Source of the DNA: Sedimenticola sp.
Lineage (GTDB): Bacteria > Pseudomonadota > Gammaproteobacteria > Chromatiales > Chromatiaceae
Direction: 5' to 3'
Length of the DNA stretch: 64,000 bases
Assembly (NCBI GenBank): GCA_027024025.1
Contig: JALVTT010000151.1
Coordinates: 1 to 64,000, forward strand
The position numbers were made by a program, and so were the translations under genes. Below are positions 1-64,000 of this stretch, piece after piece (position 1 is the stretch's first letter; every line of letters starts with the position of its first letter). The notes below the pieces were generated by a model, which was not told where the DNA came from, did no database searches, and was given only the letters and a program-made list of their open reading frames with translations.

Positions 1-1
1 G

Positions 2-181
2 CTGTTGCTGGACGAGCCGACCGCCAACCTCGATCCCGCCAACACCCGCGCCGTGGAGGCGCTGATCGCGGACTACCGCCAGACACAGCACTGCCCGGTC
101 CTGTGGGTGAGTCACGACCCGGCCCAGCGCGAGCGGGTGGCCGACCGCCAGCACCGGATGCAGGCGGGGACACTGCAATGA
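2..181 (+). CDS. ABC transporter ATP-binding protein, C-terminal part (partial at window edge), likely partner of FetB-like permease
   Basis: Frame 2 reads LLLDEPTANLDPANTRAVEALIADYRQTQHCPVLWVSHDPAQRERVADR...; Walker B/D-loop LLLDEPTANLD and H-loop SHD; stop overlaps next ATG (ATGA). Confidence 0.85.
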   Translation: MLLDEPTANLDPANTRAVEALIADYRQTQHCPVLWVSHDPAQRERVADRQHRMQAGTLQ

Positions 182-987
182 ACGCGGCCTTCATTCCCCT
201 GGGCACGGGCGATCTGCTGATCGCCGCCGCGCTGCTGCTGGCCACCGGGGCGCTGTCCTGGCGGCTGCAGCTGGGCGTGGGGCGGCGTCTGCTGATCGCC
301 GGGGCGCGCAGCACGGCGCAGCTGATGCTGCTGGGGCTGATCCTGCATTCGATCTTCGCCAGCCAGTCGCCCTGGCTGATCGCCCTGGTGATGGGCGTGA
401 TGCTGGCGGTCGCCGGCTACGAGGCCTGGTCGCGCCAGACCCGGCCCCTGCGCGGCGCCTGGGGCTACGGCACCGGGGCACTGTCCATGCTGCTGTCCTC
501 GGTCACCATCGCCCTGATGAGCGTGGCGGTGATCCTGCAGCCCACGCCCTGGTATCACCCGCAGTATCTGATCCCGCTGCTGGGCATGCTGCTGGGCAAC
601 ACCATGACCGGCATCGCCGTGGCCATGGACACCCTGGGGCGCGAGGCCTGGACCCGGCGTGGCGAGATCGAGGCGCGCCTGATCCTGGGCGAGGCGCCCG
701 CCGGCGCGCTGGGCCACATCCGCCGCGGCGCCCTGCGCGCGGGGCTGATCCCCATCATCAACAGCATGACCACCGCCGGCCTGGTCAGCCTGCCGGGCAT
801 GATGACCGGCCAGATCCTGGCCGGCGGCGCGCCTTTCGAGGCCGCCAAGTACCAGCTGATGATCCTGTTCCTGATCGCCGCGGGCACGGCCCTGGGCGCC
901 GCCAGCGCGGTCATGATCATGTCCGCGCGCCTGTTCGACGAGCGCGAGCGGCTGCGCCTGGACCGCCTCGAGGGGGAGGCCCGATGA
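178..987 (+). CDS. fetB: FetB/YbbM-family iron export ABC transporter permease
   Basis: Polytopic membrane protein MNAAFIPLGTGDLLIAAALLLATGALSWRLQLGVGRRLLIAGARSTAQL...PGMMTGQILAGGAPFEAAKYQ typical of FetB/UPF0014; ATGA overlap with upstream ATPase. Confidence 0.8.
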   Translation: MNAAFIPLGTGDLLIAAALLLATGALSWRLQLGVGRRLLIAGARSTAQLMLLGLILHSIFASQSPWLIALVMGVMLAVAGYEAWSRQTRPLRGAWGYGTGALSMLLSSVTIALMSVAVILQPTPWYHPQYLIPLLGMLLGNTMTGIAVAMDTLGREAWTRRGEIEARLILGEAPAGALGHIRRGALRAGLIPIINSMTTAGLVSLPGMMTGQILAGGAPFEAAKYQLMILFLIAAGTALGAASAVMIMSARLFDERERLRLDRLEGEAR

Positions 988-1367
988 GCACCGCCCTGGC
1001 ACTGCTGATCCTGGCCGGCGTGTTCGCGGCCTTCTGGCTGGACAGCGCCCGGGCGCGGGAACTGGCCACCGCCCTGGCGCGCACCCTCTGCGAGCAGCGG
1101 GGCCTGCAGTTCCTCGACGATACCGTGGTATTGCGGCGCATCGGGCTGCGCTGGGGACGTCGGGGCATCCGCTTCCGGCGCATGTTCAGCTTCGACTTCA
1201 GCCGTGGCGGCATGGGGCGGCGGGACGGTTATCTGATCCTGGTGGGCACCGAGGTGGAGCAATACGGCCTGAACCTGCCTCCCGAGGACGGCCCCACGCC
1301 CCCGGCCGAGCCGCCGGCGCAGGACGACGCGGGCAAGGTGGTGCCCTTCCGGCGCCCGCGTCGCTGA
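984..1367 (+). CDS. DUF3301-like membrane-anchored protein
   Basis: MSTALALLILAGVFAAFWLDSARARELATALARTLCEQRGLQFLDDTVVL; single N-terminal TM; overlaps fetB stop. Confidence 0.6.
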   Translation: MSTALALLILAGVFAAFWLDSARARELATALARTLCEQRGLQFLDDTVVLRRIGLRWGRRGIRFRRMFSFDFSRGGMGRRDGYLILVGTEVEQYGLNLPPEDGPTPPAEPPAQDDAGKVVPFRRPRR

Positions 1368-1391
1368 GCGGGGCGCGCGTGCCCCGGCGGG

Positions 1392-1787
1392 CTACTTGAC
1401 CACCTTGAGCGAGGGCCGGCCGCCACCGGCGGGCGGCTCGGGGGGCTGGCCGCCGTCGTCATCCGGCCCCTCGGGCGCGGCCGGATCGGGAAACAGCATG
1501 CCCTGTCCGTTCTCGCGCGAGTACACGCCCAGCACCGCGTCCGGCGGCACCACGACATCCATGGCCTTGCCCGAGAAGCGGGCGCTGAAGGTGATCCATT
1601 CATTGCCCAGTTCCAGATCACGCACCGCCCCCGGCGCCAGATTGAGCACGATGCGCCCGTCCTCCACGAACTCCTGCGGCACCACCACGTCCTTGCGCGC
1701 GGCGTCGACCAGAAAGAAGGGGGTCTGACGGTTGTCCACCAGCCACTCGTAGAGGGCCCGGATCAGATAAGGGCGGTTGGAGGTCAT
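1392..1787 (-). CDS. sspB: ClpXP protease specificity-enhancing factor SspB
   Basis: MTSNRPYLIRALYEWLVDNRQTPFFLVDA...ARFSGKAMDVVVPPDAVLGVYSRENGQGM typical SspB; adjacent to sspA. Confidence 0.93.
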   Translation of the reverse strand: MTSNRPYLIRALYEWLVDNRQTPFFLVDAARKDVVVPQEFVEDGRIVLNLAPGAVRDLELGNEWITFSARFSGKAMDVVVPPDAVLGVYSRENGQGMLFPDPAAPEGPDDDGGQPPEPPAGGGRPSLKVVK

Positions 1788-1789
1788 GC

Positions 1790-2419
1790 TTACTTGCCGC
1801 GCATCTCGCGTTCGGCCTCGCTGAGGCTGCGCACGAAGCCGGGCCGGGTGAACATGCGCGCGGCATAGGTGTTGATCTGCTTGCCGGCCGCGCCGGACAG
1901 CTCGATGCCCAGCATGGGCAGACGCCACAGCAGCGGCGTCAGGGTGGCATCGACCAGGGAGTATTCGTCGCTCATGAAGAAGGGGTGGGCGGCAAACACC
2001 GGCGCGGTGGAGACCAGCCCCTCCTTGAGTTGCTTGCGGGCCTTGGTCGCGCCCTTGCCGCCGGCCAGGATGGCGTCCACCAGCGGATACCAGTCCTGCT
2101 CCACGCGGAACATGTACTGGCGGGTATGGGCGCGCGAGACCGGGTCCACCGGCAGCAGGGGCGGATGCGGGAAGCGTTCGTCGATGTACTCGGCGATGAT
2201 GCGCGCGTCATACAGCGCCAGCTCGCGGTCCACCAGGGTGGGGGCGGTGCCATAGGGGTTCAGGTCCACCAGATCCTCCGGCAGGTCCAGGGGATCGATA
2301 TCGACGATCTCGCAGCTCACGCTCTTCTCGGCCAGCACCAGGCGCACGCGATGGCTCTGCAGGCTGGAAGGATCGGAAAACAGGGTCATCACTGCCCTTC
2401 GGGCTGCCGCGGTGGTCAT
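1790..2419 (-). CDS. sspA: Stringent starvation protein A (GST-like)
   Basis: MTTAAARRAVMTLFSDPSSLQSHRVRLVLAEKSVSCEIVDIDP matches the SspA N-terminus; followed by sspB. Confidence 0.93.
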   Translation of the reverse strand: MTTAAARRAVMTLFSDPSSLQSHRVRLVLAEKSVSCEIVDIDPLDLPEDLVDLNPYGTAPTLVDRELALYDARIIAEYIDERFPHPPLLPVDPVSRAHTRQYMFRVEQDWYPLVDAILAGGKGATKARKQLKEGLVSTAPVFAAHPFFMSDEYSLVDATLTPLLWRLPMLGIELSGAAGKQINTYAARMFTRPGFVRSLSEAEREMRGK

Positions 2420-2477
2420 TCCTCACATCTCCTTAATTGCGCGTCCGACACGTGCCCGGGCGGGTTTCCCGGACACG

Positions 2478-2512
2478 AAAAAGGCGCATAGTATAGCAAA
2501 CCATGCGCCTTT
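2478..2512 (-). terminator. Rho-independent terminator (potentially bidirectional) after petC
   Basis: 10-bp perfect stem AAAGGCGCAT...ATGCGCCTTT with T-rich flank on the minus strand, between petC stop and sspA start. Confidence 0.75.
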
Positions 2513-2568
2513 CTCTTTGCCCGATGCGGGAATGCCTCAGGCATCCCCGGCGGGACGGTGGCCGCGCA

Positions 2569-3375
2569 TCAATGCACGTCCTTCCACCATTCCTTCTTCA
2601 TCAGGTAGGCCAGGATGGTGAACACCACCAGGAACAGCAGCACCCATACGCCCATGTGCTCCCGCTCCAGGCGGACCGGCTCGGCGATGTAGGTCAGGTA
2701 GGTGGTGATGTCACGCACCACGCCATCGAACTCCTCGTCGCTGAGCTTGCCCTGGCTGCGCTTGCTGAAGCCGGACACCACCTTCTCGACATGGAAGCCC
2801 TCGCCCTTGTCCTTGACCATCTGCTCGGCCTCGGCTTCGGAGTCGAATTCGGCGACCGTCTCGGTGCCTTCCTTCACCTCGTACTTGTACACCGGGTCCT
2901 TGATGCCTTCCAGCTCCCACAGGATGTTGGGCATGCCGACATTGTGGAACACCTTGTTGTTAACGCCGGTCGGGCGCGAGGGATCGGTGTAGAAGCTCTT
3001 GAGGTAGCTGTAGACCCAGTCGGAACCGCGACGGCGCGCCTCCAGGGTCAGATCCGGCGCCGGCGCGCCGAAGGAGCCCGCGGCATACTCGCTGGGCATG
3101 GCGATCTTCATCAGACCACCCACCTTGGAGCCGTCGAAGATCAGGTTGTCCTTGATCATCGACTCGGTCAGGCCGACCTTCTCCATCAGCTTGTAGCGCA
3201 CGTACTTGGCCGAGTGGCAGCCCATGCAGTAGTTGGTGAAGTACTTGGCGCCACGTTGGATGGCCGCGTTATCGCTGAGATCGATATTGGCCGATTCCAG
3301 CTCGACGCCCTCCTCGTTGGCGAAGCCGGCCACCGGCAGCAGGGCCATGACAATCAGTACAATCCACTTTTTCAT
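2569..3375 (-). CDS. petC: Cytochrome c1 of the bc1 complex
   Basis: MKKWIVLIVMALLPVAGFANEEG signal peptide; CMGCHSAKY haem motif; C-terminal TM anchor. The longer ORF to 3726 is open-frame extension. Confidence 0.92.
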   Translation of the reverse strand: MKKWIVLIVMALLPVAGFANEEGVELESANIDLSDNAAIQRGAKYFTNYCMGCHSAKYVRYKLMEKVGLTESMIKDNLIFDGSKVGGLMKIAMPSEYAAGSFGAPAPDLTLEARRRGSDWVYSYLKSFYTDPSRPTGVNNKVFHNVGMPNILWELEGIKDPVYKYEVKEGTETVAEFDSEAEAEQMVKDKGEGFHVEKVVSGFSKRSQGKLSDEEFDGVVRDITTYLTYIAEPVRLEREHMGVWVLLFLVVFTILAYLMKKEWWKDVH

Positions 3376-4601
3376 TTTGTCACCCTCTCCGGAACCGGTT
3401 TGGTCTTGTCGATCTTCGAATACAGCGGCATCAGCAGGAAGAACGCAAAGTACACACCCGTGAAGATGCGCGCCAGCATGGTCTTGGTCGGCGTGGCCGG
3501 GTGCATGCCCAGATAGGCCAGCACGATGAAGGTCACGGCGAAGATGGCCAGGGCGATCTTGAACAGCGGTCCCTTGTAGCGGATGGACTTGACCGGCGAG
3601 CGGTCCAGCCACGGCAGGAAGAACATGATCAGGATCGAGGCAAACATCACGATGACGCCGGGGAACTGCGAGTTGAACATCGGCGGCACCGCGCGCAGCA
3701 TCGCGTAGAACGGGGTGAAGTACCACACCGGAGCGATGTGCGGTGGCGTCTTCAGCGGGTTGGCCGGCTCGAAGTTCGGGGCCTCCAGGAACAGCCCGTG
3801 CATATCGGGGATGAAGAAGATCACCGCGGCGAAGAAGATCAGGAACATGCCCACGCCGAAGATGTCCTTCACCGAGTAGTACGGGTGGAAGGGGATGCCG
3901 TCGGCCGGGGCGGTGTCGCTCCAGCGGTTGCCCTTGGGACCCTTCTTGATCTCGATGCCGTCGGGGTTGTTGGAACCCACCTTGTGCAGCGCCACGATGT
4001 GGATGAACACCAGCGCGGCCAGGATGAACGGCAGCAGGAAATGCAGGGCGAAGAAGCGGTTCAGGGTGGCGTCGGAGATGACATAGTCACCGCGAATCCA
4101 CAGCGACAGATCGTCACCGATGAACGGCACCGCCGAGAACAGGTTGACGATGACCTGGGCGCCCCAGTAGGACATCTGACCCCAGGGCAGCAGGTAACCG
4201 AAGAAGGCGGTCGCCATCATCGCCAGATAGATCACCAGACCGATGATCCACAGCAGCTCGCGCGGCTTGCGGTAGGAGCCGTACATCAGGCCGCGGAACA
4301 TGTGCAGGTACACCACGATGAAGAATGCCGAGGCGCCGGTGGAGTGCATGTAACGGATCAGCCATCCGTAATCCATGTCGCGCATGATGTACTCGACCGA
4401 GGCGAAGGCCAGGTTGGCGTCCGGCTTGTAGGCCATGGCCAGCCAGACCCCGGTCAGGATCTGGTTGACCAGCACCAGCATGGCCAGCGACCCGAAGAAA
4501 TACCAGGAATTGAAGTTTTTCGGCGCGTAATACTGGGCCAGGTGCTCGTTCCACACCTTGGTCGCAGGGAAGCGCTCGTCGATCCAGCTCATCAGGCTCA
4601 T
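3372..4601 (-). CDS. petB: Cytochrome b of the bc1 complex
   Basis: Multi-TM protein with RYMHSTGASAFFIVVYLHMFRGL and FGYLLPWGQMSYWGA motifs; ATGA overlap with petC. Confidence 0.95.
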   Translation of the reverse strand: MSLMSWIDERFPATKVWNEHLAQYYAPKNFNSWYFFGSLAMLVLVNQILTGVWLAMAYKPDANLAFASVEYIMRDMDYGWLIRYMHSTGASAFFIVVYLHMFRGLMYGSYRKPRELLWIIGLVIYLAMMATAFFGYLLPWGQMSYWGAQVIVNLFSAVPFIGDDLSLWIRGDYVISDATLNRFFALHFLLPFILAALVFIHIVALHKVGSNNPDGIEIKKGPKGNRWSDTAPADGIPFHPYYSVKDIFGVGMFLIFFAAVIFFIPDMHGLFLEAPNFEPANPLKTPPHIAPVWYFTPFYAMLRAVPPMFNSQFPGVIVMFASILIMFFLPWLDRSPVKSIRYKGPLFKIALAIFAVTFIVLAYLGMHPATPTKTMLARIFTGVYFAFFLLMPLYSKIDKTKPVPERVTK

Positions 4602-5194
4602 GCTTTGCCCTCCGGGTCAACGCCGATCAGGATCACGTCATCGGACAGATACTTGTGCGGCGGGATGTGCAGGTTGGTCGGCGCGGGCGAGCCCTTGAAC
4701 ACGCGGGCCGCCAGGTCGAAGCGCGAACCGTGGCAGGGGCAGAAGAAGCCACCCTTCCAGTAGTCGCCCAGGTCGGCCGGGGCGATGTCCGGGCGGTAGG
4801 TCGGCGAGCAGCCCAGGTGGGTGCAGATGCCGATGGCCACCAGGTATTCCGGCTTGATCGAGCGGGTCGGGTTCTTGCAGTACTCGGGCTGGTTCGGCAC
4901 TTCCGAGGTGGGATCGGAAAGCATGTCGTCCAGGGTCGGCAGATCCTTGAGATTCTGCTCGGTGCGATGCACCACCCAACACACCTTGCCGCGCCACTTC
5001 ACCCGCAACAGGCCACCCGGCTCCAGGGCGCTGATATCCGCCTCTTCAGGCGCACCAGCGGCCTTCGCACGCTCGGATGGGTTCCAGTTCTTGATGAAGG
5101 GGACAGCGACAAACCCGGCACCAACCGCGCCCACCACTGCCGTTGCAGTAGTGAGGAAGCGGCGTTTCTTGAGGTCTACGCCTTCTGAACTCAT
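4598..5194 (-). CDS. petA: Ubiquinol-cytochrome c reductase Rieske iron-sulfur subunit
   Basis: CTHLGCSP and CPCHGSRFD Rieske motifs; N-terminal anchor; operon with petBC. Confidence 0.95.
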   Translation of the reverse strand: MSSEGVDLKKRRFLTTATAVVGAVGAGFVAVPFIKNWNPSERAKAAGAPEEADISALEPGGLLRVKWRGKVCWVVHRTEQNLKDLPTLDDMLSDPTSEVPNQPEYCKNPTRSIKPEYLVAIGICTHLGCSPTYRPDIAPADLGDYWKGGFFCPCHGSRFDLAARVFKGSPAPTNLHIPPHKYLSDDVILIGVDPEGKA

Positions 5195-5341
5195 GAGTTA
5201 CTCCCCACGCTCCAGGACATTGCAGCGACGGGGCCGCCTGGACCGTATACGTTTAAGAATATTCTGAAATACCCCGATTGGCCGGGGATTTTCCACCATG
5301 TGGCTGGTCCGGTCAAGACAGGGACCATTAACCCGGGTCAA

Positions 5342-6082
5342 TCAGACCGGATTATCCAGATCTACATAATGATGTTCCAGACCAAATTTCTGCGCGATTT
5401 GCCCGCCCAGGGCCCGCACCCCGAAACGCTCGGTGGCGTGGTGCCCCGCACCAAAATAGACCACGCCCAGCTCCAGGGCCTGATGGTGGGTCTGCTCGGA
5501 GACCTCGCCGCTGATGAAGGCATCGTAACCGGCCTCGGCAGCGCGGGTGATATAGCCCTGGGCCGCCCCGGTGCACCAGGCCAGGCGGCGGATCTCGCGC
5601 TCTCCGCCCAGCTGCAGCGGGGTGCGCCCGAGCACCGAGGCCAGACGCCGCCCGAGCGCCGCCGCGTCCAGCGGCTCCGCCAGCGCGGCGCCCCAGACCA
5701 GCTCGCCCTCGGCGATGGGCGCGCCCGTCAGGCCCAGGGCCCGGCCCAGACCGGCGTTGTTGCCCAGCTCCGGATGGGCGTCCAGCGGCAGATGATAGGC
5801 CAGCAGACTGATCCCGTGTCGCATCAGGGCCCGGATGCGGCGCCCCTTGAGCCCGGTCAGCGGCTGCGCCTCGCCCTTCCAGAAATAGCCATGATGCACC
5901 AGCAGGGCATCGGCCCCGCGCTCGATCGCGGCCTCGATCAGGGCCATGCTCGCGGTCACGCCGCTGACCAGCACCCGCACCTCGCGCCCGGCCTCGACCT
6001 GCAGGCCGTTGGGGCAGTAATCGTCGAATCGGGCGACCTGCAGATAATCGTCGCACCATGCCGCCAGTGACTGTATGTCCAC
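5342..6082 (-). CDS. Nif3-like dinuclear metal center protein (YbgI family)
   Basis: YCPNGLQVEAGREV...VHHGYFWKGEAQPL...GAGHHATERFGVRALG motifs. Confidence 0.9.
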   Translation of the reverse strand: MDIQSLAAWCDDYLQVARFDDYCPNGLQVEAGREVRVLVSGVTASMALIEAAIERGADALLVHHGYFWKGEAQPLTGLKGRRIRALMRHGISLLAYHLPLDAHPELGNNAGLGRALGLTGAPIAEGELVWGAALAEPLDAAALGRRLASVLGRTPLQLGGEREIRRLAWCTGAAQGYITRAAEAGYDAFISGEVSEQTHHQALELGVVYFGAGHHATERFGVRALGGQIAQKFGLEHHYVDLDNPV

Positions 6083-6198
6083 GCGCTCACCTCGCTGAGT
6101 GTTCCGTCCGCCGCCGGGCCTGCGACCCAGTCGCTATGACAATCCGTCGGGGATTACGTACCCTGTTGCCACCAAGACCCCGAAACCCACGGTCCGGC

Positions 6199-7340
<1,142 letters not shown>

Positions 7341-7344
<4 letters not shown>

Positions 7345-7631
7345 TGGGCCTGTTCGACCTGTTCAACAGCGAGTCGCGCAAGAAAGACGCGGTCGCCATC
7401 GAGATCGACATCGAGGCCGGCGTGCTGCAACGCTGCGATGTCTGCCGCGCGGTCTGCGACAAGGGCCACGACGAGCGCCTGCCGGCCGCCGACGCCCTGG
7501 CGCATGAACTGTTCGACCGCAACGATCCCCGGGTGGCCGTGTTCCACGGCGATCGCGACGAACTGCTGGTGCGCCTGCGCAGCGCGCGCGAACCCATCCC
7601 CTACAACTGCATCTGCGAAGACGCCGGTTAG
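7341..7631 (+). CDS. Small Cys-containing protein of unknown function
   Basis: 96-aa ORF, ATGA overlap with degS; motifs RCDVCRAVCDKGHDE and YNCICEDAG; codes to within a few nt of convergent hisC. Confidence 0.65.
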
Positions 7632-8719
7632 CCGGCGAGCGCCCGCAGCGCCTCGATCAGCCGATCGTTCTCCTCGGGGGTGCCAACGGTGGGCCGCAGG
7701 CAGTCGGCCAGCAGCGGGTGGGCGCCGTCCAGGTTCTTGATCAGCACCCCGCGCGCCTTCAGGCCGTCAAACCATTCCCCGGCCCGGCCCGGCGGGGTGC
7801 GCATCAGGATGAAATTGGCCTGCGAGGGATAGACGGTCACCCCCGGCAGGGCCGCCAGGGCCGCGCCCAGGCGCTCGCGCTCGGCGCGGATGCGCGCGGT
7901 CTGCTCGTCGAACACCGCCTTGTGGCGCAGCGCGAACTCGGCGCTCACCTGGGTGAGCACATTGATGTTGTAGGGCAGGCGCACCTTGTCGAACTCGTCC
8001 AGCCAGGCCGGCGGCCCGGCCAGCAGGCCCAGGCGCAGCCCCGCCAGGCCCATCTTGGAGACAGTGCGCATCACCAGCAGATTGTCGTGCCGTCCCAGGC
8101 GCGCCATGAAGCTGGCGTCGGTGAAGGGGGCATAGGCCTCGTCCACCACCACCAGGCCCGGCGCCGCCTCGATGACCTCGAGGATGTCCGACTCGGCGTA
8201 CAGGTTGCCCGTGGGGTTGTTGGGATAGGCCAGGAACACCACCGCCGGCTGGTGCTCGTCCATCGCCTGGCGCAGCGCCGGCAGGTCCAGCGAGAAGTCG
8301 TCCGCGCGCAGCGGCACCCCCACATAGGGCATGCCGCAGAAGGTGGCGATCATGCGGTACATGACGAAGCCCGGATCGACCGACAGCACGCAGCGCCCCG
8401 GACCGGACAGGGCCATGCAGATCATCTGGATCAGCTCGTCCGAGCCATTGCCCAGGACCAGCCGCATGCCCTCCGGCACCCCCATGGCCCCGGCCAGGCG
8501 CGCGCTCAGGGCCTGCGCGGCCGGATCGGGATAGCGGTTAACATCGGTGTGGCGCAACAGCTCGGCCCACTCCGCACGCAGCGCATCCGGCCAGGTGTAG
8601 GGATTCTCCATAGCGTCCAGTTTGACCAAACCCGCCGCGTCCTGCACGTGGTAGGCGGACAAGGCGCGAATCTCGGGGCGAATCCAATGGGAGACCAGCG
8701 TATCAATGGTGTCGCTCAT
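7628..8719 (-). CDS. hisC: Histidinol-phosphate aminotransferase
   Basis: MSDTIDTLVSHWIRPEIRALSAYHVQDA...YPNNPTGN...RTVSKMGLAGLRLG PLP aminotransferase motifs. Confidence 0.93.
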   Translation of the reverse strand: MSDTIDTLVSHWIRPEIRALSAYHVQDAAGLVKLDAMENPYTWPDALRAEWAELLRHTDVNRYPDPAAQALSARLAGAMGVPEGMRLVLGNGSDELIQMICMALSGPGRCVLSVDPGFVMYRMIATFCGMPYVGVPLRADDFSLDLPALRQAMDEHQPAVVFLAYPNNPTGNLYAESDILEVIEAAPGLVVVDEAYAPFTDASFMARLGRHDNLLVMRTVSKMGLAGLRLGLLAGPPAWLDEFDKVRLPYNINVLTQVSAEFALRHKAVFDEQTARIRAERERLGAALAALPGVTVYPSQANFILMRTPPGRAGEWFDGLKARGVLIKNLDGAHPLLADCLRPTVGTPEENDRLIEALRALAG

Positions 8720-8775
8720 GGGCCGTGCTCGGTGATGAATCGGGGGCGCCAGTTTACCCTGCCCGGACGCCACAC

Positions 8776-8802
8776 AAAAAAGGCGCGATTGGAAATCGCG
8801 CC
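8776..8802 (-). terminator. Rho-independent terminator downstream of hupC
   Basis: Minus-strand GGCGCGAT-TTCCA-ATCGCGCC followed by TTTTTT; lies between hupC stop (8896) and hisC start (8719). Confidence 0.85.
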
Positions 8803-8895
8803 AGACCGGAAGAGATCGCACCCGGAAGCCTCTGATTACCCCTCCCGAGACGGGGAAGGGGGAGAGCACTTCTTCGGAAGCCTCCTGCAGGTCGA

Positions 8896-9612
8896 TCAGA
8901 ACTCGTCACCCTCGGTCCTGCGGGTGTCCTTGAAGGTGCGCCAGCCGCTGATCATGGAGCTGATGATCGACTGCCGGGACATGATGTCCTCACGCACCGC
9001 GACGTACACGTGAATGATGACGAAGGTGATGATGTACCACATGATCAGGTGGTGCCAGGTGTGCACATCCTGGCTCTGGCCGAACAGGGGAACCACCCAG
9101 GCACTGAACAGTTCGTACTGCCAGGACCCCATGCCCGTGCCCTCCCCGTACAGCGCAAAGCCGGTCACGATCATGAACAGGATACCCCAGACGAACATCA
9201 CGTACATCACCAGCTGGGCCAGCGGATTGTGACCGATGTATTTCTTCGGCTCCTTTGCCAGGAACAGGTACCAGCGCACCTCGTGGAACACCCCCTTCCA
9301 CCACTCCGCATTGAACAGCGGAGGCAGAATGATCTGCCGTGCATGCTCGTTGCCCATAACCGCCCAGTAGAGGCGGAACAGGAAGCCGATGGCCACCACG
9401 TAACCCGCCGCGAAGTGGGCGAAACGGATATAACCCATCAGAAAATTGTCACTGGCCTCCCCCGGCATGCTGGGCAACGGGCTGCCGATGAAATACCCCG
9501 TGACCGCCAGCACCGTGATGCCCAACGCGTTGATCCAATGCCACAGGCGCAACGGTGCCTCGTAGACATACACCGCCGGCTCGGCATGTACCCTGGCTGC
9601 TTTGCTTGTCAT
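8896..9612 (-). CDS. hupC: Ni/Fe-hydrogenase b-type cytochrome subunit
   Basis: YVYEAPLRLWHWINALGITVLAVTGYFIGSPLPS...HTWHHLIMWYIITFVIIHVYVAVREDIMSRQS; follows hupL; GGAGG upstream of this ATG. Confidence 0.95.
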   Translation of the reverse strand: MTSKAARVHAEPAVYVYEAPLRLWHWINALGITVLAVTGYFIGSPLPSMPGEASDNFLMGYIRFAHFAAGYVVAIGFLFRLYWAVMGNEHARQIILPPLFNAEWWKGVFHEVRWYLFLAKEPKKYIGHNPLAQLVMYVMFVWGILFMIVTGFALYGEGTGMGSWQYELFSAWVVPLFGQSQDVHTWHHLIMWYIITFVIIHVYVAVREDIMSRQSIISSMISGWRTFKDTRRTEGDEF

Positions 9613-9664
9613 GGACTTGTCCTCCATCGAGCGGCCCCTTGCGGGGCCGCGATCGGTTGGCCGC

Positions 9665-11479
9665 TCAGCGGATCTTGACTTCGGTCAGCTCCTCGCCGTC
9701 TTCGCTCATCACGTGCGTGGAGCAGGCGAGACAGGGATCGAAGCTGTGCAGGCTGCGCAGGATCTCCACCGGCTCGTCCGGGCGCTCCATCGGCGTATTC
9801 ATCAGGCAGGCCTCGAAGGCGCCGATGTTGCCGGCCGGATCACGTGGCGAACCGTTCCAGGTTGTCGGCACCACGCACTGGTAGTTCTCGATGCGCCCGT
9901 CCTTGATATGGATCCAGTGCCCCAGCGCGCCGCGCGGCGCGGCCACGGTACCCACCCCCTTGGCCTCCTTCGGCCAGGTCGAGGGATCCCACTTCTCCAT
10001 GTTGGCGGTGGCCGTGTCGCCGGCCTTGATGTTGGCGATCAGCTCGTTCCAGTCGTCCACCATCATGTCGGCGCAGTACTCGGCCTCGAGCGCACGCGCC
10101 AGGGTGCGACCGATGGTGGAGTTCAGCGCGGTCTTGGCGTCCAGATTGGTGCCCGCCAGGTGGTTGAAGGCGGCCAGGCTGGTATCCACCTGGTTGCGCA
10201 CGTACTCGACGCCATGCGCATAGGCCAGGGTGTAACGCGACAACGGGCCGACCTCGACCGCATGGCCACGCCAGCGCGGGGCCTTGATCCAGGAATACTT
10301 GGCGCTCTCGTCGAGCTCCTGGATGTTGGTACGGGTGCCCTTGGTGTTCGACCCCAGCTCGTAGTTCGGCTCGGTGATGCCGTCCCAGGGGTGCAGGCCG
10401 ACCGACTCGTCGGGGTAGCTGTACCAGGAATGCGCCACGAACTCCTGCACCTGCTCGGGGTCGCGCGGATCGATCTCGTGGATCTCGTTCCAGTTGCCAT
10501 TGAGGATGACGCCGCCGGGCAGCTGATCGGTGGACTTGTCGTAGTTGACCTTGGGATAGGCTCCGTAGTCCATGACGTTGATCGCACCGTGACCGCCGCC
10601 ATAGAGCCAGTCCTTGTAGAAGCTGGCGATGGCGATGACATCGGGCACATAGACGTTCTTGCAGAAGTCCACCATCTCCTGGATGCGCGCACGCACGAAG
10701 TTGAGCCGCTCCATGTTCAGCGGCGCACCGGCCGACAGGTCGCCGTCCATGTTGATCGCGCAGGGCACGCCGCCCACCAGGTAGTTGGGGTGCGGGTTCT
10801 TGCCGCCGAACACGGTGTGGACCTTGACGAACTCCTTCTGCAGATCCAGCGCCTCGAGGTAATGGGCCACCGCCATCAGGTCGGCCTCGGGCGGCAGCTT
10901 GTAGGCCGGGTTGTCCCAGTAACCGTTCTTGAAGGGCCCCAGCTGACCCGACTCGATGAACTTGCGGATACGGGTCTGGATGTCGCGGAAGTAACCGGGA
11001 CTGGAGAGCGGGTGGCGCGGCGAGACGCTCTGCTGCAATGCCGAGGTCGCCTTGGGGTCGGCCTTCAGGGCGTTGACCGGGTTCACCCAGTCGAGCGCAT
11101 GCAGGTGGTAGAAGTGCACCACGTGGTCGTGGACCTGAAGGGTCTTGGCCATCATCTCGCGGATCAGGTGCGCATTCTTGGGGATACGGATGCCCAGTGC
11201 ATCCTCCACCGTGCGCACCGAGGTGAGTGCGTGACAGCCGGTGCACACGCCGCAGATACGCTCCACGAAGGCCCAGGCATCGCGCGGGTCACGCCCCTTG
11301 AGGATCACTTCGAGGCCGCGCCACATGGTGCCGGTGGACACCGCGTTGCGGATCACGTTGTTCTCGTCCACGTTAACCTCGCAACGCATGTGACCCTCGA
11401 TACGGGTCACCGGATCGACGACCACGCGCCGACCGCTGCTGTCCAGGGTATAACCGTTGGGTGTCTTGATGACGCTCAT
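9665..11479 (-). CDS. hupL: Uptake [NiFe]-hydrogenase large subunit
   Basis: [14 protein letters not shown] and [26 protein letters not shown] (Ni ligands plus C-terminal processing extension). Confidence 0.97.
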
Positions 11480-11483
11480 TGAA

Positions 11484-12551
11484 TCACTCCTCTCCCTTGT
11501 TGGCGGCACGCTTGACGGCGCTCACGGCGGCATGGGCGGCAACCGCACCACCGACCACGGCGGCCACGCCTCCGCCCACGGCATCGGCGTTGCTCTCGAT
11601 ACCGAACTGGTTGATATCGGTCAGGCGGGCATACCAGGAACCCTTGTCCCAGAAGCCATCCTCGGAACAGCCGATGCAGCCGTGACCGGCCTGGATGGGG
11701 AACGAGGTGCCCTCGTTCCAGCGGATGGTGGAACAGGCATTGTAGGTGGTCGGCCCCTTGCAGCCCATCTTGTACAGGCAGTAGCCCTTGCGCGCGCCCT
11801 CGTCGTCCCAGGACTCGACGAACTGGCCGGCATCGAAATGCGGCCGACGGTAGCACTTGTCGTGGATGCGCTGGCTGTAGAACATCTTGGGCCGCCCCTG
11901 GCGATCCAGTTCCGGCATGCGCTCGAAGGTGAGCATGTAGGTGACCACCGCGGTCATCACCTCGGCGATGGGCGGACAGCCCGGCACCTTGATGATCGGC
12001 TTGTCGGTGATGACCTTGTGCACTGGCGTGGCCCGCGTCGGATTCGGCCTGGCCGCCTGCACGCAGCCATAGGACGCGCACGAACCCCAGGAGATGATGG
12101 CCTTGCAGTGCTCGGTCGCGTAACGCAGCTGCTCGACGAAGGGCTTGCCGCCGATGATGCAATACATGCCGTCTTCGTTGAGCGGCGGATTGCCCTCGAC
12201 CGCCACGATATAGTTGCCCTTGTACTTCTCGACGATCTCCTCGACGATGGCCTCGGCCTGGTGCCCGGACGCCGCCATGATGGTGTCGTCGTAGTCCAGC
12301 GAGACCATGGACAGGATCACGTCCTTGGCCAGGGGGTGTGCCGAGCGGATGAACGACTCGGAACAGCAGGTACACTCAAGGCCGTGCAACCACAGGATGG
12401 GAATGCGCGGCTTGTTCTCCATCGCATGGGCAATCTTGCCGGCGAACTCCGGCCCCAGCCCCAGTGCCGCAGCGGTGAGACTGCAGAACTTGAGGAAACT
12501 GCGCCGGGATATCCCTTGCCGCCGCATCACTTCGTAAAAGGTCTCGGTCAT
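11484..12551 (-). CDS. hupS: Uptake [NiFe]-hydrogenase small subunit with Tat signal
   Basis: [25 protein letters not shown] Tat motif; [24 protein letters not shown] FeS-cluster motifs. Confidence 0.97.
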
Positions 12552-12606
12552 CGCTTGGATTCCTCCGGATTCTCGGTTCGGTACCCCCTTTGGGTCGCCT
12601 CGACCT

Positions 12607-12622
12607 TTCAAAACCCGTGCCA
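12607..12622 (-). promoter_or_regulatory. Candidate sigma-54 promoter for hupSLC
   Basis: Minus strand TGGCACG-GGTT-TTGAA (consensus TGGCACG-N4-TTGCW; exact -24, degenerate -12), about 55 nt upstream of hupS ATG. Confidence 0.5.
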
Positions 12623-12677
12623 AAAAAAAAGCCGTTAGGAACCAGTTACTTGCAGTCATCCCACCAAAACACCCGGC

Positions 12678-12689
12678 GACAAATTTGTC
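12678..12689. promoter_or_regulatory. Perfect 12-bp palindrome, candidate regulator-binding site
   Basis: GACAAATTTGTC is its own reverse complement; lies in the hupS/hupD divergent intergenic region upstream of both candidate sigma-54 promoters. Confidence 0.4.
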
Positions 12690-12882
12690 AGCCACCCTGT
12701 CCACCGCCCGGCCGCGATGGAAAGTCCGCTTCCATTGGCGACCAGCCACGCCGATGCGTAACGAGAACTTTCATATCGAACAAGGAACCGGAAGGTCACC
12801 TTGCAGTCAAAGCCCCACGATGAACAGCGACTGCGGCCAAAACGACAGAAAAGTTGCCGCCTGCGCCGCGCTCGAGCCCAGT

Positions 12883-12898
12883 TGGCCCGGCTCTTGCT
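12883..12898 (+). promoter_or_regulatory. Candidate sigma-54 promoter for the hupD operon
   Basis: TGGCCCG-GCTC-TTGCT: one mismatch to TGGCACG-N4-TTGCW, intact GG-N10-GC; about 40 nt upstream of hupD ATG. Confidence 0.6.
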
Positions 12899-12938
12899 CA
12901 CAATCGGGACACCCGCCGCAAAGCAAGCGACCACCGAT

Positions 12939-13643
12939 ATGAACGAACCGACAGACAAGCAGGTACTGATTCTCGGCATCGGCAACATCCTCTGGGCCGA
13001 CGAGGGTTTCGGCGTACGCGCGGTCGAGACGCTCAACCAGCGCTACACCTTCGATGACAACGTCACCCTGATGGATGGCGGGACCCAGGGCATCTATCTG
13101 GTGCAGCACGTGCAGGCAGCCGATTATCTGGTAGTGTTCGACGCCATCGACTACGGTCTGCCCCCGGGCACCCTGAAATGCATCGAGGACGAGGCCGTCC
13201 CGCAATTCATAGGTGCCAAGAAGATGAGCCTGCACCAGACCGGCTTCCAGGAGGTCCTGGCGATGGCGCAACTGCTCGGCGACTATCCCGAGCGCCTGCT
13301 GCTGGTCGGCGTGCAGCCCGAGAAACTCGAAGACTACGGCGGCAGCCTGCGCCCCGTGGTGCGCGCGCAGATCGACCCGGCGATCGATGCCGCACTGGAC
13401 TGGCTGGGCGCGCTCGGCATCGCCGCCCGCCCGCGTGCCACCCCGCTGCCCGAGGATGCGCGCCTGACCCCACCACAGATTGATCTCGAACCCTACGAGC
13501 GCGACCGTCCACCGGAAGAGGCCGCGCCACGCCTCGGCGATGCGCGCATCCTCGCGCGCGACGACGTGCGCTTCGATCCCAAACCCGTCGAATTCGACGG
13601 CCCGCGCCTGAGCGTATGCGTAGATCACCGGAGAGACGACTGA
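12939..13643 (+). CDS. hupD: Hydrogenase maturation endopeptidase with C-terminal extension
   Basis: VLILGIGNILWADEGFGVRAVE...DAIDYG...SLHQTGFQEVLA; HyaD/HupD family. Confidence 0.93.
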   Translation: MNEPTDKQVLILGIGNILWADEGFGVRAVETLNQRYTFDDNVTLMDGGTQGIYLVQHVQAADYLVVFDAIDYGLPPGTLKCIEDEAVPQFIGAKKMSLHQTGFQEVLAMAQLLGDYPERLLLVGVQPEKLEDYGGSLRPVVRAQIDPAIDAALDWLGALGIAARPRATPLPEDARLTPPQIDLEPYERDRPPEEAAPRLGDARILARDDVRFDPKPVEFDGPRLSVCVDHRRDD

Positions 13644-13975
13644 TGTGTATCGGCATCCCCATGCAGATCCAGCACAGCGAGAGCCTGCAGGCGACCTGCG
13701 TCCACCAGGGCGAAGTACGCCGGATCGATCTCACCCTGGTCGGCGAGCAACCGCCGGGCACCTGGGTGATGACCTTTCTCGACGCCGCGCGTGAGGTCAT
13801 CGACGAGACCACCGCGCGCCAGAACCTGGCTGCCATCGAGGCGGTCGAACAGGTGATGCGTGGCCAGTCCGCTGACATCGAGGCCCTGTTCGCCGACCTG
13901 ATCGACCGCGAACCCGAACTGCCACCGCATCTCGCCGTGCAAGTGCAACGACAGACCACCGAGGAGAACCCATGA
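13643..13975 (+). CDS. hupF: HypC/HupF-family hydrogenase chaperone
   Basis: MCIGIPMQIQ N-terminus with essential Cys2; longer than the second copy at 25988. Confidence 0.88.
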   Translation: MCIGIPMQIQHSESLQATCVHQGEVRRIDLTLVGEQPPGTWVMTFLDAAREVIDETTARQNLAAIEAVEQVMRGQSADIEALFADLIDREPELPPHLAVQVQRQTTEENP

Positions 13976-14412
13976 ACCCGGCCACTGCCCACGCCGAATC
14001 TGCCACACCGCCGCTGATCCAGCGCCTGATCGACGACTACGGTTACCCGGTGCTCGGCGCCGCCGACCTCGACGCCCTGCCCGCAGACGACCGAGTGAAC
14101 GTGCTGTTCTTCACCGAAGATCCGAAGAAATACCCCGAGACCCTGGATGTCGCGGTGGTATTGCCCGAACTGATCGCCCACTACGGCGAGCGCCTGCACC
14201 CGGCCATCGTGTCCCGTGCCGACGAAAAGGCTCTGCAGGAACGCCACGGCTTCAGCCAGTGGCCGACCCTGGTGTTCCTGCGCGGTCGCGACTACCTGGG
14301 GGCGATCAGCCGCATCCAGGACTGGCACGTCTACCTGGAACGCATCGACGAACTGCTAACCGCCGAGCCAACCCGCCCGCCGGGGGTGGGCGTGCCCGTG
14401 GTCGGCGCCTGA
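13972..14412 (+). CDS. hupG: HupG/HyaE-family thioredoxin-like hydrogenase expression protein
   Basis: VNVLFFTEDPKKYPETLDVAVVLPELI...QWPTLVFLRGRDYLGAISRIQDW; position in hup operon. Confidence 0.88.
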   Translation: MNPATAHAESATPPLIQRLIDDYGYPVLGAADLDALPADDRVNVLFFTEDPKKYPETLDVAVVLPELIAHYGERLHPAIVSRADEKALQERHGFSQWPTLVFLRGRDYLGAISRIQDWHVYLERIDELLTAEPTRPPGVGVPVVGA

Positions 14413-14434
14413 CGAACGCCCGGAGGAGGAACCC

Positions 14435-15289
14435 ATGAAACCCATCGACATCCCTGTGGTCGGCATCGGCCCCGGCAGCCAACCCGACGACGGCGACCAG
14501 TTCGAATTCATGGACATGCCTTGTGGCATGTTCCGGCACGACCTGGTCAGCCTGCCCGAGCCCGAAGACATCGCTGACCTGCCGGCGGCACGCCAACTGC
14601 TGGCTGACCTAAAGGCGGCGATCGGCCGATACCGCTGCGGCGACCCGGCGATCCGCCTCGACATGAACACCCTGGGAGCACACGAACGTGACCTGCTCGC
14701 CCAGATCCTCGGCGAAGGCGAGGTCAGCATCACCGTCGAGCAGGACGGGCACCGCATCCAGATCCAGGAGTCGGTGCTCACCGGTGTATGGCGGGTGCAG
14801 AGCCTGGATGCCGACGACCGCCTGCTCGACGACGCTCTGGAGATCGCCGACATCCCTGCGGCAGTGCGCAGCTCCCGCATGGCGGACGACCGCCACCTCA
14901 ACACCTCACTGGAAGGCCTGCCCGGGGGCGTGCAGAACGCGCCCGCCCTGCTGGTGGAGATCAGCGACCAACTCGCCTCGCACCAGCCCGGCGACCCGGC
15001 GCATATCATCAACCTCACTCTGCTGCCGCTCACCAATGAAGACCTGGTTCTGCTCGGAGAACGTCTGGGCGTGGGGCCGGTGACCATCCTCTCGCGCGGC
15101 TACGGCAACTGCCGTATCGGCAGCACCGCCTTCCCCGGCCTGTGGTGGATCAAGTACTACAACTCGCAGGATGCGCTGATCCTCAACACTATCGAGATCG
15201 TGGACATCCCCTCGGTAGCGCTGGCCGCGCCCGAAGACATCGAGGCCTCGGCCGAGCGCGTGAACGAAATCGCGGAGCTCTACGCATGA
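14435..15289 (+). CDS. hupH: HupH/HyaF-family hydrogenase expression/formation protein
   Basis: GILTGVWRVQ-like repeat (SVLTGVWRVQSLD, STAFPGLWWIKYYNSQDALILNTIEIVDIP); hup operon position. Confidence 0.9.
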   Translation: MKPIDIPVVGIGPGSQPDDGDQFEFMDMPCGMFRHDLVSLPEPEDIADLPAARQLLADLKAAIGRYRCGDPAIRLDMNTLGAHERDLLAQILGEGEVSITVEQDGHRIQIQESVLTGVWRVQSLDADDRLLDDALEIADIPAAVRSSRMADDRHLNTSLEGLPGGVQNAPALLVEISDQLASHQPGDPAHIINLTLLPLTNEDLVLLGERLGVGPVTILSRGYGNCRIGSTAFPGLWWIKYYNSQDALILNTIEIVDIPSVALAAPEDIEASAERVNEIAELYA

Positions 15290-15507
15290 AAACCTTCGAA
15301 GGCTCCTACATGGGCGACGATACGCGCATCCCCGACGATGCGCGCATGGAGTGCAAGGTCTGCTGGTACGTCTACGACCCCGCCGAGGGGGACGACTACT
15401 GGCAGATCCCACCCGGCACCCCCTTCAGCCAGCTCCCCGATCACTGGCGCTGCCCGCAATGCGAGGGTGCCCATGAGCAATTCATGGTGATCCTGGAGGA
15501 CCGATGA
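15286..15507 (+). CDS. hupI: Rubredoxin
   Basis: MECKVCWYVYDPAEGDDYWQIPPGTPFSQLPDHWRCPQCEG: two CxxC motifs. Confidence 0.95.
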   Translation: MKTFEGSYMGDDTRIPDDARMECKVCWYVYDPAEGDDYWQIPPGTPFSQLPDHWRCPQCEGAHEQFMVILEDR

Positions 15508-16022
15508 ACGGCATGGCCGACACCCTGGCGGGCGGACTGGAGCGGGTGTTCACGCAGATCCAGGCACAACGCATGGACGGTGTGCCGGTGATCAACCCCC
15601 GGCTGCGGGTGCAGGCCGTCGGCTTCCACCCGCGCGACGGGGCCTTTCTCGGCGTGCTCATCACCCCCTGGTTCATGAACCTGGTGCTGTTGCCCGAAGA
15701 GGGCGACGGCTGGCAGGAGCTGCCGGTGGGCAGCACCGTGCGCCACCAGTTTCCTGCTGGCGAATACGACTTCATCGTCGGGCACGAGGAAGGGCTGGGG
15801 CGCTACCAGAGCTGCTCGCTGTTCTCCCCCATGTTCGAGTTCGCCGACATGGAGGCTGCGGTGGCCACCGCCGAAGCGGCGCTCGAGGCCCTGCTCGTCC
15901 CCGCCGAGGAGGAACCCGAACCAGCCACCCCCACACCGGTCGAGGCCGTGGTGGAACGCCGCCTGGAGCGCCCGGTGAGCCGCCGCGAGATGCTGCGCGG
16001 CCTGTTCGGCGGCGGAGAATGA
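15504..16022 (+). CDS. hupJ: HupJ/HybE-family hydrogenase assembly chaperone
   Basis: VFTQIQAQRMDGVPVINPRLRVQAVGF...LGVLITPWFMNLVLLP typical HupJ/HybE. Confidence 0.92.
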   Translation: MNGMADTLAGGLERVFTQIQAQRMDGVPVINPRLRVQAVGFHPRDGAFLGVLITPWFMNLVLLPEEGDGWQELPVGSTVRHQFPAGEYDFIVGHEEGLGRYQSCSLFSPMFEFADMEAAVATAEAALEALLVPAEEEPEPATPTPVEAVVERRLERPVSRREMLRGLFGGGE

Positions 16023-16026
16023 GAAA

Positions 16027-17121
16027 ATGAGCATGGCGCTGGACGATCAACGCCTGCACTGCCAGCTGCACTGGCACGGGCACCGCGTCACCGGCGTGAC
16101 CCTCCGCTCCGGGCGCCTGCTGGAGGTTTCCCGACTGTTCACGGGCCGCACCCCGGAAGAGGTGCTGACCCTGCTGCCACGGCTCTATACCCTCTGCGGC
16201 CAGGCACACACTGCGACCGCCCGGTTGGCGCTGTTCCCCGACAGCCCCCCGGCGACCGAGACACAGCGCCGCGTACAGATCGAAAACCTGCGCGAGCACC
16301 TGCTCTATCTGTTCGTGCACTGGCCCGAGGCCAGTGAGCAGACCCCGGCGGCTGGCGAGCTGGCCCCGGCGCTCGCCCTGGCCAGCCGCCAGCTCGCCAC
16401 ACCACACGAAACCGACACCCGGCGCGAACTGCTCACCTGGATCGAGACGAACGTGCTCGACATGCCGGCCGGCGACTTTCTGGCGCTCGATGACACCGGA
16501 CTACGCACCTGGGCGCAGCAGGGAAGCACCCTGCCCGCCCGCCTGCTGCACGACACCCATGCGCTGCCCGTCGTTTCCGAACCCACAGTCCAGCCATTGC
16601 GCCGCGACGACCTGGAGGCAGTAGCCCGGGCGCTCGCAGCAACCGATGCCACACGCTTTGTCGCCTGCCCCGCGCTGGATGACGGCTGCCGCCATACCGG
16701 CCCAGCCGCCGAGGACCCACTAGCCGGGACCGACACCCCGCTGCCTCCGCTGGGACGACATCTGGCCGCACGCCTGCGCGCCCTGGCGCGGCTGTGCCGC
16801 AGCCTGGCGTCCCCCGAAGCCGTGGACGACAGCCTGTTCCGCACCGCGGGACTGGCCTGCGCCGAGACCTCGCGCGGCCTGCTGGTGCATCATGCAAGGG
16901 TGACCGAGGGCCGGGTGAGCGACTATCGCATCCTCGCGCCGACCGAGTGGAATTTCCATCCGCGCGGCCTGGCCGCGCGCTGGCTGGCACGCATCGAAAC
17001 CGACGATCGCACGACCCTGTACCGGCTGGCAGCCCGCATCGTGCGCGCGGTCGATCCCTGCGTGGCCTTCGACATCGGCATCGACGAACCCGACAAGCTG
17101 CCGGAGGTCGCCCATGCATGA
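16027..17121 (+). CDS. hupK: HupK, hydrogenase large-subunit-like expression protein
   Basis: C-terminal GRVSDYRILAPTEWNFHPRG...AVDPCVAFDIG resembles large subunit but lacks full CxxC pairs; operon position. Confidence 0.88.
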   Translation: MSMALDDQRLHCQLHWHGHRVTGVTLRSGRLLEVSRLFTGRTPEEVLTLLPRLYTLCGQAHTATARLALFPDSPPATETQRRVQIENLREHLLYLFVHWPEASEQTPAAGELAPALALASRQLATPHETDTRRELLTWIETNVLDMPAGDFLALDDTGLRTWAQQGSTLPARLLHDTHALPVVSEPTVQPLRRDDLEAVARALAATDATRFVACPALDDGCRHTGPAAEDPLAGTDTPLPPLGRHLAARLRALARLCRSLASPEAVDDSLFRTAGLACAETSRGLLVHHARVTEGRVSDYRILAPTEWNFHPRGLAARWLARIETDDRTTLYRLAARIVRAVDPCVAFDIGIDEPDKLPEVAHA

Positions 17122-17455
17122 AATGTCACTGTGTGAGGGCATCGTGCAGGTCCTCGAGGACCAGGCCGAGACCCAGCGCTATACCCGGGTCAAGCAGGTC
17201 TGGCTGGAGATCGGCGCGCTGGCCGGCGTCGAGATCGAGGCCATGCGCTTCAGCTTCGACGTGGTCACCTGCGGTACTCTGGCCGAACACGCGCAATTGC
17301 ACATCATCGAGACACCGGGACAGGGCTGGTGCCTGCCCTGTGCTAAGACCATCAGCATCTCCCAACGCCACGACCCCTGCCCCGACTGCGGCAGCTACCA
17401 AATTCAGGTCACAGGCGGCGACGAGATGCGCATCAAGGAACTGGAGGTGGAATAA
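17114..17455 (+). CDS. hypA: Hydrogenase nickel incorporation protein HypA
   Basis: [18 protein letters not shown]...CPDCG zinc motifs. Confidence 0.95.
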
Positions 17456-17457
17456 CC

Positions 17458-18330
17458 ATGTGTACCGTCTGCGGCTGCGGCGACGGCGAAACCCGGATCG
17501 AGGGCGAAGAGCATCGCCACGACGAAGGTCACGACCACACCCATCAACATTCCCATGCCCACGACCACTCTCACGATCACGGGCACGACCACCATCACTA
17601 CGGGCAGGGGCCGGCGCGCGCGCACGCGCCCGGGCTCAGCCAGGCTCGCATGGTGCAGATCGAGCAGGACATCCTGTCCAAGAACGACCGCTACGCCGCG
17701 GCCAACCGCGGCTGGCTGGCCACGCGCGGGGTATTGGCGCTCAACCTGGTCTCCAGTCCCGGCGCGGGCAAGACCAGCCTGCTCACCCGCACCCTCGAGG
17801 ACCTGCGGGAAGAGATCCCCATGAGCGTGATCGAGGGCGACCAGGAAACCACCAACGACGCCGAGCGCATCCGCGCCACCGGCGCGCGCGCCATCCAGAT
17901 CAACACCGGCAAGGGCTGTCACCTGGATGCCCACCAGGTGGGGCATGCGCTCGAGCACCTCGACCCCGAGGTCGGCTCGGTGCTGTTCATCGAGAACGTC
18001 GGCAACCTGGTCTGTCCTGCCGCCTTCGACCTGGGCGAGGCGCACAAGGTCGCCATCCTCTCGGTCACCGAGGGCGAGGACAAGCCGATCAAGTACCCCG
18101 ACATGTTCGCCGCCGCCGGGCTGCTGCTGCTCAACAAGATCGACCTGCTCCCGCATCTCGACTTCGACGTGGCGCGCTGCATCGAGTACGCACGGCGGAT
18201 CAACCCCGGCATCCAGGTCCTCCAGGTCTCGGCACGCAGCGGAGAAGGCCTGAACGACTGGTACCGCTGGCTGCGCCTGCAACGCGAGGCGCGACAGATC
18301 GGCCATGCGCCGACGGGAAGCGTGGCCTGA
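17458..18330 (+). CDS. hypB: Hydrogenase nickel incorporation GTPase HypB, His-rich
   Basis: [11 protein letters not shown]-terminal Ni motif; [39 protein letters not shown]-loop; NKIDLLP. Confidence 0.97.
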
Positions 18331-18331
18331 G

Positions 18332-19830
<1,499 letters not shown>

Positions 19831-19831
<1 letters not shown>

Positions 19832-21204
19832 TGCACCGCAGCGAACCCGTCAATGACAGCAGAACCTTCACCGAGCTGGCCGACCAGGCCCTGTCCTCGG
19901 GCAGTCTGAGCGAAGAGGCCTGGGTCGAGGTCATCCGCCGCATGGACACCATCTATGCCGACCTAGTGCATTACCAGGTCGAACTCGAGCACAAGAACGA
20001 GGAGCTCGAGGAGGCCCAGCGCTTCATCGACTCGGTACTCTCGGCCATGTCCGACGTGCTGGTGGTGGCCGACATCAACGGCCGCATCCAGCGCATCAAC
20101 CAGGCCATGCTGGACATGACCGGAAAGCGCGCAGAGGAACTGCTCGAGCGGGACATCACCATCCTGTTCACCGGCGACTCGGTGCATATGGTGCGCGAGT
20201 TTCCGCAGAGGGTGCGCGACCATGCCATCACCGACTGCGAGGCCAAGATGCTCGGCGCCGACGGCGAGGCGGTACCCATCGCCATCAACTGCAGCCCACG
20301 ATACGACAGCAACGGCGTACTCTCCGGCATGGTCATCACCGGTCGCCAGCTCGGCGAGCTGCGCCGCGCCTACCGCGAGTTGCAGGACGCCCACCAGCGC
20401 CTCAAGGATGCCCAGCGCCAACTGGTGCAATCCGAGAAGATGGCTTCACTCGGCCGCCTGGTGGCCGGGGTCGCGCACGAGCTGAACAACCCCATCAGTT
20501 TCGTCTTCGGCAACATGCACGCACTCAAGCGCTACGAAGACCGCCTGCGGCGCTATCTCGATACCGTGCACCAGGGCCGGCCCGCCGCCGAGGTCGAAGC
20601 ACTGCGCCGCCAGCTCAAGATCGACCGCCTGCTCAAGGACATCGCCCCCCTAATCGACGGCTCGCTCGAGGGCGCCGAGCGGGTCAGCACCATCGTGCAG
20701 AACCTGCGCCGCTTCGCCACGCCCAACCACCAGGGACAGAACTGGTTCGACCTGAGCCGGCTGGTCGAGAACGCGGTCACCTGGGTAGCCAAGACCACGC
20801 GCACCACGCCCGAACTGAACTTCGACATGCCCGACGAACTGCCGGTGCACGGCAGCGAGGGCCATGTGCACCAGATCCTGATCAACCTGGTGCAGAATGC
20901 CATCGACGCCATGGAGGACCTGCCCCAGCCGCGGCTCGACATCCGCGTGGTCCGGCAGCCGAACCGCGTCGAGGTACACATCCGCGACTACGGTCCCGGC
21001 ATTCCCGAGGAACACCTGCTGCACATCTTCGATCCCTTCTTCACCACCAAGGAGATCGGCAAGGGCACCGGGCTGGGGCTGTACATCAGCTACGGCCTGG
21101 CCACCGAGCAGTGCGGCGGTGACCTGAGCGCAACCAACCATCCCGAGGGCGGCGCCGAGTTCGTGCTCTCGCTGCCGCTGGAACACGGAGGCACGAGCAC
21201 ATGA
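19831..21204 (+). CDS. hupT: PAS-domain sensor histidine kinase (HupT/HoxJ-like)
   Basis: PAS region; H-box MASLGRLVAGVAHELNNPISFVFGNMHAL; ATPase domain NLVQNAIDAM, GPGIPEEHLLHIFDPFFTTKEIGKGTGLGL. Confidence 0.9.
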
Positions 21205-22208
21205 GCGAGCACCTCACCCTGCTCTGGCTCCAGTCCGGCGGTTGCGGCGGTTGCAGCATGTCGCTGCTCGACGCCGAGCACCCCGATCTCTACTGTGCAC
21301 TCGAACTGTCGGGCATCGACCTGCTCTGGCACCCCTCCTTGAGCGAGGCCAGTGCCGAGGAGTTTCTCGACCTGCTCGGACGCATCTCGCGCGGCGAACA
21401 ACGCCTCGACATCCTTTGCCTCGAGGGCTCGGTAATGCAGGGCCCGGACGGCACCGGCCGCTTCCACCTGCTCGCCGGCAGCGGCCGCCCCATGCGCGAC
21501 TGGCTTCGTGAGCTGGCCGGGCTGGCGCGTCACGTGATCGCCATCGGCAGTTGCGCGGCCTTCGGCGGCATCACCGCTGCCGGCGACAACCCCGGCGAGG
21601 CCTGTGGCCTGCAATACACGGGCGAACAACCCGGCGGCCTGCTTGGCGAGGACTGGCAGGCTGCCGGCGGCCTGCCGGTGATCAACATCGCCGGCTGCCC
21701 CACCCATCCCGGCTGGGTACTCGACTGCCTGGCGCAGTTGGCGCTGGGTGAACTGGATGAGGACGCACTCGACGAATACCACCGCCCGCGCAACTACACC
21801 GATCACCTAGTCCATCACGGCTGCCCGCGCAATGAGTACTACGAATTCAAGGCCAGCGCCGAGAGCCCCGGCGAACAGGGCTGCATGATGGAGCACATGG
21901 GCTGTCTGGGCACCCAGGCGCGCGCCGATTGCAATATCCGCCCCTGGAACGGCAGCGGCTCCTGCCTCAAGGGCGGCTACGCCTGCATCAACTGTACCGC
22001 ACCGGCCTTCGAGACGCCCAATCATCCCTTCCAGGAGACACCCAAGCTGGGGGGGATTCCGATCGGCCTGCCCAGCGACATGCCCAAGGCCTGGTTCGTG
22101 GCCCTGGCCTCGCTGGCCAAGGCCGCCACCCCCGAACGTCTGCGCCGCAATGCGGTGGCCGAACACATCGAGGTGCCGCCCACTGGCGGCCGGCGGAGGC
22201 GGCCATGA
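21201..22208 (+). CDS. hupU: H2-sensing (regulatory) hydrogenase small subunit
   Basis: LLWLQSGGCGGCSMSLL without Tat signal; GSCAAFGG; HHGCPRNEYYEFKASA; HupU/HoxB type. Confidence 0.93.
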   Translation: MSEHLTLLWLQSGGCGGCSMSLLDAEHPDLYCALELSGIDLLWHPSLSEASAEEFLDLLGRISRGEQRLDILCLEGSVMQGPDGTGRFHLLAGSGRPMRDWLRELAGLARHVIAIGSCAAFGGITAAGDNPGEACGLQYTGEQPGGLLGEDWQAAGGLPVINIAGCPTHPGWVLDCLAQLALGELDEDALDEYHRPRNYTDHLVHHGCPRNEYYEFKASAESPGEQGCMMEHMGCLGTQARADCNIRPWNGSGSCLKGGYACINCTAPAFETPNHPFQETPKLGGIPIGLPSDMPKAWFVALASLAKAATPERLRRNAVAEHIEVPPTGGRRRRP

Positions 22209-23650
22209 GCCGGCGGCTGTACGGTCCCTTCAACCGTGTCGAGGGCGATCTCGAGGTGCAGGTCGAGATCGAAGACGGTCGCATCAAGGCCGCCTGGGTC
22301 AACTCGCCCCTGTTCCGCGGCTTCGAACAGATCCTGCACGGCCGTGATCCACGCGATGCCCTGGTCTACACCCCACGCATCTGCGGTATCTGCTCGGTCT
22401 CGCAGTCGGTGGCCGCAGCCTCCGCGCTGCGCGAGGCCATGGGGCTCGAGATGCCCGACAACGGCCGCCTGGCGACCAATCTGGTGCTCACCTGCGAGAA
22501 CCTGGCCGATCACCTGACCCATTTCTACCTGTTCTTCATGCCCGATTTCGCGCGCGAGGCCTACGCCGATCACCCCTGGCACGCGGCCATTGCGGAACGC
22601 TTCCGCGCGCAGACCGGCCGCTGCGCGCGTGAGGTACTGCCTGCGCGTGCAGCCTTCCTGCACCTGACCGGCATCCTCGCCGGCAAGTGGCCGCACAGCC
22701 TGAGCCTCCAGCCCGGCGGCTCGACCCGCCCGGTCGAGCCCCAGGAGCGCATCCGCCTGCGCCACATCGTCGGCCAGTTCCGGCAGTTTCTCGAGACCAC
22801 CCTGTTCGGCGACGCACTCGAATCGGTCGCGGCACTGGACTCCCCCGACGCCCTGGACGACTGGGCCGAACGTCACGCCGACAGCGACTTCGGGCGCTTC
22901 CTCCAGGTCGCCGGAGTGCTGGATCTCGCTGCCATCGGCCGCGGCCCCGACCGCTTCCTTAGCTTCGGCGCCTACGCGCTGGCCGATGGCCACCTGTTCG
23001 CACGCGGCACCTGGGCAGATGGCGAACGCGGCGCGCTCGATCCCTCGGCCATCCGCGAGGACGTGAGCTGCAGCTGGATAAGGTCGCAGAACGGTCCGCG
23101 CCATCCACGCGAGGGCACCACCCTGCCGGCCGCCGACAAGCCCGGGGCCTACAGCTGGTGCAAGGCACCGCGTCTGGATGGCCAGGTGATGGAGGCCGGC
23201 GCGCTCGCCCGCCAACTGATCGACGACCATCCGCTGATCCGCGCCCTGGTCGCCCGGAGCGGTGGCAACGTGCGCAACCGCGTGATCGCGCGCCTGCTGG
23301 AGCTGGCGCGCCTAGTGCCTGTGATGGAAGACTGGGTGCTGGCGCTGCGCCCGCGCGAACCCTTCTGCCTCGACGCCCCGATGCCCGACGAGGCCGAGGG
23401 TGCCGGGCTGGTGGAGGCCGCGCGCGGCAGCCTGGGCCACTGGCTGCGGATACGCAACGGGCGCATCCTCAACTACCAGATCATCGCACCAACCACCTGG
23501 AACTTCTCCCCACGCGACGCCGAAGGTACCCCCGGCGCGCTGGAGCAGGCGCTCGTCGGGCTGGCCGTCGGACCAGACGGGCGCGACGCGGTGGCCATCC
23601 AGCACGTGGTGCGCTCCTTCGACCCCTGCATGGTCTGCACGGTGCACTGA
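22205..23650 (+). CDS. hupV: H2-sensing (regulatory) hydrogenase large subunit
   Basis: RICGICSVSQSVAAA and terminal SFDPCMVCTVH-stop (no cleavable C-terminal peptide); HupV/HoxC type. Confidence 0.93.
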   Translation: MSRRLYGPFNRVEGDLEVQVEIEDGRIKAAWVNSPLFRGFEQILHGRDPRDALVYTPRICGICSVSQSVAAASALREAMGLEMPDNGRLATNLVLTCENLADHLTHFYLFFMPDFAREAYADHPWHAAIAERFRAQTGRCAREVLPARAAFLHLTGILAGKWPHSLSLQPGGSTRPVEPQERIRLRHIVGQFRQFLETTLFGDALESVAALDSPDALDDWAERHADSDFGRFLQVAGVLDLAAIGRGPDRFLSFGAYALADGHLFARGTWADGERGALDPSAIREDVSCSWIRSQNGPRHPREGTTLPAADKPGAYSWCKAPRLDGQVMEAGALARQLIDDHPLIRALVARSGGNVRNRVIARLLELARLVPVMEDWVLALRPREPFCLDAPMPDEAEGAGLVEAARGSLGHWLRIRNGRILNYQIIAPTTWNFSPRDAEGTPGALEQALVGLAVGPDGRDAVAIQHVVRSFDPCMVCTVH

Positions 23651-23651
23651 G

Positions 23652-25982
23652 ATGAACGCCCTGAGCCGCCTCGCCACCGACCAACCGACCACCTGGCGCA
23701 TCCGTGTGCGTGGCATCGTGCAGGGCGTGGGCTTCCGCCCGGCGGTGTGGCGGCTGGCGCGCACCCTGGGCCTGTCCGGCGAGGTCCTCAACGACGGCGA
23801 CGGCGTGGCGATCCGCCTGCATGGCCTGGCCGGCGAGATCGACGACTTCATCACCCGGCTTCGCCGCGATCCACCCCCACTGGCACGCATCGACACCGTC
23901 GAGATCGAAGGCACCGAGCCGGGCGAACCGCCGTCGGGCTTCCACATCCTGCCCAGCGAGGGTGGCGTCATCCGCACCCTGGTCTCGCCCGACGTGGCCA
24001 CCTGCCCCGACTGTCTGGCCGAGGTACTCTCCGATACCGACCGCCGCGCCGGCCACCCCTTCGCCAACTGCACCCACTGCGGGCCCCGCCTGTCCATCCT
24101 GCGCGAGCTGCCCTACGACCGCGCACACACCAGCATGGCCGGGTTCCCGATGTGTCCGCAGTGCGCCGCCGAATATGCCGACCCGGCCGACCGACGCTTC
24201 CACGCCCAGCCCATCGCCTGCCCCGATTGCGGCCCGCGCCTGTGGCTGAGCGACCGTACCGGGCAGGCACAATCCTGCGACGACCCCATCGCCGAGGCGG
24301 CACGTCGGCTGCGCGAAGGACAGATCCTGGCGATCAAGGGCGTCGGCGGCTTTCACCTGGTCGCCGACGCCACCCGCGGCGACACCCTAGAGACACTGCG
24401 CCAGCGCAAGCGGCGGCCGCGCAAGCCGCTGGCGCTGATGGCGCGCGACCTCGAGGTGATCACACGCTATCGCACCCTCTCCACCGCCGAGCAGCGCGCC
24501 CTGGAAGACCGCGCCGCCCCCATCGTGCTGCTCGAGCACCCCGGCCCCGAGCCACTGCCCGAGGCCGTCGCTCCCGGTAGCGGCGCACTGGGCTTCATGC
24601 TGCCCCATTCGCCACTGCATCACCTGCTGGCGCGGTATTTCGACACCCCACTGGTCTTCACCTCGGGTAACGCCTCGGGCCGCCCCCAGTGCACCGACAA
24701 CGAGGAAGCACTCACCAGACTGGGCGAGATCGCCGACGCCTTCCTGCTGCATGACCGCGCCATCGTCAACCGCGTGGACGACTCGGTGCTGCGGCTGATC
24801 GATGGAGCCCCCGCTCCCCTGCGTCGTGCGCGTGGCTTCGCGCCTGCGCCCCAGCCCCTGCCGCCGGGGCTGGAGGACGCTCCGCCGCTGCTCGCCCTCG
24901 GCGGGGAGCTGAAGAACACCTTCTGCCTGCTGCGCGAGGGGCAGGCCATCCTTTCGCAGCACATCGGAGACCTGGAGCAGGCCGACACCTGGCGCGACTG
25001 GCAGGAACAGATCGAACGCTTTACCACGCTGTTCGCACACTGTCCCGAAGCCATCGCCATCGACGGCCATCCCGGCTACCGCAGTAGTGCCTGGGGCCGC
25101 GACCGGGCCACGCGCGAAGGCCTGCCGCTGATCACCGTGCAACACCATCACGCCCACCTGGCCGCCTGCCTGGCCGAGCACGGCGTGCCGGCGGATGCCG
25201 GTCCCTCGCTGGGTATCGTGCTCGACGGCATCGGCCACGGCGAGGACGGCAGCGGCTGGGGCGGTGAACTGCTGGTTGGCGACTACCAGAGCTTCCGCCA
25301 GATCGCGCGGCTGCGCCCGGCGGCCCTGCCCGGCGGCGCGCAGGCCATGCGCGAACCCTGGCGCAACCTGGCCGCGCGCCTGCTGTCCGAAGCGCCAGGG
25401 ATGCTCGAACGCACCGAGGTGCTGGCCGACCGCCCGCTCGAGATCCTGCGGCGCATGATCGAACGCGGCGTCAACAGTCCACCGGTCAGCTCTGCCGGAC
25501 GCCTGTTCGACGCCGTGGCCGCACTGATCGGGCTGGCCCCGACGCACCAGTCCTTCGAGGGCGAGGCGGCCATGGCACTGGAACAGGCCGCGCACGCCGC
25601 CGCAGACGGCCACCCCTGCCGCCTGGAAGTGCGCGAATGCGACGGTCTGGTCGAGCTAGACCCCGCGCCGCTGTGGCCGGCACTGATCGAGGGTATCGAG
25701 CAGGGCGTGCCGGCCGGCCGACTGGCGCGCGGCTTTCACGACGCGCTGGCCGAAGCCTTCGCCCGGGTCGCCATCGCCGCGGCGCAGGAACGGCGGATCG
25801 CGCGCGTGGCACTCAGCGGCGGCGTGCTGCAGAACCGGCTGCTGGCCGAGCAGCTCTGCGAGCGCCTGCGTGCGGCAGATCTGCAAGTACTCATTCACCG
25901 GCAGGTACCTGCCAACGATGGGGGACTGGCGCTCGGTCAGGCCTGTATCGCGGCGGCGCGCCTGCGCGAGCAACGGAGGTAG
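23652..25982 (+). CDS. hypF: Carbamoyltransferase HypF
   Basis: Acylphosphatase RIRVRGIVQGVGFRPAVWRLAR; CPDCLAEVL/CTHCGPR zinc fingers; VQHHHAHLAACLAEH carbamoyltransferase motif. Confidence 0.97.
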   Translation: MNALSRLATDQPTTWRIRVRGIVQGVGFRPAVWRLARTLGLSGEVLNDGDGVAIRLHGLAGEIDDFITRLRRDPPPLARIDTVEIEGTEPGEPPSGFHILPSEGGVIRTLVSPDVATCPDCLAEVLSDTDRRAGHPFANCTHCGPRLSILRELPYDRAHTSMAGFPMCPQCAAEYADPADRRFHAQPIACPDCGPRLWLSDRTGQAQSCDDPIAEAARRLREGQILAIKGVGGFHLVADATRGDTLETLRQRKRRPRKPLALMARDLEVITRYRTLSTAEQRALEDRAAPIVLLEHPGPEPLPEAVAPGSGALGFMLPHSPLHHLLARYFDTPLVFTSGNASGRPQCTDNEEALTRLGEIADAFLLHDRAIVNRVDDSVLRLIDGAPAPLRRARGFAPAPQPLPPGLEDAPPLLALGGELKNTFCLLREGQAILSQHIGDLEQADTWRDWQEQIERFTTLFAHCPEAIAIDGHPGYRSSAWGRDRATREGLPLITVQHHHAHLAACLAEHGVPADAGPSLGIVLDGIGHGEDGSGWGGELLVGDYQSFRQIARLRPAALPGGAQAMREPWRNLAARLLSEAPGMLERTEVLADRPLEILRRMIERGVNSPPVSSAGRLFDAVAALIGLAPTHQSFEGEAAMALEQAAHAAADGHPCRLEVRECDGLVELDPAPLWPALIEGIEQGVPAGRLARGFHDALAEAFARVAIAAAQERRIARVALSGGVLQNRLLAEQLCERLRAADLQVLIHRQVPANDGGLALGQACIAAARLREQRR

Positions 25983-25987
25983 GAATC

Positions 25988-26272
25988 ATGTGTCTGGGCA
26001 TTCCGGGACAGATCGTGGAGATCGTCGATCACGAAAACCTGCTGGCGCGGGTGGACGTGGCCGGCGTGCGCCGCGAGATCAACATCGCCTGCATCGTCGA
26101 CGATGCGCACCCGCCCGAGGCCTGCGTCGGCGACTGGGTGCTGATGCATGTCGGCTTCGCCATGAGCCGCATCGACGAGGCCGAGGCACGCAAGACACTC
26201 GCGCTGCTCGACCAGCTCGGCGAGGTGGAGGCCGAACTCGCGACCATGCGTGCCAGCGAGGCACCGACATGA
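25988..26272 (+). CDS. hypC: Hydrogenase maturation chaperone HypC
   Basis: MCLGIPGQIVEIVDHENLLARVDVAGVRREINIACI; GDWVLMHVGFAMSRIDE. Confidence 0.96.
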   Translation: MCLGIPGQIVEIVDHENLLARVDVAGVRREINIACIVDDAHPPEACVGDWVLMHVGFAMSRIDEAEARKTLALLDQLGEVEAELATMRASEAPT

Positions 26273-26949
26273 ACGATACCCTCGACGCCCTCTACCCCTT
26301 TCTCGCCGGCGGAGCCAAGGACCCGCAGGCCGAGCAGGAGGCGCTGTGCGAGTCGGTGCGCCGCAAGGCCACGCACAGCGTGGAGGTCAAGCAGGAATTC
26401 TTCGCGCACAACACCGAGGCGTTGATCGCCTGTGCCCGCGACCTGGCCGCAAGCTACCGCGCAGGCGGGCGCCTGTTCACCATGGGCAACGGTGGCTCGA
26501 GCTGCGATGCGGCCCATCTGGCGGTGGAATTCCAGCACCCGGTGACCACCGGGCGGCCCGCGCTGCCGGCGATGAACCTGGTCATGGACGCCGCCATGTG
26601 CTCGGCGGTGGCCAATGACGTGGGCGTGGAGCATGTCTTCGTGCGCCAACTCGAGGCCCATGCCCGGGCCGGCGACGCCCTCGCAGGCTTCTCCACCAGC
26701 GGCAATTCCGCCAACCTGATGCGCGCCTTCGCCCGTGCCCGCGAACTGGGCCTGTTGACCATTGGCTTCGCCGGAGGCGACGGCGGCGAGATGCACGCCT
26801 CGGGCCTGCTGGACCACTGCCTGGTGGTAGAGACCGACTCCATCCACCGTGTACAGGAAGTGCACGTGGCCTGTTACCACATCCTCTGGGATCTGACACA
26901 CACACTGCTCGCCGACAGCCGCGGGCATGCGGGAGGAAAGACATCATGA
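26269..26949 (+). CDS. SIS-domain protein, GmhA-like (sedoheptulose-7-phosphate isomerase family)
   Basis: GNGGSSCDAAHLAVEF, STSGNSANLMRAFARARELG, VQEVHVACYHILWDL match GmhA motifs; ATGA overlaps with hypC and hypD. Confidence 0.85.
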   Translation: MNDTLDALYPFLAGGAKDPQAEQEALCESVRRKATHSVEVKQEFFAHNTEALIACARDLAASYRAGGRLFTMGNGGSSCDAAHLAVEFQHPVTTGRPALPAMNLVMDAAMCSAVANDVGVEHVFVRQLEAHARAGDALAGFSTSGNSANLMRAFARARELGLLTIGFAGGDGGEMHASGLLDHCLVVETDSIHRVQEVHVACYHILWDLTHTLLADSRGHAGGKTS

Positions 26950-28085
26950 AATTCGTCGACGAGTTCCGCGACCCGAACAAGGCACGCGCCCTGATCCGCG
27001 AAATCGAGACCCTGCTGCCGCAAATTCCGCGCGCAGACGAGCGACCGCTGCAGATCATGGAATTCTGCGGGGGACACACCCACACCATCTTCCGCTACGG
27101 CCTGGAGCAGATGCTGCCCGGGGCCATCGAGCTGGTGCACGGCCCCGGTTGCCCGGTGTGCGTGCTGCCGATGGGGCGGGTGGACGACTGCGTGGCGCTG
27201 GCCGAGCGTCCCGAGGTGATCTTCACCACCTTCGGCGATGCCATGCGCGTGCCCGGCTCGAAGAAGAGCCTGTTGCAGGCCAAGGCCGAGGGCGCGGACG
27301 TGCGCATGGTCTATTCGCCGCTGGACGCACTGGCGCTGGCACGCGCCAACCCCGATCGCGAGGTGATCTTCTTCGCACTCGGTTTCGAGACCACCATGCC
27401 CAGCACCGCGCTCACCGTGCTGGCGGCCGAGCGCGAGGGCATCGACAACTTCTCACTGTTCTGCAACCACATCACCACGGTGCCGACCATCAAGGCCATC
27501 CTCGATTCGCCGGACATGCAGATCGACGCCTTCCTCGCACCGGGACACGTGAGCATGGTGGTCGGTGAGGCGCCCTTCCGCTTCGTTGCCGAAGACTACG
27601 GCAAGCCCATCGTCATCACCGGCTTCGAGCCACTCGACATCCTGCAATCGCTGTGGATGGTGATCCGCCAGCTCGCCGAGGGCCGCTGCGAGGTGGAGAA
27701 CCAGTACCGGCGCATCGTGCCGCCCGAGGGCAACAGCGCCGGACTGGAAGCGGTGGCCAAGGTCTTCGAGCTGCGCGAGTTCTTCGAGTGGCGCGGCCTT
27801 GGCTCGATCGACCATTCGGGCGTGCGCATGCGCGAGGAATACGCGCGCTTCGACGCCGAACGCAAGTTCCCCGTGCCCAGCCTGAAGATCGCCGACCCGC
27901 GCTCCTGCCAGTGCGGCGAGGTGCTCAAGGGCGTGATCCGTCCCTGGGAGTGCAAGGTCTACGGTCGTCAGTGCACCCCGCAGACGCCGATGGGCGCGCT
28001 CATGGTCTCCTCCGAGGGAGCCTGCGCCGCCTACTACCAGCACGGCCGCCTGGCCGTCGAGGCACAGCGAGGGCAGGCAGGATGA
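26946..28085 (+). CDS. hypD: Hydrogenase formation protein HypD
   Basis: MEFCGGHTHTIFRYGLEQMLP, GPGCPVCVLP, GFETTMP, FCNHITTVP motifs. Confidence 0.97.
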   Translation: MKFVDEFRDPNKARALIREIETLLPQIPRADERPLQIMEFCGGHTHTIFRYGLEQMLPGAIELVHGPGCPVCVLPMGRVDDCVALAERPEVIFTTFGDAMRVPGSKKSLLQAKAEGADVRMVYSPLDALALARANPDREVIFFALGFETTMPSTALTVLAAEREGIDNFSLFCNHITTVPTIKAILDSPDMQIDAFLAPGHVSMVVGEAPFRFVAEDYGKPIVITGFEPLDILQSLWMVIRQLAEGRCEVENQYRRIVPPEGNSAGLEAVAKVFELREFFEWRGLGSIDHSGVRMREEYARFDAERKFPVPSLKIADPRSCQCGEVLKGVIRPWECKVYGRQCTPQTPMGALMVSSEGACAAYYQHGRLAVEAQRGQAG

Positions 28086-29104
28086 ACGGAACCATCACCC
28101 TGGCGCACGGCGCCGGCGGGCGGGCGATGCGTGAGCTGATCGACACGCTGTTCGTCGGCGGCTATGGCAACGACCTGCTGGCCGCACTCGAGGACCAGGC
28201 ACGATTGGAACTCGATGCCCTGGTCGCACACGGCGACCGCCTGGCCTTCACCACCGACAGCTACGTCGTCGATCCGCTGTTCTTCCCCGGCGGCGACATC
28301 GGCAAGCTGGCGATCACCGGCACGGTCAACGACCTGGCCGTCGGCGGCGCCCGCCCACTGTTCCTCTCCTGCGGGATGATCCTCGAGGAGGGTCTGCCGC
28401 TGGACACCCTGCGCCGGGTGGTCGCCTCCATGAAGGCTACCGCCGACGAGGCCGGGGTGCAGATCGTCACCGGCGACACCAAGATCGTGCACCGGGGCGC
28501 GGCCGACAAGCTGTTCATCAACACCGCCGGCATCGGGGTCATCCCCGCCGGGGTGGACATCCGCGCGGCGCGTGCCCGGCCGGGCGACCGCATCCTGATC
28601 AACGGCTGGGTCGGCGATCACGGTGCGGCCATCGTCGATGCCCGGGGCGAGCTGGCGCTGGACAACCCGGTGGAGACCGACTGCCAGCCGCTCAGTGGCC
28701 TGGTGGAGGCCATGCTCGCCGCCTGTCCCGACATTCACTGCCTGCGCGACGCCACCCGCGGGGGAATCGCCGGGGTACTCAACGAGTTCGCCACCGCCAG
28801 CGGCTGTGCGCTGCACATCGAGGAGACGGCCGTGCCGATCCGCGATACGGTGCGCGGGGTATGCGAGATCCTCGGCCTGGACCCGCTGTACCTGGCCAAC
28901 GAGGGCAAGCTGGTGGCCATCGTTGCACCCGAGGACGCCGAGCCCGTGCTCGAGGCCATGCGCGCCCACCCGGCCGGGCGCGACGCCGTGATCATCGGCG
29001 AGGTGACCGAGTCGCCCACCGGCAGCGTGATCCTGCACACCGGCTTCGGTGGCGAACGCATCGTCGATCTGCTGGTTGGCGAACAACTCCCAAGAATCTG
29101 CTGA
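28082..29104 (+). CDS. hypE: Hydrogenase expression/formation protein HypE
   Basis: AHGAGGRAMRELI...TTDSYVVDPLFFPGGDIGKLAITGTVNDLAVGGARP; C-terminal PRIC cysteine. Confidence 0.97.
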   Translation: MNGTITLAHGAGGRAMRELIDTLFVGGYGNDLLAALEDQARLELDALVAHGDRLAFTTDSYVVDPLFFPGGDIGKLAITGTVNDLAVGGARPLFLSCGMILEEGLPLDTLRRVVASMKATADEAGVQIVTGDTKIVHRGAADKLFINTAGIGVIPAGVDIRAARARPGDRILINGWVGDHGAAIVDARGELALDNPVETDCQPLSGLVEAMLAACPDIHCLRDATRGGIAGVLNEFATASGCALHIEETAVPIRDTVRGVCEILGLDPLYLANEGKLVAIVAPEDAEPVLEAMRAHPAGRDAVIIGEVTESPTGSVILHTGFGGERIVDLLVGEQLPRIC

Positions 29105-29113
29105 GGACTTCCC

Positions 29114-29818
29114 ATGACCATCATGAGCATCCTGTTGATGAGCCTGCTGATCGGCATACGCCACGCCCTGGAGAGCGATCACCTGGCCGCCGTGGCCTCG
29201 CTGGCCACCCGTTCGCCTTCGCTGCGCCAGACCGTGCGCCTGGGCGCCACCTGGGGCCTGGGGCATACCCTCACCCTGTTCCTCTTCGGCTCGGTGGTGC
29301 TGTGGATGGACACGGTGATGCCGGAGCGGCTGGCGCACTGGCTGGAGTTCGCCGTCGGCCTGATGCTGGTGGGACTTGGCATCGACGTGCTGCACCGCCT
29401 GTGGCGCGAGCGGGTACACTTCCACGTGCATCGCCACAACGACGGTACCGTGCACTTCCATGCTCATTCCCACCAGGGACAGCGCGCCCACGGCCCGGAG
29501 GCACACCGGCACGAACACCCGAAGGGCTTCCCGCTGCGCGCCCTGCTGGTCGGCCTGGTGCACGGCATGGCCGGCTCGGCGGCGCTGATCCTGCTCACCC
29601 TGCAGACCCTGCACGACCCCTGGCTGGGCATGCTCTACATGCTGGTGTTCGGTATCGGCTCCATCCTCGGCATGGCCGCCGTCTCGGCGGTCATCGCCTG
29701 GCCGCTGAAGGCCACCGGTCGGCGCCTGACCTGGGCACACAATGGGTTGCAGGCCACCATCGGCCTGTTCACCCTGGGCAGCGGGCTGTGGATCGCGCTG
29801 GAGAGTGCGCCGATATAG
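29114..29818 (+). CDS. UreH/NiCoT-like nickel (cobalt) transporter with His-rich loop
   Basis: LIGIRHALESDHLAAVASL (NiCoT-like HxxxxDH signature), loop HFHVHRHNDGTVHFHAHSHQGQRAHGPEAHRHEH, hyp-operon position. Confidence 0.8.
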   Translation: MTIMSILLMSLLIGIRHALESDHLAAVASLATRSPSLRQTVRLGATWGLGHTLTLFLFGSVVLWMDTVMPERLAHWLEFAVGLMLVGLGIDVLHRLWRERVHFHVHRHNDGTVHFHAHSHQGQRAHGPEAHRHEHPKGFPLRALLVGLVHGMAGSAALILLTLQTLHDPWLGMLYMLVFGIGSILGMAAVSAVIAWPLKATGRRLTWAHNGLQATIGLFTLGSGLWIALESAPI

Positions 29819-29823
29819 CTCCT

Positions 29824-29928
29824 CGATGGGCACGCTACGCTTTGCCCATCCTACAGATCCTCCCGGATTTCATATCCATTCCGGACACGTAGGATGGGCA
29901 AAGGGCGCGCAGCGCCGTGCCCATCAGG
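29824..29928. repeat. REP-like paired inverted repeat (two GATGGGCA/TGCCCATC hairpins)
   Basis: GATGGGCAcgctacgcttTGCCCATCCTAC and GTAGGATGGGCAaagggcgcgcagcgccgTGCCCATC in inverted orientation between the Ni transporter and hisD. Confidence 0.8.
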
Positions 29929-31237
29929 ACCGACCACGATCCTTCAGACGATACTCCGCCGAGCGCGCGTGCGCCTCCAGCCCCTCGCCGCGCGCCAGGG
30001 TGGAGGCGGTGCGGCCCAGGGTGTCGGCCCCCTGCGGCGAGACCATGATCAGGCTGGAACGCTTCTGGAAGTCGTACACCCCCAGCGGCGAGCTGAAGCG
30101 CGCGGTGCGCGAGGTGGGCAGCACATGGTTGGGCCCGGCGCAGTAGTCGCCCAGCGGCTCGGAGGTGTGGCGCCCCATGAAGATGGCCCCGGCGTGGCGG
30201 ATCTTCTCCGAATAGGCGCGCGGGTCGGCCACCGACAGCTCCAGGTGCTCGGGGGCGATGTGATTGGCCACCTGCGCCGCCTCGTCCAGGTCGCGCACCT
30301 TGATCAGGGCGCCGCGGGCGCGCAGCGCGGTGGCGATGATCTCGCGCCGCTGCATGCCGGGCAGCAGGCGGTCGATGGCCGCCTCGACCTGCGCCAGGAA
30401 CTCGCCGTCGGGACACAGCAGGATGGACTGGGCGTCCTCGTCGTGCTCGGCCTGCGAGAACAGGTCCATGGCGATCCATTCCGGGTCGGTGTCGCCGTCG
30501 CAGATCACCAGGATCTCGGAGGGGCCTGCCACCATGTCGATGCCCACCTGGCCGAACACGGTGCGCTTGGCGGTGGCGACGTAGATATTGCCCGGGCCCA
30601 CGATCTTGTCCACCGCCGGCACCGATTCGGTGCCATAGGCCAGGGCCGCGACCGCCTGGGCCCCGCCGACGCGGAACACCCGGTCCACCTTGCACTCGAA
30701 GGCCGCGGCCAGCACCAGCTCGTTGAACTCGCCGCCCGGGGTGGGCACCACCATGACCAGCTCGCCCACCCCGGCGACCTTGGCCGGCAGGGCGTTCATC
30801 AGCACCGAGGAGGGATAGGCCGCCTTGCCGCCGGGCACGTACAGCCCCACCCGGTCCAGCGGCGTGACCTTCTGCCCCAACAGGGTGCCGTCCGGCTCGG
30901 TGTATTCCCAGCCGGCCATCTTCTGGTGCTCGGCATAGGCGCGCACCCGGTCGGCGGCATGCTTGAGCGCCTGCTGCCGGTCGGCGGGGATGGCGTTCCA
31001 GGCCTGCTCCAGGCGCGCCAGCGGCACCTCCAGATCGGCCGCGGCAGCCGCCTGCCAGCCGTCGAAGCGGTTGGTGTAATCGATCAGGGCCGCGTCGCCA
31101 CGCGCGCGGATCTCGGCGATCACCTCCTGTACCACCTGGTTGACCCCGGCGTCGGAGACCGAATCCCAGGCCAGCAGCGCATCGAGCTGCCGCATGAAGT
31201 CCGCGTCGGAGGTATCGAGTTTGCGTATCTCGGCCAT
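29924..31237 (-). CDS. hisD: Histidinol dehydrogenase
   Basis: [24 protein letters not shown]...[36 protein letters not shown] motif. Confidence 0.95.
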
Positions 31238-31262
31238 TGGCTCTTGCCTCAGTTCAATTCGA

Positions 31263-31401
31263 TTTCACCACCCAGACCAGGGAACATACGAAGTCTTTAC
31301 GGTCGGCAGGCCACCACCCTGTCTCCCATGGGCCTGCTCGAAGGTTTCGGGGTCTGCCCCTCCACCCCGACATCTTTGCGTCCTTCGCGTCCTTTGCGGT
31401 C
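31263..31401. repeat. Degenerate inverted repeat of 9-mer CRCRAAGRA type between hisD and hisG
   Basis: Left TTTCACCACCCAGACCAGGGAACATACGAAG; right CATCTTTGCGTCCTTCGCGTCCTTTGCGGTCA (reverse complement GACCGCAAAGGACGCGAAGGACGCAAAGATG). Confidence 0.5.
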
Positions 31402-32041
31402 AATCTCCCTCCACCGCCGCGCGCAGCCGCGCCACCAGCGCCGAACAGTCGGCGTGCTTCATCTTCCAGGAGGCCTTGTTGACCACCAGGCGCGAGCTGA
31501 TCTCGTGCATGAACTCCAGCGGGACCAGGCCGTTGGCCTTGAGGGTGTTGCCCGACTCCACCAGGTCCACGATGATGTCGGCCAGGCCCACGATGGGCGC
31601 CAGCTCCATGGAGCCGTAGAGCTTGATGATCTCCGCCTGCTGGCCGCGCGCGCCGAAGAATTCACGCGCCGCGCGCACGTACTTGGTGGCCACGCGCAGG
31701 CGGCGCGGGCTGATGTCGGCGTCCGGGAAGCCCGCCACCCACATCTGGCAGCGCGCGATGCGCAGGTCCAGCGGCTCGTACAGGCCCTCGCCGCCATGCT
31801 CCACCAGCACGTCCTTTCCGGTCACGCCGAAGTCGGCCGCGCCCCACTGCACATAGGTCGGCACGTCGGTGGCGCGGATCAGCACCAGCTTGACGTTCTC
31901 GTGATTGGTGTCGAGGATCAGCTTGCGGGTCTTGTCCGCGTCCTCGGCCGGCTCGATGCCGGCGCGCGCCAGCAGCGGCAGGGTGTCGCGGAAGATGCGG
32001 CCCTTGGATAGGGCGATGGTGATCGGTGCGGAGAATTTCAT
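31400..32041 (-). CDS. hisG: ATP phosphoribosyltransferase, short form
   Basis: [25 protein letters not shown]...[27 protein letters not shown]. Confidence 0.94.
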
Positions 32042-32043
32042 GC

Positions 32044-33336
<1,293 letters not shown>

Positions 33337-33416
33337 CTACCGGAGAAAGGGGGGCATGATAATGAAAAATGCCGTCGATGTGGGCAAGGAAAGGCCCGAA
33401 AATCCCCGAAACGATC

Positions 33417-33438
33417 AAAAAAGCGCCCCTCCCGGCGC
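33417..33438 (-). terminator. Possible rho-independent terminator at end of mla operon
   Basis: Minus strand GCGCC-loop-GGCGC followed by TTTTTT, just downstream of mlaB stop. Confidence 0.5.
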
Positions 33439-33444
33439 CCCCGC

Positions 33445-33765
33445 TCAGGCCGCGGCCTCCTCCGGGGCCTCCAGGCCGAGCAGTCCCTCGGCATTGGACA
33501 GCCGGGCCAGGTCGGCCAGCCCCGCGGGGATGTCCCGCAGCCTCAGCGCATGGCCCGCGCCTTCGGCCGCCTGCACGGCCTCCACCAGCAGGGCCAGGGC
33601 CGCGCTGTTGCCGGCGCTCACCCCGGCCAGCGAGAGCTCCGACAGCGAACCGTCCAGGATCGCCGGACGCAGCGCCGACCACAGCGCGGGCACGCTGGCG
33701 AAATCGAGCACCCCCTCGATCACGCCCCGGCCGTCTTCGCCCAGCTGCAGCGAGGCGCCGGCCAT
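33445..33765 (-). CDS. mlaB: STAS-domain lipid asymmetry protein MlaB
   Basis: Small STAS-like protein in mlaFEDC operon. Confidence 0.8.
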   Translation of the reverse strand: MAGASLQLGEDGRGVIEGVLDFASVPALWSALRPAILDGSLSELSLAGVSAGNSAALALLVEAVQAAEGAGHALRLRDIPAGLADLARLSNAEGLLGLEAPEEAAA

Positions 33766-34478
33766 CAGGCGGCCTCTTTGGGCAGCTGGGTCTTGCCGGC
33801 GGCGGACTCGTCGTTCTTCTTCTGCAGCGAACGAATCAGATTGTCGATACCGGCCTGCATGCGCTTGCTGCGGTCCTTGGCCCGCGAGGCGCCCTGGCGG
33901 ATCAGCCGCGCAAAGGAGCTGCGGTAGTTGGTCACCAGGCTCACGCCATCGATCACCACGTCGTACACCTTCCACTGACCGTTCTTCTCCAGGCGCAGGC
34001 GGTAATTGATCGGGATCGGCGGCCCGCCCTCGGCGCTGACCTTGGTGGGCACCAGCACCCTCTTGGCGTCCTTCTGCATGTGGACCGGCGGATACTCGAT
34101 GTTCTGCCCGGAATAGCCCAGCAGGGCCGTGGCATAGGTGCGCACCAGCATCTCCTGGAACTCGGCCACGATACGGCGCTGCTGCTCCGGCGTGGCGCGG
34201 CGCCAGAAGCGTCCCATGGCGGCGCGCGCCATGCGGGTGAAATCGAAGTGCGGCACCACGGTGCGCTCGACCAGCGGGTAGATCAGGGAGTTGTCGGCCT
34301 CCAGCTCCTTCCTGCGCTTGGTGACCTCGGCCAGCACGGTGTCCGCGGTATGCCGCACCACCTCCTGCGGATTGGCGGTCTGCGCGGCCCCATCGCCCGC
34401 GGGCGTCTCGTCCATTGCGCCGGCCGCCAAGGGAATCAGCAGGGCCAGCGCGCCCAGCCAGTTACACAATCTCTTCAT
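33765..34478 (-). CDS. mlaC: Phospholipid-binding protein MlaC
   Basis: Signal peptide; PLVERTVVPHFDFTRMARAAMGRFWRRATPEQQRRIVAEFQEMLVRTYA. Confidence 0.93.
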   Translation of the reverse strand: MKRLCNWLGALALLIPLAAGAMDETPAGDGAAQTANPQEVVRHTADTVLAEVTKRRKELEADNSLIYPLVERTVVPHFDFTRMARAAMGRFWRRATPEQQRRIVAEFQEMLVRTYATALLGYSGQNIEYPPVHMQKDAKRVLVPTKVSAEGGPPIPINYRLRLEKNGQWKVYDVVIDGVSLVTNYRSSFARLIRQGASRAKDRSKRMQAGIDNLIRSLQKKNDESAAGKTQLPKEAA

Positions 34479-34948
34479 TTTGCTCCTTCCTGTCCCTTGC
34501 CGAAGATGAATTGTCCCACGACCTCCTCCAGCACCAATGCCGACTGGGTCACGCTGATCTCACCGCCGTCGGCCAGCATGTCCTCGCTGCCGCCCGGGTC
34601 GAGACCGATGTACTGCTCGCCCAGCAGACCGGCGGTCAGGATCTTGGCGAAGCTGTCCTCCGGTATGCGGTTGAGGTACTGGGCCTGGATCGCCATATCG
34701 ACCACCGCGCGAAAATCGTCGGGATCGTAATGGATGCCCGCCACCCGGCCGACCTCGACCCCGGCGATCTTGACCGGCGCGCGCACCTTGAGCCCGCCGA
34801 TGTTGTCGAAACGCGCGGTGACCGTGAAGGTCTTGCCCTTGTAGGCCGTGCCCAGATTGCTCACCTGCATGGCCAGGAAGAACAGAGCCACGAAGCCGAG
34901 CGCCATGAACAGGCCAACCCATATCTCTATTTGTCTGTTTTTGTTCAT
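34475..34948 (-). CDS. mlaD: MCE-domain protein MlaD
   Basis: IEIWVGLFMALGFVALFFLAMQVSNLG...VTARFDNIGGLKVRAPVKIAGVEVGRV. Confidence 0.95.
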   Translation of the reverse strand: MNKNRQIEIWVGLFMALGFVALFFLAMQVSNLGTAYKGKTFTVTARFDNIGGLKVRAPVKIAGVEVGRVAGIHYDPDDFRAVVDMAIQAQYLNRIPEDSFAKILTAGLLGEQYIGLDPGGSEDMLADGGEISVTQSALVLEEVVGQFIFGKGQEGAK

Positions 34949-34976
34949 TTCCGTTCCCGAGGCGGTGGTCCCGCCG

Positions 34977-35753
34977 TTATCCGAACATCATGGCCGTGAG
35001 GACGAAGTCCAGCCCCAGCACCGCCAGCGAAGAGTGCACCACGGTGCGCGTGGTGGCGCGACTGACGCCCTCCGAGGTGGGCACGCAGTCATAGCCCTGG
35101 AAGATGGCGATCCAGGTGCAAACGAAGCCAAACACCACCGACTTGATCACGCCGTTGATGACATCGTCGCTGAAGTCGATGCCCTCCTGCATGCCGTTCC
35201 AGAAGGCCCCCTGGTCCACGCCCAGCAGGCCGCCGCCGACCATCCAGCCGCCGGCCACGCCGAGCATGCTGAACAGCGCGGCGAGCAGCGGCACCGAGAT
35301 GATGCCGGCGAAGAAACGCGGCGCCAGCACCCGGTGCTGCGGGTTGACCGCCATCATCTCCAGGCCCGAGAGCTGCTCGGTGGCCTTCATCAGACCGATC
35401 TCGGCGGTCAGCGCAGAACCGGCGCGTCCGGCGAACAGCAGCGCGGTGAGCACCGGGCCCAGCTCGCGCACCAGCGAGGCCGCCACCATCAGGCCCAGCG
35501 CGGTCTCGCCGCCGAAACGGGACAGAATATAGTAACCCTGCAGCCCCAGCACCATGCCCACGAACAGCCCGGCCACGGTGATGATCAGGATGGTCAGCAC
35601 CCCCACCGAGTAGAGCTGGTCGAGCAGCAGGCGCGGGCGGCGCAGGATACTCAACAGGCCGCGCAGCAGCGGCAGCAGCAGCAGATGGGCGCGCCCCAGG
35701 CGGGCCATGCCGTTCAGGCCCCAGGCCCCCAGCTGGGCCAGCAGATGGGTCAT
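34977..35753 (-). CDS. mlaE: MlaE permease
   Basis: GLFVGMVLGLQGYYILSRFGGETALGLMVAASLVRELGPVLTALLFAGRAGSALTAEIGLMKATEQ. Confidence 0.95.
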   Translation of the reverse strand: MTHLLAQLGAWGLNGMARLGRAHLLLLPLLRGLLSILRRPRLLLDQLYSVGVLTILIITVAGLFVGMVLGLQGYYILSRFGGETALGLMVAASLVRELGPVLTALLFAGRAGSALTAEIGLMKATEQLSGLEMMAVNPQHRVLAPRFFAGIISVPLLAALFSMLGVAGGWMVGGGLLGVDQGAFWNGMQEGIDFSDDVINGVIKSVVFGFVCTWIAIFQGYDCVPTSEGVSRATTRTVVHSSLAVLGLDFVLTAMMFG

Positions 35754-36577
35754 GGCGCCGCCTCCAGCAGATCCTCGCGCAGCCCAGGCGCCGGAAAATG
35801 GAAGGGCACCGGACCATCCGGCAGGCCCTGGATGAACTGGCGGGTCCATTCGCCGCCGCTGTGTTGCAGATGCTCCGGGGTGCCGGACTCGACCACCCGG
35901 CCGTCGGAGATGACATACACCAGATCGGAGATGGCCAGGGTCTCGGCCACGTCGTGCGAAACCAGCACGCTGGTGATGCGGGAGGCGTCGTTGAGGCGCC
36001 GGATCAGCTGCACCAGCACCCCCATGGAGATCGGATCCTGCCCGGTGAAGGGCTCATCGTACATGATCATCATCGGATCCAGGGCGATCGCGCGCGCCAG
36101 GGCCACGCGCCGCGCCATGCCGCCGGACAGCTCACTGGGCATCAACCCGCGCGCGCCGCGCAGGCCCACCGCCTCCAGCTTGAGCAGCACCAGCTTGCGG
36201 ATCATGGACTCGGTCAGCCGGGTGTGCTCGCGCAGCGGAAAGGCCACATTGTCGTACACGCTCATATCGGTCAGCAGGGCGCCGCTCTGGAACAGCATGC
36301 CCATGCGCATACGCAGGCGGTACAGCTCGGGGGTGGACAGGGCGTGCACGTTCTGGCCGTCCACCTCGATGCTGCCCGCGTCCGGCCGCAGCTGGCCGCC
36401 GATCAGCTTCAGCAGGGTGGTCTTGCCGGTGCCGGAGGGCCCCATGATGGCGGTCACCCGACCGCGCGGGATATCGATATCCAGGCCGTCGAAGATCCAC
36501 CGGCTGCCGCGCCGGAAGCGCAGGCCGCGTATCCTGACCAGCGGCGACTCGTCCGCGTTGTTTTCTTGTTGAGTCAA
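35750..36577 (-). CDS. mlaF: MlaF ATP-binding protein
   Basis: MGPSGTGKTTLLKLIGG, LSGGMARRVALARAIALDPMMIMYDEPFTGQDP. Confidence 0.95.
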   Translation of the reverse strand: MTQQENNADESPLVRIRGLRFRRGSRWIFDGLDIDIPRGRVTAIMGPSGTGKTTLLKLIGGQLRPDAGSIEVDGQNVHALSTPELYRLRMRMGMLFQSGALLTDMSVYDNVAFPLREHTRLTESMIRKLVLLKLEAVGLRGARGLMPSELSGGMARRVALARAIALDPMMIMYDEPFTGQDPISMGVLVQLIRRLNDASRITSVLVSHDVAETLAISDLVYVISDGRVVESGTPEHLQHSGGEWTRQFIQGLPDGPVPFHFPAPGLREDLLEAAP

Positions 36578-36715
36578 ACCATCTCCCGGGCAGGCTGCCC
36601 GCAGTCCAGGCGTGGCTGCCCATTCTGGTCAAGGGCCGCCACAGCGTCAAGCCGCGCCGGCCGGCGCGCGGACCTTAAAAAATTTAAGAAATGACGGCCG
36701 GCGCCACGCGCGTCT

Positions 36716-37273
36716 TCAGGCGATCCCCAGCAGCTCGCTCAGGGTGCGCAGCTCGGCCAGGACGGCGGGGCTGACCCCCTCGCCCTCCACCACCAGGGCC
36801 CGGGTGCGGGCCGGCAGCGCCTCCAGCACCGCGCGCAGCCCCGGCAGGTCCAGGCCGGCGATGTCCCGGCGCGCCAGCACCAGGCCGCTGTGATGCTCGA
36901 TCCACTGCCCCGGCTCGCGCGCGCGCTGCCACAGCGGCACCCACTCGGGGAAGTCGCAGCGCGGCTCGTCCACCAGCACCCCGCCCAGTCGCCCGCCGAA
37001 CCAGGCCAGGCGCTCCACGGGGAAGGCCCCGGGCGGCGGCTCCAGATAGAAGCGGAACCAGTCCTCGCACTCGTCCAGCCAGTCCTCCAGGGCGTCCCGC
37101 TCCAGGGCCAGCCAGTCTTCCGCCGGCAGCAGCAGACAGCCCGCCTCGTTGCTGTAATAGGCGAACTCCCAGTCCGGCGGCAGATCGTCCGGGAAGTATT
37201 CCCCCCGCCAGTCGGGGTGCGGCCAGCCACGCAGGCCGAGCAAAAGCCGCCCGGTATCGATATCATCCGCCAT
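36716..37273 (-). CDS. Hypothetical protein
   Basis: 185-aa ORF starting MADDIDTGRLLLGLRGWPHPDWRGEYFPDDLPPDWEFAYYSNEAGCLLLP; N-terminus weakly recalls DUF72 proteins. Confidence 0.65.
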   Translation of the reverse strand: MADDIDTGRLLLGLRGWPHPDWRGEYFPDDLPPDWEFAYYSNEAGCLLLPAEDWLALERDALEDWLDECEDWFRFYLEPPPGAFPVERLAWFGGRLGGVLVDEPRCDFPEWVPLWQRAREPGQWIEHHSGLVLARRDIAGLDLPGLRAVLEALPARTRALVVEGEGVSPAVLAELRTLSELLGIA

Positions 37274-37300
37274 GTGATTTCACCTCCGAGTCTCCTGAAT

Positions 37301-37486
37301 ATGGCCGATATCATAGCCTTCAAGCGTCCCCGGTCGAGCGAGCGGCACCGCGGCAACACCCTGTGCCGCAGCGGCCACCACAAGTGGGAGATCGACAAGC
37401 AGAGCGTGTTCGACACCCGCCTCGGGCGCCTGGTCACCCGCTTTCGCTGCAAGCGCTGCGGCAAGCTGAAGGTCAAGGCCCTGTGA
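37301..37486 (+). CDS. Small zinc-ribbon-like protein (61 aa)
   Basis: MADIIAFKRPRSSERHRGNTLCRSGHHKWEIDKQSVFDTRLGRLVTRFRCKRCGKLKVKAL; CxxxHH and CxxCG. Confidence 0.65.
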   Translation: MADIIAFKRPRSSERHRGNTLCRSGHHKWEIDKQSVFDTRLGRLVTRFRCKRCGKLKVKAL

Positions 37487-37562
37487 GCCCCGTTTGGACA
37501 AGCCCCGGGGGTTCAAGCAAAATGCGCGGGTCATACCGGCCACGAGGTTGCAACACAGGCAG

Positions 37563-38546
37563 ATGCTGCTGATTTCCGGCTCGATCATCCTCGGCTTCGC
37601 GCTCCTGATCTGGGGCGCGGACCGCTTCGTCATGGGCGCCGCCGCGCTGGCGCGCAACCTCGGCGTCTCGCCCCTGCTGATCGGCCTGACCGTGGTGGGT
37701 TTCGGCACCTCCGCGCCAGAGGTGCTGGTCTCGGCCATGGCCGCGGCGGACGGCAATCCCGGGCTGGCGCTGGGCAACGCGGTGGGCTCCAATATCGCCA
37801 ATATCGGCCTGATCCTCGGGGTCAGCGCCCTGGTCGCCCCGCTGGCGGTGCATTCCGACGTGCTGCGGCGCGAATACCCCATCCTCATGGGGGTCTGCGT
37901 GGCGGTCTATCTGATGCTGCTGGACGGCCACCTGGGCCGCCTCGACGGCGCCCTGATGCTGACCGGACTGGCGGCCGTGCTGTGGGGCATGGTGCGCATC
38001 GGCCGCCGCCGCGCCCTGCACGATCCCCTGGAAGAGGAATTCGAGAAAGAGATTCCCGGCAATCTCAGCACCCTGTCCGCCAGCCTGTGGTTCATCGCCG
38101 GCCTGGCCCTGCTGCTGGTGGCCTCGCGCATGCTGGTCTGGGGCGCGGTCTCGGTGGCGACCCTGTTCGGGGTCAGCGACCTGGTGATCGGCCTGACCAT
38201 CGTCGCGGTCGGCACCAGCCTGCCGGAACTGGCGGCGAGCGTGGTGAGCACCCTCAAGGGCGAGGACGACATCGCGGTGGGCAATGTGATCGGCTCCAAC
38301 ATCTACAACATGCTCGCGGTGCTCAGCCTGCCGGGCCTGATCGCCCCGGGGCCGGTCGAGGCCACGGTGCTCAGCCGCGACATGCCGATCATGCTGGGCC
38401 TGACCCTGGCCCTGCTGCTGATGGGCTGGAAGCGCGGCGGCAACGGCCGCATCAACCGGGTCGAGGGCGCCATCCTGACCGCCTGCTTCGTGGGTTACCA
38501 GACCTGGCTGTACTTCGCGAGCCAGGCCCAACCGGTGGGGAGCTGA
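37563..38546 (+). CDS. Calcium/sodium antiporter (YrbG family)
   Basis: Two GxxTxxAxxTSxPE-like repeats: VVGFGTSAPEVLVS and VAVGTSLPELAAS. Confidence 0.93.
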   Translation: MLLISGSIILGFALLIWGADRFVMGAAALARNLGVSPLLIGLTVVGFGTSAPEVLVSAMAAADGNPGLALGNAVGSNIANIGLILGVSALVAPLAVHSDVLRREYPILMGVCVAVYLMLLDGHLGRLDGALMLTGLAAVLWGMVRIGRRRALHDPLEEEFEKEIPGNLSTLSASLWFIAGLALLLVASRMLVWGAVSVATLFGVSDLVIGLTIVAVGTSLPELAASVVSTLKGEDDIAVGNVIGSNIYNMLAVLSLPGLIAPGPVEATVLSRDMPIMLGLTLALLLMGWKRGGNGRINRVEGAILTACFVGYQTWLYFASQAQPVGS

Positions 38547-38547
38547 G

Positions 38548-39525
38548 ATGGTGAACGACCAGGACAAGATGATCGCCCTCGGGCGCGAGGTCATCGACAT
38601 CGAGACCGAGGCCCTGACCGCCCTGCGCGCACGCATCGACGCCGACTTCGCCACGGCCTGCCACATCATGATGCAGTGCGAGGGCCGGGTGGTGGTCACC
38701 GGCATGGGCAAGTCCGGCCATATCGGCAGCAAGATCGCCGCCACCCTGGCCAGCACCGGCACCCCGGCCTTCTTCGTGCATCCCGGCGAGGCCAGCCACG
38801 GCGACCTGGGCATGATCACCCCCGGCGACGTGGTCCTGGCCCTGTCGAATTCCGGCGAGACCGCCGAGGTGCTGACCATACTGCCGCTGCTCAAGCGCAT
38901 GGGCACCCCGCTGATCGCGCTCACCGGCAAGCCCGAATCGACCCTGGCGCGCGAGGCCCGGGTGCACCTGAACGTGGGCGTGGCGCGGGAGGCCTGCCCG
39001 CTGGACCTGGCCCCCACCGCCAGCACCACCGCCGCGCTGGCCATGGGCGACGCCCTGGCCATCGCCCTGCTGCAGGCGCGCGGCTTCACCCCCGAGGACT
39101 TCGCCCTGTCCCACCCCGGCGGCAGTCTGGGCAAGCGCCTGCTGCTGCGGGTGCGCGACCTGATGCACACCGGCGACCGCCTGCCGGTGGTGAGCGAGCA
39201 CGAGACCCTGCCCCGGGCCCTGATGGAGATGACCGCCAAGGGCCTGGGCATGACCGCGGTGCTGGACGCCCAGGGCGGGCTGGCCGGGGTGTTCACCGAC
39301 GGCGATCTGCGCCGCTGTCTGGACCGGCGGGAGGATCTGCACCAGGCCCGGGTCGGCGAACTGATGACCCGCGGCGGGGTGCGCATCGGCCAGGACCAGC
39401 TGGCCGCCGAGGCGCTCAAGCTGATGGAAGAGAACAAGATCAACGCCCTGCTGGTGGTCGATGAGCAAGACCGGCTGCAGGGCGCCCTGAACATGCACGA
39501 CCTGCTGCACGCGGGCGTGGTGTAG
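38548..39525 (+). CDS. kdsD: Arabinose-5-phosphate isomerase (KpsF/GutQ)
   Basis: SIS domain GMGKSGHIGSKIAATLASTGTPAFF plus CBS pair. Confidence 0.95.
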   Translation: MVNDQDKMIALGREVIDIETEALTALRARIDADFATACHIMMQCEGRVVVTGMGKSGHIGSKIAATLASTGTPAFFVHPGEASHGDLGMITPGDVVLALSNSGETAEVLTILPLLKRMGTPLIALTGKPESTLAREARVHLNVGVAREACPLDLAPTASTTAALAMGDALAIALLQARGFTPEDFALSHPGGSLGKRLLLRVRDLMHTGDRLPVVSEHETLPRALMEMTAKGLGMTAVLDAQGGLAGVFTDGDLRRCLDRREDLHQARVGELMTRGGVRIGQDQLAAEALKLMEENKINALLVVDEQDRLQGALNMHDLLHAGVV

Positions 39526-39536
39526 GAGGACAAGCG

Positions 39537-40061
39537 ATGCAGGACATCCAGGAACGCGCGCGCCAGATCCGGCTGGTGATCTTCGACGTGGACGGCGTGC
39601 TCACCGACGGCAGCCTGTTCCTCGGCGACGACGGGCAGGAATACAAGGCCTTCAACTCCAAGGACGGCCACGGCATGAAGATGCTGCAGGCCTCGGGCAT
39701 CGAGATCGCCATCATCACCGGGCGCAGCTCCGAGGTGGTGCGCATCCGCATGCAGAGCCTGGGTATCGCGCATGTGTTCCAGGGCATCGAGGACAAGGCC
39801 GCCGCCTATGCCGAACTCAAGCAGCGCCTGGACCTGCGGGACGAACAGATCGCCTATGTCGGCGACGACGTGGTGGACCTGCCGGTGATGACCCGGGTGG
39901 GGCTGGCGGTGTGCGTCGCCGACGGCCACCCCCTGGTGCGCCAGCACGCCCACTGGACCACCAGCCTGGGCGGCGGGCACGGCGCCGCGCGCGAGGTGTG
40001 CGAACTGCTGATGGACGCCCAGGGCAGCCTGCGCCCGGCCCTGGACGCCTACCTGGCCTGA
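39537..40061 (+). CDS. kdsC: KDO-8-phosphate phosphatase
   Basis: LVIFDVDGVLTDGSLFLGDDGQEYKAFNSKDGHGMKML. Confidence 0.96.
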   Translation: MQDIQERARQIRLVIFDVDGVLTDGSLFLGDDGQEYKAFNSKDGHGMKMLQASGIEIAIITGRSSEVVRIRMQSLGIAHVFQGIEDKAAAYAELKQRLDLRDEQIAYVGDDVVDLPVMTRVGLAVCVADGHPLVRQHAHWTTSLGGGHGAAREVCELLMDAQGSLRPALDAYLA

Positions 40062-40064
40062 GCC

Positions 40065-40634
40065 ATGCGCCATCCCCTCGTCCTGTGGAGCCTGCTGCTG
40101 ATCGCCGCCGCGGCCAGCTGGTGGCTGAGCGGGCGGCACGCGGCGCAGGCGCCGGCCGGCGCGGGCCAGGCCCAGGGACCGCGCGCGGTCGATTACTATC
40201 TGCGCCGCCTGAGCGCCACCCGCATGGGCCCGGACGGACGTCCCGACCGCACCCTGGAGACCCCGGAACTCAAGCACTTCCCCGACGACGACACCACCGA
40301 GCTGGCGCAGCCCCTGCTCACGGTGCACCAGGGGGATGACCCGCCCTGGCGGATCCGCGCCGAACACGGCTGGATCTCGGCGGACGCCTCGCTGATCCTG
40401 CTCGGCGGCGCAGTCCACATCAACCGCGAGGCCGGGCCACACAACCGCCCGCTGCAACTGGACACCCGCGATCTGCGGGTCCAGCCCGGCCAGGACTATG
40501 CGGAGACCGATGAAAAGGTTAGGGTACGCAGCAGGCGGGACCGCATCGAGGCCACCGGCATGCAGGCCTGGCTGCGCGCCCCCGCCCGGATCAAGTTACT
40601 AGCCGATGTAAAGGGATACTATGCGCCACCCTAG
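40065..40634 (+). CDS. lptC: LPS export protein LptC
   Basis: N-terminal TM; VDYYLRRLSATRMGPDGRPDRTLETPELKHFPDDDTTELAQP; operon position. Confidence 0.92.
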   Translation: MRHPLVLWSLLLIAAAASWWLSGRHAAQAPAGAGQAQGPRAVDYYLRRLSATRMGPDGRPDRTLETPELKHFPDDDTTELAQPLLTVHQGDDPPWRIRAEHGWISADASLILLGGAVHINREAGPHNRPLQLDTRDLRVQPGQDYAETDEKVRVRSRRDRIEATGMQAWLRAPARIKLLADVKGYYAPP

Positions 40635-40709
40635 CAGGAAAACGGAACCGTCCCGCCAAGAACCCCAGGGCCGCGTCATCGAACGACGCAAGCCATTGAC
40701 AGCCCAGGT

Positions 40710-40801
40710 TGACAAGGGGTTCCAAAAACGTCGGCGGCAGGGATGCCGCCGTCGAGCGTACAGGGATGTATTCTCAGCGTTTTTTGGAACCGCTTGTCGG
40801 C
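40710..40801. repeat. Dispersed palindromic repeat, copy 1 (lptC/lptA intergenic)
   Basis: TTGACAAGGGGTTCCAAAAACGTCGGCGGCAGGGATGCCGCCGTCGAGCGTACAGGGATGTATTCTCAGCGTTTTTTGGAACCGCTTGTCGG; outer arms complementary; similar to 50398-50492. Confidence 0.85.
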
Positions 40802-40815
40802 CCGCGGCGTTTTGC

Positions 40816-41337
40816 ATGGCCCTGCCCGGCCACGAACCCACTTTCGCCCGGCGGATGTTCGCCGGCCTCGCCGGCCTGGCCCTGCTGCTGGCCGCGAGCG
40901 GCGAGGCCCTGGCCCTGGCCGGCGACAAGGACAAGCCGGTGGAGCTGGCCGCCGACAGCGTGGACATCGACCAGGCCCGCTCGGTCTCGGTGTACAAGGG
41001 CGATGTGGATCTGCGCCAGGGCAGCATGCGCCTGCGCGCCGACCAGGTCACGGTCCATCACAAGGGCAAGAAGCCGGCCCGCATCGTCGCCACCGGGCGC
41101 CCGGTGCGCTTCCAGCAGGACAGCGGCAAGGGCGTGGTGCATGCCCGCGCGCGGCGCGCCGAATACACCGTCAACAGCGAGGTCCTGGTCCTGATCGGGC
41201 ACGCCTCCCTGACCCAGAACGGCGACACCATGAAGAGCGACCGCATCGTCTACGACCGGGTCCACCACAAGGTCAAGGCCGGGGCCGCGGCCAAGGGCAG
41301 GAAACGGGTACACATCACCATCATGCCCGGCAAATAG
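40816..41337 (+). CDS. lptA: LPS transport periplasmic protein LptA
   Basis: Signal peptide FAGLAGLALLLAASGEALA; DKPVELAADSVDIDQARSVSVYKGDVDLRQGSMRLRAD. ORF is open back to 40621, but that part overlaps lptC and the repeat. Confidence 0.9.
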   Translation: MALPGHEPTFARRMFAGLAGLALLLAASGEALALAGDKDKPVELAADSVDIDQARSVSVYKGDVDLRQGSMRLRADQVTVHHKGKKPARIVATGRPVRFQQDSGKGVVHARARRAEYTVNSEVLVLIGHASLTQNGDTMKSDRIVYDRVHHKVKAGAAAKGRKRVHITIMPGK

Positions 41338-41340
41338 GCC

Positions 41341-42066
<726 letters not shown>

Positions 42067-42118
42067 GCGCCGCGGCGGATCGTTTTTGATCCCCGACAGA
42101 CAAAATGGGCTCCCGGGC

Positions 42119-42146
42119 TTGGTCCCGGGGGCAATTGGGCTAAAAT
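42119..42146 (+). promoter_or_regulatory. Candidate sigma-70 promoter for rpoN
   Basis: TTGGTC-N16-TAAAAT upstream of rpoN ATG (42195). Confidence 0.4.
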
Positions 42147-42194
42147 GAAGTCGTAAAGGGTTATTCAAGACACATACCAACGCGCAGCATCCGC

Positions 42195-43658
42195 ATGAAA
42201 CCCACCCTCCAGCTCCGTCTGGGCCAACACCTGACCATGACCCCGCAACTGCAGCAGGCGATCAAGCTGTTGCAGCTGTCCACCATCGACCTCAAGCAGG
42301 AGATCCAGGACGCGCTGGAGTCCAACCTGATGCTGGAGACCGAGGAGGAGCGCAGCGGCGAGGGCGCGCCCCCGGCCGAGCCCGCCACGGACGCGGCCCC
42401 CGCGGCCAACGACATCAACAACGAGCACGAGATCAAGATCGAGACCCAGGCCATGCCGGACGAACTGCCGGTGGACACCGCCTGGGAGGAACTCTACGAC
42501 AGCGCCCCCAGCGCCCCGGCCGCATCCGGCAGCGCGGGCGATCCGAGCAGCTTCCTGGCGCAGCAGAGCAGCAGCGAGTCGCTGCAGGACTACCTGACCT
42601 GGCAGATGCAGCTCTCCCACCTCAGCCCGCTGGACCAGCGCATCGCCGAGGCCATCATCGACAGCATCGACGACAACGGCTATCTGCAGGCCCCGCTGGA
42701 GGACATCCAGGCCGCCCTGGGCGACACCGAGACCGGGCTGGACGAGATCGAGGCGGTGCTGCACCGTATCCAGGCCTTCGACCCGCCGGGCGTGGGCGCG
42801 CGCGACCCGCGCGAGTCGCTGCTCATCCAGGCGCGCCAGCTCGGCGAGGAATACGACTCGCGCGAGCGCGTGATCGAGATCCTGGAGCACCACTTCGACC
42901 TGCTGGCCGCCGGCGACCAGGCCGCGCTCAAGCGCAAGCTGCGCATCGGCGACGAGGAACTGGCCGAGGCGGTGCATCTGATCCGCTCGCTCAACCCCCA
43001 CCCCGGCACCGCCATCCCCGGCGACCCGCCGGCCTACATCGAGCCGGACGTGTTCGTGAGCCGGCGCCAGGGGCGCTGGGTGGTGGAACTCAACCCCGAC
43101 GCCGCGCCGCGCCTGCGCGTCAACCCCACCTATGCCGGCATGATCCGGCGCGCCGACAACAGCAGCGACAACCTCACCCTGAAGAACCACCTGCAGGAGG
43201 CGCGCTGGTTCATCAAGAGCCTGCAGAGCCGCAACGAGACCCTGCTCAAGGTGGCGCGCGCCATCGTCGAGTACCAGCAGAACTTCTTCGAGTACGGCGA
43301 GGAGGCCATGAAGCCCCTGGTCCTGCGCGACATCGCCGAGGCGGTCGAGATGCACGAGTCCACCATCTCGCGGGTGACCACCCAGAAATACATGCACACC
43401 CCGCGCGGAACCTTTGAATTCAAATACTTTTTCTCCAGCCACGTCAGCACCAGCGGCGGCGGCGAGGCCTCGGCCACCGCCATCCGCGCCCTGATAAAAA
43501 AGCTGGTGGCCGCAGAAAAACCCAACAAGCCCTTGTCAGACAACAAAATCGCAACCATTCTTGCGGAACAGGGGATCAAAGTCGCGCGACGCACCGTCGC
43601 CAAGTATCGTGAGTCGATGAACATCCCGCCATCGAACGAACGCAAGCGCCTGGCCTAG
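42195..43658 (+). CDS. rpoN: RNA polymerase sigma-54 factor
   Basis: MKPTLQLRLGQHLTMTPQLQQAIKLLQLSTIDLKQEIQDALE; RpoN box ARRTVAKYRE. Confidence 0.97.
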   Translation: MKPTLQLRLGQHLTMTPQLQQAIKLLQLSTIDLKQEIQDALESNLMLETEEERSGEGAPPAEPATDAAPAANDINNEHEIKIETQAMPDELPVDTAWEELYDSAPSAPAASGSAGDPSSFLAQQSSSESLQDYLTWQMQLSHLSPLDQRIAEAIIDSIDDNGYLQAPLEDIQAALGDTETGLDEIEAVLHRIQAFDPPGVGARDPRESLLIQARQLGEEYDSRERVIEILEHHFDLLAAGDQAALKRKLRIGDEELAEAVHLIRSLNPHPGTAIPGDPPAYIEPDVFVSRRQGRWVVELNPDAAPRLRVNPTYAGMIRRADNSSDNLTLKNHLQEARWFIKSLQSRNETLLKVARAIVEYQQNFFEYGEEAMKPLVLRDIAEAVEMHESTISRVTTQKYMHTPRGTFEFKYFFSSHVSTSGGGEASATAIRALIKKLVAAEKPNKPLSDNKIATILAEQGIKVARRTVAKYRESMNIPPSNERKRLA

Positions 43659-43682
43659 GCGCCACAACCGTAGGAGAAGACC

Positions 43683-44015
43683 ATGCAACTGAACCTGACC
43701 GGTCACCATGTCGAAATCACCGATTCGATGCGTAACTATGTACAGGAGAAACTGTCCCGCCTGACCCGCCACTTCGACCACGTCACCAATGTGCACGTCA
43801 TCCTGAGTGTCGAGAAACTGGAACAGAAGGCCGAGGCCACGCTGCACCTGGCCGGCAACGACGTCTTTGCGGAGGCCGTCAACGAGGACATGTACGCCGC
43901 CATCGACGCCCTGGTGGACAAACTCGACCGTCAGGTCATCAAGCACAAGGAAAAGATCAAGAGCCACCGGGGCAACGGCACCCGGCCCGCCGAGCCGGCC
44001 GAGGTCACCGGCTGA
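43683..44015 (+). CDS. hpf: Ribosome hibernation promoting factor
   Basis: MQLNLTGHHVEITDSMRNYVQEKLSRLTRHFDHVTNVHVILSVEK. Confidence 0.95.
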   Translation: MQLNLTGHHVEITDSMRNYVQEKLSRLTRHFDHVTNVHVILSVEKLEQKAEATLHLAGNDVFAEAVNEDMYAAIDALVDKLDRQVIKHKEKIKSHRGNGTRPAEPAEVTG

Positions 44016-44051
44016 ACCCGCCCCGCAGTCACACAAGCAACGGCCAGTCCC

Positions 44052-44516
44052 ATGCCAGCCCAGGATATCCTCAGCCTGCAAGACATCCGCGTGGACGATC
44101 CGTCCCAAAGCAAGAAACGCGTACTGGAACAGGCGGCGCATCTGCTCGCCCGCTCGGACGGCGAACTCGGTGACGGCGTGTTCGAGCGCCTGCTGGAGCG
44201 GGAACGCCTGGGCAGCACCGGGCTGGCCGGCGGCGTGGCCCTGCCGCATGCCCGCATGCCGGGCATAGACCGCACCCGGGGCGCCTTCCTGCGCCTGCAC
44301 CAGCCGGTCGATTTCGACAGCGCCGACGGCCAGCCGGTGGATCTGGTGTTCGCCCTTCTGGTGCCCGAGGACGCCACCGACGAGCACCTGCAGCTGCTGA
44401 CCCAGCTGGCGCGCCTGTTCCACGACCCGGTCCTGCGCGACAAGCTGCGCAAGGCCGACGCGGAACAGGCCCTGGGCCTGCTGACCCAGTATCACAGCGC
44501 CCACGATGCCGCATAA
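44052..44516 (+). CDS. ptsN: PTS IIA-like nitrogen regulatory protein
   Basis: GLAGGVALPHARMPGIDRTRGAFLRL phospho-His motif; downstream of hpf. Confidence 0.95.
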   Translation: MPAQDILSLQDIRVDDPSQSKKRVLEQAAHLLARSDGELGDGVFERLLERERLGSTGLAGGVALPHARMPGIDRTRGAFLRLHQPVDFDSADGQPVDLVFALLVPEDATDEHLQLLTQLARLFHDPVLRDKLRKADAEQALGLLTQYHSAHDAA

Positions 44517-45447
44517 GGTCACCGTAGAGGACCTCTACCAGTCCCTCAGGGACAAACTCAAGCTGCAACTGCTGGCCGGCGGGGCCGGCCTGCAACGCGC
44601 CCTGCTGGACAGCTCGGTGGACCCCTCCAGCTACATCATCGCCGGGCCTCTGACCTATATCCATCCCAACCGCATCCAGGTGATCGGGCGGCCCGAGATG
44701 GACTATCTGCAGGCGCCGACCGACTGCGAGGCCGAGCACGACCTGGACCGCGTCTTTCAGCAGCACACCCGCGCCGTGGTCCTGGTCGACGGCGTGAGCT
44801 CCACCCCCGAACTCGAGGCACAGGCCGACCGGGCCGGGGTGCCGCTGTTCGCCAGCCCGCTCCCGGACAAGATCGTGCTCGACCACCTGCACCACTTCGC
44901 CGCGCTGCGCCTGTCGGACAAGACCACCCTGCACGGCGTCTTTCTCGAGGTTCTGGGCATGGGCGTGCTGATCACCGGCGACCCGGCGGTGGGCAAGAGC
45001 GAACTGGCCCTGGAACTGATCAGCCGCGGCAACCGCCTGATCGCCGACGACGCGCCGGAGTTCACGCGCATCGCCCCCGACATCATCAGCGGCACCTGCC
45101 CCCCGGTGCTGCGCGAGTTCCTCGAGGTGCGCGGCCTGGGCGTGCTCAACATCCGCGCCATGTTCGGCGACAACGCCATCAAGCACACCAAATACCTGCG
45201 CCTGATCGTGCACCTCAAGCACATGACCGCCGAACAGCTGGAGAAGATGCCGCGCCTGTCCGCGCTGCGCGAGACCCGCGAGATCCTCGGCGAGCGCATC
45301 CCCCAGGTGACCATCCCGGTGGCGCCGGGACGCAACCTCGCCATCCTGGTCGAATCCGCGGTGCGCAACCACCTGCTCAAACAGCAGGGCTACGACGCCA
45401 CCGAGGAATTCATCGAGCGCCAGCAGAACGCCCTGATGCAGGAATGA
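44506..45447 (+). CDS. hprK: HPr kinase/phosphorylase
   Basis: LITGDPAVGKSELALELISRGNRLIADDAPEF; EVRGLGVLNIRAMFGDNAIK. Confidence 0.95.
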   Translation: MPHKVTVEDLYQSLRDKLKLQLLAGGAGLQRALLDSSVDPSSYIIAGPLTYIHPNRIQVIGRPEMDYLQAPTDCEAEHDLDRVFQQHTRAVVLVDGVSSTPELEAQADRAGVPLFASPLPDKIVLDHLHHFAALRLSDKTTLHGVFLEVLGMGVLITGDPAVGKSELALELISRGNRLIADDAPEFTRIAPDIISGTCPPVLREFLEVRGLGVLNIRAMFGDNAIKHTKYLRLIVHLKHMTAEQLEKMPRLSALRETREILGERIPQVTIPVAPGRNLAILVESAVRNHLLKQQGYDATEEFIERQQNALMQE

Positions 45448-45466
45448 AGACCGCTATAATCCCCGC

Positions 45467-46336
45467 ATGAACAGCGAGCGCGCCAAGCTGGTGGTGGTGT
45501 CCGGACTCTCGGGCTCGGGCAAGAGCATCGCCCTCAACGCCCTGGAGGATGCCGGTTACACCTGCATCGACAACCTGCCGGTGAGCCTGTTCGAGACCCT
45601 GGCGCAGGATCTGTCCGCGAGCCGCGACGACCATCGCCTGACGGCCATCGGCATCGATGCGCGCGCGCCCTGCAACGAGCTGGACCGGGTGCCGGCACTG
45701 GTGCGCGGCCTGCGCGAGGTGGGCGTGCACTGCGAGATCGTGTTCCTCGAGGCCGACCCGGAGATCCTGATCCAGCGCTTCAGCGAGACCCGGCGCCGCC
45801 ATCCCCTGACCGACGACCGGCACGATCTGGAATCGGCCATCGGCCAGGAGCGCCGACTGCTCGCGCCGCTGGCCGAGGCCGCGGACCTGACCATCGACAC
45901 CTCGCGCACCACCCTGCACCAGCTGCGCGAGCTGATCCGCGAGCGCGTCGCGGGGCGCGCCAGCGGCCAGCTCTCGCTGATGCTGCAATCCTTCGGCTTC
46001 AAACACGGCATGCCGCGCAACGCCAACTTCGTGTTCGACGTGCGCTGCCTGCCCAATCCCCACTGGCGTCCCGAGCTGCGCCCGCTGACCGGACGCGACG
46101 CGGCGGTCGCGGCCTTTCTGGAGGAAAGCGATTCGGTCAAGCGCATGCTCTACGATCTGAACGATTTCGTGCAGCGCTGGATCCCCTGCATCGAGCAGGA
46201 GGGACGCAGCTATCTGAGCATCGCGATCGGCTGCACCGGCGGCCAGCACCGTTCGGTGTACCTGGTCGAGCGCCTCGCCGAGCGCCTGGACGCCCTGGAC
46301 TGCAAGGTTCTGGTCACCCATCGGGAGCTGTCATGA
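45467..46336 (+). CDS. rapZ: RNase adapter protein RapZ
   Basis: LVVVSGLSGSGKSIALNALEDAGYTCIDNLPVSL; IAIGCTGGQHRSVYLVERLA. Confidence 0.96.
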   Translation: MNSERAKLVVVSGLSGSGKSIALNALEDAGYTCIDNLPVSLFETLAQDLSASRDDHRLTAIGIDARAPCNELDRVPALVRGLREVGVHCEIVFLEADPEILIQRFSETRRRHPLTDDRHDLESAIGQERRLLAPLAEAADLTIDTSRTTLHQLRELIRERVAGRASGQLSLMLQSFGFKHGMPRNANFVFDVRCLPNPHWRPELRPLTGRDAAVAAFLEESDSVKRMLYDLNDFVQRWIPCIEQEGRSYLSIAIGCTGGQHRSVYLVERLAERLDALDCKVLVTHRELS

Positions 46337-46722
46337 GCGTTGGTATCCTCCTGATCACCCACCCCGGCATCGGCAACGCCCTGCTCAACAGCGCGCGCCG
46401 CATCGTCACCGACTGCCCACTGCGCATCAAGTGCCTGGAGGTGCCGCTGGACGCCAGCATCGAAAAGCTGCAGGCCCAGGCCGGTGAGATGCTGGCGCGT
46501 CTGGACCAGGGCCAGGGGGTGCTGGTACTGACCGACATCTTCGGCGCCACGCCCAACAACATCGCGCGCGATCTGGCCGCCAGCGGGCGGGTGCGGGTGC
46601 TGTCCGGGCTGAGCCTGCCGATGCTGGTGCGCCTGCTCAACTACCCGGACAACGACCTGCGCGGACACTGCGAATCGGCCATCAAGGGCGCCACGCGCGG
46701 CATCGGTTCGTGCGATGATTGA
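46333..46722 (+). CDS. PTS mannose-type EIIA domain protein
   Basis: MSVGILLITHPGIGNALLNSA (His near N-terminus); VLVLTDIFGATPNNIARDL. Confidence 0.9.
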   Translation: MSVGILLITHPGIGNALLNSARRIVTDCPLRIKCLEVPLDASIEKLQAQAGEMLARLDQGQGVLVLTDIFGATPNNIARDLAASGRVRVLSGLSLPMLVRLLNYPDNDLRGHCESAIKGATRGIGSCDD

Positions 46723-46749
46723 ACCGCCATCCTGATCCGGGAGCCCGCC

Positions 46750-47019
46750 GTGCTGGAGAAAGAAGTCACCATCGTCAACAAGCTGGGCCTGCATGCCCGC
46801 GCCGCGGCGCGCCTGGTGCAGACCGCCAGCGCCTACGGCTCGGAGGTGCTGGTCAGCCGCAACGGCCAGGAGGTCAACGGCAAGAGCATCATGGGCGTGA
46901 TGATGCTGGCCGCGAGCAAGGGCAGCCGCATCACCCTGAAGGTGGACGGCGAGGACGAGGCGCAGGCCATGCAGGCCCTGGTCGAGCTGATAGAAGACCG
47001 CTTCGGGGAAGACGAATGA
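46750..47019 (+). CDS. ptsH: Phosphocarrier protein HPr
   Basis: VNKLGLHARAAARLVQTASAYGSEVLV; NGKSIMGVMMLAASKGSRITLKVDGED. Confidence 0.96.
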   Translation: MLEKEVTIVNKLGLHARAAARLVQTASAYGSEVLVSRNGQEVNGKSIMGVMMLAASKGSRITLKVDGEDEAQAMQALVELIEDRFGEDE

Positions 47020-48743
47020 TCGTCACCTGCCTCGGCATCGGCATCGGCGCGGGTCCGCGCATTGCCATTGGCGAGGCCTATCTGCTGTGCCGCGGCCCGG
47101 TCAGCGTCACCCCGAGCTGGGTTCCGCGCGAGCAGGTGGAGCAGGAGGTGCGGCGCTTCGAGGAGGCCCTCGAGACCGCCTCGCAACAACTCCTGGAGAT
47201 CCGCGAACAGGTCCCGCCCGACACCCCGGGCGAGATCAGCGAGTTCATCGACAGCCACCTGCTGATGATCGAGGACAAGGCCATCAGCAGCGGCGTGATC
47301 AGCCTGATCCGCGACCGCCAGGCGAGCGCGGAATGGGCCCTGCAGCAGCACCGGGACGCCCTGATCGAGGTCTTCGACCAGATGCAGGACGCCTATCTGC
47401 GCACCCGGCGCGACGATCTGGACCATGTGGTCACGCGCATCCAGAAGGTCCTGATGGCGCAGCAGGAGCCCGACCCGGGCGATCTGCACGGCCAGGTGGT
47501 GCTGGCCGAGGATCTCTCGCCGGCCGACATCATCGTGCTGCACAACCAGCAGGTGGCCGGTTTCGTCACCGAGTACGGCGGCCCCATGTCGCACAGCGCC
47601 ATCCTGGCGCGCAGCCTGGGCATCCCGGCGGTGATCGGGGCGCGCGGCGCCAGCGCCTGTCTGCAACATGGCGAGCTGCTGATCCTGGATACCGACAACG
47701 GCTGCGTGCTGGCCAACTGCCCACAGGCGGTGGTCAGCCACTTCGAGGACCGGCGCGAATACGAACAACAGCGCACCGTGCTGCTGCGCCGCCACCGCGA
47801 CGAGCCGACCCGCACCGCGGACGGCCAGGCGGTGGAGCTGCTGGCCAATATCGAGCTGGCGGACGATGTGAACGCCGCCCTGGAAAACGGCGCCGACGGC
47901 ATCGGCCTGTACCGCACCGAGTTCCTGTTCATGAACCGCAACGACATCCCCGACGAGGAGGAGCACTTCGCCGCCTACCGCGAGGTGGTGCTGGGCATGC
48001 AGGGACGGCCGGTGGTGATCCGCACCCTGGACCTGGGCGCCGACAAGCCGCTGCCCGGCACGCCCAAGGCCTCCGGCTGCGGCAACCCGGCGCTGGGACT
48101 GCGCGCCATTCGCCTGTGCCTCAAGGAGCCGGACCTGTTCCACCCGCAGCTGCGCGCCATCCTGCGCGTCTCGGCCCTGGGGCCGGTGCGCCTGATGCTG
48201 CCCATGCTGACCAATCTGTGGGAGGTGGCGCAGGCGCGCGCCCTGATCCGGCGCTGCATGGAGGAACTGGACGCCGAGGGCCAGGCCTACGATCCGCAGC
48301 TGCCGGTCGGCGGCATGATCGAGGTGCCCGCGGCGGCCCTGGCCGCCCCGGCCTTCGCGCGCGCCCTGGACTTTCTCTCCATCGGCACCAACGACCTGAT
48401 CCAGTACGCCCTGGCCATCGACCGTGTCGATGACAGCGTCAACTATCTCTACGACCCCTTCCATCCCGCGGTGCTGCAACTCATCGCCGGGGTCATCGAG
48501 GGCGCGCGCGAGGCCGACGTGCCCCTGAGCATGTGCGGCGAGCTGGCCGGCGACCCGCGCTTCGTGCCCCTGCTGCTGGGCATGGGTCTGAGCAGCCTGA
48601 GCATGCAGCCGGCGGCCCTGCTCGATGTCAAACAGCAGATCCGCCAGTACCGCATGGCGCGCCTGCGCGAGAAGACCCGGCACTTCTTCGATCACCTCTA
48701 CAGCGCCGACCCGCTGGAACTGCTCAGCGGCTGGACCGACTGA
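47016..48743 (+). CDS. ptsI: PTS phosphoenolpyruvate-protein phosphotransferase (Enzyme I)
   Basis: TEYGGPMSHSAILARSLGIPAVIG; DFLSIGTNDLIQYALAIDR; ATGA overlap with ptsH. Confidence 0.96.
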   Translation: MIVTCLGIGIGAGPRIAIGEAYLLCRGPVSVTPSWVPREQVEQEVRRFEEALETASQQLLEIREQVPPDTPGEISEFIDSHLLMIEDKAISSGVISLIRDRQASAEWALQQHRDALIEVFDQMQDAYLRTRRDDLDHVVTRIQKVLMAQQEPDPGDLHGQVVLAEDLSPADIIVLHNQQVAGFVTEYGGPMSHSAILARSLGIPAVIGARGASACLQHGELLILDTDNGCVLANCPQAVVSHFEDRREYEQQRTVLLRRHRDEPTRTADGQAVELLANIELADDVNAALENGADGIGLYRTEFLFMNRNDIPDEEEHFAAYREVVLGMQGRPVVIRTLDLGADKPLPGTPKASGCGNPALGLRAIRLCLKEPDLFHPQLRAILRVSALGPVRLMLPMLTNLWEVAQARALIRRCMEELDAEGQAYDPQLPVGGMIEVPAAALAAPAFARALDFLSIGTNDLIQYALAIDRVDDSVNYLYDPFHPAVLQLIAGVIEGAREADVPLSMCGELAGDPRFVPLLLGMGLSSLSMQPAALLDVKQQIRQYRMARLREKTRHFFDHLYSADPLELLSGWTD

Positions 48744-48836
48744 GACCGGCCCATTCCATCACGCCGCGGCTGGTTGTGGCGGGCGCCGCGCTGTTACACT
48801 CCCCGCATCCCAACGGACCCGGACCCACCCGCCAGC

Positions 48837-50195
48837 ATGAGCGCCGCCATCGAAAATCCTGAAGACCTGCGCATGACGCGCCTGCAGGAGATCCTCGACT
48901 CCGGCGCGCTGCGCTCGGCCGGGCGCCTGCTCAACAGCCTGGCGCCGGCCGAGATCGCCCACCTGCTCGAGTCCCTGCCCCAGGCCAAGCGCGAGATCCT
49001 GTGGCGCCTGGTGGACCAGGAACTGGAGGGCGAGATCCTGGTCGCGGTCAGCGACGAGGTGCGCGCCGAGCTGGTCAAGGACATGGACGCCGCGAGCTGG
49101 GCGGCGGCCGCCGAGCACCTGGACCTGGACGACCTGACCGACCTGGTCCAGGACATGCCCGAGACCGTGGTGGACGAGGTGCTCAGCGCCCTGGACGACC
49201 AGCGCCGCCACCGCGTCGAGACCATGCTCTCCTACCCGGAGGACACCGCCGGCGGCCTGATGAACACCGACACGGTGACCATCCGCCCGGAGGTCACCCT
49301 GGACGTGGTCCTGCGCTACCTGCGCCGCCTGGGCGAGGACATGCCGGCCGACACCGACTCGCTGTTCGTGGTCAACCGCGACGACGAATACCTGGGCGTG
49401 CTGCCTTTGTGGAAGCTGGTCAGCGGCAACCCCGACGACACCGTGGCCGAGGTCATGAGCCTGGCGCTCAGCCCGCTGCGGGTGGACATGTCCGACTCCG
49501 AGGTGGCCCGCTACTTCGAGACCCACGACATCAACTCCGCCCCGGTGGTGGACGAAAGGGGCCGCCTGCTCGGCCGTATCACCGTGGACGACGTGGTGGA
49601 CGTGATCCGCGAGGAAGGCGAGCACCAGTTCATGGGCCAGGCCGGCCTGTCCGAGGAAGAAGACATGTTCGCCCCGGTGCTCGCCAGCACCCGGCGGCGC
49701 GCGGTGTGGCTGGGGGTCAACCTGCTCACCGCCTTCCTGGCCTCCTGGGTGATCGGCCTGTTCCAGGACACCCTGGCGAAATACGTCGCCCTGGCCGTGC
49801 TCATGCCCATCGTCGCCAGCATGGGCGGCATCGCCGGCAGCCAGACCCTGACCCTGGCCATCCGCGGCATCGCCCTGGGCCAGCTCACCGGCAAGAACGC
49901 GCGTCACCTGCTGTTCAAGGAACTGGCGGTCGGCGCCCTCAACGGCCTGATCTGGGCCCTGGTGGTGGGGGCCATCGCCGGGGTCTGGTTCGACAGCCTG
50001 GCCCTGGCCGGCCTGATCGCCACCGCCATCACCATCAACCTGCTGCTGGCCGCCTTCTCCGGCGCGCTGCTGCCGCTCGCGCTCAAGCGCCTGGGCATCG
50101 ACCCGGCCCTGGCCGGCTCGGTGCTGCTGACCACCGTCACCGATGTGTGCGGCTTCTTCGCCTTCCTCGGCCTGGCCTCCCTGTTCCTCAAATAG
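48837..50195 (+). CDS. mgtE: Magnesium transporter MgtE
   Basis: MgtE N domain, CBS pair, C-terminal TM domain with MPIVASMGGIAGSQTLTLAIRGIALGQL. Confidence 0.95.
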   Translation: MSAAIENPEDLRMTRLQEILDSGALRSAGRLLNSLAPAEIAHLLESLPQAKREILWRLVDQELEGEILVAVSDEVRAELVKDMDAASWAAAAEHLDLDDLTDLVQDMPETVVDEVLSALDDQRRHRVETMLSYPEDTAGGLMNTDTVTIRPEVTLDVVLRYLRRLGEDMPADTDSLFVVNRDDEYLGVLPLWKLVSGNPDDTVAEVMSLALSPLRVDMSDSEVARYFETHDINSAPVVDERGRLLGRITVDDVVDVIREEGEHQFMGQAGLSEEEDMFAPVLASTRRRAVWLGVNLLTAFLASWVIGLFQDTLAKYVALAVLMPIVASMGGIAGSQTLTLAIRGIALGQLTGKNARHLLFKELAVGALNGLIWALVVGAIAGVWFDSLALAGLIATAITINLLLAAFSGALLPLALKRLGIDPALAGSVLLTTVTDVCGFFAFLGLASLFLK

Positions 50196-50249
50196 CGCCT
50201 GACAGCGGCCCGACCGCGACCGCCTGACGGCATCGAGCATATCTGACCT

Positions 50250-50298
50250 GGGAGCGCCGCCATCCTGGCGGCCCTGCCGGCGGGGCGCCGGCGCTCCC
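50250..50298. repeat. Long GC-rich hairpin downstream of mgtE
   Basis: GGGAGCGCCG...CGGCGCTCCC 10-bp perfect stem enclosing CCGCCATCCTGGCGG hairpin. Confidence 0.7.
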
Positions 50299-50397
50299 GG
50301 AGACATCCGACCGCCCTTGGCGGGATCGATGATCGAGAACCCCTTTTCAGCCTGACGGGGCACAGGCAGGGCCACGCCATAAAACTTGACCACGCAG

Positions 50398-50492
50398 GTC
50401 GGCAGGGGGGTCCGAAAACGTCGGCGGCCTGGATGCCGCCGTCGAGCGCACAGGGATGTATTCAAAGCGTTTTTCGGAACCCCCTGTCGGCA
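50398..50492. repeat. Dispersed palindromic repeat, copy 2 (mgtE/leuS intergenic)
   Basis: GTCGGCAGGGGGGTCCGAAAACGTCGGCGGCCTGGATGCCGCCGTCGAGCGCACAGGGATGTATTCAAAGCGTTTTTCGGAACCCCCTGTCGG; similar to copy 1. Confidence 0.85.
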
Positions 50493-50519
50493 TGAGCGTT
50501 TTGGATGACGCCGCCCTGA

Positions 50520-53156
<2,637 letters not shown>

Positions 53157-53175
53157 GCGCGGAGCAGACAGCAAG

Positions 53176-53676
53176 ATGAAACGGACCGCCACACACCTGA
53201 CCCTGGCCCTGCTGATCCTGGCCCTGCTGGCCGGCTGCGGGTTCCAGCTGCGCAAGGCGCCGGACAGCCTGGACGGCCTGCCCCAGCCGCTGCTGATCAG
53301 CGGCGCGGCGCCCTATTCCGGACTGGGTGGAGAACTGCGCCGCCAGCTGCGCGCGACCGGCGTGTCACTGACCACCGAACCCGCGCAGGCCGCCGCCACC
53401 CTGCGCATCAGCCAGTACCGCAGCGCCAGCCGCCTGCTCAGCCTGGACGCGCGCAACCGCGCCGCCGAGTCCGAACTCGAGGAGTCGCTGCACTTCGACC
53501 TGCGCGGCCGAGACGGTCACGAACTGCTGCCGGAGCGGACCCTGCGCGAGCTGCGCACCCTGCTGAGCAACGCCGACCAGGTCCTGGCCCGCCAGCATGA
53601 GGAGGACCGGGTGCGCGAGGAGATGCGCCGCCAACTGGTGCGCCGCCTGCTGCGGCGGCTCGCGGCCCTGAACTGA
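53176..53676 (+). CDS. lptE: LPS assembly lipoprotein LptE
   Basis: Lipobox LALLAGCGFQLR; between leuS and holA. Confidence 0.92.
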   Translation: MKRTATHLTLALLILALLAGCGFQLRKAPDSLDGLPQPLLISGAAPYSGLGGELRRQLRATGVSLTTEPAQAAATLRISQYRSASRLLSLDARNRAAESELEESLHFDLRGRDGHELLPERTLRELRTLLSNADQVLARQHEEDRVREEMRRQLVRRLLRRLAALN

Positions 53677-54677
53677 TGCGCCTGCGGGCGGAACAGCTCC
53701 ACCGCCATCTGCAGCAGCAACTGCTGCCCGTGTACCTGGTCAGCGGCGACGAACCGCTGCAGCACAACGAGGCCTGCGACGCCATCCGCGCAGCGGCGCG
53801 CGCCGCCGGCCACGACAACCGCGAGGTTCTGGAGGCCGGCCCCGGTTTCGACTGGAACAGCCTGCTGGCCGAGGCCGCCAGCCTGTCGCTGTTCGCCGAG
53901 AAGAAGATCATCGACCTGCGCATCCCCAACGGCAAGCCCGGACGCGAGGGCGGCAAGGCCCTGAGCGAGTACTGCGCCGCGCCGCCGCAAGACACCCTGC
54001 TGCTGCTCAGCCTGCCCAAGCTCGACCGCGCCCAGCAGAACAGCAAATGGTTCAAGGCCATCGACGGCCTGGGCGCCACCATCCAGGTGTGGCCGGTGGA
54101 AGCCGCTCAACTGCCGCAATGGATCGCCCGGCGCATGCAGGCGGCCGGGCTGCAGCCCAGCGACGAGGCCGCGCGCCTGCTGGCGGGACGGGTCGAGGGC
54201 AATCTGCTGGCGGCGCAACAGGAGATCGACAAGCTCCTGCTGCTGCATGGCAGCGGCCCCATCGACGCCGAACAGCTGGCCAGCGCGGTGGCCGACAGCG
54301 CCCGCTACGATGTTTTCGAACTGACCGACTCGGCCCTGCGCGGCGAGACCGCGCGCTGCCTCCACATCCTCGAAGGCCTGCGCGGCGAGGGCGTGGCCGC
54401 GCCGGTGGTGCTGTGGGCCCTGCACCGCGAGATCGCCCAGCTGGCGGGCATGGCGATCGACACCACCAAGGGCCTCAGCCCGGAGCACGCCATGAGCCGC
54501 GCCCGGATCTGGGACCGGCGCAAACCGCTGCTGCGGGGCGCCCTGGCGCGCCTGGGCCCACGCCAGTGGCTGCAACTGCTCGACGACTGCCAGCAGGCCG
54601 ATGCCGCCGCCAAGGGCGCCGACCCGCGCGACCCCTGGCTGCTGTTCGAGCAGATCGTGAGCCGTCTGGCGGCATGA
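53676..54677 (+). CDS. holA: DNA polymerase III delta subunit
   Basis: MRLRAEQLHRHLQQQLLPVYLVSGDEPLQHNEACDAIR. Confidence 0.95.
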   Translation: MRLRAEQLHRHLQQQLLPVYLVSGDEPLQHNEACDAIRAAARAAGHDNREVLEAGPGFDWNSLLAEAASLSLFAEKKIIDLRIPNGKPGREGGKALSEYCAAPPQDTLLLLSLPKLDRAQQNSKWFKAIDGLGATIQVWPVEAAQLPQWIARRMQAAGLQPSDEAARLLAGRVEGNLLAAQQEIDKLLLLHGSGPIDAEQLASAVADSARYDVFELTDSALRGETARCLHILEGLRGEGVAAPVVLWALHREIAQLAGMAIDTTKGLSPEHAMSRARIWDRRKPLLRGALARLGPRQWLQLLDDCQQADAAAKGADPRDPWLLFEQIVSRLAA

Positions 54678-54807
54678 GAGATAACCAGCACGGGTGAGGG
54701 AAGAACCGACTCCAACGGCCTCAACTCATTGGCCGATGACTATCGAACATAGGGGTCACTTTCAAACCGCGGACAGTGTACCGGCAAGCGATGTTTTTCA
54801 ACACTCA

Positions 54808-56253
<1,446 letters not shown>

Positions 56254-56282
56254 AGTTCGGTGCCTCATTGGGCTATGTGCAA

Positions 56283-56396
56283 TTTTTTTCACCACGAAGA
56301 ACACAAAGATCACGAAAGCATCTGGATGATGTCCATTGCCGACCCCATTCGACCACTGAAACTTTGTGTTCTTCGTGTTCTTTGTGGTTCAAGATT
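56283..56396. repeat. Inverted repeat of tandem 9-mers CAC(G/A)AAGAA between gatB and gatA
   Basis: Left CACCACGAAGAACACAAAGATCACGAAAG; right CTTTGTGTTCTTCGTGTTCTTTGTGGT. Confidence 0.85.
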
Positions 56397-56397
56397 T

Positions 56398-57858
<1,461 letters not shown>

Positions 57859-57941
57859 TGCCTGAAATCATTGCGCGCCGGACGCGCGGGAAACCCCACT
57901 GTAAAAAGTGGTGTGCCGCGCCGCCCGGCGCAGGGAAGCCT

Positions 57942-58229
57942 TTATTCGATCACCTTGGGCACCAGGAACAGGCCGTCCTCGGCCAGGGGCGCGTTGCTCA
58001 TATAGCGCTCGCGCTGGTTGCTCTCGGTGACCCGGTCGGGGCGCAGGCGCTGGTTCATCTCCAGCGGGTGGGCCATGGGTGTGACATCGGCGGTGTCGGC
58101 CGCCTCCATCTGCGCCACCAGGTCGAGGATGTTCGACAGGTCATGGCTGAGGGCCTCGCCCTCCTCGGGGCCGATGGCCAGGCGCGCCAGGTGCGCGATT
58201 TTTTCCACGTCTTCGGTCGTCAGAGACAT
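57942..58229 (-). CDS. gatC: Asp/Glu-tRNA amidotransferase subunit C
   Basis: MSLTTEDVEKIAHLARLAIGPEEGEALSHDLSNIL. Confidence 0.95.
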   Translation of the reverse strand: MSLTTEDVEKIAHLARLAIGPEEGEALSHDLSNILDLVAQMEAADTADVTPMAHPLEMNQRLRPDRVTESNQRERYMSNAPLAEDGLFLVPKVIE

Positions 58230-58345
58230 GCGGAGATCCCGAAACTGCTCGAATGAAGGACGGAAAACTATCACATTCCGCCCCCCGCTTGCAGCCGGGC
58301 CGGGTTTCCCCGCTTGCCCAGGCCTGCTCCGGCTTGCTAGATTAG

Positions 58346-59485
<1,140 letters not shown>

Positions 59486-59513
59486 GCGCCACCTGTCAGC
59501 GGGGGAAACGACC

Positions 59514-60374
59514 ATCAAGCCGATCTTCGCACAGGGCCCGTCGCAGATCACACGGGTTCTGCTTGCCGTTTGCGCCTCGGTCGTGCTCATGGTGGTGGAC
59601 CACCGCTTCGACCAGCTGCGGCAGATCCGCAGCGGCCTGGCCTTTCTCACCTACCCGCTGCAGCGCATCGCCGACTTTCCGGTGACCGCCGCCCACTGGC
59701 TGCAGGAGACCACCAGCAGCCGCGAACAGCTGTTGCAGGAGAACGCGCGCCTACGCGCGGAGAATCTCAAGGCCCACGGCGAGCTGCAGAAGCTGGAGAG
59801 CCTGCGCGCCGAGAACCTGCGCCTGCGCAATCTGCTCGACGCCTCCTACAAGGTCGGCGACCGGCTGCTGATCGCCGAGCTGTCGGCGGTGGACCTGGAC
59901 CCCTACCGGCAGCAGGTGGTGATCAACAAGGGCGCCAGTTCCGGGGTCTTCGTCGGCCAGGCGGTGCTGGACGCCAACGCGGTCATGGGCCAGGTGGTGC
60001 AGACCACGCCGTTCAGCGCCACGGTACTGCTGATCACCGACCCCAGCCACGCCATCCCGGTACAGGTGCTGCGCAACGGCCTACGCACCATCGCGGTGGG
60101 CAGCGGACGCATCAATGAGCTGTCCCTGCCCTATCTGCCCACCAACTCGGACATCCGGGTCGGCGACAAGCTGGTCACCTCGGGCCTCGGCGGCAAGTTC
60201 CCGCCCGGCTACCCGGTGGCCACGGTGACCCGTATCGACCGCTCCCCGGACAATGCCTTCGCGCGCATCACCGCCACCCCCACGGCCCATCTGGACCGCT
60301 CGCGCGAGGTGTTGCTGGTATGGTCGGTGCCCAGCCCGCCGCCCAGCCGGCAACCGGCGGAGGCCCGGCCATGA
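59514..60374 (+). CDS. mreC: Rod shape-determining protein MreC (proposed non-canonical ATC start; first canonical start is GTG at 59583)
   Basis: In-frame IKPIFAQGPSQITRVLLAVCASVVLMVVDHRFDQLRQIRSGL matches MreC N-terminus; GGGGGA Shine-Dalgarno 59501-59506. Confidence 0.8.
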   Translation: MKPIFAQGPSQITRVLLAVCASVVLMVVDHRFDQLRQIRSGLAFLTYPLQRIADFPVTAAHWLQETTSSREQLLQENARLRAENLKAHGELQKLESLRAENLRLRNLLDASYKVGDRLLIAELSAVDLDPYRQQVVINKGASSGVFVGQAVLDANAVMGQVVQTTPFSATVLLITDPSHAIPVQVLRNGLRTIAVGSGRINELSLPYLPTNSDIRVGDKLVTSGLGGKFPPGYPVATVTRIDRSPDNAFARITATPTAHLDRSREVLLVWSVPSPPPSRQPAEARP

Positions 60375-60850
60375 TGCAGCGCGGCACCGGGGTGATCGTC
60401 GCCACCTTCTGCGTGGCCCTGCTACTGACCATACTGCCGCTGCCGGAGTGGGCCCGTCCCTTCCGCCCCCAGTGGGTCACCCTGGCCCTGATCTACTGGT
60501 GTCTGGCGCTGCCCCACCGGGTGGGCGTGGGCTCGGGCTTCGTGCTCGGCATCCTGCTGGACGTGCTCGCCAGCACCCTGCTGGGACAGCACGCCCTGGG
60601 GCTCTCGGTGGTGGCCTTCATCACGGTGCAGCTGTATGCCCGCATCCGAGTGTTCCCGCTATGGCAACAGGCCCTGGCGGTGCTGCTCCTGCTGGCCACC
60701 GAACATCTGCTGGAGTTCTGGGCCATGGGCGCCTCCGGCCAGACCACGCCCGGACTGCTGTACTGGATGGCGCCGCTGGTCGGCGCGCTGCTCTGGCCCT
60801 GGGTGTTCATCACCCTGCGCAACATCCGGCGCAACTTCCGCATCGCCTGA
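60371..60850 (+). CDS. mreD: Rod shape-determining protein MreD
   Basis: Small polytopic protein following mreC; VGVGSGFVLGILLDVLASTLLGQHAL. Confidence 0.93.
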   Translation: MMQRGTGVIVATFCVALLLTILPLPEWARPFRPQWVTLALIYWCLALPHRVGVGSGFVLGILLDVLASTLLGQHALGLSVVAFITVQLYARIRVFPLWQQALAVLLLLATEHLLEFWAMGASGQTTPGLLYWMAPLVGALLWPWVFITLRNIRRNFRIA

Positions 60851-60857
60851 GCCGGCC

Positions 60858-62720
60858 ATGCAGATCAAGGACCACATCCAGGAGGAACAGGGCTTTCTCA
60901 ACCGCGCCATCATCGCCGCGCTGCTGGTGATCCTGGCCCTGCTGCTGCTAATCGCGCGCATGGCACAACTGCAGATCGTCGAGCACGAACACTTCACCAC
61001 CCTGTCCAAGGACAACCGCCTCAAGCTGGTGCCGCTGCCGCCCACGCGCGGCCTGATCTACGACCGCAACGGCGTGCTGCTGGCGCAGAACCGGCCCGCC
61101 TACAGCCTGGAGCTGGTGCCGGAGAAGGTTAAGGACATCCCCGCCACCCTGAAACGGCTGCGCCGGTATGTGCCGATCAGCGACGACGATCTGGAACGTT
61201 TCTCGCGCCTGCGCCGGCGCAAGCGGCGCTTCGACAGCGTGCCCATCCGGGTCAAGCTGAGTCTGGAGGAGGCCGCGCGCTTCGCGGTGGTGCGGCATCT
61301 GTTCCCCGGCATCGATATCAAGGCCCAGCTGCTGCGCCACTATCCCTATCCCGAGGCGACCTCGCACGTACTCGGCTATGTGGGCCGCATCAGCAAGCGC
61401 GACCTGCAGCAGATCGACACCTCCAACTACGCCGGCACCAGCTATATCGGCAAGACTGGGGTGGAGAAGGCCTATGAGGCGGTGCTGCACGGCAAGGTCG
61501 GGGTGCAGCAGGTGGAGGTCAACTCGGTCGGCCGGGTGGTGCGGGTGCTGGAGCAGACCCCGCCCACGCCGGGCGAGGATCTGCATCTGACGCTGGACAT
61601 CAATCTGCAGCGCATCGCCCTGGAGGCCCTGGGCGAGCACAATGGCGCGGTGGTGGCGCTCGACCCCAGGACCGGCGGGGTGCTGGTGCTGGCCAGCAAG
61701 CCCGGCTACGACCCCAACCAGTTCGTCGAGGGGATCAGCCGCGCCGACTACCGAGCCCTGCAGCAGGACCCCAACCGCCCCCTGTACGACCGGGCCCTGC
61801 GCGGCCAGTACCCGCCCGGTTCCACAATCAAACCATTCATTGGCCTGGGCGGCCTGGAGACCGGCACCATCCGCTACGACACCACCCTCTACTGCCCGGG
61901 CTACTACCAGCTACCCGGGCACGAGCACAAGTACCGCGACTGGAAGAAAACCGGCCACGGCCCCATGGACCTGGACAGCGCCATCACCCAGTCCTGCGAC
62001 GTGTTCTATTACAAGCTGGCGCATGACATGGGCATCGACGCCATGAGCGGCTTCCTCGACCAGTTCGGCTTCGGCCGGCGCACCGGGATCGACCTCAACG
62101 GCGAGTCGCGTGGCATTCTGCCCTCGCGCGCCTGGAAGCGGCGCACCCGCCACCAGCCCTGGTATCCGGGCGAGACCATCATCGCCGGGATCGGCCAGGG
62201 CTATTTCCTGACCACCCCGCTGCAGCTGGCGACCGCCACCGCCGCCATCGCCAACAACGGCAGGCTCCCCAGGCCGCGCGTGGTGAACTATCTGGAGACA
62301 CGCGGCGAGCACCGGAGCAGCCCCATCCCGCCGCACTTCCAGCAGATCTCCATCCGCAGGCAGGCCGACTGGGACGATGTGCGGCGCGCCATGGAACACG
62401 TGGTGCAGGGTATGCGCGGCACCGCCCGGCGCATCCGCACCCCCTATTACACCATCGCCGGCAAGACCGGCACCGCGCAGGTCTTCAGCGTGGGCCAGGA
62501 AGAGAAGTACGATGCCGAGCATGTCTCAAAGAAAAACCGCGACCACGCCCTGTTCATCGCCTATGCGCCGGCCGACGATCCGCAGATCGCCATCGCGGTG
62601 GTGGTCGAGAACGGCGGACACGGCGGATCGGCGGCCGCGCCGGTGGCGCGCAAGGTGATGGACGCCTGGCTGCTGCCGCGCCTCCTGGGCGGGCCGTCTC
62701 ACAAGGAGGGCGCCTCATGA
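60858..62720 (+). CDS. mrdA: Penicillin-binding protein 2
   Basis: PPGSTIKPF (SxxK), [13 protein letters not shown] (KTG); mre-mrd locus. Confidence 0.96.
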
Positions 62721-63856
62721 GCCTGTCGCGCATGGACCTCGGCGACCTCACCCCCAGCGATCCCAGCCGCCGCCTGGGGCTGCTGGCGCGGGTCCACCTG
62801 GACCTGCCCCTGCTGGTGGGCCTGCTGCTGCTGTGCGCCTACGGCCTGGTGGTGCTGTACTCGGCCAGCGGCCAGAACATGGCCCAGGTCGAACGCCAGC
62901 TGCTGCGCTTCCTGATCGCCTTCGGCGTGATGGCGGGGATCGCCCAGATCCCGCCCGCGCAGCTGTTCCGCTGGACCCCCTGGCTGTACCTCGGCGGCAC
63001 CCTGATGCTGGTCGCGGTGTTGCTGTTCGGCGACGTGGGCAAGGGCGCCCAGCGCTGGCTGAACCTGGGCTTCGTGCGCTTTCAGCCTTCCGAGCTGGTC
63101 AAGCTGGCGGTGCCCATGATGATCGCCTGGTATCTGGCCGACAAGCCGCTGCCGCCCAACTGGGGCCGCCTCGGCCTGGCCGCGGCCCTGATCGTGGTGC
63201 CGGTGCTGCTGATCGCCAAGCAGCCCGACCTCGGCACCGCGGTGCTGGTGGCCAGCGCCGGCATCTTCGTGCTCTTCCTGGCCGGCATCAGCTGGCGCCT
63301 GATCTTCGGCCTGCTCGCCGCCGCCGGGGCCGCCGCGCCGGTGTTGTGGTATCTGATGCGCGACTACCAGAAACAGCGCGTGCTGACCTTTCTCGACCCC
63401 GAAAAGGACCCGCTGGGCGCGGGCTACCACATCATCCAGTCCAAGATCGCGATCGGTTCGGGCGGCCTCTGGGGCAAGGGCTGGCTCAACGGCACCCAGT
63501 CGCAGCTCGACTTCCTGCCGGAGCGCCACACCGATTTCATCTTCGCCGTGCTGTCCGAGGAGTTTGGCCTGGTCGGCGTCTCGCTGCTGCTGGCGCTCAA
63601 TCTGTTCATCATCCTGCGCGGCCTGTATATCGCCAGCCGCGCCCAGGACACCTACGGGCGCCTGCTGGCGGGCGCCCTGACCCTGGTGTTCTTCGTCTAT
63701 CTGTTCGTCAACGTGGGCATGGTCTCGGGCCTGCTGCCGGTGGTCGGGGTGCCGCTGCCGCTGGTCAGTTACGGCGGCACCTCGCTGGTGACCCTGATGG
63801 CCGGCTTCGGTATCCTGATGTCGATCCATACCCACCGGAAGCTGTTGCCCCGATGA
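62717..63856 (+). CDS. rodA: Rod shape-determining protein RodA
   Basis: SEDS protein; [49 protein letters not shown]. Confidence 0.97.
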
Positions 63857-64000
63857 AACACCTGTTGGTCCTGTTCGCCGCCCTGCTGACCGCCATGCCG
63901 CTGCGCGCCGCCACGCCCGAGGCCCTGCAGCAGCGGTTCATCACGCGCATGGTCGAGCAGCACGGCTTCGATGCCGGCGCGCTGACCGCCATCCTGGCCC
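63853..64000 (+). CDS. mltB: Probable lytic murein transglycosylase B, N-terminus (partial at window edge)
   Basis: [49 protein letters not shown]; follows rodA as in many gammaproteobacteria. Confidence 0.7.

Follow-up and report, generated by a model that had tools for sequence, protein, structure and literature searches.

A GmhA-like SIS protein encoded between hypC and hypD is a probable accessory of [NiFe]-hydrogenase maturation

Several ancillary proteins have been described in the maturation of O2-tolerant [NiFe]-hydrogenases. HypX (HoxX) provides CO, which is made from formyl-THF, and HupK/HoxV and HoxL/HupF act together with HypC and HypD; no SIS protein appears among the ancillary proteins in the 2025 review that covers them (PMC12134894). 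A SIS gene linked to hyp genes has nevertheless been noticed. GmhA is listed among the maturation proteins of Acidithiobacillus ferrooxidans, where cells growing on H2 contained more of it, and of other operon products, under anaerobic than under aerobic conditions (PMC7735108), and the gene appears as gmhA MSMEG_2706 in Mycobacterium smegmatis (PMC5445863). A 2025 neighbourhood survey found 68 genes near [NiFe]-hydrogenases that group as one SIS-domain cluster (PMC12727194), and an unexplained association of GmhA with HypD and HypE was reported in Clostridium (PMC3231954). We found no functional study of a hyp-linked gmhA/SIS gene in the open-access literature searched, which gave only tables and mentions, and the database label is that of a generic sugar-phosphate isomerase. 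The gene is noticed but unstudied, and the word "undescribed" in our first-pass annotation is to be corrected accordingly, given PMC7735108, PMC5445863, and PMC12727194.

The gene studied here lies in a 64,000-nucleotide stretch of Sedimenticola sp. DNA (the window), within a large hydrogenase cluster (Table 1). The predicted protein was assigned to SIS_2 by Pfam at 66.6 bits and the products of the flanking genes to HypC and HypD. The initial observation that the gene overlaps both neighbors at ATGA junctions was borne out, as the open reading frame and both overlaps were found in the sequence: ATGA at 26269-26272 is common to the hypC stop and the SIS start, and ATGA at 26946-26949 is common to the SIS stop and the hypD start. 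The SIS protein would probably be synthesized in coordination with HypC and HypD. The extra-Cys motif in the hydrogenase small subunit is a mark of O2-tolerant hydrogenases, and the host cluster is, judged from its sequence, that of an O2-tolerant group-1d hydrogenase.

Table 1. Hydrogenase-related genes in the window, with the basis of assignment where given
Feature	Position	Strand	Basis
Group-1d hydrogenase large subunit	9668..11479	-	74-77% to C. necator HoxG
Group-1d hydrogenase small subunit	11490..12551	-	83% to C. necator HoxK; extra-Cys motif ECTCCSE
HoxM-like maturation protease	12972..13562	+	
Ancillary HupG/HupH/HupI/HupJ/HupK (HoxO, Q, R, T, V-like) genes	13972..17121	+	
hypA	17114..17455	+	
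hypB	17458..18330	+	
HoxA/HupR-like response regulator	18305..19831	+	
HoxJ/HupT-like histidine kinase	19831..21204	+	
HoxB/HupU-like H2-sensor small subunit (group 2b)	21201..22208	+	63% to C. necator HoxB
HoxC/HupV-like H2-sensor large subunit (group 2b)	22205..23650	+	
hypF (carbamoyltransferase)	23580..25982 (start position approximate)	+	
hypC (HypC/HupF chaperone)	25988..26272	+	Pfam HypC
Hyp-linked SIS protein (GmhA-like, 226 aa), studied gene	26269..26949	+	Pfam SIS_2 (66.6 bits)
hypD	26946..28085	+	Pfam HypD
hypE	28082..29104	+	
Nickel/cobalt transporter-like protein	29114..29818	+	

We then scanned 85,462 species genomes for homologues and kept the loci of the best 80 relatives. All 80 lie in hyp arrays of the order hypF-hypC-SIS-hypD(-hypE), with hypC directly upstream of the SIS gene in each (79 by a positional rule and the remaining one abutting) and hypD downstream at every locus whose contig extends that far. 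Because every retrieved relative lies in such an array, the linkage is far beyond chance. Judged by their neighbor genes, 34 loci belong to 1d/2b clusters, 23 to 2a clusters, and 10 to 1h clusters, while 13 show hyp genes only. The hosts include Alpha-, Beta-, and Gammaproteobacteria, Acidithiobacillus, a Mariprofundus MAG, and MAGs labelled Acidobacteria or Melainabacteria, so the linkage is not confined to a single lineage. A lineage-specific accident is ruled out by this distribution over many Pseudomonadota and the Acidobacteria- and Melainabacteria-labelled MAGs. At three loci (L055, L063, and L094), additional DNA between the SIS gene and hypD consists of repeat-like inserts or a C-terminal extension with no evident relevance.

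The same picture was obtained from other samples. In a phylum-wide sample of 299 genomes, only three matches outside the source genome had at least 61% identity, all of them adjoining hypD, and the score fell from 291 to 130 bits after these three. Sixteen plasmid records carry a SIS gene of 60-80% identity, including C. necator pHG1, Afipia pHCG3, and plasmids of Bradyrhizobium, Sphingopyxis, Methylocystis, and Mesorhizobium, and all six plasmid regions inspected are hyp clusters; in Methylocystis, the SIS gene directly follows hypF and hypC is found elsewhere in the same cluster. Distant matches in Mycobacterium, Sulfobacillus, and Thermus are in hyp clusters as well. In a small tree that includes just two HypX-associated rows, HypD proteins from SIS clusters form one clade, which would fit inheritance of hypC-SIS-hypD as a cassette serving different hydrogenases.

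Given the gmhA annotation of this gene in the M. smegmatis and A. ferrooxidans papers, the protein could be an ordinary GmhA for ADP-heptose and LPS synthesis that sits in the hyp operon by chance. The resemblance is real. An AlphaFold model (pLDDT 89.8) has GmhA crystal structures as its closest PDB folds, with a TM-score by target of about 0.9 to GmhA/LpcA (TIGR00441; PDB 2x3y, 2i2w, and 1x92) in the shared SIS_2 fold and about 33-38% identity to solved GmhA structures. The GmhA-like motifs noted at first reading were found in the alignment, where Glu87 and His204 align with Glu65 and His180 of E. coli GmhA. The phosphate loops (GNGGS and STSGNS) and the equivalents of GmhA His61, Glu65, Gln172, His175, and His180 are kept in 92 of 92 hyp-linked sequences, and the GmhA mutants named in PDB titles (D61A, H64Q, and Q175E) correspond to residues that are also kept. 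In contrast, Arg69, Gly68, and Asp169 of GmhA are replaced by Pro, His, and His, respectively, in all 92 sequences, and Ser86 by Ala in 89, whereas Arg or Lys occupies position 69 in 27 of 27 sequences of a GmhA/DiaA comparison set. The protein also scores far below every GmhA equivalog cut-off (143.1 versus 209.45 bits for TIGR00441 and 124.9 versus 276 for NF010546) and below that of DiaA (79.8 versus 352 for NF008138). A conserved N-terminal LYPFL motif, which sets the hyp-linked family apart from GmhA/LpcA, is shared by its members (LYPFI in Mycobacterium and LYPSL in Thermus). In a tree of SIS, GmhA, and DiaA sequences, in which the sequences from Mycobacterium and Thermus sit on long branches, the hyp-linked sequences occupy one side of a branch separate from GmhA and DiaA with an SH-aLRT of 100. 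By these sequence criteria, the hyp-linked SIS proteins form a clade of their own and are not GmhA.

The gene content of the source genome speaks to the same question. In this 99.98% complete genome, no HldE heptose kinase was found, the best match reaching 49.5 bits where the cut-off is 345; therefore, ADP-heptose synthesis is not the job of the SIS gene there, in agreement with the earlier claim that it is not an LPS heptose enzyme. HldE also scored under the cut-off in 18 of 38 SIS-bearing genomes searched. A check for a second, canonical gmhA returned only a DiaA-like SIS gene, split across the ends of two contigs (C15 and C167), that has lost several GmhA active-site residues. The two parts of this split gene (C15/L003 and C167/L002) adjoin YraN-, LpoA-, and BON-type genes, as named by reading of the open reading frames. 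An LPS heptose role is ruled out by the missing HldE together with the pocket changes. With the hyp linkage at 80 of 80 loci added, the ordinary-GmhA explanation is highly improbable, and for the source genome it is already refuted unless some other kind of heptose kinase exists. In a separate part of the window, 37494-42066 reads as a cluster of a Ca2+/Na+ antiporter-like gene, kdsD, kdsC, lptC, lptA, and lptB. Because Kdo and LPS-export genes are present but the heptose kinase was not found, the organism may have a heptose-free LPS core.

Whether the protein is likely to be an enzyme was considered in view of its divergent relatives. The Thermus protein consists of two SIS halves, and the same arrangement was found in Sulfobacillus with a disrupted reading frame, whereas both halves are separate genes on a Mycobacterium intracellulare plasmid (P0002). 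The first half keeps His61, Glu65, an HP motif, and His180 but has lost the phosphate loops, and the second keeps the phosphate loops and RIQE but has lost His61 and Glu65, so that each half in Mycobacterium and Thermus carries only part of the catalytic and phosphate-binding residues. Because these residues are parted between two subunits and not lost, the divided active site argues for catalysis by the SIS protein, as far as can be read from sequence. This observation bears on the idea that the protein is a ligand-sensing regulator, which would bind a sugar phosphate and, with no net catalysis, adjust how active or stable HypC-HypD is in response to carbon or redox status. SIS folds are often sensors, as in transcription regulators, and the SIS regulators MurR and RccR are among the structural neighbors of our model; however, a pure sensor would not need a full catalytic set that does not vary across 92 sequences and persists even when divided over two halves. 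DiaA, a non-enzymatic relative with the same fold and superfamily, has lost the catalytic Glu, whereas the hyp-linked proteins keep the catalytic residues and belong to another clade, the DiaA-like copy of the source genome being a separate gene. We consider the sensor explanation unlikely.

In the hydrogenase cluster of the M. intracellulare plasmid, the gene for the first SIS half also encodes a fused HypC-like domain (L039:9288-9998) and is annotated only as HypC/HybG/HupF. Because a SIS half is joined to a HypC-like domain, this single fusion, from one plasmid, argues for work of the SIS protein at HypC. It would also fit an allosteric subunit, as in the sensor explanation, or a non-catalytic assembly chaperone, a DiaA-like tetrameric platform that would hold HypC-HypD or protect it from O2 in a role comparable to that of HupK/HoxV. 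The fixed position between hypC and hypD and the association with O2-exposed hydrogenases are in line with such a chaperone, and DiaA illustrates that the SIS fold is able to act as a protein-binding platform. However, the catalytic residues are invariant, and HoxV/HupK is already present in many SIS clusters, which makes the chaperone explanation quite improbable. HupK/HoxV and HoxL/HupF resemble the SIS protein as ancillary maturation proteins but are unrelated to it in sequence, and they are not interchangeable with it because both are found in many of the same clusters.

The closest functional comparison is with HypX. Like the SIS gene, HypX is found as an additional gene in the hyp operons that serve O2-tolerant hydrogenases, placed after hypE in SIS-less arrays, but the folds are unrelated, and the formyltransferase and enoyl-CoA hydratase domains of HypX were not found in the SIS protein by Pfam. 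The remark that no HypX/HoxX is present in the window extends to the whole source genome, where C. necator HypX as a query gave no full-length match, and the only hit covered the formyltransferase region, with 25% identity and 33 bits. None of the 80 SIS loci contains HypX, no SIS gene was found at any retrieved HypX locus (most of which have HypX adjoining hypE or hypD), and HypX is missing from 49 of 50 SIS genomes, the remaining one carrying it at a separate locus. HypX was present in 32 of 135 SIS-less hypD genomes, drawn from phylum-wide and Burkholderiales samples, versus 1 of 50 SIS genomes chosen by similarity to the window protein (Fisher p = 1.9e-4, not corrected for ancestry). For 1d-type genomes only, the counts were 14 of 29 without SIS versus 0 of 23 with SIS (p = 6e-5, again not corrected for ancestry). 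One apparent HypX- and SIS-bearing genome (G275) was not counted because this MAG is 9% contaminated and contains two hypD fragments. Where both genes do occur, as in C. necator and some Bradyrhizobium plasmids, they are in separate operons; on pHG1, hyp set 1 has HypX without SIS and hyp set 2 has SIS without HypX. Neither gene was found in 15 of the 29 sampled SIS-less 1d genomes, about half, which rules out a strict "HypX or SIS" rule and indicates that neither gene is strictly required. Given these genomes, the similarity-chosen SIS set, and the uncorrected ancestry, the complementarity between HypX and SIS is suggestive only.

The broad hyp linkage and the missing HldE support the original inference of an accessory maturation role, and the SIS protein very probably serves hydrogenase maturation as a dedicated accessory rather than LPS synthesis. 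On balance, we favor the reading that it is an ancillary maturation enzyme that would work on the HypC-HypD scaffold or beside it and deliver something for Fe(CN)2CO assembly in air, in clusters of O2-exposed hydrogenases of groups 1d, 2a, and 1h. Because the GmhA fold and catalytic set are kept, the enzyme would most likely isomerize or cleave a phosphorylated small metabolite, and because its pocket is reshaped, sedoheptulose-7-phosphate would be an unlikely substrate; activity on a different substrate is probable. The leading candidate for its product would be a HypX-independent source of the CO ligand. The specific proposal of a second route to this ligand or its immediate precursor, starting from a phosphorylated metabolite and delivered to HypC-HypD of air-matured hydrogenases, is plausible though less likely than not, and we know of no SIS enzyme that makes CO, which counts against it. 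A purely aerobic role is not established, because the Acidithiobacillus protein was more abundant in anaerobic than in aerobic growth on H2. The family is a concrete, testable maturation candidate across several phyla. Two organisms amenable to genetics carry it: Cupriavidus necator H16 (pHG1, SIS gene H16_RS31885) and M. smegmatis (MSMEG_2706, linked to the MSMEG_2719-2720 hydrogenase). When O2-tolerant and high-affinity hydrogenases are produced in a heterologous host, the yield would be limited if a maturation factor were missing.

Further small genes were seen in the divergent clusters. A second short HypC-like protein is encoded beside hypC in Thermus (L041:5051-5278) and Sulfobacillus (L040:6993-7226), and the HypC-like domain of the Mycobacterium fusion resembles the Thermus one. 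The tandem SIS gene of Sulfobacillus acidophilus (L040:9455-10600) is unannotated in its record, and its frame is broken near the end by a frameshift or sequencing error. In both clusters the tandem SIS gene is immediately followed by a gene for a small glutaredoxin-like protein (L041:8617-8877 and L040:10613-10846; annotated Uxx-star in Thermus), which lies between hypE and hypF, and in the Mycobacterium cluster a DUF6390 protein (L039:13189-13944) directly follows hypD.
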